Part shown: piece after piece, positions 1 through 64,000 of the stretch
Position numbering within the stretch: position 1 is the stretch's first letter
Layout: the number at the start of each line of letters is the position of its first letter
Source of the DNA: Cephalotus follicularis
Lineage: Eukaryota > Streptophyta > Magnoliopsida > Oxalidales > Cephalotaceae
Length of the DNA stretch: 64,000 nt
Assembly (NCBI GenBank): GCA_001972305.1
Contig: BDDD01000982.1
Span: forward strand, 94,671 to 158,670
Reading direction: 5' to 3'
Position numbers and translations under genes: made by a program
The notes under the pieces: model-generated
Seen by the model: only the letters and a program-made list of their open reading frames with translations
Told to the model about the DNA's origin: nothing
The model's database searches: none

Positions 1-625
1 CACCACTAGCATCCACAAGCTCCGGTCTACTCATTGGTGGCCGAGACTCGCCGGGAATCGGCGCCAAAAGCGGCGTCACAAGCGGCAGCGAGTCGGCTTG
101 ACTCAGTCGACTCAACCGCCAAAATCCGGCCGTTTCCGGCCGAATCACGCCACAACAGCCGTCGAAATGGGGAGAGGTGGTCTTCTAGACCACGACCGCA
201 CCCATCCGCGACGCCAAAAGTGGCGGACGGCAGTGGCAGGGGCAACGGCGCAGGGGGAAGAAAGAAGAAAAGAGGAGAGAGAAGGAGAAGGAGGGGCTTA
301 CCGGTGGTGGAGAAGTCGCAGGGGTGCTCGCCGCCTCCTCCCGGTCGTCTGTCCGACACCTCTCCCGCCCTCTGCATCTCTCTCTCCCGATCTCTCTCTC
401 TGCAACTCTCCCTCTGTATTTCATTCTCGGGCGTTATGTGCCCGAACCCCCATTGTTTTATTAAATGGTCTGGCGCGTCTAGCGCCTTCTAGATGCGCCA
501 GACCTCTGTTTTTTTTTTAACATATTATAACATATAATATTAATAATACTAATATTCTACTCGCGTGTTTGGCACGCTCACGAGGTTTACAAATCAGCCT
601 CGTAAATGTGACACGGGGTGTCACA
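1..625 (-). repeat. E1 3' LTR (partial, cut by window edge)
   Basis: On the minus strand the LTR begins with TGTGACACCCCG at 625 and runs off the left edge. Positions 505-625 match 4961-5081 of the other E1 LTR almost base for base. Beyond that it turns GC-rich and pyrimidine/purine-rich, with a splice-donor-like ACCGGTAAG on the minus strand near 297-305. This resembles the leader part of large Ty3 LTRs and the stretch at 61370-61560. The reading frames here (for example 34-492) have no recognisable domain and I do not call them genes. Confidence 0.7.
427..502. repeat. Two adjacent hairpin-forming inverted repeats in the E1 LTR
   Basis: Positions 427-445 form TCGGGC/GCCCGA around a 7-base loop. 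Positions 469-502 form a longer stem, TCTGGCGCGTCTAG against CTAGATGCGCCAGA, with one mismatch and a short loop. The second lies exactly where the two E1 LTRs stop matching. Seen directly in the sequence; no function is known to me. Confidence 0.7.
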
Positions 626-641
626 ATCTCCCCCCCTTAAG
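626..641 (-). other. E1 polypurine tract
   Basis: Read on the minus strand this is CTTAAGGGGGGGAGAT, placed directly before the LTR start at 625. It is the usual plus-strand priming site of Ty3 elements and fixes the orientation of E1. Confidence 0.8.
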
Positions 642-3225
642 AAATTTTGTCCTCAAAATTTACTCGCATCACATGATGAAGAAAACTGAGTACTATTTGC
701 GCATTTCTTCCATAGTCTCACAAGAAGTATCTATCACATGATCTCTCTAGAAGAACTGATCTCGTATGTCATGAATCTGTACTGGTACACTCTCAACATC
801 AATAAATGGAAGCCATCATGGATATATTCTAGCTCTATAGATAAGTCAAATCGGTAGACAAATATACCAATACATAAAGTGGTGTCGAATGATCCAAAAT
901 GATAGTCATAAGACAAGCCCATCTTAGAACTATTCTCACCCAAGCACGCTTCCGCTGCGCCACTCTGATGGAATCCGGTGCATTAGTGATGATATGGTTG
1001 CTCCTCAAAGTGGTCTAGATCATAGGCGCAGAATCGATAGAAATGTGTCATATGGGTAGGCCATCCAGAATGACTCATATCACATCGTCCCTTAGCGGTG
1101 TCCATGTCAGTCATATAATGAAGTACTTTGCACATGCTCCCATTTGACGTCAAAACCGCATGAGCCACGCATTGAAGCCAATAGACAATTCCATGGGGTC
1201 AACAAGGCACACGAACGTCATACATGTCAAGCGACAACACTTGGACAGCGAATAAGGAACGAAGTCCTATCTCCATTTTATATTCCGCATCCAACTGTAC
1301 AAGAAAAGTCCATTAGCCCAAGCGTCGAATGAACAACGTATACTTGGAGCACACAACTATTACATGGTCAACCAACACTTGATAGGCATCGAGCCAAAAT
1401 CTCTTGAGGGACATTGGTATTCCGTTACATAGCTATGCAACACATGATCTCCACCGCAATCCACCAATAGCAAGGATGTCCGAAGACAAAACTGAAAAGG
1501 CATGCGTATTGATCAATCGATGGATCGTCATGAAGCCAGCCAAGCCACGCAATTAGAATCCCGCTCAAGCGCCCGTACATATACAAGCAAGAAGTTATCT
1601 GGACAAACCACAATTCAAAACGACGAATAGTCAACATCAAATGTGTGGAAACGTCGAGAGAATCCCATGCTAGCACCGTTAGGCGTGATGTAAGAATGAG
1701 TAAAAACTCCTGGTGCGGAAAATCAAGGCTGACGATCGAAGCATCGTGTACAAAATGCACAAGCTCAAGGTACCATGAATGCAGGTTGCATATACACATG
1801 TCATCATGCGTACAAACGCCAGCACACGCAGAAGAACATGCACATAATTACGCACACAAACCTCGTGCAAGCACCACATTATACGTTCACAATCGTCGAG
1901 CAAACAGCAAGGAGTGCACACGATAGTATGTGTACAAACTCGTCGTGTGGACAATGAATGCATCGTCTGCATAAAATGCACATGATCGCACATCAAAACC
2001 TACGTACAACAGCCCAGCGCACAACAATTTGCATCAATAGCATAAGGATACCGCAATCATAGCACATACTTCCGCTAGAGCAGCTACAATAATCTAGTAG
2101 TTTCGCTGTTGCTCTGCATAGGTTACCGGCATGTCGAACATCTGGTTATCAAAACTGAGATATTCTCTTCATGTTGTTCTACCAGAAGTGCTAACTCAAA
2201 TGACAACACACTTGGTATTTTTAGGTCGTATCGTGGAAAATGAGTTATGTCTTCACAAAACTTTCGTTTGACGGCTTCATCGTGAGATGCACGTAACCTG
2301 TCCCATACATCAACGTTTTGTTATCTTGAAGCGTGCATTCAATGCGGTTACAATTCTATCACCGAGCATCGCTGATCCAGTCCTGCAATATCGATCTCTC
2401 CCGAAGAGTAGACGATAGAGCTCCCATGCATAAGACTAACAGGATCACGTGCAATAATAGAAAAACTCATCCGAAGATAAGCAAAAGAAGTACAAAACTT
2501 CTTTCTCAAAGCATCGGTAATCACGTTGCCTTGGGTATTCGTTAACATAATCGAAATCTTTAATCGTCTCCACCGAGCTCTACTCGAGGCTCGAATCCCT
2601 GTCGATAAGGATCTACATATAGCCGACATTCGTCCACAAAAGATGATGTCATCTAGACATAACCCTTATAGACTAAATCCTTCACTATTCTCCGCTACCG
2701 GTTCAACTAAGTACTCAAGCATAAATGTACTATACTGGTTGCTTGGACCTCTTGAACAATTCATCATTGTCAACAATTCGTCATCGTGATGCTGCCCTGG
2801 AACATATGCAAGAACCACAAAGTAGTTTCTCCAATGCATTTAGGGTGTTCTGTCACGAACATTGTGCCTTGATAACTTGAAAGGTCTAGAATAACCAGGC
2901 TATGGTCCGCTAGAACTCTGGCTCGGACACATCAATTAATCAAGGGTTAGGGGAAAGATAACGTCCTCTCGACTAATTCGGCCGCTAGCCAAAAGATGAT
3001 ATCCAAGAATATCTCCGGTTTCAAAATTCTTATCTTACTCTAATTCTACATCAAACGTCTATCTAGTAACCATAAAACATCTTACTATTTATATCCACAA
3101 CGGAACCATCTTACCGACCACGGGGCATGCTACCGAACACATGACATGCAATGCATGATATGCAAGAGTTTAAAAACCTTTTAAAAACATTTCACTTTAA
3201 AAGTCTAGAGAATCTAAAACCAAAA
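642..3225 (-). other. E1 internal region, no recognisable coding domain
   Basis: About 2.6 kb between polypurine tract and primer site. No open frame exceeds about 125 codons and none shows zinc-knuckle, protease, RT or integrase motifs. Only the part beside the polypurine tract (about 660-735) recalls the end of a chromodomain-type pol. A 5S-rRNA-like segment lies at 918-1004. I see nothing else to name. Confidence 0.55.
918..1004 (-). pseudogene. 5S rRNA-like relic
   Basis: The minus strand aligns without large gaps to roughly the first 87-89 nt of plant 5S rRNA. Recognisable blocks are ACTAATGCACCGGAT, CATCAGA, AAGCGTGCTTGGG and AGATGGG. The span includes the places of the A box, intermediate element and most of the C box. 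By eye about 80% of positions agree. The 3' third of 5S rRNA is not recognisable, so this is not a working 5S gene. It may be a relic of a 5S-bearing TRIM (Cassandra type) or another 5S-derived retroposon caught inside E1. Confidence 0.75.
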
Positions 3226-3237
3226 GCTCTGATACCA
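3226..3237 (-). other. E1 primer-binding site (initiator-Met tRNA)
   Basis: The minus strand reads TGGTATCAGAGC, complementary to the 3' end of plant initiator methionine tRNA, three bases inside the LTR edge at 3241. Confidence 0.85.
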
Positions 3238-3240
3238 AAA

Positions 3241-5081
3241 TGTCACACCCGTTCCCTACAAAAACCAATATCCTACCAAGAACGGATATGACGTTCCACA
3301 TGACAACTTCCTTTCGGAAGTCACCATATGGATTTTAATAAACTCACTTTAAACTTAGAAATCAAAAACCGCTTCAAGACTTTCCAAACCATTCAAAAAT
3401 TTTTTTTTGACTTTTCTAAAACCTTGAAAATTTTTCTAACTCTTAAATTTTTACGAAAATCGGGCATGTAGTATCCGTTTATCGGACTATGCCCCCTGTA
3501 AAGAAAAACACATTTTATAATCTCACTCCCAAAGGAGGAATCGACAGTTTTAAAACGGGCTCAGCCCTCAGCAAACCATAATATAAAGCAGTAAACATGG
3601 GTTGGGCTCAGCCTCAACCATTTCAACAAGCAATAAAGTAAATATATCAGGCTCGGCCCATTTTAAAGCAAAAACATAATAGAAAACCGTTTATATAAAA
3701 CATAAGTAAAAGCATGAATTAAAATGTGATGTGATGCTGCTATGCATGTATTGAAATCCTGGAAGCATGCCCTGCCTCCGTGGTCAATCATCTACTGAAC
3801 AGATATAACTATCATCTTGCCTCTATCTGGAAGGAAAAGAAAAGGAGGGGGTTAGTCCAAGTGACTAAGTGAGTAGAATCAAAGAATACATCTCCCATAA
3901 TATATATCGAATAAAAGAATAAGCAACACAAGCTCAAGTAGAATGTAATGTAAGTCTACGGCAACAAATGAAGTCACGAATCACAAAGAAAATCAAGATC
4001 CAAAGGATAATAAAAAACCACTGAAGATATCAAAATCCATAACAAATCACGATCCATAAAGAACATCGAGTTCCCAAAGAGATATCAAGATTACAAAGTG
4101 ATATCGAGGCTCATAAATACAAACGAAATCCACGAGTATAAACAAGATACACCAGTGTAAACAAAAATCCGAGAAAGGAATCTCGATACTCAACGAATAG
4201 CTCCACAATATAAATATAAGTCAGGAATGAAAACAAGATCCACAAGCGATATCAAGATCCCTTAACGAAATTCACAAATGAAGTTGAATATATGAAAGGA
4301 AACTCAATAGTTAGCAAATAGGCTCCATAAAAGAAACCCTCGAGCTTAACAACAAAGTCCACTGAACGAATATCAAAGTCAAGACAGAAATCAAATACAT
4401 GAGAGTCAACAACAAATCCAAATATCTGAATATCAACTCAACGATACGATCATAAATCAATATCAAATATCAAGAATGTAGTATGTGCCCAAATAATCAT
4501 AAACAACAAAAATATAAGGGGATGCTGGTACCAATCCTAACACTGTCTCAAATCCTCGCCAAATCACATGGCGACATATCATATCCCCGCCAAATCACAT
4601 GGCGTCATAACATAACCGCTGCAGCAATAATACTAGGTAAGGCTACAGGATGTGATCATCATCCATCATACACCGGTGTAGGGTGCCTACCTCTGCCTCG
4701 AACGAGGGACCGGCATGATCAGTGCACGGACCCAGCCATCGTCCGAAAAACCCGCACGCACACTCAACCTCATCCGAGGGACCGAGTGCAATATACATAT
4801 ATATACATCAGTAACCAAATACAGTCAAATAGGAGGGTAATGGAGCAGCTCTGCTCCACTCACACTCGGCATACCATCATAGACAATAGTATGCCGCAGA
4901 TCCAGGTATGGAACCCGGGGGCAGTTTCCACATAACACCCCATCATAGACCAATGGGACCTCTGTTTTTTTTTTAACATATTATAACATATAATATTAAT
5001 AATACTAATATTCTACTCGCGTGTTTGGCATGCTCACGAGGTTTACAAATCAGCCTCGTAAATGTGACACGGGGTGTCACA
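3241..5081 (-). repeat. E1 5' LTR
   Basis: About 1.84 kb bounded by TGTCACACCC at 3241 and GGGTGTCACA at 5081. It shares its last 120 bp with the LTR at the left edge, but its interior differs. Between about 3960 and 4470 it holds a degenerate run of ATATCAAGATCCA-like units. Near 4555-4612 a CGCCAAATCACATGGCG unit occurs twice. Confidence 0.75.
3960..4470. repeat. Degenerate short-unit repeat array in E1 LTR
   Basis: Variants of ATATCAAGATCCACAA, roughly 18-30 bp apart, recur across this stretch mixed with AAATCCACGA and ATCAAAATCC forms. The units are much diverged, so this looks like an old tandem expansion inside the LTR. Confidence 0.5.
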
Positions 5082-6538
5082 CCAACCTTCTAGAATCACT
5101 TGGAATTCAACCAAGTGTAGTAACTAAAATGACTTAGTTACATTAGGCCATTAAGCTCCATTTGGGCCTGCTCTATGCAAGCCTCACTTAGGCTAGGGTT
5201 AGGCCCCAATGTACTCTCTCTCCATGAAATATCAATATTTCATAAACGACCAAAATACCCCTCGGCCCGAAATGAACTATTTATGGTGCTGCTAGCTTTC
5301 ACTTCCTAAGAAATGAATAAAGCCCAACAAAATATATATCATTTGGCCAAGTAACACCACCGAGCTGTCATCCTTTCATTAAATGACATGTGTCCCACAC
5401 ACATCAACTGATTCCAAAACATGATGGGACTCGAAATCCTGGTTGGACCTTGTTACGACTATAAGTTTTCCAGAACATCCCAAGAGTTCTGATACGACCA
5501 CTCTAATAGTCCCCAACTATCAGAATGACCTCGGTAAGATTCCTATCATCCCTTAGATCCATGGAACTACCCATGTCTTTAAGTAGACATCCGGTTAACA
5601 AGTACTTTATCCAGTCAAGGACATATGTGTCATGTATCCTACGTCATACTTGGCTCCGATCGCGACCTAGGGTTTGAAATAATGTCACCCCCAGGAAAAG
5701 CCATGATAAGTATAAATTCATGTAAGCATTTAGACTTTTGATAGACTTTCCTAGAAACCCCGTTTCCAGTCTGCCTATACATGATCAGGGTTTTATGAGT
5801 CTCAATGGACATAAATAATATAGAGTCAATCACCCTACATACGGGTATGACGATCCCTTATTGCGCACTCACTCATATATCTCAATGAAGCTCCCACAAG
5901 GCCCAAAGACAACCCTTTTGCCAGCACGTGGCTAGTGCTGGGGAAGGAAGAAATCAAAGCCAAGCAGTCACAACACAACGCATGCCAGCCGCTCAGGTCT
6001 AACGATACAATGTAGCTCCACGAATGGTCAACTAGTCACTATAGACTACACTTACAAGACTATAGGAATCCTATTGACATAGGTATGACTTTCCAAATAG
6101 GTGTCCTATGGTGGGTCTGTTCAGTCTCATGCTACCTAGCATGAACCCCGCATCAGCTTTTGGGTAAACCCAAATGGCAATGAGATGATCCATCCTCCAC
6201 ATTCCCCAGGAGCAAGCATAATACGGCAAGTCTTTATGGTTCATCAATAGCCCTAATAAAGTGAACTTATGACTTGGTAAGGGAGTAAGGATCTCATTCT
6301 CATAACCTCTCAGGCAAGAGATAAAACCCTTTTATCGACAGGGCACTATATGTGTACTCTGATGAAATGGTGATCACCCGATCCATTCAAGATTGTTTAG
6401 GATATACATATAGTTGGTTGCCATTTACTATAGAAATATGCACATAAACATGGAAAATAATTTAGATTGTATAAATGGAGAGTGCATATACAAGCATAAA
6501 GCCATCTCGTGCCATGCAAGGACACCCCCACTCTAACA
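5082..6538 (-). repeat. Copia 3' LTR
   Basis: On the minus strand it begins TGTTAGAG at 6538, directly after the polypurine tract. The far end is unresolved and is placed where E1 stops. Segments around 5895-6000 and 6115-6240 have clear relatives at about 55630-55690 and 55850-55980, so a second LTR of this family lies downstream. No reading frame here has a recognisable domain. Confidence 0.68.
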
Positions 6539-6553
6539 ATCTCCCACTTGGCC
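6539..6553 (-). other. Copia polypurine tract
   Basis: The minus strand reads GGCCAAGTGGGAGAT followed by TGTTAGAG. AAGTGGGAGATTGTT is the characteristic junction of plant Copia elements and shows that the LTR to its left is a 3' LTR. Confidence 0.88.
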
Positions 6554-6590
6554 CTCAAGCCACGAAGACCTATAGCCTAAGCCCAACGTA

Positions 6591-6595
6591 CTTTC
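6591..6595. repeat. F1 target-site duplication (left copy)
   Basis: CTTTC lies directly before the F1 LTR and CTTTT (25993-25997) directly after it, so four of five bases still match. Confidence 0.65.
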
Positions 6596-9377
6596 TGTAA
6601 TACCCTTCTTGTTCGTATATGTGTTTTGCAGATTTTTTATATGTTTATTTCGGGCTTTTTAATTTTTTTTATTTTAAAGTCTGGTTGCCCTATGTTTTGG
6701 GCCTATGTGTTTCGGGCTAACTGATACCAACCTGAATTTTGGATATGCAGTATGTTAATGTAATGTTGGGTTGGGCCTATGTCTATCACTTGTATTTTAT
6801 CAAACTTTATCTTACAATTTTAAATATTTATTGAAAAAGTTTCTTTTATTATAAAATTCATTTCTTTTATTTTCCTTTTTCCTTATTTTCTTCTTTCCTT
6901 CTTTCTTCTCCTCTCTTCTCCCGTAACCCTCTCCTTCTCCATATCCCTTCACACGTTTTCACTTTCCTTTCCTTATCAATTTCCTGAAATCCTCTCTTAT
7001 TTCCTTATGAATCAGAGTTTGTCTCCTATTTTCTGTTTGGAGAGTGGCATTCCATTGTTATATGTCATTCTCTCTCTCTTTTCACAACACACTACCGGAT
7101 TCTGCATTTTTGAAGTTTGTTTGATTCTTGTGGAGTTGTTTCATCAGGCTTATAATGGTAATCTAAATCTTCTGTTATTCTTTTGGTTGAGTTCCTTTGG
7201 TTGTTTAAGGGCTTTATATTTTGTCTCTATTTTCTTCTCTTTGAATTCCTGCAAACAACCGAGTAATCTTGAATAGTGGTGTTCTTCTTGCTGTTTTTCA
7301 ATGTCTGTAATCTCATTGAAGGTGAGTAATCTTACTGTAATGGTTTGTTCTACTTGGTCTTTCGGTTTTGTGTTGTTAGTGTCTCTTGATTTTGATTTCT
7401 TGACTACATATGTTCTGTCATTGTATTCCTATGCCTGTCAGCATGTTTTAGACTTCATAGACATGTTGTAATCTGGTTTTAATATCTGTAAATGGTTATG
7501 GACCGAAATTTGAACTTATACATATGCATATGTTTAAAGGTTCTTTCATATCTCATGAAGTTAATCACTTCCTATATGCTTCTTCATGTCAATTCTGTGT
7601 TTTTGTGTCATCTAAACATCATACGATGTCTTTTGTATATGTTCATATGTCTCTGGTATGATCTCTTTCATGTTTAGGCAGTTTCTATATTGAAAAAAAT
7701 GTCAAGTTTTGTTGTTCTGTCGTCCAGAACAGTCGGCTATTCTTATTGACAGTCGGTCGGTTTGGTTGTGTAGTCTACTGCCTTATGAAAACAGTTGACT
7801 GTCTTGTGTTGTGTAGTCAGGTGTTTCTATGAATCAGTCAACTGCCTTGTTTTGCACAGTTGGTTGGACCTCTATCACAGTCGACTGCTTGCAGTCCAGT
7901 TTGTGTAGTCGACTGGCCCTGTTGCATAGTCGGCTGCCAAGCTTCCAACAGTCGACTGGAGCTTTGTAACAGTCAGTTGTTTTGTCGAGAATTCCTGTTT
8001 TCAACTGTTTCGATCCGTTTGTTCGTCGAATCAATCCGGGTCTTTTCTAAACACTGTAATGAGTCTGTTTTATGTCTCTAATGTTTCTTAGACCCTTATA
8101 TAAATAGTTTTGTCTCTTTTAGATTGTTCTGCTTGAAGGGGAGTTTGAGTTAACAATCCTTCCGTAAGTGTTTTTGTGAACGTAAAAAGGTACAGATTTC
8201 TATCGTTCTTTGGCTATCTGGTTTTATCGAACTAAAATCAGTTTCGTTTTATGCTATGTTTCTTCGTTTTATGAACTTGATTATGTCTTATGGTTTTGAC
8301 ATGTTTCGAAAATACAGTTCGTTTTTGACATTTTACCAATTTAAATGTTTCTGACTTTATTCTTATGCTATGATACGTTACGATATGGAATGATCATCTG
8401 TTTATATCGGGAAATAAATGAGTTGATATTTTGACTATGAAACGTATGTTATCGTTGTGAACGATTTTCAAATATGTTTTGAGAAGGCAGATTTATGTGT
8501 TTTTAAAGTGATGATTTCGAAATGATTGAATACTGAGTATTGTACCCACCTATGGGGCGTACCATAGGCATGTCGTAGGCCTGGCACGGGGACATGACAC
8601 TTCCGTAGCGGTGTGATTAGACTATGGCGTCTCTCAATGTTTTGAATAAATCCCATGAGGTGGATTTATGGATCCGCTATGTATGATAGAGGCGTATGAA
8701 TCAATTCTAGAACATGGATATGAGATATGAAATGATATGTGAGAATTAACTTGTGTAGTGTTGTACACTTCAATTCTAATGGGCATGTGGAATTAGCGCC
8801 TCCCTTGCCAATCTATGTTATGAAATCTGATATGATATGTGGCTCAGTATGACTTTATCAATCATGAAATGATGTTTTTGAATTGTTTCGAAAGATATGA
8901 AATTTGTATTTTATGGAAATTCGGTTATAATTTCAATGAATGTTTAAGCTGTTTTAATTGCTTAAGATTTTCTGTTATGAGTTTTATTGAGATCTTACTG
9001 CTTTTAAACCTATCATTTACTACTTTTACTTTCTTTATCCATACTGAGGTTTGCTCAGCCGCATTTTGTTTTCCATGCGGCAGGTTATCAGGAGCAGCGG
9101 GGGAATGTGTGAATGAGAGTTGGCCACTTTTATAGAGTGTGATCCCTATACGTGTCTTCTGTTATAGTGGTCATGAACAATATGTTATTTTGGTTTATGT
9201 TTCGATATTTGACTTTCAAATATGTTAAGTTTTAAGTTTGGAACAGTTTTTCAGTTATGCTATGACTGCCATGTTTTTGGCTAATAAAGTTATGCGTATG
9301 TTCTGATAAGCTTCGCTATGTTATGATAGGTTCTGTATTATGACCTGTGACGACTCCCACCGTCCGCGGGTATTACA
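6596..9377 (+). repeat. F1 5' LTR
   Basis: 2782 bp from TGTAATACCC to GGGTATTACA. The 3' LTR pieces add up to almost the same length. It holds a TCGA-palindrome cluster at about 7724-7978 and a GCCGCA/TGCGGC hairpin at 9058-9081. The small open frames inside it carry no known domain and are LTR sequence. Confidence 0.92.
7724..7978. repeat. TCGA-palindrome cluster in F1 5' LTR
   Basis: About a dozen copies or variants of CAGTCGACTG occur in 250 bp, many as AGTCGGCTG or AGTCAACTG. The cluster starts about 1.13 kb from the LTR start. A matching cluster lies at 24352-24604 in the 3' LTR. Confidence 0.85.
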
Positions 9378-9382
9378 TATTG

Positions 9383-9393
9383 TGGTATCAGAG
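9383..9393 (+). other. F1 primer-binding site (initiator-Met tRNA)
   Basis: TGGTATCAGAG, five bases after the LTR end, complementary to the 3' end of initiator methionine tRNA. Confidence 0.88.
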
Positions 9394-9547
9394 AAATAGG
9401 TTTTGTTTCCTTAAAAGGCCTAACTAGGTTTGACCTGTGAGATTGGGTAGACAATGGGTTAGGCTATTCCGTTATGATCTTATGATATGTTTTCTCTTTC
9501 GGTTTTTGTTCTTTGTGATGTTTCATGTTTTGAGTGTCTTTTCGTAG

Positions 9548-12500
9548 ATGGTACGTACAAGGAACGCTACTCAGAGGACTGCACCCGTTGAGGCTCAGGA
9601 GGTCAGAAATGAGCCGTCTATGGAAGAGTTAGTGCATCAGGCAGTCGCTCAGGAAGTACGTCGCATGATGGGTGAGCAGAATCAGGATAAGGGCCGTAAA
9701 GAGCCAGTTGCTGAGGACAATGCTCCAGCTGATGTTCAATTGGGAAGAGAGGCTAGGGACAAAACTGACCCACCTGTTTATGTTTGGCTTGAGCGGTTCC
9801 AGAAGTAGAGGCCGCAGTCTTTTAGCTCAGTCGTGACTCCTGTGGAGGCTGAAGACTGGATTACTCATATGGTCAAGATCTTCGATGTGGTTGGTTGTAG
9901 TGATGAGCAGAAGGTTAAGTTAGCTGCTTAGAAGCTTGAGGGTGATGCTCAGAAATGGTGGAAGGCTCTGAGTTTGGCTAAGGGTGGTAACTATGTTGAT
10001 GCTTTGACCTGGTCGGAGTTTTGCGAAGTCTTCTATCAACAGTACTTTCCCGCTACTGATAAGGAGGCTTATGACAGGTAGTTCATAAATACAAGACAAA
10101 AGGATGGAGAGTCGGTCACAGAGTTTCTGACCCGTTTCACTAGGCTTTCTCGTTTTACTAGGTCCGCGGCGGGAACAGTACTGGAGCAGGCTGAGAAGTT
10201 CAAGTGGAAGTTGCACTATCAGCTTAGGGGTAAGCTGATTAACACCAGGTTTGCTGATGTTTTTGAAGTAGCAAATGCAGCAAAGAACATAGAACTGGAG
10301 AGGCAAGATTTCCAGGCAGCTAGTCAGGAAAGTTATAAGAAGAGAAACTGCGAGGATTCTCAGGGACAAGGATCTGGACAGAATAGTAAGAATATAAATG
10401 GCAAACGAGGAAGGAGCAATGATAACCGGGGACAGGCCCGGAAATGATCAGAGGTAGACACAGGGAGTTGCGGATGTCCAGATTGCCAAGTGTGATGTTT
10501 GCGACAGACATCATCCAGTGGGCGTATGCTACAAGTCTATCGGGGCCTTTTTTGTATGTGGCCAGAAAGGGCATTCTGTGAAGGATTGTCCTGATCCCCA
10601 TGTGAAGGAAAGGAGGGGAAATAATGCAGATCATGGACAGTGCAATATGGGAGGTCGTGTCTTCGCTATCACGACACATCATGCTGCTAACGCACCAGGT
10701 ACAGTTTCAGGTTTTGTTTCTATTGGTAACTGTAGGGCTTATGTTTTATATGATACTGGATCGACCCACTCGGTTGTAACGAGGTCATTTGTTCAGCATC
10801 TTGGGATGTCTTCACAATTGCTTGATCCAGCTTTGGTACGGGTACATCTATTGTGATATCTGAGTGTTTTTATGCTTGCCTCTTGTTTTTGATGATCGGA
10901 TTCGTGATGCGGATCTTCTTCCTATCGATATGTATGACTTTGATATGATTCTGGGTATGAACTGGTTGGATCGTCATCGGGATACAATTGACTACTATGC
11001 TCGGAGGGTTCTATTTGGGGATGTGAATAGACCTGATTTTATTTATCAAGGCTCACAGCCAAGAAAAGAAGTGAAGGTTATATCTACTTTGAAGGCTAGG
11101 CAGTTGGTGGCTAAGGGCACTGAAGGTTTCTTAGCTATTGTGAAGGATGTCTCAAGGTTGAGCCTCGCCTTGAGGGCTATCCTGTGGTTCGAGAGTTTGC
11201 AGATGTGTTTTCGGATGAGTTACCGGGTTTGCCACCGCTAAGGGAAGTGGAGTTTACCATTGAACTCATTCCTAGAGCGGCACCTATATCTAAGGCACCT
11301 TATAGGATGGCACCGTTGGAACTGCAAGAATTGAAAGAACATTTGCAAGAATTGTTGGATCGGGGATTGATTCGGCCTAGTGTTTCACCGTGGGGTGCTC
11401 CTGCTCTTTTTGTGAAGAAGAAAGATGGGTCTGTGAGGCTATGCATAGACTACAGAGAGTTAAACCGGATTACTGTTCGGAATAAATACCCTTTGCCTAG
11501 GATTGATGACTTCTTTTATCAACTCCAAGGTGCTCGGTATTTCTCTAAGATCGATTTGAGATCGGGATATCATCAGCTTCAGATAAAGGATGAAGATGTG
11601 CCTAAAACTACTTTCCGTACTCGGTATGGGCATTATGAGTTTCTGGTGATGCCGTTCGGACTCACTAATGCACCGGCTGTTTTCACGGATCTGATGAATA
11701 TGGTGTTTCATGAATACTCGGATCAGTTTGTGATTGTGTTCCTTGATGACATTCTTGTGTATTCCAAGTCGAAGGAAGAACATGAAGAACAGCTTCGTAT
11801 TGTGCTGGGTATTCTGAGGAAGAATCGGCTATACGCAAAGTTTTCAAAGTGTGAGTTCTGGTTGGAAAAGGTGGCGTTTTTGGGTCACGTGGTTACAGTC
11901 GAAGGGATTAGTATGGATCCTGCCTAAGTTGAGGCTATTACTAGATGGCCGAGACCTACCACAGTGACGGAGGTTAGGAGTTTCTTGGGTTTGGTTGGAT
12001 ACTATAGGCGGTTTGTGAAAGGTTTTTCCTCTATAGCCTTACCACAGACTCAACTTATGAGAAAGGGATCTAAGTTTGAATGGAATGAAGAGCGAGAAGC
12101 AAGCTTTGAGAAACTGAAGAATGGTCTTGTGTCAGCACCGATTCTTCGTTTACCATCTGGGTCGGGTGGATACCAGATCTACAGCGATGCTTCTAAGAAG
12201 GGTTTGGGGTGTGTTTTGATGCAGCACGGTCATGTGATAGCTTATGCTTCGAGACAGTGGAAGCCTTATGAAGTAAACTATCCTATACATGATCTTGAGT
12301 TGGCAACAGTGGTGATTGCGTTGAAGATCTGGAGGCACTACTTGTATTGAGAAGCTTGTGACTCATTTACCGATCATAAGAGTCTCGAGTATATCTTTAC
12401 GCAGAAAGAGTTGAACATGCGCAGAGAAGGTGGTTAGAGCTTCTGAAGGACTACGATCTGAATATTCAGTACCATCCTGGTAAAGCAAACGTGGTAGCTG

Positions 12501-14068
12501 ATGCTCTTAGTCGGAAGAGTTCTGGAAGTGTTGCAGCTTTGCTTACTCAGCCGCAGTTGATAGCTGATATAGAGCGGATGGATTTGCTTCTGTATGTTCG
12601 GGGTTCTGAAGGTTGTGTTGCTGCGTTGAATGTAGAGCCTACTCTTATATCTCGGATTAAGACAGCTCAGATTGATGATGGTGAGCTTTGGGCCTTAGTC
12701 TAGAATGTTGAAAAGGGTAAACAATCAGAGTTCCATATGGATGAGCATGGTGTGATATGGTTGGGTAATCGGTTCTGTGTTTCGACAACTTCTATCAGAG
12801 ATGCTGTTTTGTCTGAGGCACACAGTTCTCCATTTTCTATACATCCAAGTTCTACAAAAATGTATAGAGACTTGAAGAAGAACTTCTGGTGGAATGGAAT
12901 GAAAAGGGATGTAGCGGAGTATGTTGGGAGGTGTTTGATCTGTCCGAATGTAAAGATTGAGCACCAGCGTGCGAGTGGTTTATTACAGCCCTTGGAAGTT
13001 CCAGTATGGAAATGGGAGAGCATATCGATGGACTTTGTTACGGGTTTGCCGAAAACTTTCCGAAGGAACGATACTATATGGGTAGTAGTGGATCGATTGA
13101 CTAAATCGGCTCACTTCTTGACTATCCGAGAGGACTTTTCGGTGGATCGTTTGGCTGGGGTGTTTCAGTAGGTGATAGTGAGACTACATGGGACTCCGGT
13201 ATCCATTGTTTCAGATAGGGATCCTCGTTTCACTTCGCGATTTTGGAAAGGGTTTCAGAAAGCTTGGGGTACTAGGCTCAGTTACAGTACAGCGCTCCAT
13301 CCACATACTGATGGGTAGACGGAGAGGACCATCCAGACCTTGGAGGATATGTTGAGGTCTTGTGCATTGGAGTGGATTGAGAACTGGGACGAGTATTTGA
13401 GCTTGGTGGAGTTTGCCTACAATAACAGTTGGCACGCTAGTATCGGTCTGGATCCGTTTGAAGCTCTTTATGGGAGGAAGTGTCGAACTCTCACATGTTG
13501 GGATGAGATTGGAGAGCGAGTTATCGAGGGACCTGAGCTAGTGCAGATCACTACGGAGAAAGTGGCAATAGTAGGGGAGAGATTGAAGGCAGCTCAATCT
13601 CGACAGAAGAGTTATACGGACAAACATCGGAGGGACTTGGAATTCAAGGTAGGTGAAAATGTGTTCTTGAAAGTTTCACCTTGGAAAGGAGTCCGACGTT
13701 TTGGGCTAAAGGGAAAGTTGAGTCCACGGTTTATTGGACCTTTTGAAGTTCTTGAGAACGTAGGCGTGGTTGCTTATCGTTTTGCTTTGCCTCCGCAGTT
13801 AGCACACGTCCATAACGTGTTCCACGTGTCTTTGCTGAGAGGCTATCAGTATCATCCCTTGCATGTGGTTCACTATCGTCTGGACAGTATTCGGGAGGAC
13901 CTATCTGGTGACGAGGTGGCCGAGGCTATCCTGGATCGGCAGGAGCGGGTGACACGTAGTAAGACCGTTCCTTTTGTGAAAGTTCTGTGGAGGAATCATC
14001 CCAAACGTGAGGCCACTTGGGAGCTTGAGGAGCATATTCGGGAGCGATATCCACACTTGTTTGCTTGA
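9548..14068 (+). pseudogene. F1 gag-pol remnant with chromodomain
   Basis: This is the fossil coding region of a Ty3 chromovirus. In order: a gag start (MVRTRNATQR) near 9548; a zinc-knuckle region with CGQKGHSVKDC near 10560-10600; an aspartic protease with YDTGSTHS near 10748; RT at about 11240-11900 with [12 protein letters not shown] and the catalytic FLDD; RNase H around 12150-12480; integrase from about 12740 with a CLIC zinc-finger end, then the core; and a C-terminal chromodomain of the type TVPFVKVLWRN...ATWELEE near 13960-14030. The chromodomain in this class is thought to guide integration to heterochromatin. The region is broken at about ten places, so it makes no working protein. 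The order and chromodomain support the Tekay/Del assignment. Confidence 0.9.
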
Positions 14069-14110
14069 GGTATGTGTATGTTTGTGATTTCGGGACGAAA
14101 TAATTTTTTT

Positions 14111-14127
14111 AAGGGGGGGTGGGTGGA
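14111..14127 (+). other. F1 polypurine tract
   Basis: AAGGGGGGGTGGGTGGA directly before the 3' LTR start at 14128; priming site for plus-strand synthesis. Confidence 0.85.
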
Positions 14128-15130
14128 TTTAATACCTTGCTTGTTCGTAGATGTGTTTTGCGGACTTTTTATATGTTTATTCCGGGCTTTTTAATTTTTG
14201 TTTTATTTTAAAGTCCGGTTGCCCTATGTTTTGGGCCTATGTGTTTCGGGCTGACTGATACCAGCCTGATTTTTGGATATGTAGTATGTTAATGTAATGT
14301 TGGGTTGGACCTATGTATATGACTTATATTTTATCAAACTTTATCTTACAATTTTAAATATTTATTGAAAACATTTCTTTTATTATAAAATTCATTTCTT
14401 TTATTCTCCTTTTTCCTTATTTTCTTCTTTCCTTCTTTCTTCTCCTCTCTTCTCCTGTAACCCTCTCCTTCTCCCTATCCCTTCACACGTTTTCACTTTC
14501 CTTTCCTTATCAATTTCCTAAAATCCTCTCTTCTTTCCTTATGAATCAGAGTTTGTCTCCTATTTTCCGTTTGGAGAGTGGCATTCCATTGTTATATGTC
14601 ATTCTCTCTCTCTTTGCACAACACACTGCCGGATTCTGCATTGTTGAAGTTTTTTTTAATTCTTGTGGAGTTGTTTCTTCAGGCTTATAGAGGTAATCTA
14701 AATCTTCTGTTATTCTTTTTGTTGAGTTCCTTTGGTTGTTTAAGGGCTTTATATTTTGTCTATGTGTTCTTCTCTTTTAATTCCTGCAAATAGCCGAGTA
14801 ATCTTGAACAGTGTTGTACTTCTTGCTGTTTTTCAGTGTCTGTAATCTCATTGCAGGTAAGTAATCTTACAATAATAGTTTGTTCTACTTGGTCTTTCGG
14901 TTTTGTGTTGTTAGTGTGTCTTGATTTTGATTTCTTGACTACATATGTTATGTCATTGTATTCCTAAGCTTGTCAGCATGTTTTAGACTTCATAGACATG
15001 TTGTAATTTGGTTTTAATATCTGTAAATGGTTATGGACAGAAATTTGGACTTATACATATGCATATCTTTAAATGTTCTTTCATATCTCATGAAGTTAAT
15101 CACTGCATATATGCTTCTTCATGTCAATTC
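14128..15130 (+). repeat. F1 3' LTR, first part
   Basis: Matches the first 1.0 kb of the 5' LTR, then stops at 15130 where F2 is inserted. The LTR resumes at 24221. Confidence 0.92.
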
Positions 15131-16463
15131 TGTCACACCCCGTTATTTCAATACCATTATAGACAAGCATATATGGTGATATCAGTATTAAACATACATT
15201 CCAGCATTTCATTCAATAGCATATAACAATATGCGGAAGCAGTCAATAAGCCATAATATAAATATAAGTCGTCCGCACGCATCCCATACTACGTGCGGGT
15301 ACAAGTCAAATATTATCCTTAACATAAGGAAATACAACATAAACGAGGTATGATCCGTTAATTACAATCACAGTACATCGTAAAACAAAAAAACAACCTT
15401 AAGGTGAATAAAAGAAGCTCTCCAAGCTTCAGCACCAACTCCAACGTCTTCACTCAATCTGAAATTGTAGGGGTTAGCCGTTGTCCTCACTTGGCTAAGT
15501 ACGAAAATAATGCATGCTAAGGAATATATGGATGCAATATGTATGACAGTTTATATAGAATAACATTTAAGGAGCCAATATATAAGCAATCATGCCAAGT
15601 GGCCATAAACAGTACATATGCAAGAATACCGCACAAGGGTACAATCAATTCATATAGTGGTTGGGTGTCACATATCGCTAACTCCTAGCACCAACTGTGC
15701 ACCACCTCACTGTCACCCTATGCACCGAGGATGATAGAACAGGTAACATTTACTACCGGCGTTGGCGGGTAGTTTAACAGTAGTTCTACAATTGCAGACA
15801 GTTTGGGTGATACTCTGGCCAACTTCTGGCACCCAGGATCACATCCGTAGTCAGTGATATCCTCCATCACTAAACTACGGCAGTAAGCATAGACAATCAA
15901 TTCAATCAGTGCAATTCAATGGTAATATTACATATATAAATAATATGCAATATCAAGTGTTTTCTTTAGAAACAAATATCATTTCAGTGATTGTACATCT
16001 CATGTGAGGAAAACGATATCAGTACAGTAGTGGTTTCCAGATGAGGAAACAAAACAGTAGGTACCTCTCATATAGGTGGAAAATCAGTAGTTCATTTAGC
16101 ATAAGTCTTTCCTTTGAAAATGATAGTAAATATCATAAATTTGGGTACAAGGCCCATAGATGGTTTCAATCTTTGAATTATCAGTGGTAGTGGTGTTAAT
16201 AGCATCAAACAATATATACTAACATAAGTAGCATATACAGTAACAATAATCAAAGACAGTAGTAATTGAAGGAATCACAAGACAATAGCATTTCATAGTC
16301 ATTCATATGCAACTTTCACAAGAAGTGCGTACATTGTTTAATCTTGAAATGTAATTGTATATGAGGCCAGGACTAACTGTTCTAGTTATCCAAATTGAGG
16401 CCAGGATCATTACATTCAATATTGAGGCCTTAATATGACTTATATCAGTAAAATTTCCCAGAA

Positions 16464-16579
16464 CAGTCGGTTGCCTTCAAGAACAGTCGGCTGTTTTGGA
16501 TGAGTAGTCGACTGCTTTGCCTTGGCAGTCGACTGGATAGGTTGAGTAGTCGACTGCTATGAAGAACAGTCGACTGCTT
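16464..16579. repeat. TCGA-palindrome cluster, distal, F2 3' LTR
   Basis: Six CAGTCGACTG-type motifs in 116 bp, about 1.36-1.47 kb from the sense start of the LTR. The equivalent in the other LTR is near 22757-22855. Confidence 0.88.
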
Positions 16580-17637
16580 CTGCCCAGAAAATGCAGGCAG
16601 TGGTAGTTCATGCAATCCAAGTTCAATTTCCAATCAATTTCAATACATGTAATCATGCACAAAATAGACATACACAATATGCATACTATATCTTCCATAA
16701 CATATCATTACCCCTACCTCAAATCGCTATCCCAAGATCAATTGGAATGATCTTTCTCTTTGAGTTTCCCAAGTCACTTTCACCAACAATCTCTCAATCC
16801 AGCAGATTATAATCTAAACATCCACGGTTATGGATACATGCATCAGTAACAGTAGGTTTCAGTAGTACTTATAACAGTTACAATTCCAACAGTAGCTTAA
16901 TCATCAAGTCATTGAGTCTTAAACATCACTCTTACCATTTTCCCACTTTCTCTTTGAACTCTATGTCAAATATCATTAAATTTCGGGTTCATTGATCTTA
17001 AGTGTGTCGACAGAAGATGCACATTTACATTTAGGAAACCAGTAAGTATATCCTAACCTTAACATTAACTATAATCCAATCTAGAGGTTATATTCAACCA
17101 TTTGCACTTGAACCATATGCTACATTCCACATCAATTCAATTCTAGAAGTTGGTTAACCTTAACCATGTTAACAGAAGATTAAACATTCTCCCAGATACA
17201 TCCTCATAACAACAACAGAGAGTTCGGATTGAGAACTTACCAAGAGAGACCAAAGCTTCAAAGGTTCCTTCTTTGAGTTCTCTAAATCCTTCCGAAGCAA
17301 GCCTTCCCAATTCCAGCAATTCTCCTCAATTCAGTGTTTTCTAACACTCACCTTTAGCTCCTGGACAGCTGATATAAAGGCTTTGAGACTTTGAATTCAC
17401 CAGGCTCCATTACTCAGCCTCTCTCCCTTTCTCTCTCTCACATCCACCTCTTTTCTTACCCTTCTTTCTTCAATTTTGCAGGTTGCAGGTCTGCAATCCT
17501 TGCAGAGGGAATAGAGAGCATGCATGCATTCTATTTTGCATGCTCTGGCATCCCTGTCTCATGTGACACCTGTCCCCCATGCAATCTCCTCTTTGTTCAG
17601 TTTAACAGGCATGCACAGACACCTGTTCTTTACCGAT

Positions 17638-17768
17638 CCAGTTGACTGGATGCATTCGCTAGCCGACTGTCCATAACACGCATCAGGCAGTCGACTGCTC
17701 CCCTGTGACAGTCGGCTGCCCCTTTATAAACCAGGCAGTCGACTTCCCCCCTGTGGTAGTCGGCTGTC
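17638..17768. repeat. TCGA-palindrome cluster, proximal, F2 3' LTR
   Basis: Six CAGTCGACTG-type motifs in 131 bp, about 170-300 bp from the sense start of the LTR. The equivalent in the other LTR is near 23917-24047. Confidence 0.88.
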
Positions 17769-17938
17769 AAGGTTTGTTTTAGGGTTTCTTAAGTTTTATT
17801 TTTCACCAGATCGCATCTCGATTCATCCCAAGCAATTACCAAACACAACTTTATAATAATTGGACATTAAATTCAAATGAGTGAACATTTTATTAATAAA
17901 AATTATAATGTACACGAATTGAATTTGCGGTTATTACA

Positions 17939-17955
17939 TTCCTCCCTCCTTAAAG
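17939..17955 (-). other. F2 polypurine tract
   Basis: The minus strand reads CTTTAAGGAGGGAGGAA immediately before the LTR start at 17938. Confidence 0.85.
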
Positions 17956-17984
17956 AAAATTTGTCCTCGAATTTAGCCCTTACA

Positions 17985-20900
17985 TCACATTCTGAATAGG
18001 TGGGGAAATGTCTCCCTCATTTCGTCTTCACGTTCCCACGTGGCTTCCTCGGCTCTGTGAAAACACCACAGCACTTTAACCATAGGGATGGTCTTGTTCC
18101 TCAGAACCTTTTCCATGTGATCCACAATCCTCGTCGGCCTTTCTTCATAAGTCAATCTAGGGCTAATGAATCCAGGGTCGTAGCTCAAAATGTGAGATGG
18201 GTCGGGTACGTATTTCCGTAACATGGAAACATGAAATACGTTATGCACGTCCGACGAACTAGGCGGTAGTGCAATCGCCTTGCGACTCAGCGCATCAGCC
18301 ACTACATTTGCCTTTCCTGGGTGGTATTGTATATTGCAGTTGCAGTCATTGAAGAATTCCACCCATCGCCTCTGTCTCATGTTAAGCTTCTTCTGGGAAA
18401 ACAAATATTTCAAACTTTTATGGTCAGTGAAAATTTCAAACTGAGCTCCATAGAGATAGTGCCTCCATTTCTGCAAGGCAAATACTATGGCCGCCAACTC
18501 AAGATCGTGTACGGGATAGTTTTCCTCGTACGGCTTCAACTTTCTTGATGCATATGCAATCACCCTACCATGTTGCATCAGAACGCATCGCAATCCTTTC
18601 CTAGAAGCATTAGTGTAGACAGTAAATCCCTCTTTACCCTCAGGTAATGCCAACACTGGAGCCGAAATCAACCGACTCTTCAACTCTTGGAAACATGTCT
18701 CACAAGACTCGTCCCACATAAAACTGGACTTCTTCTGCGTCAACTGTGTTAGTGGTGCAGCAAGTTTTTAGAATCCCTTGATGAATCTGCGGTAATAGCC
18801 AACCAATCCCAAGAAACTACGCACCTCCGTAACATTCCTCGGTTGGGGCCAATCAACAATGCTCTCAATCTTCGAAGGATCCACTGACAATCCTTCACTC
18901 AACACGATGTGACCTAAGAAAGTCACATGATCCAGCCAGAATTCGCACTTGCTGAATTTGGCGTACAGCTGTTCCTTCTGTAGTATATGCAATACAATCT
19001 TCAAGTGCTGCATGTGTTCCTCAACGCTCTCTGAGTAGATCAGGATGTCATCTAAGAATATCACAACAAACTGATCAAGATAAGGTTGGAACACTCTGTT
19101 CATCAGACACATAAAGGCTGCAGGAGCATTAGTTAAACCAAACGGCAGTATCAAAAACTCGTAGTGCCCATATCTGGTTCGGAATGCAGTCTTCTCCACA
19201 TCACCTTCTCGGATCCTCAACTGATGATAACTTGTCCTCATGTCAAGTTTGGAGAATACAGTTGAGCCTTGTAGTTGGTCGAACAACTCCTCAATATGTG
19301 ACAGAGGATATTTGTTCTTCACCGTCACTTGATTTAGCAGCCTGTAGTCAATGCATAGACGCATTGATCCATCCTTCTTTTTCACAAATAGAACCGGTGC
19401 TCCCCACGGTGATACACTCGGTCTGATGAAGCCTTTGTCAAGATAGTCCTGCAATTGAACTTTCAACTCCTTCAATTCGGCAGGAGCCATTCGGTATGGT
19501 GCTCTGGATATCGGAGCAGTTCCAGGCAACAACTCAATGTTGAACTCTACATCTCTCTCCGGTGGCAACGAAGTGAGTTCATCTGGAGACACATCAGGAA
19601 AATCACATACAACAGGCACTTGTTCAATACTAGGAGTACCTTTCGTATGATCGATCACATACGCCAAATAGCCCTCGCATCCTTGCTTGAGATATTTCTA
19701 TGCTCGTGTATATGAAATGATCGGAGCAGTAACATTCTTCTCTCCGATAAACTTGCACTCCGTCCCATCTTGCAGATAAAATGTCATCATCTTGTTGTAG
19801 CAATCAACACAAGCATGATGAGCATACAGCCAATCCATCCCCAAGATTACATCAAAATCTCGGATAGGTAACACTATCAAGTCAGCGGATAATTCAATCC
19901 CAGCTACCACGATTTCACAGTCCTTCATAACAGTATCAGATAAAAGACAAGTACCCGCAGGTGTACTCACCTCCAAAACATATGGTAATCTAGAAGTAAC
20001 ACCATGCAACTTGCGAGCAAAACTAGATGCAATAAATGAATGCGTCGCACCAGGGTCAATCAACACATGAGCTAATATGCCAGATATGTAAATGGTACCT
20101 CCCACAACAGTAGTAGATTATGGCACATCATCTTTAGATAAGGTGTAGACCCTACCTTTCACAATCCCCTTTCCGGTGTCCTTCCGCGGTTGAACTGTCG
20201 CAACACTACCACTAGCACCAGCACTTCCCTGTTGGCCGCGTGCATGATCCCTCATCATCGGGCATTTACTCAGCATGTGATCTTGTGAACCACATCTCAA
20301 ACACTTTCCCATCTTCTTCCAGCATTCGGTCTCATCATGATTCTGACGACCGCAAAAAGTACATCCACTTGCATTCTGCTGACTGTTTCGGCCAGGTGTC
20401 CTTGATCGTGTGCGTCGAGAACCACCTTGCCCTCTGTTATCAAACTTGGTTGACTTAGCAGGATTATTACTTCCCTGCCCCTGTTATTGTACGGCCCTCG
20501 ATTGATTAGTACGAGTCCGTTCTGCCCTTCTCTCATTAGCATCTTCTTTAAGAATCATCGCCCTCTCAGCAACTTCAACAAAAGAGGTCAGCTGCAACAT
20601 CAACAATTTGGATCTGATATCTGGTCAAACGCCTTTCAGGAACCTCCGGATCATCCGTGACTCTCCCTCCACAAGATAAGGCATTTGTCTGGCCAACTCC
20701 ACAAATTTGGTCTGGTACTGAGCTACTGTCATGTCTCCTTGACGTAACTCCATCAACTCTGTCTCCCATCTGTCACGCTCTATCTGCGGTACATAAGCAT
20801 CCAGAAACTCGGACGTAAATCTGTCCCAAGTTTTGCCAAGTTCACGGGCTTCCCATTTTGCTTCAGTTCTTTCCCACCAGTACGTAGCTTCGCCCCACAA

Positions 20901-21320
20901 GCGGTATACAGCAAAACTGAGCTTCTGCTCATCAGTACATTCTAGAGCAGAAAATATCTTTTCCAAGTCTTTGATCCACCGTTCAGCTATGGTAGCATTC
21001 AACTCGCCATTAAAGGTCGGAGGATTCTGTCGCATGAACCGCTCCAGATCTCTGCCAAATCCACCTGCATGACAAGCATCCGGTGCTGGCTGATATGCCC
21101 GGTTAGCCTCATACATTTATCGGATCTGTTCCATGTTTGCTGCATTCGCTTGCATCTGCTGTCGGAAAAGATCAGCCAGGTTGTCAAAATTACTCCACTC
21201 ATCATGGACTGGAGGAACATTCACTCCTTCATTCATTTGCGGAACATTTTCAGGTACTGGCAGAGCATTGAATCCTTCGTCGGCTCTACGCCTTCCTCGT
21301 CTACCTCTTCTTAGATCCAT
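17985..21320 (-). pseudogene. F2 gag-pol remnant
   Basis: On the minus strand a gag begins near 21320 (MDLRRGRRGRRR) with a retrotransposon gag domain to about 20630 (WIKDLEKIF, WWERTEAKW). A CCHC knuckle CLRCGSQDHMLSKC lies near 20260-20305. A protease with GATHSF is near 20035. RT spans about 19600-18880 with [13 protein letters not shown] and FLDDILIYS. RNase H follows at about 18640-18290 with [13 protein letters not shown] chromodomain-type tail ends near 17990 (EEATWERE). RT and RNase H are in long open stretches, and the region has only a few breaks, so it decayed recently. The set of pol parts seen is shorter than in F1, so the copy was probably not autonomous. Confidence 0.9.
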
Positions 21321-21409
21321 TTGTTTCCTATATGGAATGACGAAAATCATTAGGAAACATTTCACTCAAATTTTTTGAGAAACTTATCCCAGCTAGCATA
21401 TATGGAATA

Positions 21410-21422
21410 TGCTCTGATACCA
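21410..21422 (-). other. F2 primer-binding site (initiator-Met tRNA)
   Basis: The minus strand reads TGGTATCAGAGCA, three bases inside the LTR edge at 21426. Confidence 0.9.
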
Positions 21423-21425
21423 TGC

Positions 21426-24215
21426 TGTCACACGCCGTTATTTCAATACCATTATAGACAAGCATATATGGTGATATCAGTATTAAACATACATTCCAGC
21501 ATTTCATTCAACAGTATATAACAATATGCGGAAGCAGTCAATAAGCCGGAATATAAATACAAGCCGTCCGCACGCATCCCATAATACGTGCGGGTACAAG
21601 TCAAATATTGTCCTTAACATAAGGAAATACAACATAAACGAGGTATGATCCGTTAATTACAATTACAGTACATCATAAAAGAAAAAAACAACCTTAAGGT
21701 GAATAAAAGAAGCTCTCCAAGCTTCAGCAGCAACTCCAACGTCTTCGCTCAATCTGAAATTGTAGGGGTTAGCCATTGTCCTCACTTGGCTAAGTAGGAA
21801 GATAATGCATGCTAAGGAATATATGGATGCAATATGTATGACAGTTTATATAAAATAACATTTAAGGAGCCAATATATAAGCAATCATGCCAAGTGGCCA
21901 TAAACAGTACATATGCAAGAATACCGCACAAGGGTACAATCAATTCATACAGTGGTTGGGTGTCACATATCTCTAACTCATAGTACCAACTGTGCACCAC
22001 CTCACTATCACCCTATGCACTGAGGATGATAGAACAGGTAACATTTACTACCGACGTTGGCGGCTAGTTTAATAGTAGTTCTGTAACTGCAGACAGTTTG
22101 GGTGACACTCTGGCCAAGTCCTGGCACCCAGGATCACATCCGTAGTCAGTGATATCCTCTGTCACTAAACTACGGCAGTAAGCATAGACAATCAATTCAA
22201 TCAGTGCAATTCAATGGTAATATTACATATATAAATAATATGCAATATCAAGTGTTTTCTTTAGAAACAAATATCATTTCAGTGATCGTACATCTCATGT
22301 GAGGAAAACGATATCAGTACAGTAGTGGTTTCCAGATGAGGAAACAAAACAGTAGGTAACTCTCATATAGGAGGAAAATCAGTAGTTCATTTAGCATAAG
22401 TCTTTCCTTTGAAAATGATAGTAAATATCATAAATTTGGGTACAAGGCCTATAGATGGTTTCAATCTTTGAATTATCAGTGGTAGTGGTGTTAATAGCAC
22501 CAAACAGTATATACTAACATAAGTAGCATATGCAGTAACAATAATCAAAGGCAGTAGTAATTCAAGGAATCACAAGACAATAGCATTTCATAGTCATTCA
22601 TATGCAACTTTCACAAGAAGTGCGTACATTGTTTAATCTTGAAATGTAATTGTATATGAGGCCAGGATTAACTGTTCTAGTTATCCAAATTGAGGCCAGG
22701 ATCATTACATTCAATATTGAGGCCTTAATAGGACTTATATCAGTAAAATTTCCCAGAACAGTCGGTTGCCTTCAAGAACAGTCGGCTATTTTGGATGAGT
22801 AGTCGACTTCTTTGCCTTGGCAGTCGACTGCTATGAAGAACAATCGACTGCTTCTGCCCAGAAAATGCAGGCAGTGGCAGTTCATGCAATCCAAGTTCAA
22901 TTTCCAATCAATTTCAATACATGTAATCATGCAGAAAATAGACATACACAATATGCATACTATATCTTCCATAAAATATCATTACCCCTACCTCAAATCG
23001 CTATCCCAAGTTCAATTGGAATGATCTTTCTCTTTGAGTTTCCCAAGTCACTTTCACCAACAATCTCTCAATCCAGCAGATTATAATCTAAACATGCATG
23101 TTTATGGATACATGCATCAGTAACAGTAGGTTTCAGTAGTACTTATAACAGTTACAATTCCAACAGTAGCTTAATCATCAAGTCATTGAGTCTTAAACAT
23201 CTCTCTTACCATTTTCCCACTTTCTCTTTGAACTCTATGTCAAATATCATTAAATTTTGGGTTCATTGATCTTAAGTGTGTCGACAAAAGATGCATATTT
23301 ACATTTAGGAAACCAGTAAGTATATCCTAATCTTAACATTAACTATAATCCAATCTAGAGGTTATATTCACCCATTTGCACTTGAACCATATGCTACATT
23401 CCACATCAATTCAATTCTAGAAGTTGGTTAACCTTAACCATGTTAACAGAAGATTAAACATTCTCCCAGATACATCCTCATAACAACAACAGAGAGTTCA
23501 GATTGAGAACTTACCAAGAGAGACCAAAGCTTCAAAGGTTCCTTCTTTGAGTTCTCTAAATCCTTCCAAAGCAAGCCTTCCCAATTCCAGCAATTCTCCT
23601 CAATTCAGTGTTTTCCAACACTCACCTTCAGCTCCTAGACACCTGAGATAAAGGCTTTGAGACTTTGAATTCGCCAGGCTCCATTACTCAGCCTCTCTCC
23701 CTTTCTTCTCTCTCTCACATGCACCTCTTTTCTTACCCTTCTCTCTTCAGTTTTGCAAGTTGCAGGTCTGCAATCCTTGCAGAGGGAATAGAGAGCATGC
23801 ATGCATTCTATTTTGCATGTTCTGGCTTTCCTGTCTCGTGTGACACCTGCCCCCCATGCAATCTCGTCTTGGTTCAGTTTAACAGGCATGCACAGACACC
23901 TGTTCTGTACCGATCCAGTCGACTGGATGCATTGGCCAGTCGACTGTCCATAACACACATCAGGCAGTCGACTGCTCCCCTATCACTGTCAGCTGCCCCT
24001 TCATAAACCAAGCAGTCGACTTCCCCCCTGTAGTAGTCGGCTGTCAAAGTTTGTTTTAGGGTTTCTTAAGTTTGATTTTTCACCAGATCGCATCTCCATT
24101 CATCCCAAGCAATTACCAAACACAACTTTATAATAATTGGACATTAAATTAGAATGAGTGCACATTTTATTAATAAAAATTATAATGTACACGAATTGAA
24201 TTTGCGATTATTACA
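21426..24215 (-). repeat. F2 5' LTR
   Basis: 2790 bp, colinear with the LTR at 15131-17938 and about 96% alike over the stretches I compared. It contains the same two palindrome clusters and the same hairpin. Open frames inside it are LTR sequence read through and show no domain. Confidence 0.93.
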
Positions 24216-24220
24216 AATTC

Positions 24221-25992
24221 TGGGTTTTTGTGTCATCTAAACATCATACAATGCCTTGTGTATATGTTCATATGTCTATGGTATGATCTCTTTCATGTTT
24301 AGCCAATTTCTGTATTGCAGAAATGTCAAGTTCTGTTGTTCTGTCATCCAGAACAGTCAGTTGTTCTTATTGACAGTCGGCTGGTTTGGTTCTGTAGTCG
24401 ACTGCTTTATCAAAATAGTCAACTGTCTTGTGTTGTGTAGTCGGCTGTTTGTATGAATCAGTCAACTACCTTGTTTTGCATAGTCGGCAGGACCTCTGTC
24501 ACAGTCGACTGCTTGGAGTCCAGTTTGTGTAGTCGACTGGCCCTATTGCATAGTCGGCTGCCAAGCTTTGAACAGTCGACTGGAGCTCTGTAACAATCAG
24601 TTGTTTTGTCCAGAGAATTCCTGTTTTCAATTGTTTTGAATCGTTTGTTCGTCAAATCAATCCGGTTCTTTTCTAAACACTGTAATGAGTCTGTTTTATG
24701 TCTCTAATGTTTCTTAGAGTCTTACATAAATAGTTTTGTGTCTTTTAGATTGTTGTGCTTCAAGGGGAATTTGAGTTAACAATCCTTCCGTAAGTGTTTT
24801 TGTGAACGCAAAATGGTACGGATTTCTATCGTTCTTTGGCTATCTGGTTTTATCGAACTAAAATCAGTTTCGTTTTATGCTATGTTTCTTCGTTTTATGA
24901 ACTTGATTATGTCTTATGGTTTTGACATGTTTTGGAAATAAAGTTGGTTTTTGACATTTTATGAATTTAAATGTTTCTGACTTTATTCTTATGCTATGAT
25001 ATGTTATGATATGAAATGATCATCTCTTTATATTGAGAAATAAATGAGTTGATATTTTGACTATGAAATGTATGTTATCATTGTGAATGATTTTCAAATA
25101 TGTTTTGAGAAGTCATATTTATGTGTTTTTAAAGTGATGTTTTCGAAATGATTGAATACTAAGTATTGTACTCACCTATGGGGCGTACCATAGGCATGTC
25201 GTAGGCCTGGCACGGGGACATGACACTTCCGTAGCAGTGTGATTAGACTACGGCGTCTCTCAAAGTTATGAATAAATCCCATGAGGCGGATTTATGGAAA
25301 CACTATGTATGATAGAGGCGTATGAATCGATTCTAGAATATGGATATGTGATATGAAATGATATGTGAGAATTGACTTGTGTAGTCCCGTTCACTTCAAT
25401 TCTAATGGGCATGTGGAATTAGCGCCTCCCTTGCCAATCTATGTTATGAAATGTGATATGATATGTGGCTCAGTATGACTTTATCAATCATGAAATGATG
25501 TTTTTGAAATGTTTCGTAAATGTATCGAAAGATATGAAATTGGTATTTTATGAAAATTTGGATATGATTTCAAAGAATGTTTAAGCTGTTTTAATTGCTT
25601 AAGATTTTTTGTTATGAGTTTCATTGAGATGTTACTTCTTTTACTTTCTTTATCCATACTGAAGTTTGCTCAGCCGTGTTTTGTTTTCCATGCGGCAGGT
25701 TATCAGGAGCAGCGAGGGAATGTGTGAATGAGAGTTGGCCACTTTTATGGAGTGTGATCCATATATTTGTCTTATGTTATAGTTGTCATGAACAATATGT
25801 TATTTTGGTTTATGTTTCGATATTTGACTTCGAAATATGATAAGTTTTAAGTTTGGAACAGTTTTTCAGTTATGCTATGACCGCCACGTTTTTGGCAAAT
25901 AAAGTTATGTTTATGTTCATATAAGCTTTGCTATGTTATGATAGGTTCTGTATTATGACCTGTGACGGCTCCCGTCTTCCGGGGGTGTTACA
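24221..25992 (+). repeat. F1 3' LTR, second part
   Basis: Continues the F1 LTR after the F2 insertion, matching about 7590-9377 of the 5' LTR and ending GTGTTACA. Includes the palindrome cluster at 24352-24604. Confidence 0.92.
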
Positions 25993-25997
25993 CTTTT

Positions 25998-28485
25998 GTT
26001 GTCGCTTGAGTACTGCAGTGCTAAGGATTTTGGTCAACGGGTCTACTAGGTTTGCCTCCATGGAAACTCTCTCTAAAAAGCAACATCTCCTCTAAGTATG
26101 ATCTCCTTGATCAAGTGATACCGTCGCTATATATACATGGAGCGGTGGTGAAACTTGGGTTGTTTGGCTTTGTACAAAAGCCCCATCATTATCTTAGTAC
26201 ACTGCAACTAGACGTGCGATGGTTGGAACCACATAAAGTTCTATAATTAACTTCCGCTACCAAACAGCTACCTAGACGGCATCTAAGGTCACTACATATT
26301 CTGCTTACAACATGGAGTTCATAGTAGTTTCTTACTTTCATCTCCTTCAGCTAACAGCACATGCACGTAACTCAAAACGGACTTGTGATCATCCTGATCA
26401 CTAGTTGAAACTAAAGTCTGAATGACTCTCCAGTCTCAATACACAATCTCCTCCACATGTCAGGAAAGTATCATGAGACCTCCTCAAGCACTTTATAAAA
26501 ATCTCTTGACAATTTCCCAGTGCCTATCACCGATATTGAACTAAAAACGACTTGCCATTCACTTGGCAAGTCCGATATCAGGTCCAGTACTAAGCATGAC
26601 ATACGTGACATAGCAAAGAGCCGAAGCTTAAGGCTTCCTACGCATGTATGATCTCTCTGCAGCTGTCTTTGAAGACATCCTGTTGGAGAGGTGAATTCCT
26701 TGGCCAATTTGTAGTAGGTCAAACATGGAATTCTCCAGGACATACCGTTTCAGCATCCTGCTCATGTACTGGGTTTGGGAGAGCTTGAACAACCTACTAG
26801 ATCTCCTTGATCTTTATACACAATACATAGGAAGCTTCTCCCAAATCCTTTATGAAGAAGTTCTTGGATTACGATACTATGATTTACATACATCATATCC
26901 AATGATCAGTTCGTCATCCTCGTATAGTGCCAAGAGCGTGAGTCCAGGGTTATCCTGTTACCAGAAAACACAAGGCAAAACATGGTAAATGTCTTTGGGT
27001 TCATTAGAGCCTTCAAAGAGGAAACCATGTTTCTCAAGCACTGTAGAAACCATGCCTGACCTCCTCTCCTTGAGTAGTGTCTTACTGAGATTCCATCTCA
27101 GGTTGGAAACCTTCCCCAACTGTGTTTCTAGAGGTTTCTACCTCTAATTCCTTATCCTATTATGGTCTTTACCAAGTGGAAACTCTCTCAGTTCCACCAT
27201 GCTCCCACTGCTCCCTATGAGCAGGTATTCCTATTTCTATGAATGTGACAATACGCGATACAAACACTTTTTGATCGTTGGGATGGTAAAAGTAGTATTC
27301 CTTAGTTTCCTAAGGATACCCCACAAAACCGGCATCGATCCGCTCGCGTCTCCAGCTTAGAAGGTTTCCGCCTTCTCACATAATCCAGACAGCCCTTAAA
27401 CCCTCAAATGGTTTAGGCTGGGTTTCCTCCTTTTAAATCACCTCTTGTGAAAAGGAAGGGGACCGATTTCAAAAGGAATCCGGTTTAGGATGCACGCTGC
27501 CAACTGCAGTGTATAACCCTAAAATGAGTTCGGAAGATCTGTAAAAAACATCATGGTCTTGTTCCTCCATATCGGACATACCATCTCCTGTGGTGTTCCT
27601 AGAGGGGTCCATAGAGAGAGAATTCCATTATCATCCTGATAACCCAGGAATTCAGAAAACAGGTATTCACTTCCCCAGTCAGATCGTAATGCTTTATTGG
27701 GCTTACCTGTTTGCTTTTCTACTTCTCTCATTTGTATTTTACCATTAGTTCCCCCTTTTGAATTGTTAAGCAATTTGTTGCTTATTATCTAGAACATAAT
27801 CCCGCGTTCTATGTGCTCCTCGCACATTTGAACATTATCATGTATGAGACGACAAGTGAATGTAGAAAGAAATGAGCTCCTAGCTCTTCTTATACATTAA
27901 AGAAACGAAAATTCATATCTTATAAAGTTCTCTACAAAGTAGCTTGGATCATGTTCAAATATATAATCATTTACAAATTTAAATTCAAAAATGCCTATAT
28001 GAAATGTGTGGATTACCAATCCATCACAAAAGGCATAAGTCCAACTTGTCTATAGCTCCCAGCTGTCTATCCTCTCCTGGGTCCTTCCAAGAGTTGTAAA
28101 CGTTAATCTCACAACCTGAGTCAACAACAAAAGTTGAATTAACATTATAAGCTAGAAAAGACTCAATCAGGAGAGTACTTGACACCGAGGCCTCTCCTGA
28201 TGTGGACTTCAGGAACTTAGCACAAAGTACTCTCCTATGCCCTTTGCTTCTCACAATAAAAGTAGGCATTCTCATTAAAAAGTCGATGAATCCTAGACTA
28301 GATAGCATCCCCAACCACCCTGTGTTGTTCCTTCCTGTTCTTCCTTATGGGCTCCATGGGCTCATTGTCGTTGTCGTTGTCGTTGGACTTTTTAGGTCCA
28401 CCCCAGTCGGGGTTTGTCCGGGAAGAAGTGGATGGTATTATTATCACGTTAGACTTGGACCTCCCATGGTCCATGTTAGGGGTCC
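25998..28485 (-). pseudogene. Copia gag-pol remnant
   Basis: Read on the minus strand from high to low coordinates. A gag end and protease region near 28310-28080 shows a VVDSGCEINVYNSW segment like the Copia active site. An integrase core near 27770-27520 shows KALRSDWGSEYL and a GTPQE segment. The integrase end near 27350-27230 has a GYPKE...YYFYHPNDQKVF-like stretch. RT near 27000-26880 keeps a YEDD-type catalytic region. A later RT/RNase H part near 26640-26270 has AMSRMSCLVLD. This order (integrase before RT) is diagnostic of Copia. The region is heavily broken and the element is old. The rest of pol lies across the F1 insertion only as the polypurine end. Confidence 0.82.
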
Positions 28486-29665
28486 TGTCGACTGCACAAC
28501 ACAAAACAGTCGACTATATTCATAAGACAACCAACTACACAAGCGAAACAGTCAACTGGTCATAAAGACAGCCGACTGTTCTGAGTGACAGAACAGCAAA
28601 TTATGACAGTTTTGTGCAATCTAGCTACTGAAACATGGATTTCTCAACACTAGAAGTCTACCAACACTTAAAATGGCACTGTATGGCATTTAAAATGATA
28701 ACGTAACACTGAATTCAGGTAAGATACGTTGACAGTGATTAATTTAAGGTGAGAGATGAACTTAAACCATGCATACCTCTTCCTAATAAATTTTCTGTCA
28801 AGTTACATGATCATATCCTAAAACCAGATTACACAATACATATGAGATGTCTACAAGCTTACTAACATACTCAGAACAATTGACAGAACATAAGGAAGGC
28901 AGAAACCAAAATGAATTCATATCTAGCACCCTATGCATGCAAAACGAATTCATGATAAAACTAACAACATAACCATCACAGCAAGGCAACAAACTAACCT
29001 GCAATGGCGACACAAACTGTAGGATAACACAGGATTTTTAAAGCTCAACCACGGCTATTGACAGGAATCAAAGGGAAGAAAACATATAGCTTAAGGATTT
29101 GACAAAGCCGTACATATACAAATAAAACAATTTCTAAATTGAACCTTGAAGAGACAAACTTGACTTTGGTGACCCGATTACACAGAAAGCACACTGAATT
29201 TCCACTTGCAGGTGGCATAAGATATATTGGCATTAACAAACTTAAATAGGAAGAAGAAGCAATTTAGGAAGGATAAGGATTAAGGAAACCAAATCTGATT
29301 TGATAATAAAAAGAGGAAGATTTTTAGGGGTTAGAATTGGAAAGAGGGAGGGATACAGGGAAGAGATAGAGATAGGGGAGGGAGTTACGGGAAAGGAGAG
29401 TTTGAGAGGGATAGGGAAGAGAAATAATAAAAAAATGATAATAATAAAAGATTTTCTTTTAAAACGGTTTAAAAGCATAATTAATCAAATAAATTTGTAA
29501 ATATATAATAACCTACATTTTACCAATATACATACACATATAACATATTAAAAATTAAGGATGGTATCAGTCAACCCAAAACATAAACCCAACATAAAGT
29601 AGACAGACTACTTATCGAAGCAGATAAAAATCCCGAAAATACGTACGGACAAACAGGGTACTACA
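28486..29665 (-). repeat. F1-type LTR fragment, minus strand
   Basis: On the minus strand it begins TGTAGTACCCTGTTTGTCCG at 29665 and follows the first 1.2 kb of the F1 LTR. The shared stretches are the TCTCC-rich block near 29300-29420, the block with AAAACCAGATTACA near 28822, and palindromes at 28488-28580. The LTR's second half and any interior are missing, and no target duplication is seen. The left limit against Copia sequence is approximate. Confidence 0.75.
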
Positions 29666-29667
29666 CT

Positions 29668-31589
29668 ATGTCTTCTTGGTGCCAGTCACCAAATCATGTT
29701 GTTGAAGAATGCCAAATTTATATTGACAATCAATATGCTCCTGAGAATGTTTCCACTATGAATGAATACAACCCATTTACTAACACTTACAATCCGGGTT
29801 GGAGAAATCATCTAAACTTCTCATGGAGTCAAGGGCAAAACATGAGAGGACAATCAGGTTTTTCGAGTCCAAATTCAAATTTTTCTGGGCAGCCTTCTAG
29901 CGTTGGTGCCCCACCTTCAAATTTTTTGGGACAACCTTCAAGCTTTCCTAACTAGTCTGTACCACTGCAGACCTTTCCAAGGTTTCCCCCAAATTTGAAT
30001 AATATTCGGCCATCCTTCCACAACAAAATCAATTTCCTAATAAACAAACATCAGGTTTGTCAAACCAAAGGGATGATACATCTAGGATTTCATCACTAGA
30101 AAAGAGTGTAGAACTTCTTATAAGCACTATGATGACTAGCCAGCACAACATAGAAAAGCAAATCTCTCATCTAGCATCTGCGGTGCATACAAGAGAAAAA
30201 GGGAAGATGTCATCCCAACCTGAACAAAATCCTAGGACGAATATGATTCAGCTCGCTCGCATCCAACCAATATCTAATCCACAATGCTCCTCTTCTTCTG
30301 GACCATCGGATCAAGCATTTGCCTTGCGGAGTGGAAGAGAGTACTAACCAGCGGAAACCATACAAAATTTGAGCGAGCAATTGGTTGAGCCCTTTGTGCA
30401 TGACAAATCAATAGAACAGTTGGTTGACTCCTTTGCGCAACCAACAAATTTAAATGCCCAAGAAGAAGTTAGGAAAGAGAAAAAGAAAAAGGAACAATTA
30501 ATTGAAATACCCAAAAGTTCATTTGATCCCCCAGTTCCTATTCCAAGGAGATTTCAAAATACGAAAGCCACAGCGATGGAAAAGATCATCAATAAGTTTA
30601 AACAAGTTCAAGTCAATATTCCATTGCTAGAAGCAATTGAGCAGGTGCCCTCTTACGAAAAAGTCATAAAAGACTTATGCACGAAAAAGAGGATCCTTCA
30701 AACTCCTAAAAAGGCTTTCTTAGCAGCCAACATCACTGCAATCATTTTGCAACCAAAGACTCCAAAATACAAAGATCCTGGCTGCCCGACAATCTCTTAC
30801 GTAATTGGCAACACCAAAATCGATCATGCCTTGCTCGATTTAGGAGCAAGTGTGAATTTGTTGCCTTCGTCAGTTTTTTAGCAACTAGGTTTAGAAGAGT
30901 TGCGCCCAACCAACACGACTTTGCAATTAGCTGACAGGTCGGTGAAAGTTCCTAGAGGGAAAATTGAGGATGTTTTAATCAAGGTTGGTGAATTTTTCTA
31001 TCTTGTCAACTTTGTCATTTTAGATACCCAGCCTGTTGTGAATATAAAAGACCAAATCCCAGTTAACCTTGGTAGACCATTCTTGGCCATGAGTAATGCA
31101 TTGATCAATTGCCGAAATGGTCTCATGAAATTTATTTTTAGAAAGTCATCAATGGACTTTAACATTTTTTAATTGGGAAAGCTTCAATCTGACTTTGATG
31201 ATATCTACGTGATTTGTTCGATTCCTGACACTTTTGACACATATTTTGATCATGACCTCATTATGTGTAGGAGAGAATTCGAGGTAGAGGAAGCTACCCA
31301 AAATAATAGATTGACGTGTCTAGAAAATGAGGAAGCGTTAGCATGGTTAGAAAGTGAGCTCAATGAGCCAATATCGGATAGTGAATGGAATCATCTATCC
31401 CATTACACTCACAAAATTGCAATGCCTAACCAAATGTACTTTGACATAGATTTTGATAACAACTTCATGGAATGCTTGAGAGAATTCGAGGAATTAGAGG
31501 TTACACAAAAGGAGATATTGAGTTGGTTCGACGATGGGATCATCGATTTTTTTTCGGATAGTCAATGGTTGGTTGGCCACGATATTTGA
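29668..31589 (+). pseudogene. Athila gag-protease remnant and acidic extension
   Basis: The first part is the end of an Athila gag, with NPGWRNHLNFSW and a Gln/Ser/Pro-rich tract. Next, a charged region with many KKKEQLIEIP-type runs leads to the aspartic protease, with LDLGASVNLLPSS near 30835. A GRPFLAMSNALINCRNG segment follows near 31070-31120, also typical of Athila. The last part (about 31175-31585) is acidic and contains two related segments, CRREFEVEEATQ and CLREFEELEVTQ. I do not know a family for this extension. A few breaks interrupt the region. Confidence 0.8.
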
Positions 31590-32438
31590 GATTCTCTTTA
31601 TGGTTTCTACTGGTGGAGATCATGTTGGGATGGTTCTAAAATTGTAAAAATTGTTTTCTCCCATTGTGTGTGTAAGGTTACTACGATAGGTTTAGGTGAT
31701 GCATTTGAATATTTTAGTTCTCTAGATTGTTTTTATTGGTGGAAATCTTATTTGGATGATTGTTTTCTTGTTGAAAATGTTTCTAACTGTTATGATTTTC
31801 TTGGTGGATTTTATTGGTGGCAATCTCAGAAGGATGATAATGCTTAGATTCTTAAACCTATTTCTTCACATGGTGTGTTTTAGTTTGTTAAGAAAGGTAT
31901 TGGGGACGCGAATGAAATAAACGGGCAGCGAACGCAAAGATTTCTCAAATTTATAGCTGCATCGTTGGAGGAAGCATTGGACTTTCATGAGCCTCGGTAT
32001 TTTGAGCCTCCATGATCATATCCAGTAAACCTGACCCCCATTTTTTTTATTTATTGATTGTATTGTTTTATATATTTTTGCGTATTCATTGTCATTTATA
32101 TAGTTGTTTTCATTTGCATTGAGGACAATGCAAAATTTAAGTATGGGGGTTCTGTGAATTTTTTAGTATTTATACATTTTACCTGTTTTCAAAGTTTTGA
32201 TTAACTGAATTTTGTGTGTTTATTCGCTTGGAAAACACTCACGAGACAAAACTCGTCCACTAGGGCCACCTAGGGGTTTAACGGCTTGTTGCATATGCTA
32301 AATGCAATCGTGATTCCTACGAAAGTGAGTTAGGTTTTTATTTGTGTTTTAGTGTTTTAGTGTTTTTGCTGTTGTTTTCTTGTTTAAGCTTTCTATTTGG
32401 TTTGCTTGAGGCAAGCAAAGTTTAAGTATGAGGGTATT
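31590..32438 (+). other. Athila 3' spacer with repeated motif and polypurine tract
   Basis: About 850 bp between the coding remnant and the 3' LTR. Three related segments near 31604, 31729 and 31809 share TTTTATTGGTGGAAATC-like sequence. A GAGGACAATGC...AAGTATGGGGG phrase near 32130-32151 and AAGTATGAGGGTATT before the LTR are the usual 3' signals of Athila elements. Confidence 0.65.
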
Positions 32439-33847
32439 TGTATAGCATAAAAATGCATTATTTTTAATGATTTATTTGTGATATTTTTATGCTTGGAATA
32501 GACTACTTTGGTGGTGTTATGTTGATTTTCAGGTATAAAAGCAAAAGGGCCAAAGTGCATGAATTCTACCCAAAGTTGTGAAAATTGGAGCTTGAAAGAT
32601 TAAAGATTGAAGAATTGACAAATTCTGCCGAAACAGAGTGAAACGCATCGATGTCTTTCATGAACATCGATGGCTTTTCTGGGTTTGTAGTAAACACATC
32701 GATGTCTATCATGCAGATCGATGTCCTTTCTGGGATTGCAGCCAACCTTCAAATGCTATGAGAAAGACATCGATGTCTTTAACTAAACGCATCGATGTCT
32801 TTATGCAATTTCGACCTGTAGATTTTGGACCAAAACGCATCGACGTCTTTTCAACAACATCGATGTCTTTCATTACGCGTATCCCAGCAAAACGTGATTC
32901 TTTGCAAATGCATCGACCTCCAACCAAAGGCGTCGACCTCTTCTTCTACAGCAGAAATAAAAAGTTAGATTATTTTGCCAGATTTTGTAACAAGGATTGA
33001 TTTATTTCCGTTTTCGAACAGTTTTGTAGTATGACAACAATGCAAGGCCGGCCAAATTCAGTGTGTAGAGGATGGTAGAAACCCTATTTTCTTCTTTATC
33101 AATTTTATTTTGCAATGTCTTGTAGCTAAACTCTTTAAGGTTTTAGGGAAGAACAAAACCTAGATTGTTATTGTTTCAATTTCATCAATAAAAATCCTTG
33201 AATATTTGATTTGTTCTTCAATTTTTTCGCCTTCACACACACTTTGTCCGTCTGATTGAAATCCACAAACATCTTGTCGGTGAAGTTGAAAGTTGGTGAA
33301 TAAATGGTGCTTAATTCAATCAACGGAGTCTACTCATACGGTTTGTCACAACGAACACACTTCGTATAGACCTAGATTGTCTACTCATACGTCTTTCCGC
33401 CATTGCCGTACTTTGTATAAACCTAGCATGACTACTCATACATCTTGTCATCACAATCCCATTCCGTATAGACCTAGCTGCCGCTGTTTATCAAGGTATG
33501 GTTGTTTAATTAAATGGAATTATTCAATACAATCTATGGTAAGTTTCTATACCCTAAAACCGCTTTTTAATTATATATTTTCTTCACTTTTCTTCATTGT
33601 TTTGACTAGTTTTAAAATTGCATACTTTATTTCTTGGTGTTTTAAATTCAGTGTCTTTGATCATTGATGCCTTCATTTCCTGATTTGATTATTTAATTTA
33701 TTTTGCATAATTACGATAGTTTTCATAATTAAACCTTGAATTTGCATACTTCGCCTAGGTAGGATAAATTACAACTAGTTTAACGTTTCCCTGCATTCGA
33801 CTCGTTACTGCATGATCTGTGCACTTGCAGCTGTAAATTTTAAAACA
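32439..33847 (+). repeat. Athila 3' LTR
   Basis: 1409 bp from TGTATAGCATAA to TTTTAAAACA. It carries a cluster of ACATCGATGT-type palindromes at about 32641-32945, starting 200 bp into the LTR. The end with GTTACTGCATGATCTGTGCACTTGC is a hallmark of Athila LTRs. Confidence 0.8.
32641..32945. repeat. TCGA-palindrome cluster in Athila LTR
   Basis: About nine copies of ACATCGATGTCTTT-like sequence, some as GCATCGACGTCTTTT. The same 14-mer type recurs in the Ty3 chromovirus-type LTR at 58513-61364. Confidence 0.88.
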
Positions 33848-34240
33848 TTCCTTTTACGTGAACAATATCCTAGTTGGACTTCCCTTCTATTGTTTTAATA
33901 ACATCAATAGCGACCAGGAAATGGTTATGGAAAATGGTTTTGGAAATGGTTTTGACGGATGGATCCTATGTGACCCTTTATTGTAGGCCCCTATCCTTTA
34001 AATGGAAAAATTGTTATGGGCTACGGGTATTACATGGTTATGGTCATGGTTTTTTATTGTTTGAGACCTAACGAGATAACCCATTCATAATCTTCATTTT
34101 CGTCATGAGGATTATGGGTATTAGACCACATTATTGGACGGTATGGGACACCACTTTAGAGGTGGACCTAAGAGGGACACCGCATTATGCATGGACCAAT
34201 GGAAATATGATGACGGGCTAGGACCATAGAGGGCATTACA
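33848..34240 (+). repeat. LTR4, left part (older Ty3-type LTR)
   Basis: AT-rich sequence ending in GGGCTAGGACCATAGAGG, which continues in kind after the 19.9-kb complex at 54146 (ACGGGCTAGGACCATTGAGG). The two are pieces of one LTR-like repeat split by the complex. Its true left end is not determined; it may lie under the Athila LTR. Confidence 0.55.
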
Positions 34241-36203
34241 TGTAATGACTGGAATTTTCGTTGAAGTTATTGTTTATGGAAATGTGCTTTCTCTATGTCT
34301 TGTGTGTTGTGGAGTATGTTGTTTTGCATTGTATCATGTTTTGTGTGTTTGGTATCATGTGTTGTGTTGAAAGCGTCGACTGGCACGAATAAAGCATCGA
34401 CAGTCTAGCTTAAAGCATCGACAGTTTACCTTAAGCATCGAATGGATGCCTCAAAGTGTCGACTGAATTCCTGGATGCCAAACCAAGTAGTCTTAAGCTC
34501 CGACGGTTTATTAAAGCGGCAACGCTTAAGTAGTAAACCACCAACGCTTGTACCCCTACCAACGACTCTTTAAAATAGTATGTTTTCATCTCTGGCAACA
34601 CCTTCAAACGATGACACTTATCAAAAAGCGGTAGCGCTCTACAGTAAAGAATCAACGCTTTCAGTTCGAGCAACGACACTTTAAGAACAAATGGAATGTG
34701 GCATTTGACGAAACCCGTAGGCGACGACGCTTCACTTCAAAGTGTAAGCGCTTTCCCCTACATATCAGTTGAAGAATTTAGTTTTTTGTCTCTTTCTGAA
34801 TTAATTATAATAATTAAGGGACATGTGTCAAGTTAGGGAGTCAGGACTTCAGATATTTTATCCAAATGTCAAGATTAGAATGATGAGAATGACAAGTGTC
34901 ACCAAATTGGAGAGAGAGAATATCATCACATGGGCAACTAGCAGGCTAGGTGGCATGATGACTCACGAAGGCATACTTGCACCCCAAGATTCAATTAGCC
35001 GTTATATATATATGTGTAGATATAACCTGAAATTAGTTGATTTCTGCTGAGTTTAATCCATTAAAGTGAAGGAGGAAGGAGATTAAATCAAAGTAAGGAA
35101 AACCATACTCTTTCACGCTAAAGTATTCCTCTGTTTTATTTCTGATATTATGCAGAAAATTATTTTAATCATATCTTTCTCGTTTCTTAATGAAATCTTA
35201 AACGGTTGATTATTATAGAAACCTTAAGAGGTCCTCTACAACTTTTATGTTTCATGTGTTCCTAAATTTTGCCAATTGCTTGACAAAAAACTGTGTTTAA
35301 AATTACTGCTCATGTTCAGCTAAAATATGGGACCTGCAACTTTAAAAAATTACAACAGCTTCGTTTCTCAATAAAAAATTATGAACTTTATCATTCTGAA
35401 ATCTTTGAGACGTCTACTATAATTTTACAGTTTTATGTTTTCTCTTGAAATGAATGTTTCCATATGAAATATCAGTTTTAAAAATGTTCTACGATCCTGT
35501 TTTATGAATATCTTGAGCTGATCACTCAAATTATTGAGAAATGCTATATGAACTACGAAAAGTTAATGAACTGAGATGACCAAATCTTGGAGTACGATCC
35601 AAAGAGGGATGATGAAGAGCATACAGTGCTCGCGGACATGGAGTACGATCCAGTGAAGCATGGTTCAATTGGGTTCTTTGAGTTTATATAACCACTCAGT
35701 TGTTTAAAGGTTTCTAATCTATGATAAATGATTCAAAACATAAATGTGATGAAGTTTTTATTTGGAAACCCTTATTGGGCTATTTGAGCTCATTCATTTC
35801 AATGTTTTGTTTTCAAATAAAATTTTTCAGGAAATGGTTGAACGTGGAATTTCGAGCTTTATAGGGAGTTAGTGAAACAAGATTTGGAAGCAATTATGTT
35901 ATGTATAAACTATTTTATGATGTAGTAAGTCAATAATTCCACTGTGTAATGTAATATGACAAGTTATATATAAATGTAAAGACTTTAGAAATGATTGTTA
36001 TGGTATATAGTGGTTTTAAATGAGAAGTATGATGATTCAAAAGTTTAGTGTTCAAAGTTGTAAGTATATTTTGAAGTTACGAAGTTATTGAATATGATCT
36101 AACATCGAGGTTGATAAACCATTTAATTGTTCACCCCCAGTAACGCACCAAATCCTCAAAGTTTGCTTTGAGCATTTAGTGAACTCGGATCAGGGGCATT
36201 ACA
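34241..36203 (+). repeat. F3 LTR a
   Basis: 1963 bp, TGTAATGACTGG to GGGCATTACA. A cluster of GCGTCGAC/CGACGCTT-type motifs lies at about 34372-34765. Followed by a primer site. Confidence 0.9.
34372..34765. repeat. TCGA-motif cluster in F3 LTR a
   Basis: More than ten AGCGTCGAC, AGCATCGACAG and CGACGCTT-like motifs, starting about 130 bp into the LTR. Equivalent clusters are at 42598-42985 and 49636-50025. Confidence 0.85.
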
Positions 36204-36207
36204 AGTT

Positions 36208-36218
36208 TGGTATCAGAC
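36208..36218 (+). other. F3 unit A primer-binding site
   Basis: TGGTATCAGAC, four bases after the LTR; matches the initiator-Met site TGGTATCAGAG in all but the last base. Confidence 0.8.
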
Positions 36219-39200
36219 AATTGAATATTGCCATGTTTTCAGGATATAAACTATGTGTAATTATTTGCTAATCTGATTTCTTTAGATGTGAAAAATGAGC
36301 GAGTCTGACAATTCGAAGTCTAGTACAAGCTCTTCTCATCGCGGATCGTCCGAGCCCGTGGGATGGCATTTACAGGATTTAATAACTAGGAATTAGGAAC
36401 TTCGTGAAGAGAAAGAAAATTTGAGAGGTATTATAGCTAATAACCGAGAAGAATTTTATACTCACATATATCAAATGAAAGAAGAGTATAGACAAGAGTT
36501 AGCAAGAAAGGATGAATGCCTTAGAGAAATTAAGTCAGGTCTGAAGGTTCTTTTGAGGGAGCCAATGGAATCGTTATTCGAGGGGTTAGAGAAAATTTGC
36601 TGATGTGTATAAGGTATATTCGAGAAGAGATACCAGATGACGACGCGTCTAGCGATGAGGATTAGAGTAGCAATGAAGAAGCTTTATGTAAGAAACGTGA
36701 TATATGTGCAAAGAAGTGTAAATGTTATAAGATTAATAAAATTTGTAATTTCTTTGTAAGGCATTGAGTATTAGAATTTAATTGTTTTGTTTAACATATG
36801 AGTGGAATTGTCTAAGGATAAGGACTAACTCGTGAGTATTAAATAGATTGCTAACTTAAGACGAGGTCGCGTTCAAAGAAGGAATGTACCGGTCAAGGAA
36901 GAAAATAATTCTCTAACTGCAGTATTAAGTCAGTTAGCCCAAGCTATCGCAAATAACAATGGTAATAAACATCAAATGCCTTTGCCAGTAAGGCCAACTC
37001 TAGAGCAATTTGCAAGACAAAATCCGATGACCTTTCCGGAATGGTAGATCCTATGGAAACCGAAGTGTGGATCAAAGGACTTGAAAAGATCTAAAGAGCC
37101 TTAAATTGTACGGATCCTCGGAAGGTAGAGTTTTCGATCTACAAACTAGAAGGAGAAGCCAATCGGTGGTGGAGCATGATCGAGAGCATGATGACACGTC
37201 GGGAGTTAGAAGCGATGACATGGGAAATTTTTAAGGAAATATTTATGGATAGGTATTTTGCTCAAACGATGAAGCAAAAAAAGGAAGAGGACATTCTCCA
37301 ATTAGAGCAGGGTGAGTCTGAAGCTGTACCTCAATATGAGGCAAATTTTGCAAGGCTGTGTCGTTACACGGCTCACATGGCATCAACGGAAGAGAGAAGG
37401 GCAAAAAGGTTTTGCCAAGGTCTAAAACCTCATATTCAAATGTTTTGATAGCACAAGACCTGCAGACCTATAAAGCAGTATTGAAGTGTGTGCTGAGAGT
37501 AGAAATTGACAATCAAAGATATCAACAAAAACGGGCAGAGCAGGGACAAGGAAAGAGGGAGGCAGGTGAATCCTCTGACAACAAAAATACGAAAGCGAGG
37601 TCTAATGGGGGAGAGACCCTAAAACTTGTCAACAGTGCAGAAAGATTCATCGTGGGGAGTGCCAGCAAGGAAAGGGAGTCTGTTTTAAATGTGAGAAGCC
37701 GAGACATCAAGTGAGAGAATGTAGGCAAGGACAAGGTCAAACTCATAATCAATGACCTATCAAATGCTATAATTGTGGTCAAGAAGGACATATGTCTGAC
37801 CAGTGCACTCAACCAAGGATGGGAGGAGAAAGAGAAGGTAGAGCCCAACCACCTAGAGCACCGGAGAGCACCTACGCCATGACAGCTGAAGGTGTGGAAG
37901 ATCCTAATGATGTTGTGACAGGTACATTTCCCATAAGCTCCAAAACTGCCAATGTATTGTTTGATACGGGAGCGACGCATTCATTTGTGTCCTTATCTTT
38001 TGTACGATATTTAAGTACCCCATCACAAGATTTGAAGATAAGTTTAGCAGTTGAAATGCCAAGTGGTAATACATCGGTAGCGGATAAAGTACATAGGTTA
38101 TGTGATCTAGGACTATGTGACAGGAAGCAGCTAGTAGACCTAGTACCTCTAGCAATCCTAAATTTTGACGTAATACTAGTCATGGATTGGCTTTTGGTGA
38201 ATCATGCTAGTGTTGACTGTTTCAAGAAGGAGGTTAGGTTTTCTATACCTGATCAACCCGAGTTTATTTTTTGAAGCACGTGAGTTAGTAAATCTCTAGG
38301 ATTGATATCAACAATTCAAGCTAAACAATTGTTGAGATGCGGCTGTGAAGGTTACCTCGTGTATGTGGTGGAGACCAATTAAGAGAAGATGAGGATAGAA
38401 GATGTTTATGTTGGTAAGGAGTTTGCGGATGTGTTACCCGAAGATCTACCGGGTATACCACTTGATCGAGAAGTAGAGTTTGCAATTGACTTGGTACCCG
38501 GAATGACCACAATTTCAAAGAGTCCCTATCGTATGGCATCGACCGAGTTAAAAGAATTGAAGAATCAGTTGCACGAGCTTTTGGATAAAGGATTTATCTG
38601 ACTGAGTGTATCACCATGGGGTGCACCGGTGTTATTCATGAAGAAGAAAGATGGCACGATGAGACTCTATATCGATTACTAAGAATTAAATCGAGTTACT
38701 ATCAAGAATAAGTATCCATTTCCAAGGATCGACGATTTGTTTGATCAGCTTAACAATGCTCGATATTTCTCGAAGATCGACCTTCGATCTCGTTATCATT
38801 AAGTAAAGGTTAAGAAGGAGGATGTACCAGAAACTGCTTTCCGGACGAGATATGGTCATTACGAGTTTTTGGTAATGTCCTTTGGATTGAAAAATGCTCC
38901 AGCTGCATTTATGGATTTGATGAATAGAGTATTCAGCAAATTTTTTGATCAGTTCGTGATAGTTTTTATCGATGAGATATTAGTGTTCTCAAAGATTCAA
39001 CAGGAGCATGAAGAGCATTTGACCAATGTGCTACAAACATTAAGGAGGGAACAACTCTATGCTAAGTTTTGCAAGTGCCAATTTTGGATGGAGGTGGTAT
39101 CCTTCTTGGGTCATGTAATTTCACGAGAAGGTATTTCAGTGGACCCTACTAAGACTAAGGCAATAAGATAATGGCAAAGGCCAACATCGGTAGCTAAAAT

Positions 39201-40679
39201 ATGAAGTTTTCTTGGATTGGAAGGCTATTACCGAAGGTTCGTTGAAAATTTCTCTCGCATTGGGAACCCTCTTACAAGATTGACACAGAAGAATGTCAAA
39301 TTCAAATGGTCTGACCAATGCGAAAGAAGTTTGTTGGAATTAAAGGAGAGATTGATGAATGCACCAATATTAGCTTTACCATATGGTACAGAAGGTTTTG
39401 TGGTGTATAGAGATGCGTCTCACAAAGGGCTTGGTGGCGTGTTGATGCATGAAAAGAATTATCCTACTCACGACCTTGAATTGGCTAAGGTTATTTTCAC
39501 ACTAAAGATTTTGTGACACTATCTATATGGGGAAAAGTGCAAAATTTTCACGGATCATAAAAGCCTCAAGTATATTTCTACTCAGAATGAGCTAAATATG
39601 AGACAAATAATATGGTTGGAGCTACTTAAGGATTATGAATGCACAATTCAGTATCATCCAAGAAAAGCGAACGTCGTGGCGAATTCTTTAAGTCTCAAGA
39701 GGGTGGGAAATTTGGCGATAATGATTACCGCACAAGAAGAGTTACTGAGGGATTTCCAAAGATTAAGCTTGGAAGTTAGAAAGCAAGGAGAGGGAGCATA
39801 CCTATCTCAAGTCATAACTCGACCATCTCTAGTTGAAAGAATAAAGCAATGTCAATTTGATGATTTGGAGCTTAAAGAGATAGCGGATGAGGTGCGGAAT
39901 GGAAAAGCATCACGTTTTAACTTGGGAGTCGACGGTGTATTGAGATTTGATTCAAGATTGTGCATCCCATCCAATACAGATTTGAAGAAGGAAGTAATGA
40001 TGAAAGCACATAGTTCTAATTTTTCAGTCCACCTTGGAAGTACAAAGATGTATAGGGATTTGCGAGACCTATATTGGAGGAATAACACGAGAAGAGAAAT
40101 TGCGAACTTTGTGTGAAGATGTCTTATTTGCCAAAAGGTTAAGGCTGAGCATCAGTTGCCAAAAGGGACTCTACAATCGCTTCCCATACCCGAATGGAAG
40201 TGGGAGCATATCAGTATGGACTTTGTAACTGGACTTCAAAGGACAGCTAAGGGGAATAACGTAATATGGGTGATTGTGGATCGATTAACGAAATATGCTC
40301 ATATTCTATCGGTTAAGGACAATCATTCATTGTGTCAATTGGCTAGGATTTATGAATAAGAAATAATCAGGTTACATGGCGTACCTGTATCAATTGTTTC
40401 AGATTGAGATCCCCGTTTCACATTACGATTTTGGAAGAGTCTACAAATTGCTTTGGGTACAAGGCTGAATTTTAGTACGTTTTTCCACCAGCAGACCAAT
40501 GGACAATCGGAGCGGACTGTTCAAACATTGGAAGACATGCTAAGAGCTTGCGTTATATATTTTTAAGGGAATTGGGAGAACCATGTGACTCTGATTGAAT
40601 TTGTTTATAATAACAGCTTCCAAGCTAGCATACAGAGGGCACCTTTTGAATCACTTTAAGGACGGAGGTGTCGAGCGCC

Positions 40680-40684
40680 TATAT
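40680..40684. repeat. Target-site duplication of solo LTR (left copy)
   Basis: TATAT here is repeated exactly at 41835-41839. Unit B at about 48992 shows the uninterrupted site CCTATATGTTGGG. Confidence 0.9.
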
Positions 40685-41834
40685 TGTCACACCCCATATT
40701 TCCATACATGTACAATGGACCAGCATATGTGGTGATATCAGAAATAAGCATAAAATAATATTCCAGCATTTCAATTATTAACCATAATTAAATTGCGGAA
40801 GCATTCGATAAGCCGGAATATATATAAAACCATCCGCACGCATCCCATACTACGTGCGGGTAAACCACAATTATCCTTACAAAAGGAAAATACAACACTA
40901 CGAGGTATGAACCGTTCAATCTCAAAATTACAATACAACACCATAAAAATAATCAACCTTAAATAACAATAAGAAGCTCTCCAAGCTTCAGCAGCAGTCT
41001 CCAATTGTCCTTGCTTAATCTGAAATTGTAGGGGTTAGCCGTTGTCCTCACTTGGCTAAGTAGAATGATTACACTTGATTTCATTATTACTTTCCATTTC
41101 AATTCCAAAGATTGTTATTCCAATTCATTAACAGAAGATATATAACATTCCTAGTCACATTTTATCAACATAACAACAAGAATTTCGGATCAAGGACTTA
41201 CCAAGATTCTAAAGCCTCAAAGTCCTCCCTTTTGAGCTCTCTAAGTCATCCAATGCAAGCTCCACTAATTCCCCTCTTCACCCTGTGTTTTCTAACACTC
41301 CAATACCATTCAATCAGCAGATATAACTCTCAAGAACCTCTGAATTCGTCAGATTTGTTACCTACTCACATGCACTCACATTTTTCTTTCATTCTTTCCA
41401 CCACATGCCTCCCTCACTTCCACTTTCTCTCTTAATTAATCAAATTGGTGGTTGGTGGTCTGCAGAGAACATGCAAACATTCCACTTTTGCATGTTCTGG
41501 CAGATGGTGAGACATAAGTGCCATTATCCCATCTGTCCTTCTTGTCCCTGCACATGCCAGGAATCTGTCCTGGAGCAAACCAGTTGACTGGACATAGTGG
41601 GCAGTCGACTGCCTTCTTCACGTGGCCAACAATCGACTGTTACCCTGTGACAGTCGGCTGTTTGGGCTTGTTTAGGGTTTCCTAAGCTTTGATACTTCAC
41701 CAATTGCATATCAATTCACCCCAAGCAATTACCAATCATAGAAAACAACATAATTGGATAAATAACTCACTCAAAATGTATATTTTATTTCAATTTTGGA
41801 TCAATATACATTAATTGAAGTTGCGGTTATTACA
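40685..41834 (-). repeat. F2-type solo LTR, short form
   Basis: 1150 bp, TGTCACACCCC to GGTTATTACA, with a perfect TATAT duplication and no interior. The start follows the F2 LTR closely (CCATCCGCACGCATCCCATAC; TTAGCC hairpin near 41036-41060). It is less than half as long as the F2 LTR, so most of the LTR middle is absent. A proximal TCGA-palindrome cluster lies at about 41580-41662. Confidence 0.88.
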
Positions 41835-42440
41835 TATATGTTGGGATGAAGAAGGAAAAAGGAAGTCATTGGGACCAGAAATGGTACAAGTAACTATTGA
41901 AAAATTAAGGTTAATTCGGGAGCGTCTACTAGCAGCCCAAAGTAGACAAAAGAGTTATGCGGATAAAAGACGAAGGGAGCTACTGTTTGAAGTGGGAGAT
42001 CATGTTTCCTTAAAGCTATCGCCTTGGAAAGGAGTAATGAGATTTGGAAAGAAAGGAAAGCTTAGTCTGTGACACATTGGACCATTTGAGATTTTGGATT
42101 GAATTGGAGAGGTTGCGTATAGGCTCGCATTGCCACCAAATCTCTCTCACATTTACAATGTGTTTCATGTATATCTGCTTCAGAAATATATGGCCAACCC
42201 ATCTCATGTTCTAAGAGTTGAACCGATACAAGTGCATAAAGACTTATCATACGATGAGCAACCGGTAGAAATTCTGGATTATAAGGAACAAATTCTATGG
42301 ACCAAGACAATTCCATTAGTAAAAGTGTGTAGAGGAACCACGGAGTCGAAGAAGCTACTTTGGAATTGGAAGAAACGATGAGACAAGAATACCCTCATCT
42401 TTTTAAGTCTGATGTGTAACAAAATTTGAGGACAAATTAT

Positions 42441-42457
42441 TTTTAAGGAGGGTAGAA
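42441..42457 (+). other. F3 unit A polypurine tract
   Basis: TTTTAAGGAGGGTAGAA immediately before the LTR start at 42458. Confidence 0.85.
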
Positions 42458-44458
42458 TGTAACGACCAGAATTTTCATTGATGTTATTGCTTATGGAAAT
42501 GTGCTTGCTCTATGTCTTGTGTGTTGTGGAGAATGTTGTTTTGCATTGTATCATGTTTTTCATCATGTTTCATTTTTTTGGTATCGTGGGTTGTGTTGAA
42601 AGCGTCGACTGGCAGGAAGAAAGCGTCGAAAGTCTAGCTTAAAGAGACAACGGTTTAGCTTAAGCGTCGAATGGATACCTCAAAGCGTCGACTGAATTCC
42701 TGGAAGCCAAACCAAGTACTCTTAAGCTCCGATGGTTTATTAAAGTGGCAACGCTTAAGTAGTTAACCAACGACGCTTGTACCCCTACCTACGACGCTTT
42801 AAAAAAATACGTTTTCATCTTTAGCTACACCTTCAACCGACGACGCTTATCAGAAAGTGGCAACGCTCTGCAGTAAAGCATCAATGCTTTCAGTTCAAGC
42901 AACGATGCTTTAAGAACAAATGGAATGTGGCCATTGACGAAACCCGTAAGCGGCGACGCTTCACATCAAATCGTCAGCGCTTTGCCCTACAGATCAGTTG
43001 AAGAATTTAGTTTTTATCTCTTTCTGAATTAATTATAATAATTAAGGGACATGTGTCAAGCTAAGGAGTGAGGACTTCAGATATTTTAGCCAAGTGTCAA
43101 GATTAGAATGATAAGAATGACAAGTGTCACCAAATTGGAGAGTGGGAATATCATCACATGGGCCACTAAAAGGCTAGGGTGCATGATGACTCACTAAGGC
43201 AAACTTGCACCCCAAACATCATTTAGCCTATATATATATAGATATGACCTGATATTAGTTGGTTTCTGCAGAGTTAAATCCAGTGAAGAGATGGAGGAAG
43301 GAGATTAAATAAAAGTAAGGAAAATCCTACTCTTTCATGCTAAAGTATTCCTCTGTTTCACTTTTGATATTTTGCAGCAAATTTTTTTGATCATATCTCT
43401 CTCATTTATTAATGAAATCTTAAATGGTTGATTTTTTATAGAAACCTTTAGATGTCCTCTACAACTGTTATGTTTCATGTGTTTCAAAATTCTATCAATT
43501 GCTTGACGGAAAAGGGAGATTAAAACTTCTGCTCATGTTCTACTAACATATGGGACATACAAATTTAAAAATTTACTACAGCTTCGTTTCTCAATGAAAA
43601 ATTATGAACTTTACCATTCTGAAATCTTTGAGATGTATACTATAATTTTATTGTTTTATTTTTTCTCTGGAAATGAATGTTTCTATAAGAAATATCAGTT
43701 TTAAAAATGTTGTACGATCCTGTTTTGGGAATATTTTGAGCTGATCACTCAAAGTATTGAGAAATGATTTATGAACTACGAAAAGTTAATGAACTGAGAT
43801 GAACAACTCTTAGATTACGATCCAAACAGGGATGATGAAGAGCATAGAGTGCTCGCGGACATGCATGTGATGTAAGGATAGTAATCGGGGAGTGCACAAT
43901 GCCCCGATGAAGCATGGTTCAATTGGGTTCTTTCAGTTTATATAACCCCTCATTTGTTTGAAAGGTTTCTAATCTATGAGAAATGATTAGAAAAATGAAT
44001 GTGATGAAGTTTTCATTATGAAACCCTTATTGGGCTATTTGAGCTCGTTCCTTTCAATGTTTTGTTTTCAAATAGAATTTTTCAGGAAATGGTTGAACGT
44101 GAAATTTCGAGCTTTATAGGGAGTTAGTGAAAGAAGATTTGGAAGAAATTATGTTATGTATAAACTGTTTTATTATGTAATAAGTCAATAATTCCACTAT
44201 GCAATGTAATATGACAAGTTATATATAAATGTAAAGACTTTAGAAATGATTGTTATGGTATATAGTAGTTTCAAATGAGAAGTATGATGATTCGAAAGTT
44301 TAGTGTTCAAAGTTGTAAGTATATTTTGAAGTTACGAAGTTATTGAATATGATATAACATCGAGGTTGATAAACAATTTAATTGTTCACCCCCAGTAACG
44401 CACCAAATCCTCAAAGTTCGCTTTGAGCATTTGGTGAACTTGGATCAGGGGCGTTACA
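42458..44458 (+). repeat. F3 LTR b, shared by units A and B
   Basis: 2001 bp, TGTAACGACCAG to GGGCGTTACA. A polypurine tract precedes it and a primer site follows it, so it serves as 3' LTR of unit A and 5' LTR of unit B. No host DNA intervenes. Confidence 0.9.
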
Positions 44459-44462
44459 AGAT

Positions 44463-44473
44463 TGGTATCGGAG
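44463..44473 (+). other. F3 unit B primer-binding site
   Basis: TGGTATCGGAG, one base different from the initiator-Met primer site TGGTATCAGAG. Confidence 0.75.
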
Positions 44474-44540
44474 AATTGAATATTGCTATATTTTCAGGAT
44501 ATAAACTGTGTGGAATTATTTGCTAATCTAATTTCTTTAG

Positions 44541-47500
44541 ATGTCAGCAATGAGCGAGTCTTACAGTTCGAAGACTAGTACAAGATCTTCTCTCTGTGGA
44601 TCATCTGAGCCCGTGGGATGCAATTACAGGATTTAATAACTAGGAATTAGGAATTTCGTGAAGATAAAGAAAATTTTAGAGGGATCATAGCTAACAACCA
44701 ATAAGAATTTTATACTCACATATATCAACTGAAAGAAGAGTATAGACAGGAGTTAGCGAGAAAGGATGAATGCCTTAGAGAAATTAAGTCAGGTCTGAAG
44801 GTTCTTTTGAGGTATATTTGGGGAGTGAATGGAATAGTTAATCGAGGGATTAGAGAAAATTTGCTGATGTTGATAAGGTATATTCGAGAAGAGATACCAG
44901 ATGACGATGCGTATACCGACGAGCATTAGAGCAGCAATGAAGAAGCTTTATGTAAGAAATGCAATATATGTGCAAACAAGTGTAAATGTTATAAGATAAA
45001 TAAAATTGTTAGTTTCTTTGTAAGGCATTTATTATTAGAATTTAATTGGTTTGCTTATCATATGAGTAGAATTTTCTAAGGGTAAGGACTAACTCGTGAG
45101 TATTACATTGATTGCTGACTTAAGACGAGGTCGCGGTCAAATTAGGAATGTACCAGTCAACAAAGAAAATAATTCTCTAACTGCAGTACTTAGTTAGTTA
45201 GCGTAAGGTATCACAAATAAAAATGGTAATAACCATCAAATGCCTTTGCGAGTAAGGCCAACTCCAGACCAATTTGCAAGACAAAATTCGAAGACCTTTT
45301 CAGGAATGGTAGATCCTATGGAAGCCAAAGCGTGGATCCAAGGACTTTAAAAGAGCTAAAGAGCCATAAAATTGTACGGATCGTCAGAAGGTGGAGTTTT
45401 CGATCTACAAACTAGAAGGAGAAGCAGATCAGTGGCGGAGCATGATCGAGAAGACGAAGACACGTCGGGAGTTAGAAACGATGACGTGGGAAATGTTTAA
45501 GGAAATATTTATGGACAAGTATTTTCCTCAAGCGATTAAGCAAAAAACGGAAGAGGACTTTCTCCAATTAGAGCAGGGTGAGTCTGAAACTGTAGCTCAA
45601 TACGAGGCAAATTTTGCGTGACTGTCTTGATACGCGGCTCACATGGTGTCAACGGAAGAGAGAAGGGAAAACAGGTTTTGCCGGGGTCTAAAACCTCATA
45701 TTCGAAGATTGTTGATAGCATAAGACCTGCAAACCTATGAAGCAGTATTGAAGTGTGCGCTGAGAGTAGAAATTGACAACCAAAGATATCAACAAAAACG
45801 GGCAGAGTAGGGACAAGGAAAGAGGGAGGCAGGTGAATCCTCTGACAAGAAAAATAACAAAGTGAGGGCTGATGGGGGAAGAGACCCTAAAACTTGTCAA
45901 CAATGCAGAAAGATTCATCGTGGGGAGTGCCTGAAAGGAAAGGGAGTATGTTTTAAGTGTGGGAAGCTGAGACATCAAGCGATATAATGTAGGCAAGGAC
46001 AAGGTCAAACCTAGAATCAACGACCTATCAAATGCTATAATTGTGGTCAAGAAGAACATATGTCTAACCAGTGCACTCAACCAAGGATGGGAGGAGAAAG
46101 AGAAGGTAGAGCCCAATAACCTAGAGCATCGGTGAGCACCTATGCCATGACAGCTGAAGGTGTGGAAGATCCTAATGACGTTGTGACAGGTACTTTTCCC
46201 ATATGCTCTAAAACTGTCCATGTATTGTTTGATACGGGAGTGACGCATTCATTTGCGTCCTTATCTTTTGTGCGACATTTAAGTACCCCGTCACAAGATT
46301 TGGAGATAAGTTTAGCAGTTGAAATGCCAAGTGGTAATACCTTGGTAGCAGATAAAGTACATAGGTCATGTGATCTAGGACTATGTGATCGGAAGCTGCT
46401 AGTAGACCTAGTTCCTCTAGCAATCTTAAATTTTGATGTAATACTAGGCATGGATTGGCTTTCGGTGAATCATTCTAGTGTTGACTATTTCAAGAAGGAG
46501 GTTAGGTTTGTTATACCTGATCAACCTGAGTTTATTTTCCGAAGCACGGGAGTTAGTAAATCCTTAGGATTCATATCAACAATTCAAGCTAAATGATTGT
46601 TGAGAAGCGGCTGTGAAGGTTACCTCGAATATGTGGTGGACACCAATGAAGAGAAGATGAGGAAATAAGATGTTCATGTTGTTAAAGAGTTTACATATGT
46701 GTTTCCCGAAGATCTACAGGGTATACCACCTGATCGAGAAGTAGAGTTTGCAATTGACTTGGTACCCGGAACGACCCCAATTTCAAAGAGTCCCTATCAT
46801 ATGGCACCGACCGAGTTAAAAGAATTGAAGAACCACTTGCAAGAGCTTTTTGATAAAGGATTTATCTGACCGAGTGTATTACCATGGGGTGCACCAGTGT
46901 TGTTCGTGAAGAAGAAAGATGGCACGATGAGACTCTATATCGATTACTGAGAATTAAATCGAGTTACTATCAAGAATAAGTATCCATTACCAAGGATCGA
47001 CGATTTGGTTGATCAACTTAAGAATGCTCAATATTTCTCAAAGATCGACCTTCGATCGGGTTATCATCAAGTAAAGGTCAAGAAGGAGGATGTACACAAA
47101 ATGGCTTTCCGGATGAGATATGGTCATTACGAGTTTTTGGTAATGTCATTTGGATTGACAAATGCTCCAACTGCATTTATGGATTTGATGAATAGAGTGT
47201 TCATCAAATTTTTGGACCAGTTCATGATAGTTTTTATCGACTACATATTAATGTTCTCAAAGAGTCAACAGGAGCATGAAGAGCATTTGACCAATGTGCT
47301 ACAAATATTAAGGAGGGAACAACTGTATGCTAAGTTTAGCAAGTGCCAATTTTGCATGGAGGAGGTATCCTTCTTGGGTCTTGTAATTTCACAAGAAGGT
47401 ATTTCAGTGGACCCTACTAAGACTAAGGCAATAAGAGAAGGGCAAAGGCCAACGTCGGTAGCATAAATACGAAGTTTCCTTGGATTGGCAGGCTACTACC

Positions 47501-49458
47501 GAAGGTTCGTTGAAAATTTCTCTCGCATTGAGAACCCTCTTACAAGATTGACGCAGAAGAATGTCAAATTCGAATGGTCTGACCAAAGTGAAAGGAGTTT
47601 CTTGGAATTAAAGGAGAGATTGATGAATGCAACAATATTAGCTTTACCATCTGGATCAGAAGGTTTTGTGGTGTATAGCCATGCGTCTCACAAAGGGCTT
47701 TGTTGCGTGTTGAGGCAACATTGGAAAGTAATCGCTTATGATTCTTGGAAGATTAAAGTGCATGAAAAGAATTATCCTACTCACGACCTTGAATTGGCTA
47801 CGGTTATTTTCACACAAAAGATTTTGTGACACTATCTATATGGAGAAAAGTACGAAATTTTCACGGATCATAAAAAGCCTCAAGTATATTTTTACTCAGA
47901 AAGAGCTAAATATGAGACAAAGAAGATGGTTGGAACTACTTAAGGAATATGACTGCACAATTCAGTTTCATCTAGTAAAAGCAAACATTGTGGCGAATTC
48001 TTTAAGTCGCAAGAGCATGGGAAATTCGGCGACAATGATTACCGCGCAAGAAGAGTTACTGAGGGATTTCCAAAGATTATGCCTGGAAGTTAGAAAGCAA
48101 GGAGAGGGAGCATACCTATCTAGTGTCATAACTCGACCATTTCTAGTTTAAAGAATAAAGCAATGTCAATATGATAATTTGGAGCTTAAGGAGATAGCGG
48201 TTGAGATGCGGAATGGAAAAGCATCATGTTTTAACTTAGGAATCGACGGTGTATTGAGATTTGATTCAAGATTGTGCATCCCATCCAATGCAGATTTGAA
48301 GAAAGAAGTAATGACGAAAGCACATAGTTCTAATTTTTCAATCCACGCTAGAAGTACAAAGATGTATAGGGATTTGCGAGACCTATATTGGTGGAATAAC
48401 ATGAAAAGAGAAATTGCGAACTTTGTGTCAAGATATCTTATTTGGCAAAAGGTTAAGGCTAAGCATCAGTTGCCAAAAGGGACTCTGCAATCGCTTCCCA
48501 TACCCGAATGGAAGTGGGAGCATATCAGTATGGACTTTGTAACTGGACTTCAAAGGAAAGCTAAGGGGAATAATGTAATATGGGTGATTGTGGATCGATT
48601 AACGAAATCTGCTCATTTTCTATCGGTTAAGGACAGTCATTCATTGTGTTAATTGGCTATGATTTAAGAAAAAGAAATGATTAGGTTACATGGCGTACCT
48701 GTATCAATTGTTTCAGATTGAGATCCCCATTTCACATTACGATTTTGGAAGAGTCTACAAATTTCTTTGGGTACAAGACTGAATTTTAGTACGTCTTTCC
48801 ACCCGCAGACCGATGGACAATCGAAGTTGACTATTCAAGCATTGGAACACATGCTAAGAGCTTTCATTATAGATTTTCAAGGGAATTGGGAGCAACATGT
48901 GACTCTGATTGAATTTGCTTATAATAACAGCTTCCAAGCTAGCATACAGATGGCACCTTTTGAAGCACTTTATGGACAGAGGTGTCGAATGCCTATATGT
49001 TGGGAAGAAGTAGGAGAAAGGAAGTCATTCTGACCATAAATGGTACAAGTAACTACTGAGAAAGTAAGGTTAATTCGGGAGCGTCTACTAGCAGCCCAAA
49101 GTGGACAAAAGAGTTATGCGGATAAAAGATTTTGGAAAGAATTGGAGAGGTTGCGTATAGGCTCGCATTTCCACCAAATCTCTCTCACGTTCACAATGTG
49201 TTTCATGTATATCTACATCTGAGATATATGGCCAACCCATCTCATGTTCTAGGAGTTGAACTGATACAAGTGCATAAAGACTTATCATACGATGAGCAAC
49301 CGGTGGAAATTCTGGATTATAAGGAACAAATTCTGCGGACCAAGACAATTCCACTAGTAAAAGTGTTGTAGAGGAACCACAGAGTCGAAGAAGCTACTTG
49401 GGAATTGGAAGAAAGGATGAGACAAGAATACCCTCATCTTTCTAAGTCTTATGTGTAA
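44541..49458 (+). pseudogene. F3 unit B gag-pol remnant with chromodomain
   Basis: Colinear with unit A. Gag lies at about 44541-45720 (FSIYKLEGEADQW). Knuckle segments are near 45910-46080. Protease (LFDTGVTHSFAS) is near 46225 and RT at about 46730-47450 ([12 protein letters not shown], then FIDY at the catalytic site). RNase H is at about 47650-48010. Integrase (about 48180-49130) includes the [10 protein letters not shown] stretch. A chromodomain-type end lies near 49280-49440. Broken at well over ten places, many shared with unit A. It appears somewhat shorter than unit A near the integrase end. Confidence 0.87.
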
Positions 49459-49480
49459 CAAATTTTGAGGATAACATTTT

Positions 49481-49496
49481 TGTAAGGAGGGTAGAA
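49481..49496 (+). other. F3 unit B polypurine tract
   Basis: TGTAAGGAGGGTAGAA directly before the LTR start at 49497. Confidence 0.8.
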
Positions 49497-50438
49497 TGTA
49501 ATTACCAGAATTTTCTTTGAAGTTATTGTTTATGGAAATGTGCTTGCTCTATGTCTTGTGTGTTGTGGAATATGTTGTTTTGCATTGTATCTCGTTTTGC
49601 ATCGTGTTTCACATGTTTGGTATCATGTGTTGTGTTGAAAGCGTCGATTGGCAGGGAGAAAGAGTCGACAGTCTAGCTTAAAGCGTCGATGTTTTACCTT
49701 AAGCGTCGAATGGATGCCTCAAAGCGTCGACTGAATTCCTAGATGCCAAACCATGTACTCTTAAGCTCTGATGGTTTATTAAAGCAGCAACGCTTAAGTA
49801 GTAAACCAACGATATTTGTACCCCTACCAAGGACACTTTAAAACAGTACGTTTTCATCTATGGCAACACGTTCAACAGACGACGCTTATCAGAAAGTGGC
49901 AGCACTCTGCAGTAAAGTATCAACGCTTTCAGTTCAAGAAACGACGCTTTAAGAAGAAATGGAATGTCGCCTTTCACGAAACCTGTAAGCGGCGACGCTT
50001 CACTTCTTAGCGTCAGCGCTTTGCCCTGCAGATCAATTGAAGAATTTAGTTTTTTGTCTCTTTCTAAATTAACTATAATAATTAAGGGAGAAGTGTCAAG
50101 CCAGGGAGTGAGGACTTTAGATATTTTAGCCAAGTGTCAAGATTAGAATGATGAGAATGGCAAGTGTCACCAAATTGGAGAGAGAGCATATCATCACATG
50201 GGCAACTAGAAGGCTAGGGTGCATGATGACTCACTAAGGCAAACTTACACTCCAAGCTTCAATCAGCCTATATATATATATGTATAGATATGCCCTGAGA
50301 CTAGTTGGTTTCTACTGAGTTTAATCCAGTAAAGAGAATGAGGAAGGAGATTAAATCAAAGTAAGGAAAATCCTACTCTTTCATGCTAAAGTATTCCTCT
50401 GTTTTACTTCTGATATTTTGCAGCAAATTCTTTTAATC
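49497..50438 (+). repeat. F3 LTR c, first part
   Basis: Starts TGTAATTACCAG and follows LTRs a and b until the solo LTR at 50439. Contains the TCGA-motif cluster at about 49636-50025. Confidence 0.88.
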
Positions 50439-50609
50439 TTTAATAACCCCGATTTCAATTAATGTATATTGCTCCAATTTAAAATAAAATATACATTTTA
50501 ATTGAGATTATTTGTCCAATTATAATAATAATTGTGATTAGTGAATGCTTGGGTTGGTTTGAAATACAAATTGGCAAACAAATTTAAGGAACCCTAAAAC
50601 CAGCTCAAG

Positions 50610-50710
50610 CAGCCGACTATCACAGGGCAACAATCGACTGGTTGATTCGTGGAAGAGACAGTCGACTGTCACAGGACGACAGTCGACTGTCACAGGATGA
50701 CAGTCGACTG
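50610..50710. repeat. TCGA-palindrome cluster, proximal, F2-type solo LTR
   Basis: Five CAGTCGACTG-type motifs, three of them perfect 10-bp palindromes, about 170-270 bp from the LTR start. Confidence 0.9.
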
Positions 50711-51758
50711 GAGTGACACAAAATAGGCGTCTGGCATGCGCAGAGACAGTGATGACAAGTGTTCTAATCGTGGCATGCATGTGGGATGCGTGTCACCAGC
50801 TGCCATAACATGCAATGGGAGTGCCTTGCATGTCCTCTATTCCTTCTGCAAGATTTGCAGACCTGCAACCTACAAAAATAGAAGAGAGAGTGTGAGGAGA
50901 GGTGCATTTGAGAGAGAGAAGGAAAATAGGGAAGGTAGAGTTAATGAGATCCTAACGAATTCTAAGACTTTAAGCCTTTATATCAACTGTGAAGAACTGA
51001 TTTTGGTGATAGAAAACACTGAGGAGAAAGAATTGAAGGAGAGAAAGATCTTGTTGGAGCTTGCATGTTAGAGTGTTCAAGGAGAGTGAAGCTTTGATTC
51101 TACTGGTCAGTCACTAATCCGAATTCCTTAATGTTGTTATGGTTAATAGCTAGGAAAATAGACTAGGATTAGATATCCATACCTTCTGTTAACATGATTA
51201 AGAGTTAGTAAGTTTGAATTGAAATAGAATTGGTAAATGGTTCAAAGAAGAGTTGAAATTGTAAGCCTCTAATTCGAATCATGGCTGATATTATGGTAGT
51301 CAATATGTATACGTATACTAATCATCCTCTAAACATACCTTCTGGAACATGCAAGGATGGATGATTGCTGAAATTGGAGATTGAACTTGGTTTAGTTAGA
51401 AATGGAAAATGGAACTTAGGAAGTGGTTGTAAGCTTCTGGTTCCGATTTTGTTTTTATCATGACTAGATAACTAGATGAATGTGTTGGTAATGATATCTA
51501 TATCTGCATACATGCAACCATATAGATTGATTACTGGAATTGGAGGATTGAGATGGGAGAAGGACTTGGAACTCAAAGAGAGAAATCAATCCAAATTGAT
51601 TTCGGGATAGCGTTTAAGGTAGGGGTAATGACATGTTTTTGGAAGATATATTATGCATATCATGTATGGTTAATTTCTGTTTGATTGCATGTGTTGTTTA
51701 AGTTAGTAATTGGACATTGAAATGCATACCCTGCTACTGCCTGCTCTTTCTGGGCAAA

Positions 51759-51872
51759 GCAGTCGACTGTTCTTCATGACAGTCGACTACTCAAATGAAC
51801 CAGTCGACTGTTAAGAACAAACAGTCGACTACTCAACCAAACAACCGACTGTTCTTGGGAACAGCCGACTGT
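51759..51872. repeat. TCGA-palindrome cluster, distal, F2-type solo LTR
   Basis: Six CAGTCGACTG-type motifs spaced about 15-25 bp, about 1.32-1.43 kb from the LTR start. Same relative place as in the F2 LTRs. Confidence 0.9.
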
Positions 51873-53163
51873 CCTGGGTTAAAATCCTGATACGGGCTCT
51901 GATTAGGCCTTAAATTGAATGTGATTAACCTGGCCTCCATGTGGGATGACTGTGATAGTCAATCCTGGCCTTATATAATTACATTTCAGAATTTAAACTA
52001 TGTATATACTCCTTGTGAGAATCTTACAAGAATGACTATGGTATAATGACCTTACTGAACCCTTGGATTGCTACTGTGCTTACTATTTTGCTGTATATGC
52101 TACTGTTATAATTAGTATATACTGTTTTGGGTGTTCATTAACACTACTGTCCCTTATTTTCAAATGATTGTACCAACTAGTGCTTTAAGCACAAATATGA
52201 ATTCATTACGGTTTTCAAAATGGAAATGTATATTGTCAAATGATTACTGATTTTCCTCCAATGAGAGGTACTATTATTGTACTGAATATCGTTTTCCTCC
52301 TACGAGATGTACGATTACTGAATTGTTAAATGTTTCGATAGAAAATAACTTTTATATTGCATACTATTGATATATGTAATATTACTATTGAATTGATTGA
52401 ATTGTTTGTCTATGCTTAATGCCGTTAGTCGAGTGCTGACAGAGGTCACTGGCTATGGAGGTATGTGCCAGGAGTTGGCTAGAGTACCCACCCAAACTTA
52501 TCTGCCTTGTAGATCTTATTTGTTAAACTGCCCGCTAACGCCGACAGTAAATGTTACCTGATCTATCATCTTCGGAGTGTAGGGTGATGGATAGGTGGTG
52601 CATAGTTTGTGCTAGGAGGTAGCGACATGTGACACCCAACCACAGTATGAATTGATTTTACCCTTGTGCGGTATTCTTGCATTGTATTGTCTATGGCCAC
52701 TTGGCATGGTTGCTTATATATTGGAATACTTAATTATGTTATTTTCAATATAAAATGTCATACATGTTGCATTTATATATTCCTTATCTGCATTATCTTC
52801 CTACTTAGCCAAGTGAGGACAACGGCTAACCCCTACAATTTCAGATTAAGCAAGGGCGTTCGGAGAGTGCTGCTGAAGCTTGAAGAGCTTCTATTCTGCT
52901 TAAGGTTGTTATTTTTATGTTGTAATGTAATTGTAATGAACGTTCACACTCCGTGTTGCTGTTTTACTTCTTATGTACAAGGATAACTGCTGGATTGTAT
53001 AAGCACGTAGTATGGGCTGCGTGCGGATGACTTTTATTTTATAATCCAGATATGAATGCTTCCGCTTATATTATTGAATTGTTGAATGAGAATGCTGGAT
53101 TATATTTATTTCTGATATCACCACATATGTTGTCTAAATGTAATTGAAGGGCGGGGTGTGACA

Positions 53164-54140
53164 TGATCATATCTCTCTCGTTTCTTCATGAAATCTTAAA
53201 TGGTTGATTTTTATAGAAACCTTAACATATGGGACCTACAACTTTAAAAATTTACTACATCTTCGTTTCTAAATGAAAAATTATGAACTTCACCATTCTG
53301 AAATCTTTTAGATGTCTACTATAATTTTATTGTTTTATGTTTTCTCTTGAAATGAAAGTTTCTATACGGAATATTAGTTTTAAAAATGTTGAACGATCCT
53401 ATTTTATGAATATTTTGAGCTGATCACTCAAAGTATTGAGAAATGATTTATGAACCACAAAAAGTTAATGAAATGAGATGGACAACTCTTGGATTGCGAT
53501 CCAAAGAGGGATGATGAAGAGCGTAGAGTGCTCGTGGACATGCATGTGATGTAAGGATAGTAATCGGGGAGTGCACAATGCCCCGATGAAGCATGGTTCA
53601 ATTGGGTTCTTTGAGTTTATATAACCCCTCATTTGTTTGAAAGGTTTCTAATCTATGAGAAATTATTAGAAAAATTAATGTGATGAAGTTTTCATTATGA
53701 AACCCTTAAACTGGCTATTTGAGCTCATTCTTTTCAATGTTTTGTTTTCAAATAAATTTTTTCAGGAAATGGTTGAACGTGGAATTTTGAGCTTTGTAGG
53801 TGGTTAGTGAAAGAAGATCTGGAAGCAATTATGTTATGTAGAAACTGTTTTATGATGTAATAAGTCAATAATTCCGTTGTCTAATGTAATATGACAAGTT
53901 ATATATAAATGTAAAGACTTTAGAAATGATTGTTATGGTATATAGTGGTTTCAAATCAGAAGTATGATGATTCTAAAGTTTAGTGTTCAAAGTTGTAAGT
54001 ATATTATGAAGTTACAAAGTTATTGAATATGATATAACATTGAGGTTGTTGTTAAACGATTTAATGGTTCACCCCAGTAACGCACCGAATCCTTAAAGTT
54101 CACTTTGAGCATTTAGTGAACTCGGATCGGGGGCATTACA
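53164..54140 (+). repeat. F3 LTR c, second part
   Basis: Resumes with TGATCATATCTCTCTCG, as in LTR b, and ends GGGGGCATTACA. Confidence 0.9.
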
Positions 54141-54145
54141 TTACG

Positions 54146-54923
54146 GTTACGGGCTAGGACCATTGAGGACTAGCATTATGGGCTAGGACAATTTGAGGAC
54201 TATCATTGACGTGGTCAGTGTTATCTTGACCCCACTCAGCTACGACCCCGAAAAGGTAGGTAGTCGGCGGCAGCACTATCTCAGGCCGGAGAGGTAGAGT
54301 GGTACTTAGACCTGATGGATTGTTTGACCCTATGGATTGTTATGGATTGACTTATGGAGTGTCTACAGACCTTTGGTCTTTTTTATGATTAGGACTAGCC
54401 AAGTATTCCACCCCTTGGGACGTTTGGTATACTAACGCTGTCCACAATTAGCATTCATGCATTTCACATGCCTTGCATATAACTATTTATACCTATTATC
54501 TTCATTGCATATAGTATTACCTACATAGCCATGGTTAGCTGACCCATTCTCGAAATGGGCACAACATTTTAGGGATGAGTGATGAGGACACCTCGACGTG
54601 AAACAGGATGGTTTGCAGAGTAGGATGTCTCACTGCAGTGTAGTTTCCTTTATCTACCTTGTTGTATACGAGATATATTGTATTTTCAGTTGTGATGACC
54701 TGTCGGCTTGTGGCAGTGCTTCAGTTATGTATGATGGATTATGGATATCGTTTGGTTCATCTGACTGAGTATTTGAACTGTTTTTTCTGCATGCATAATT
54801 GTATATTAAAGTTTTAAATTTACAGCGAAATTCGGGTACTATGTTGTGTATAAAGATGGATTATACGGACGGTACATCACGTGTCAGGCACTGGGATGCT
54901 CCTCATGATTCGAGGGCGTGACA
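54146..54923 (+). repeat. LTR4, right part
   Basis: Continues LTR4 after the F3 complex and ends CGAGGGCGTGACA. No primer site follows, so it is a solo LTR or a 3' end. Near 54540 the sequence CCCATTCTCGAAATGGG can fold into a hairpin. Confidence 0.6.
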
Positions 54924-56270
54924 TATTGCTCTCGACTGCCTCAAAATAAAAAACAAGAGATCTCTCTCATTGTGCACTTTGAACTTCTCTTTATATACTA
55001 ATCAAGGCTAAGTAGGATTTTGCCAAGTCTCACTGTGTGATTTTTGACAAGTGTTCCATTGGGATGATAAATATATACTAGTTAATCTACTTAACTAGAT
55101 TTTCCATCATGTGACATGTGTCTAAGACATGAGACTTTTCCAATAATCAGGCAGGACCCAAAAGTCCGGATCAAAATCGGTAACGATGATATATTACCGA
55201 AACGCCCCTAGGGTCCAGTAAAGTCATTTTAAATAGTACCCATACAATTTTAATGACCCCAGAATAATATCTAATATTATCCGAGTGTGAAAATTTAATT
55301 CTAAATTAATTTCCACTTTAAAAGTCCATTTCCGATTTACCCGGTACTTTATCTTGTCGACGGTTACTGTGTACTTTATCCGTAGTCATTACGGCTTCGA
55401 CCCCGACTTAGGGTAATGATATGTATCAACCCTAGTTTTTTCCGGTAACTTTAAATCCTTATGTTCTTTATGACTATTGGTGGATTTTTCCAGAAACCCA
55501 GTTTCAAGTCCGTCGGAACCTGCGCATGCATTTTCCAGTCAGTAATGAATACACATAGCATAGAGCCTACCACCCTCGCTATAGGTGTGGCGATTCCATC
55601 TTGCGTACTTGCTTACATTCATGCAGATTTCGTAAGGCCCAAAGACCACCCATTTCTCAATCCGACGAGAGGACTGGGTAGGGCGGAAATCAAAGCAAAA
55701 CTCCTTGTACATAATGTGAAGCAATAGCTCAGGTCTAAGGATCAGACAAGTCCTCTAAGTTCCTGCTAGTCACCTATACAATACCTCCACATATAGGAAT
55801 CGCTAGTGACAGGGGATTAGCGACCATTCAAGTAGCGTTCCTATGGTGGGTCAGGTACAGTGTACGTGCTCTAAGCACGCACCCCGTATTAGCCCTAATG
55901 TTCCTCAAAAATGGTAATGAGATACTCCATCCTCCACCCTCGGGAGCGAGCATAACAGGACATGCCTAACTGATTCACTTATGCCTTTATAATTGAACCT
56001 CTGACTTCGAACAATTTACTCATAGGGAAAAAGGTAGTCGTTCTCATAACCCCCAGGCCCGACATCCAACCCTTGATGTGATTGGGCACCATATGTGTAA
56101 GTAGATAATAAATTGAACTACTTCAATATGTGATAAAACACATACGGCATGCCAGTATTGAATAAAAGTATGAACATATGTCACGTAAATGGAATAAGGC
56201 TGTTTATTCTCAGAGGTTATTACGGACATATCCAACCACTTAGTGGCTCGACGGTTCGCCATCTCTAACA
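54924..56270 (-). repeat. Copia LTR, relative of the one at 5082-6538
   Basis: On the minus strand it starts TGTTAGAGATGGCG at 56270. The segments around 55630-55690 (AAGGCCCAAAGACCACCC) and 55850-55980 (ACCCCGTATTAGC, CCATCCTCCACC) match 5895-6240. No polypurine tract adjoins it, so it is a solo LTR or a fragment. The left end is set where LTR4 stops and is uncertain. A small frame at 55461-55727 is LTR sequence. Confidence 0.65.
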
Positions 56271-57362
56271 GTTTATGCTTAGGGCTATAAGATATAAGAT
56301 TTCTTGGCCAGGATGAAAAAGGTAATGGAATGTTGATTCAAATATCGGAGATCAGTTAAATTCAAAGGGTTTCTAATTTGATCGTTATAACTAATTACCT
56401 ACGATAGCATTTTAATGAATGAACTATGGGGGTCTAACATGTTCCTTGCCCTAGGTTTAATTCGAGTATTATCGGTAGAGAGACTATACGTACTCGTAAC
56501 TGTAGTTTGAGGTTCAAGATTATATTAATACTACCTTAAGCTCAATATGCATTGCTAGGTGTCGATGTTGATCATTAGAATAATCGAGATTAATTTATTA
56601 TTAATCACGTGTAACAAAGAACTAAAATAAGGGTTTAATTCTTTTATTTTGATTATAAGCTTCTAATGCAAATATGAATGACTAATTGAACAATCATAAG
56701 TGTTCTGATTAATCCTCTGTTCAGCGTAATTATGAACACAGAGAGCCACACACAATGCAAGATATTTAGTGAGAGATAATTGATTAAAGAATTAATTAAT
56801 TATACTAATGCGATTAGTTTAATTGAATGGGATTATGAGATAAGCTACATGATTAATGAGATTAATCATGTTGTCTATTCTCATGACTTATTTATGTTTG
56901 ACTTGGTGAAGTCATTAGGTAATAAGCTTTGGCCATTACTTACTATATAAAGAAAGTGTATTATGAGTTAAGACATAAGAGGTCATTTCACCATAAGGAA
57001 AAAGGAGACTAAGGCATTAGAGACTAGCATCTCCTCCTTGGTTCCTTTTCTCTTGGGCTGAAATTTTCACACACTATCTCATGCACTCACTCTCACTTCT
57101 CTCTTGGTGTGGATCATCTTGGAGATAGCATAACCTTTGCTATTAAAAATGCCTTGAAGTGAGATCGGATTTGAAAAGATTTGTTGGAGTAAAGAAACTT
57201 TGAAGTAAGTGTTACATTCATCTTTGTCTTCTCTTTTTCTTTTGTTTTAGTATGTCAAAGTGTTGATCAAAGTGATCTTGGCATTAGGTTTTGTTTATAG
57301 TAAATCCATTGCATTTTAGGGTTTGCTAGTTTGGGTTAGATTAAGTGTTAATCTAGCCACCA
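56271..57362 (+). repeat. Probable Copia-like 5' LTR, left end unresolved
   Basis: AT-rich non-coding sequence ending GTTAATCTAGCCACCA at 57362, followed five bases later by a primer-site match. This is the layout of the end of a Copia 5' LTR on the plus strand. A TGTTG at 56331 could be its start but I cannot confirm it. Confidence 0.45.
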
Positions 57363-57367
57363 TTAAA

Positions 57368-57380
57368 TGGTATCAGTGCC
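57368..57380 (+). other. Primer-binding-site-like sequence
   Basis: TGGTATCAGTGCC, one base different from TGGTATCAGAGCC, the usual Copia match to initiator-Met tRNA. Confidence 0.6.
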
Positions 57381-58210
57381 GATTTTGATCACACTTTAAT
57401 ATATTTTTGTGTTGTGATAAACGTATTTGTAATGAGCTTGCCATTGATGTAAAAATTTCTTGTTTTGGAGACCTAAATTTTATTCTAAGGTTAAGCATCA
57501 TATTGATGACCAAAAGAGTTTTGTTTTGATTTTTGAGCACACCAATGTGATTGTGTGTATGATGGGGACATATTTCTCTCTTGGACCTAAGCCTAAAAAT
57601 CAACTTAATCATCTCCCTATGTGGCTTGAAATTTTCAGACCAAAAGAGCTTCATTCTCCATTAACGGAGTTTGTTTGAAGCTCTTAAGTCATTTTCATGA
57701 AGATGATGACAAAGGCCCTTTGATGCATTAATATATAAAGTCTCTAAACTTTATAATATGTGAGACATATTAATATGTATACCTTACTCACTTTAATATC
57801 ACGAAAGTCAGTAAAGTCCACAAACTTGAGTATAAAGTTATATTTCATGTGAATAGTCGGTTAGATGTAAGAGTTGCATTTAATTTTGATGTAAGTTTTG
57901 CATTAATAGGAGATGTGAAGGTTGAGTGAGAGAGAGGACAATGGTGGGATGGCAATGGGTGCATTTAATGGGAGGTTGGAGTGGGGTTTAAGTGTTATGC
58001 ATCCCTTATGACATTTTCCTACATATAAATAACTTTGTCTCTTCCTTTAATAAAGTAGACTGTTATGCAAGATTCAATCATGGCCCTTGGATCAATTCAT
58101 GAGACGGATGGCTAGGATTTGATCTTGACTTTTAGGGTTGAAGTTGTCTCATCTGATGAAGGGTTGGATACAGGGACAAGTGGCATGTGTGGATGGATGA
58201 CACAAGGCAC
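57381..58210. other. No recognisable gene; possible decayed retroelement leader
   Basis: About 830 bp following the primer-like site. Short frames on both strands (for example 57460-57678) show no domain known to me. The stretch may be the decayed leader of a Copia-like element or plain intergenic DNA. Confidence 0.35.
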
Positions 58211-58212
58211 TT

Positions 58213-58512
58213 GTGTAAGCCCCAGAATAAATTGTAATTGTTTATGATAAATGATATTGTGAAGTAGTGTTTTGCACATATTATATTATCGACGGATTGT
58301 ATTGTTATGCATAGTATAATTCTTTTATGAATTATCGTGACCAAGCATCACTAAAAAAGTGAGGGAGTAAAAATATATTATGGCATATGGACCCAATGCC
58401 TTAGAAATTATTGCAAAACGACAAAGGCGGCTATGCTTTTCTCCTTGTTTAAAACACTGAGCTTGTGGAATGTGGAAAAAGAAAAGAGAAATAAAAAGAG
58501 AGGGAGAGCGCC
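58213..58512 (+). repeat. LTR6, first part (Ty3-type LTR)
   Basis: Starts TGTAAGCCCCAGAATAAATT, like the TGTAATGACCAGAATTTT start of F3 LTRs, and runs to the solo LTR at 58513. After that insertion it resumes at 61370. Confidence 0.5.
58508..58512. repeat. Target-site duplication of LTR5 (left copy)
   Basis: GCGCC, repeated exactly at 61365-61369. Confidence 0.92.
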
Positions 58513-59227
58513 TGTCACACCCCGTCTTTCCACATCATAGACAACATATAAGTGGTAAAGCAATCAACATAAGGTAATCCAGCTCATACAAAATTTCCAA
58601 CAAATAAAAACCTTCAATAGCGGAAGCAACAACATAAACGAGCCGAATATAAACACGCATCACGCATCCCATACTACGTGATGCCCGATAATCCAAACAT
58701 AACTGTTGATCGCCCAAAACAGAGCGTGAAATAATAATACCGTACGAGATAACAATGTAATCCATGTTACAAACAATCCAAAATACATATCATGATCAAT
58801 GTTCAACAACCCAAATACATAAAAAGAGAATATCCAAGCCTTCTCTTTAAGTCTGCCAGCATGCTCCATATCAAGACCCCACTTCATTAATCTGTTGCAG
58901 TAGGGGTTAGCCTTTGTCCTCACTCGGCTAAGTGAATAAATCCATAAAATACAGTTCGAGTCATAAGATAAAGAGTATCATGAATGAATGCATAATGATG
59001 AGCCATGACATGTAATTTTTACAGTGAAAATACCTCTGTATGTACATATAAAAATATATGCATGCTCGCAATACAAGTATAACTCAAAAGTTATATCAAC
59101 ACAAGCAGTAAATATGTTCCCAAAAAGGAACCAGACAAACAAGTCGTCATGACCGTCGCCACCTCCTGGCCCCAACGTCATGCACTCTTACTCCATCCCG
59201 AACGGTTTTGGAGCAAGTCCTCAATAA

Positions 59228-59470
59228 GTTGTTTAGCACGGCGGCTAAACCAACAGCAAGTTACTAGCACAGTGGCTAAGTAATCGACAAGTTATTAGCA
59301 CGGCGGCTAATAATCAACAAGTTATTAGCACGATGGCCAATAATCAACAAGTTATTAGCACGATGGCTAATAATCAACAAGTTATTAGCACGATGGCCAA
59401 TAATCAACAAGTTATTAGCACGATGGCCAATAATCAACAAGTTATTAGCACGATGGCCAATAATCAACAA
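59228..59470. repeat. 30-bp minisatellite in LTR5
   Basis: Eight tandem units of about 30 bp (GTTATTAGCACGATGGCCAA plus TAATCAACAA). The last six, from 59291, are exactly 30 bp each and nearly identical. The first two are more diverged. The frame that reads through them (59276-59497, minus, ANNLLIIGHR repeats) is a product of the repeat, not a gene. Confidence 0.95.
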
Positions 59471-59954
59471 GCACAAGCATTTCACAGTACAAGTCAAGCA
59501 ATTACATATGATTACTTGATCAAATATATTTGTTTGAAATATACTTTTCCGTTCACAAGTTGTAATAAGTCACAAACTTAAAACAATACATTTCTCTTTG
59601 CCTTTGGAAATACTTCCCCAATCATTTCAAAAATATATACATTCATAATTTATACATTTTCGCAAATTTCCTTTGGTTTCATAATCAAACCTTTAAAACA
59701 TTTCTCTGTCATCGGAAATACTTCCCCAACATTTCGAAAACATATAAATTCATATATTGACAAATATACATTTTCGCGCAAATGATCATAATAATCATGC
59801 AAGCTTTTCAAAATGGTTTAACACTTTTAGGAAAGCAACGATAATGCAAATCACAGTAACAATGTAAACATATGCTCAGAATGCATCTAGGTTCGTTCCT
59901 AGGGTCGTTACGGGTCCAGCGGGTCCTAATTGAGTGAAATCCTACTGATCAGGG

Positions 59955-60300
59955 GAAAAGGCGTCAATGTCAATCACTAATGCGTCGACGTCTTTATCAT
60001 ACCAGAGAGTGTCTATACGCGAGTCTTGGTTCGGGAGGGTGAAATCCGACCTATTAATCCCTTATGTAATCGAATATCACTCTCTAAACGTGTAAGGAAT
60101 GCTACTGATTAACAGCAACATAACCAGAACATGAAATCGAAATCAACAGGCGATCCCAAGTGGCTTAAATGGCCATCTGAAATGAACCTTACAGTTCAAC
60201 GATGTTTCCAGAAAAGGCATCGATGTCAATAAAACGACATCGATGTCTTTCACATATTCACACGAAGGCGTCGACGTCTTTACATAGGCGTCGATGTCTG
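59955..60300. repeat. TCGA-palindrome cluster, distal, LTR5
   Basis: Six motifs of GGCGTCGACGTCTTT or CATCGATGTC type, about 1.06-1.41 kb from the sense start of the LTR. Confidence 0.85.
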
Positions 60301-61024
60301 CGCAACCCAGAACGTCATTTCCACAATTTTAACATACCAAGCCATTGACAAATCCATCCTTTACACAACCAGTCCACATATTCATGTAATCGTACATGTA
60401 TAATTAACTCAGTGTACCACAGTAACACTACAACAAGTCCAGAATCTCAATTCGATCATTAACATGCAATTCACCATGCTATTCATTAACCTAGAACTCA
60501 AAATGCATATATAAATCCATCACTTTCCCCTACCTTGTTGTTCCAAGTTAGGAACTGGAAAGTCCACCTCTTTGAGTTCCTAAGTTCTGGCTACTAGCAG
60601 CTCCAAGATTCCTTCAGCAGCTGCCACCCACGAGCTCCAATCTCAAGCTTCAAGCATACTCTCACACTCACTGTTTTCTTTCCTTTCTTTCTTCTGGTGT
60701 TTAAAACGAGAGAGATAAGTGGGGAGGGATATTCTTATGCAGATGGCTCCCCCCCAACAGCCTTCTGCTGACATTTAACAGGCCACCCCCGAGATCTCTC
60801 CCACTTTCCAGGTTTCTGCATTTTCTTTTTGCTTTCTATTCTTCCTTTTTTTACAGGTTGCATGTTAGGCTGTATATTCCTTGCATGTTCCAGGTGATGG
60901 GCATGTTTTAGTATTCCTGGCAATACACCGACATGCTCAACACGTCATAATGCACTTGTAAAGGCATCAGGTAAAGCCTCCAAACAAATCCCCTTGCATG
61001 GTACTCTGCCAGCGAAAAAGCTCG

Positions 61025-61195
61025 ACAGACGTTCCTACAAAGGCGTCGACGTCTTTACTTAGACGTCGATGTCTTTTCCATTTTTTGTAAGAAGGTGTCG
61101 ATGCCTTCTCCCAAAGTCGACGTGAATGCCCACGCATTCACGCGTATTTCAATCCTCAAAGGCGTCGACGTCTTTCCAAAGACGTCGATGTCTTT
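61025..61195. repeat. TCGA-palindrome cluster, proximal, LTR5
   Basis: Six motifs, among them AAAGGCGTCGACGTCTTT twice (61037 and 61158 areas) and AGACGTCGATGTCTTT twice, about 170-340 bp from the sense start of the LTR. Confidence 0.88.
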
Positions 61196-61369
61196 ATCCC
61201 AAAACAACATCATTTCAAGCTTTAACATACTCATTCCATTCCCAAAATCTCAACTAGGGTTTGTAAGCATATTTTGAGTTCAAAACTCAACATTCTCATT
61301 AAATCAAGTTTAAGATTACATCATAAATCGAAATATTACATTCAGGAAAATACCGGGGGTTACAGCGCC

Positions 61370-62012
61370 AACGGGAGAGAAGAGAAAGAGGAGAGAGCGC
61401 TAGCGGGAGAGAAGAGAGAGAAAGAGACTCTAATGTGGCGCGACGCCAAGAACGGAGAGCCACCGGACAGAGTCTTCATTGCCAACGGTAAGATCTTTTT
61501 TTCCTACTCCTTCCTCTTTTCATCTTTCTCTGTTGCCCGATGCCTCACGTCACTGCCATCTCTACCGTGCATTCCACCGCCATAAATATTCACGGTTGGA
61601 GCGGGTTTTCATCGTTAAGACCAGCTCTTCCCCTTTTGATGGCTGTTGAGGCAATTTCTGATCAGAATCGACCGGAATGTGAAGACTGAGTCAAGCTAGT
61701 ATGTTTGACATGGCGAAGCCTATGACACGGCATTTCGGCTGACTCATGGTCGCTAACGGCTTGATCGAAGGCTCTTGATGCCGGATATGGCGCGACCGGA
61801 GCTCGAGCGACCTGGGCAGAGCTTCGGCAAAGCGAACCAACACCGATTCTCGGTGAGTTGTGGGTAGAGATGCCTAGAGCCGACTGTTTTGCGACACTTT
61901 TGTGAAGCGGCCGTAATTGTGGATGATCAAAGAGTCAACTTAGTGAGTGAACTCACTACCGGTCGTGCGGAAAGTTCTACGGTGAGTCACGTCTAGTCTC
62001 CTGCTGTAGTGT
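61370..62012 (+). repeat. LTR6, second part
   Basis: Purine-rich, then GC-rich sequence with a splice-donor-like CCAACGGTAAGATC near 61482-61495. It resembles the minus strand of the E1 LTR at the left edge in composition and layout. I infer the leader part of a large Ty3 LTR. No coding domain is seen. Confidence 0.5.
62008..62012. repeat. Target-site duplication of Cassandra element (left copy)
   Basis: AGTGT, repeated exactly at 62897-62901. Confidence 0.92.
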
Positions 62013-62419
62013 TGTAACAACCCGATTCTTAACCACATGAGAAATTGTCCGCTTTTGTCCCACGCAGAACATACAGAGCCCATACATCTGTGTTTCCACG
62101 TGGCCCATCACGGTTTTGTCCTAATTCATGGATTGGTCAGACTTCCCAGGAGGTCACCCATCCTGGTTTTGCCCTGAGCGCAGCACACTTAACTTTGGAG
62201 TTTCCACTAACTCCTCAGCCAATCCATCAAAAGGCGTCTCATGTAATTAGGTTCAAGGATCATTTCTTATATAACACAACCATACTTTCCCCCATTTCGA
62301 TGGATCCGGTTCATTCCTATCACAAGGGCGGCTCCATCTCATGGATAGGCCTTTCCTCTTGGTGGCTTCATCTCATGGATAGCTCTTTCCTCTTGCCCAC
62401 TCTTAAGTGGGGTGTCACA
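62013..62419 (-). repeat. Cassandra LTR (left)
   Basis: 407 bp, TGTAACAACCCG to GGTGTCACA. The frame at 62045-62482 reads across it and the interior and has no domain. Confidence 0.93.
62141..62203 (-). other. 5S rRNA-like segment in left Cassandra LTR
   Basis: The minus strand reads AACTCCAAAGTTAAGTGTGC, then a diverged middle, then AGGATGGGTGACCTCCTGGG and AAGTC, following 5S rRNA from about nucleotide 45 to 108. In Cassandra this carries the Pol III internal promoter. Here the C box is intact and the A box nearly so. Confidence 0.9.
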
Positions 62420-62475
62420 GGCCTACCAGCTTCCGCCTGGTTCGTCCCCGAACCATATCTACTGGAGGGGGTCCG

Positions 62476-62487
62476 TCTCTGATACCA
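62476..62487 (-). other. Cassandra primer-binding site
   Basis: The minus strand reads TGGTATCAGAGA, complementary to initiator-Met tRNA except at the last base, two bases inside the LTR at 62490. Confidence 0.9.
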
Positions 62488-62489
62488 AT

Positions 62490-62896
62490 TGTAACGACCC
62501 GATCCTTAACCACATGAGAAATTGTCCGCTTTTGTCCCACGCAGAACATACAGAGCCCATACATCTGTGTTTCCACGTGGCCTATCACGGTTTTGTCCTA
62601 ATTCATGAATTGGTCAAACTTCCCAGGAGGTCACCCATCCTGGTTTTGCCCTGAGCGCAGCACGCTTAACTTTGGAGTTTTCACTAACTCCTCAGCCAAT
62701 CCATCAAAAGGCGCCTCATGTAATTAGGTTCAAGGATCATTTCTTATATAGCACAGCCATACTTTCCCCCATTTCGATGGATCCGGTTCATTCCTATCAC
62801 AAGGACGGCTCCATCTCATGGATAGCCCTTTCCTCTTGGTGGCTTCATCTCATGGATAGCCCTTTCGTCTTGCCCACTCTTAAGTGGGGTGTCACA
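62490..62896 (-). repeat. Cassandra LTR (right)
   Basis: 407 bp, TGTAACGACCCG to GGTGTCACA, exactly as long as the left LTR. Confidence 0.93.
62618..62680 (-). other. 5S rRNA-like segment in right Cassandra LTR
   Basis: Same as the segment at 62141-62203, with GTTAAGCGTGC closer to true 5S than the left copy (GTTAAGTGTGC). Confidence 0.9.
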
Positions 62897-62901
62897 AGTG
62901 T

Positions 62902-63600
62902 GTAGATCGGAAAATTTGGAGCCCATTTTTGGCGCAATCGGAGCCCCGGTGTGTTGGCTGGAATATGGCCAGAGTTCTAGTGGTGACTGTATTTGATTCC
63001 TATGCGTAGAATGTAACGGAAATGTATTGGGTATGCAGTGTGAAGAAGTGGCCAAGGAGAGGAGGTTTCTGAACTCAATTGCTAATTGGTAGGTTATACT
63101 ATATTGCTTCCATTCATGCATTTGAATGAATTGTATGGATTGATCTGGTTGTTAATTGATTGTTATGGTTATGCACGATTGATTATATGATAAAGGGATA
63201 GATACGGGTACTGGGTGTTGTTTATAAATTGTTTTATTGCAATTGAAATGAATTTCATGGATTTTGGACATAGTTTCACTGATTTGAGAACTATTTTGCA
63301 AATTATATTTTTGTCAAACTGTCGATGCTTTATGCTTTCAAAACTAAACCGGTCGACACTTTACATTTTCAAAATTGAACCCATTGTCACTTTTGATTCT
63401 TTCCTTTTAAACCAGCGACGCTTAATATTAAGCATCGGCACCCAACACAGAGAATCGATGCTTAGGTGCTAAGCGTCGATGCCTAGTGCTAAGCATTGAC
63501 GCCTAATGCCCTGCCTTAGGCAAATTTCACTGTTTTGCATAGTTTTTGATTTCAATCAGTTTTCTCCCCAAAAGGAATCCATAGGAAGCCTCCCTAAGTG
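62902..63600 (+). repeat. LTR6, third part
   Basis: Continues after Cassandra. Contains a run of AGCGTCGATGC/CGACGCTTA motifs at about 63320-63510. No end was identified before the next LTR at 63601. Frames here, such as 63215-63472, lack domains. Confidence 0.45.
63320..63510. repeat. TCGA-motif cluster in LTR6
   Basis: About eight motifs such as GTCGATGC, GGTCGACACTT, CGACGCTTA and AGCGTCGATGC. Confidence 0.7.
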
Positions 63601-64000
63601 TGATGACCCGAATTTCCAGTAAATATAATAATTATGGAAAGACGATTGCTATTGTGTAAATTGGCAGATATTTCGAGGGACCCGTAGTATGACCCTACGC
63701 TCAGGGATTCGGGGGGGCAGCGCCCCCGGAAGAAAATTTTAATTGGCTAAGTGATGAGAAGGAAAACTGTCTAAAGCGCCGACAGTTCCACTTGAAGCGC
63801 CGACGCTTTGGTAGTGGCGGTCGACTCTTTGACCCCTTCTATCTGCACTTTAAACCAGTGCAAGGGTAAATTGGACAAAGCCCTCAAACCGTCGACGCTT
63901 AGGGATAAAGAGTCGACGCTTTGGGTAAAGGTCGATGTCATAATTTTAAACGTCGACGCATTGAAGATTAATGTGTCAGTTGACTTGGACGAAGACTTAA
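63601..64000 (+). repeat. LTR7: start of another Ty3-type LTR (cut by window edge)
   Basis: Begins TGATGACCCGAATTTCCAG, like the F3 LTR start TGTAATGACTGGAATTTTC, and contains a TCGA-motif cluster at about 63770-63965, 170 bp in. It also has a GC-rich hairpin at 63712-63726. The identity as an LTR is inferred from its start and layout, since its end is outside the window. Confidence 0.6.
63770..63965. repeat. TCGA/CGACGC-motif cluster in LTR7
   Basis: About nine motifs such as AGCGCCGACGCTTT, GAGTCGACGCTTT and CCGTCGACGCTTA. Confidence 0.8.

Follow-up and report, generated by a model that had tools for sequence, protein, structure and literature searches.

TCGA-centred palindrome arrays in LTR retrotransposons of Cephalotus follicularis, and their match to clades of the PF20167 reading frame in Sirevirus-like elements

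Arrays of palindromes are known from many Sireviruses, where they lie in the LTRs and 5′ of the envelope-like gene (PMC2829016). A passage of that paper speaks of 21 elements and the motif is reported in 13; Sireviruses without it were found too. Among the 13, it lies upstream of the envelope-like gene (ENV) in all nine that have ENV and in none of the four that do not, and published Sireviruses without ENV also have LTR arrays (PMC2829016). The same paper terms the motif Sirevirus-specific and absent from classic copia elements. Its core is CGG-CCG in 12 of the 13 published elements, the exception being the ATCGAT-centred Tnd-1, and TCGA-centred forms are found in Vitis (CGGTCGACCG) and Tnd-1 (ACAATCGATTGT) (PMC2829016). 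The role of the envelope-like gene in plant retrotransposons is described there as unproven and controversial.

VANC proteins and their VANDAL targets resemble this in having short motif arrays in non-coding parts, with related families differing in motif (PMC5735166). VANC6 has a target family, AT9TSD1, that is unrelated to VANDAL. The VANC motifs (YAGTATTAY and AGTTGTCC/AC) have one orientation and are not described as palindromic in the cited part of that paper. VANDALs are not LTR retrotransposons, and VANC binding has been shown (PMC5735166), while binding in the present case is a prediction.

The DNA studied here, referred to as the window, is a stretch of 64,000 nucleotides (positions 94671–158670 of its contig) from the 1.58-Gb genome of Cephalotus follicularis (1,577,397,061 bases in 9,746 contigs). 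The arrays of this genome represent the Sirevirus repeated motif in a TCGA-centred form, a kind already known, and share with it the multi-copy palindromes in the LTR and upstream of an envelope-like gene. The cores in this genome are TCGA or TYRA and not the CGG-CCG of the published Sireviruses. Further differences from the published motif are the CAG or RCR arms, a TYRA class, class-specific spacing and the presence in Ty3/gypsy LTRs; the window elements F1 and F2 are Ty3/gypsy, unlike the Sirevirus hosts of the published motif. As far as the literature was searched, the Ty3/gypsy LTR arrays, class D, the class-specific spacing and the match between class and ORF clade are new. Neither palindrome arrays in Ty3/gypsy LTRs nor class-to-protein matching was found in the literature searched, and other papers could hold them; a class-to-protein-clade comparison is not seen in the cited part of PMC2829016. 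The literature matches listed for the literal 10-mers look like primers or unrelated sequence.

Three palindromes could be distinguished. Class B (CAGYCGRCTG) has CAG arms, class A (AAAGRCRTCGAYGYCTTT) has RCR arms, and class D (RCGTYRACGY) has TTAA, TCAA or TTGA at its centre. The 3-bp arms around TCGA were compared in the window together with a motif-unselected sample (264 kb in all), which consists of 20 pieces of 10 kb from 20 contigs (197,075 non-N bases), their positions set by hand at 20,001–30,000 of each contig and not at random. CAG pairs with CAG (72 sites) or TAG (26), while ACA, ACG, GCA and GCG pair among themselves, and the CAG-GCG pairing is rarer than expected (4 vs 9.3). The original prediction saw the same motif in an Athila LTR and in the LTR at 58513–61364. 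Both LTRs do carry class A; across the LTRs, a single shared motif is too simple, because classes A and B hardly mix.

The Athila-type LTR contains a class A array at 32641–32945 (forward strand) with 10 sites at up to one mismatch, six of them exact RCRTCGAYGY, in agreement with the roughly nine motifs expected here. The gaps between sites are 19, 32, 19, 52, 22, 48, 20, 53 and 20 bp. This piece has six TCGA palindromes of at least 8 bp, where 1000 dinucleotide shuffles give 0.21 on average and never more than 3. Copies of positions 33110–33860 were found in pairs of the same orientation, 5.8–15 kb apart, on six contigs among the best 40 of 7,624 candidates scored, and the stretch is therefore an LTR. 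Upstream of it are gag-protease-like ORF fragments (29587–31172, forward strand), one piece of which was scanned and gave no Pfam match. The Athila name is a provisional one, given from gag-protease motifs. An ORF at 30348–30878 was tried as a distant PF20167 relative and gave no match. Four further Athila-type LTR copies have 7–9 sites each and a more distant copy, L016, has four, all at one mismatch. In L016 (3750–4380, compared with 32510–33110 of the window) the array units have switched jointly to a CGTCGACGCTTAG-like type, with nearby flanks 75–79% alike. Such a joint change is a concerted turnover, as reported for VANC targets.

F1 is a Ty3/gypsy chromovirus with paired 2.8-kb LTRs. Its 5′ LTR (6596–9377, forward strand; TGTAATACCC..GGGTATTACA) has exact class B sites at 7730–7958 and a TATA-like word about 140 bp further on. 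The 3′ LTR is split by F2 (about 14130–15133 and 24216–25992), and its right part holds a class B array at 24374–24582 (forward strand). The internal region (9378–14129, forward strand) matches RVT_1 (11124–11924), Integrase_H2C2 (12704–13168) and SH3_Tf2-1 with Chromo (13319–14065); it has no match to the proteins P0001 or P0003 and no PF20167 relative. From LTR length and primer site, we take F1 to be Tekay-like. F2 lies on the reverse strand, with its 3′ LTR at 15127–17938 (class B arrays at 16484–16576 and 17639–17745) and its 5′ LTR at 21422–24215 (class B array at 23916–24022, further sites near 22800–22830). It is a Ty3/gypsy element with matches to gag, RT and RNase H in the three ORF pieces scanned; an integrase core was not found in these pieces. 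F2 is inserted in the F1 3′ LTR (15127/24215) with a 5-bp duplication, AATTC. The motif arrays expected in the LTRs of F1 and F2 are thus present in both, as class B (CAGTCGACTG) arrays.

A solo Tekay-like LTR at 58513–61364 (reverse strand, 5-bp target duplication GCGCC) has nine exact class A sites at 59982–60297 and 61043–61191. Arrays occupy similar places in this LTR and in F2, with class A in the former and class B in the latter: the first array lies at about 170–320 in both and the second at about 1.36–1.45 kb in F2 vs 1.07–1.38 kb in the solo LTR. The U3 parts of the two are not alignable; the last ≈400 bp agree (61%), and there is one 37-bp match. The solo LTR also contains a 30-bp tandem repeat in seven copies (59257–59471), and a direct repeat of 408 bp, 97% identical, is found at 62012–62419 and 62489–62896, with starts 477 bp apart.

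Other class B arrays in the window lie at 41581–41660 (gaps 21, 28 and 21 bp) and 51760–51871 (20, 21, 21 and 40 bp), both in F2-like LTR pieces, and at 50631–50710 (28, 21 and 21 bp). Class A is represented by three sites in an F3-type copy at 42878–42959 (gaps 21 and 51 bp) and by sites of the GCGTCGAC/CGACGCTT type at 63452–63959, which form arrays of three and five sites with one mismatch allowed. The repeated units had been described as near-palindromes throughout; the 21-bp repeats within F3 (34370–34441) are mostly half-palindromes. In the sample stretch L008, class A arrays adjoin gypsy RT, RNase H and SH3_Tf2-1 matches, with a chromodomain match below the cut-off. Arrays sit in chromovirus, Athila-type and Sirevirus (Ty1/copia) LTRs, which confirms the central claim of the original prediction that they occur in unrelated LTR lineages.

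The TCGA palindrome arrays are real and genome-wide. Pairs of the form CAGTCGACTG-N5..15-CAGTCGACTG (15–25 bp apart) occur 38,284 times in the genome vs 137 times for the reversed-pattern control, RCRTCGAYGY pairs 125,147 times vs 299, and class D pairs in the TCAA/TTAA forms 4,670 and 4,791 times (two strands) vs 7 and 9. The excess is ≈280-fold for B, ≈420-fold for A and >500-fold for D (TCAA/TTAA forms only), and the arrays are not limited to a few copies. In the 20 × 10 kb sample the commonest 10-bp palindromes are CAGTCGACTG, present in 11 of the 20 stretches, and ATATATATAT (55 each), followed by TATATATATA (48) and ACATCGATGT (10), with GCGTCGACGC and ACGTCGACGT (5 each) also high. By core, TCGA accounts for 88 palindromes of this sample and the A/T cores are equally common (TATA 81, ATAT 79); TGCA gives 36, but ACGT (8), CCGG (7), GTAC (5) and GATC (4) far fewer. 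The whole window has 57 TCGA-centred palindromes of at least 8 bp; in 200 dinucleotide shuffles the mean count is 12.3 and the highest 21. At this length the observed counts beat every dinucleotide shuffle in all six stretches tested. At 10 bp or more the same holds for the window, Athila, F1 and F2 stretches and not for the solo LTR, which is not above chance (1 observed, shuffle maximum 2). The exact class B pair at 21 bp was not found in viral contigs.

Both classes are spaced in a quantised manner. With one mismatch allowed, we identified 60 arrays of at least three sites, 32 of class B and 28 of class A. The 144 gaps in the B arrays include 79 of 19–22 bp, 13 of 27–29 bp and none of 30–32 bp, and the corresponding numbers among the 150 gaps in the A arrays are 74, 1 and 12. 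The main spacings are thus 21 or 28 bp for class B and 20 or 31 bp for class A. Genome-wide, class B pairs number 7,802 at 27–29 bp vs 729 at 30–32 bp, and class A pairs 3,726 vs 17,813, in counts that include copies of one family and are not independent; one kind of spacer is common to nearly all of the B pairs at 30–32 bp among the matches listed. When 15–25 bp was allowed, neighbours were 19–22 bp apart in 57/57 B and 96/100 A pairs among the matches listed, all from one contig. A coding explanation of the arrays was dropped because gaps of 19–22, 28 and 31 bp break the frame. A purely helical rule (multiples of ≈10.5 bp) would fit class A (20, 31) and is not claimed, because the class B spacing (21, 28) does not fit it. 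The fixed centre distances suggest dimers that may sit side by side on the DNA. In 11-bp class B spacers the base after CAGTCGACTG is seldom A (7%) and the next seldom G (3%), and because of this bias in the first two spacer bases the class B site may extend past 10 bp.

The arrays might be a neutral by-product, left by slippage and by family amplification of a few old motif-bearing LTRs and with no present meaning. The tandem structure within arrays is in line with this, as are the related copies (at E<1e-12 the 60 arrays group into 15 clusters; single-linkage clusters at E<1e-3 were not used, as nearly all arrays merged) and the fact that neighbouring class A sites are alike in the direct sense, as duplication would leave them. 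However, 95 of the 113 class B spacers of 10–12 bp are distinct (adjacent pairs in all sequence examined) while the 10-mers stay constant, and the exact spacing is kept across array clusters with different flanks. In class B arrays upstream of the PF20167 ORF described below, the motif columns have outlasted the spacers (conservation 0.958 vs 0.746, P=5e-6); this trend is weak in class A (P 0.04) and not significant in class D (P 0.14), the test covering 10 A, 6 B and 12 of 16 D loci. The similar array places in F2 and the solo LTR, with U3 parts that cannot be aligned, also speak against a neutral origin, which we consider extremely unlikely.

Recombination or template switching could instead have moved array cassettes between Sirevirus and gypsy LTRs. 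Both superfamilies have the same motif classes, and a weak inverted alignment of the F1 and F2 arrays, the best that could be made, agrees at 35 of 58 spacer positions. Against such a transfer, F1, F2 and the solo LTR have in common, beyond the arrays, only the LTR ends and one 37-bp match and no long stretch, and the class B spacers differ as noted. Transfer of the module between LTRs, one of the two explanations first offered, is therefore not borne out by the spacers of class B or of F1 and F2, and we regard it as very unlikely. Links between A and B arrays by flank BLAST were considered as homologous arrays with switched class and rejected; both alignments inspected (2 of the 37 listed) look like internal coding DNA beside arrays. 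F2 and the solo LTR remain as a suggestive case of a class switch between homologous arrays.

The arrays might also act as RNA or DNA structure instead of as protein sites, in the form of cruciforms, double-stranded RNA feeding small RNAs or RNA dimerisation. Compared with 200 shuffles, five of six array pieces do give much stronger folds (z −3.4 to −9.1), the sixth not (z −0.9), and the LTR palindromes of maize Sireviruses are described as hotspots of small-RNA mapping (PMC5311732). Yet every site is palindromic alone, even when solitary, and pairing does not need a class-specific spacing of 28 or 31 bp. Adjacent class A sites are more often alike directly than inversely (30 vs 10, with 27 ties, in 67 distinct listed pairs with a non-palindromic first site), and the array in the sampled stretch L018 is placed upstream of a TATA-like box. 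Hairpins are on these grounds an improbable explanation.

Arrays adjoin PF20167 ORFs in three sampled stretches (L009, L015 and L018). On one strand of L018 the order is the end of a copia pol, a class A array, the PF20167 ORF, AGGGGGAG tracts and the LTR; the pol end is presumably copia, as judged by motifs in an alignment. Published Sireviruses have this same architecture (PMC2829016). The LTR of L018 has 17 class A sites at one mismatch, eight exact ones being found in the first 1.5 kb after the last PPT octamer, and a TATA-like box follows the array. The corresponding 1.5 kb 3′ of the PPT octamers holds 16 class B sites in L009, 3 in L015 and 15 in L020. The PPT AGGGGGAG is consistent with Sirevirus for these three and for L018. 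L005 has two AGGGGGAG tracts on the minus strand and nine B sites in the next 1.5 kb; other tracts in L005, L008, L023 and L024 are single or of uncertain context. Arrays are not in every Sirevirus-like element, as L019 (987–2385) has four AGGGGGAG tracts that are followed by 1.5 kb free of A, B and D sites, with one D site 5′. Its 247-residue ORF before the tracts gave no Pfam match. L019 is either a Sirevirus-like element without A, B or D arrays or one with another motif.

The class of the array was then compared with the clade of the PF20167 protein. Family and protein searches, in which the best 150 of 13,073, 111 of 13,652 and 90 of 14,961 candidates were scored, led to 20, 10 and 6 fetched loci, which were joined by L009, L015 and L018; the A and B loci were chosen from the best matches of one protein each, and there are three clades in all. 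An array is present upstream of the PF20167 frame, which is broken in some copies, in 35 of the 39 loci. Class A is found there in 11/11 A-clade loci (1–5 exact sites, 3–9 at one mismatch), class B in 8/8 B-clade loci (3–4 sites) and class D in 16/20 D-clade loci (3–8 sites, with one outer base left free for TTAA-centred sites). In seven of these 16 there is an exact class A site as well, one in each. Among the four D-clade exceptions, the sequence taken for L026 reaches just 40 bases upstream, and in L029, L041 and L042 other repeats adjoin the region close to the ORF. The apparent B array before the D-clade ORF of L029 belongs to an F2-family LTR, and this LTR stops exactly where the copy is again homologous to the others (880/881).

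Class D was expected beforehand 3′ of the D-clade ORFs, and four of four such stretches (L061–L064) have 9–15 D sites, with 1–3 A sites each and no B sites. The PPT octamer was not found in these four stretches; they are likely LTRs. Altogether, the array 3′ of the ORF agrees in class in 8/8 copies of known clade (A in L018; B in L009, L015 and L020, the last assigned by a 58-residue match to P0001; D in L061–L064). The A and D proteins are 34–35% identical and the B proteins 20–28% identical to either, and in parallel the A and D motifs are more alike. Motif and ORF lie on one element, and the clades are only three in number; the match therefore shows that the two are inherited together and is compatible with co-evolution, but it could be plain co-inheritance. 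A feature of the VANC system thus recurs, in that three motif classes vary with three protein clades, linked on one element and so non-independent. The VANC analogy drawn in the original prediction has been a good lead.

Purifying selection acts on the PF20167 ORF in each of the three clades. The median dN/dS is 0.15 in B (15 pairs, range 0.08–0.25), 0.15 in D (44 pairs, 0.09–1.26) and 0.13 in A (17 pairs, 0.06–0.31), from 6 B, 10 of 16 D and 7 of 10 A loci; L045, L047 and L052 were dropped for frames of <100 codons, and pairs were excluded when they shared <80 codons or were saturated. P0001 and P0003, the latter ended early by a stop codon, are basic at the start and lack a strongly hydrophobic stretch (no 19 residues exceed 1.64 on the Kyte-Doolittle scale), unlike a membrane envelope. 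The C-terminus of P0001 looks coiled-coil-like by eye. Pfam gives PF20167 only and no known DNA-binding domain for the candidate protein, and a profile search of the Protein Data Bank gave no significant match (best E 0.055). No relative of P0001 was found in viral contigs, and the literature gave nothing for the Pfam description of PF20167 together with retrotransposon.

We tentatively favour a reading in which the arrays are protein-binding enhancers, most likely bound by the PF20167 product and exploited by gypsy LTRs. The TCGA palindromes would be arrayed sites for a dimeric DNA-binding protein, placed in Sireviruses in the LTR (in L018 upstream of the TATA-like box) and in the stretch 5′ of the 3′ extra ORF, and in gypsy elements in the LTRs. 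The product of PF20167, usually called envelope-like, would bind its cognate palindrome at the internal promoter and the LTR and so raise transcription or counter silencing. Chromovirus and Athila-type LTRs may have acquired the same sites and so exploit the protein in trans; F1 would need to do so, because its internal region has no PF20167 relative. The layout is like that of foamy viruses, in which the viral protein Tas acts on the LTR and an internal promoter (PMC8670036, PMC4929722); the likeness is one of layout, and activation by the PF20167 product would be an extrapolation from it. A further-reaching version, which we think possible and put forward with reserve, is that the PF20167 gene of plant Sireviruses is not an envelope gene and may encode a fast-diversifying, sequence-specific transcription or anti-silencing factor of the element, with a clade-specific code of palindrome and spacing in the LTR and internal promoter. 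Other retrotransposon superfamilies would parasitise it through matching arrays, in a genome-wide trans-regulatory economy among selfish elements.

The main rival is that one or more host transcription factors, active where transposition pays, use the palindromes as enhancer sites, which Sireviruses, chromoviruses and Athila-type elements acquired independently; Sireviruses would use one enhancer twice, in the LTR and in the internal promoter from which the extra ORF is expressed. The presence of arrays in gypsy LTRs, although the F1 internal region has no PF20167 relative, agrees with this, as do the LTR arrays of Sireviruses without ENV, for which the authors of the 2010 study favoured stress-related factors (PMC2829016). 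Against it, one genome holds at least three classes, which follow the protein clade and of which two have spacing rules of their own, and no host factor with such sites was identified in this analysis. Osr8, Osr9 and Osr10 are rice elements. The published repeated motifs differ among Sireviruses of one host, Osr8, Osr9 and Osr10 for example (PMC2829016), which is unexpected for a single conserved host factor. We consider a host factor rather unlikely. The data lean towards an element-encoded binder, because classes and spacing differ within one genome and the classes track the ORF. The proposal of a host DNA-binding factor is supported in part, in that the arrays look like protein-binding sites, and the weight moves from a single host factor to element-encoded ones because three classes match three PF20167 clades.

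If the PF20167 product does read the palindromes, the question of the envelope-like gene becomes one for a simple binding assay. LTR families would then be linked through a shared regulator rather than evolving separately. Even with a host binder, the >160,000 close pairs, nearly all of the listed ones 19–22 bp apart, offer candidate cis-regulatory sites in very large numbers, all open to testing within a single plant genome.

Finally, a repeat abuts the array spot 5′ of the PF20167 ORF in L029 (rc 582–880), L041 (rc 603–822) and L042 (rc 2–767). Repeats at three of the 20 D-clade array spots point to a possible insertion preference for array or promoter DNA.
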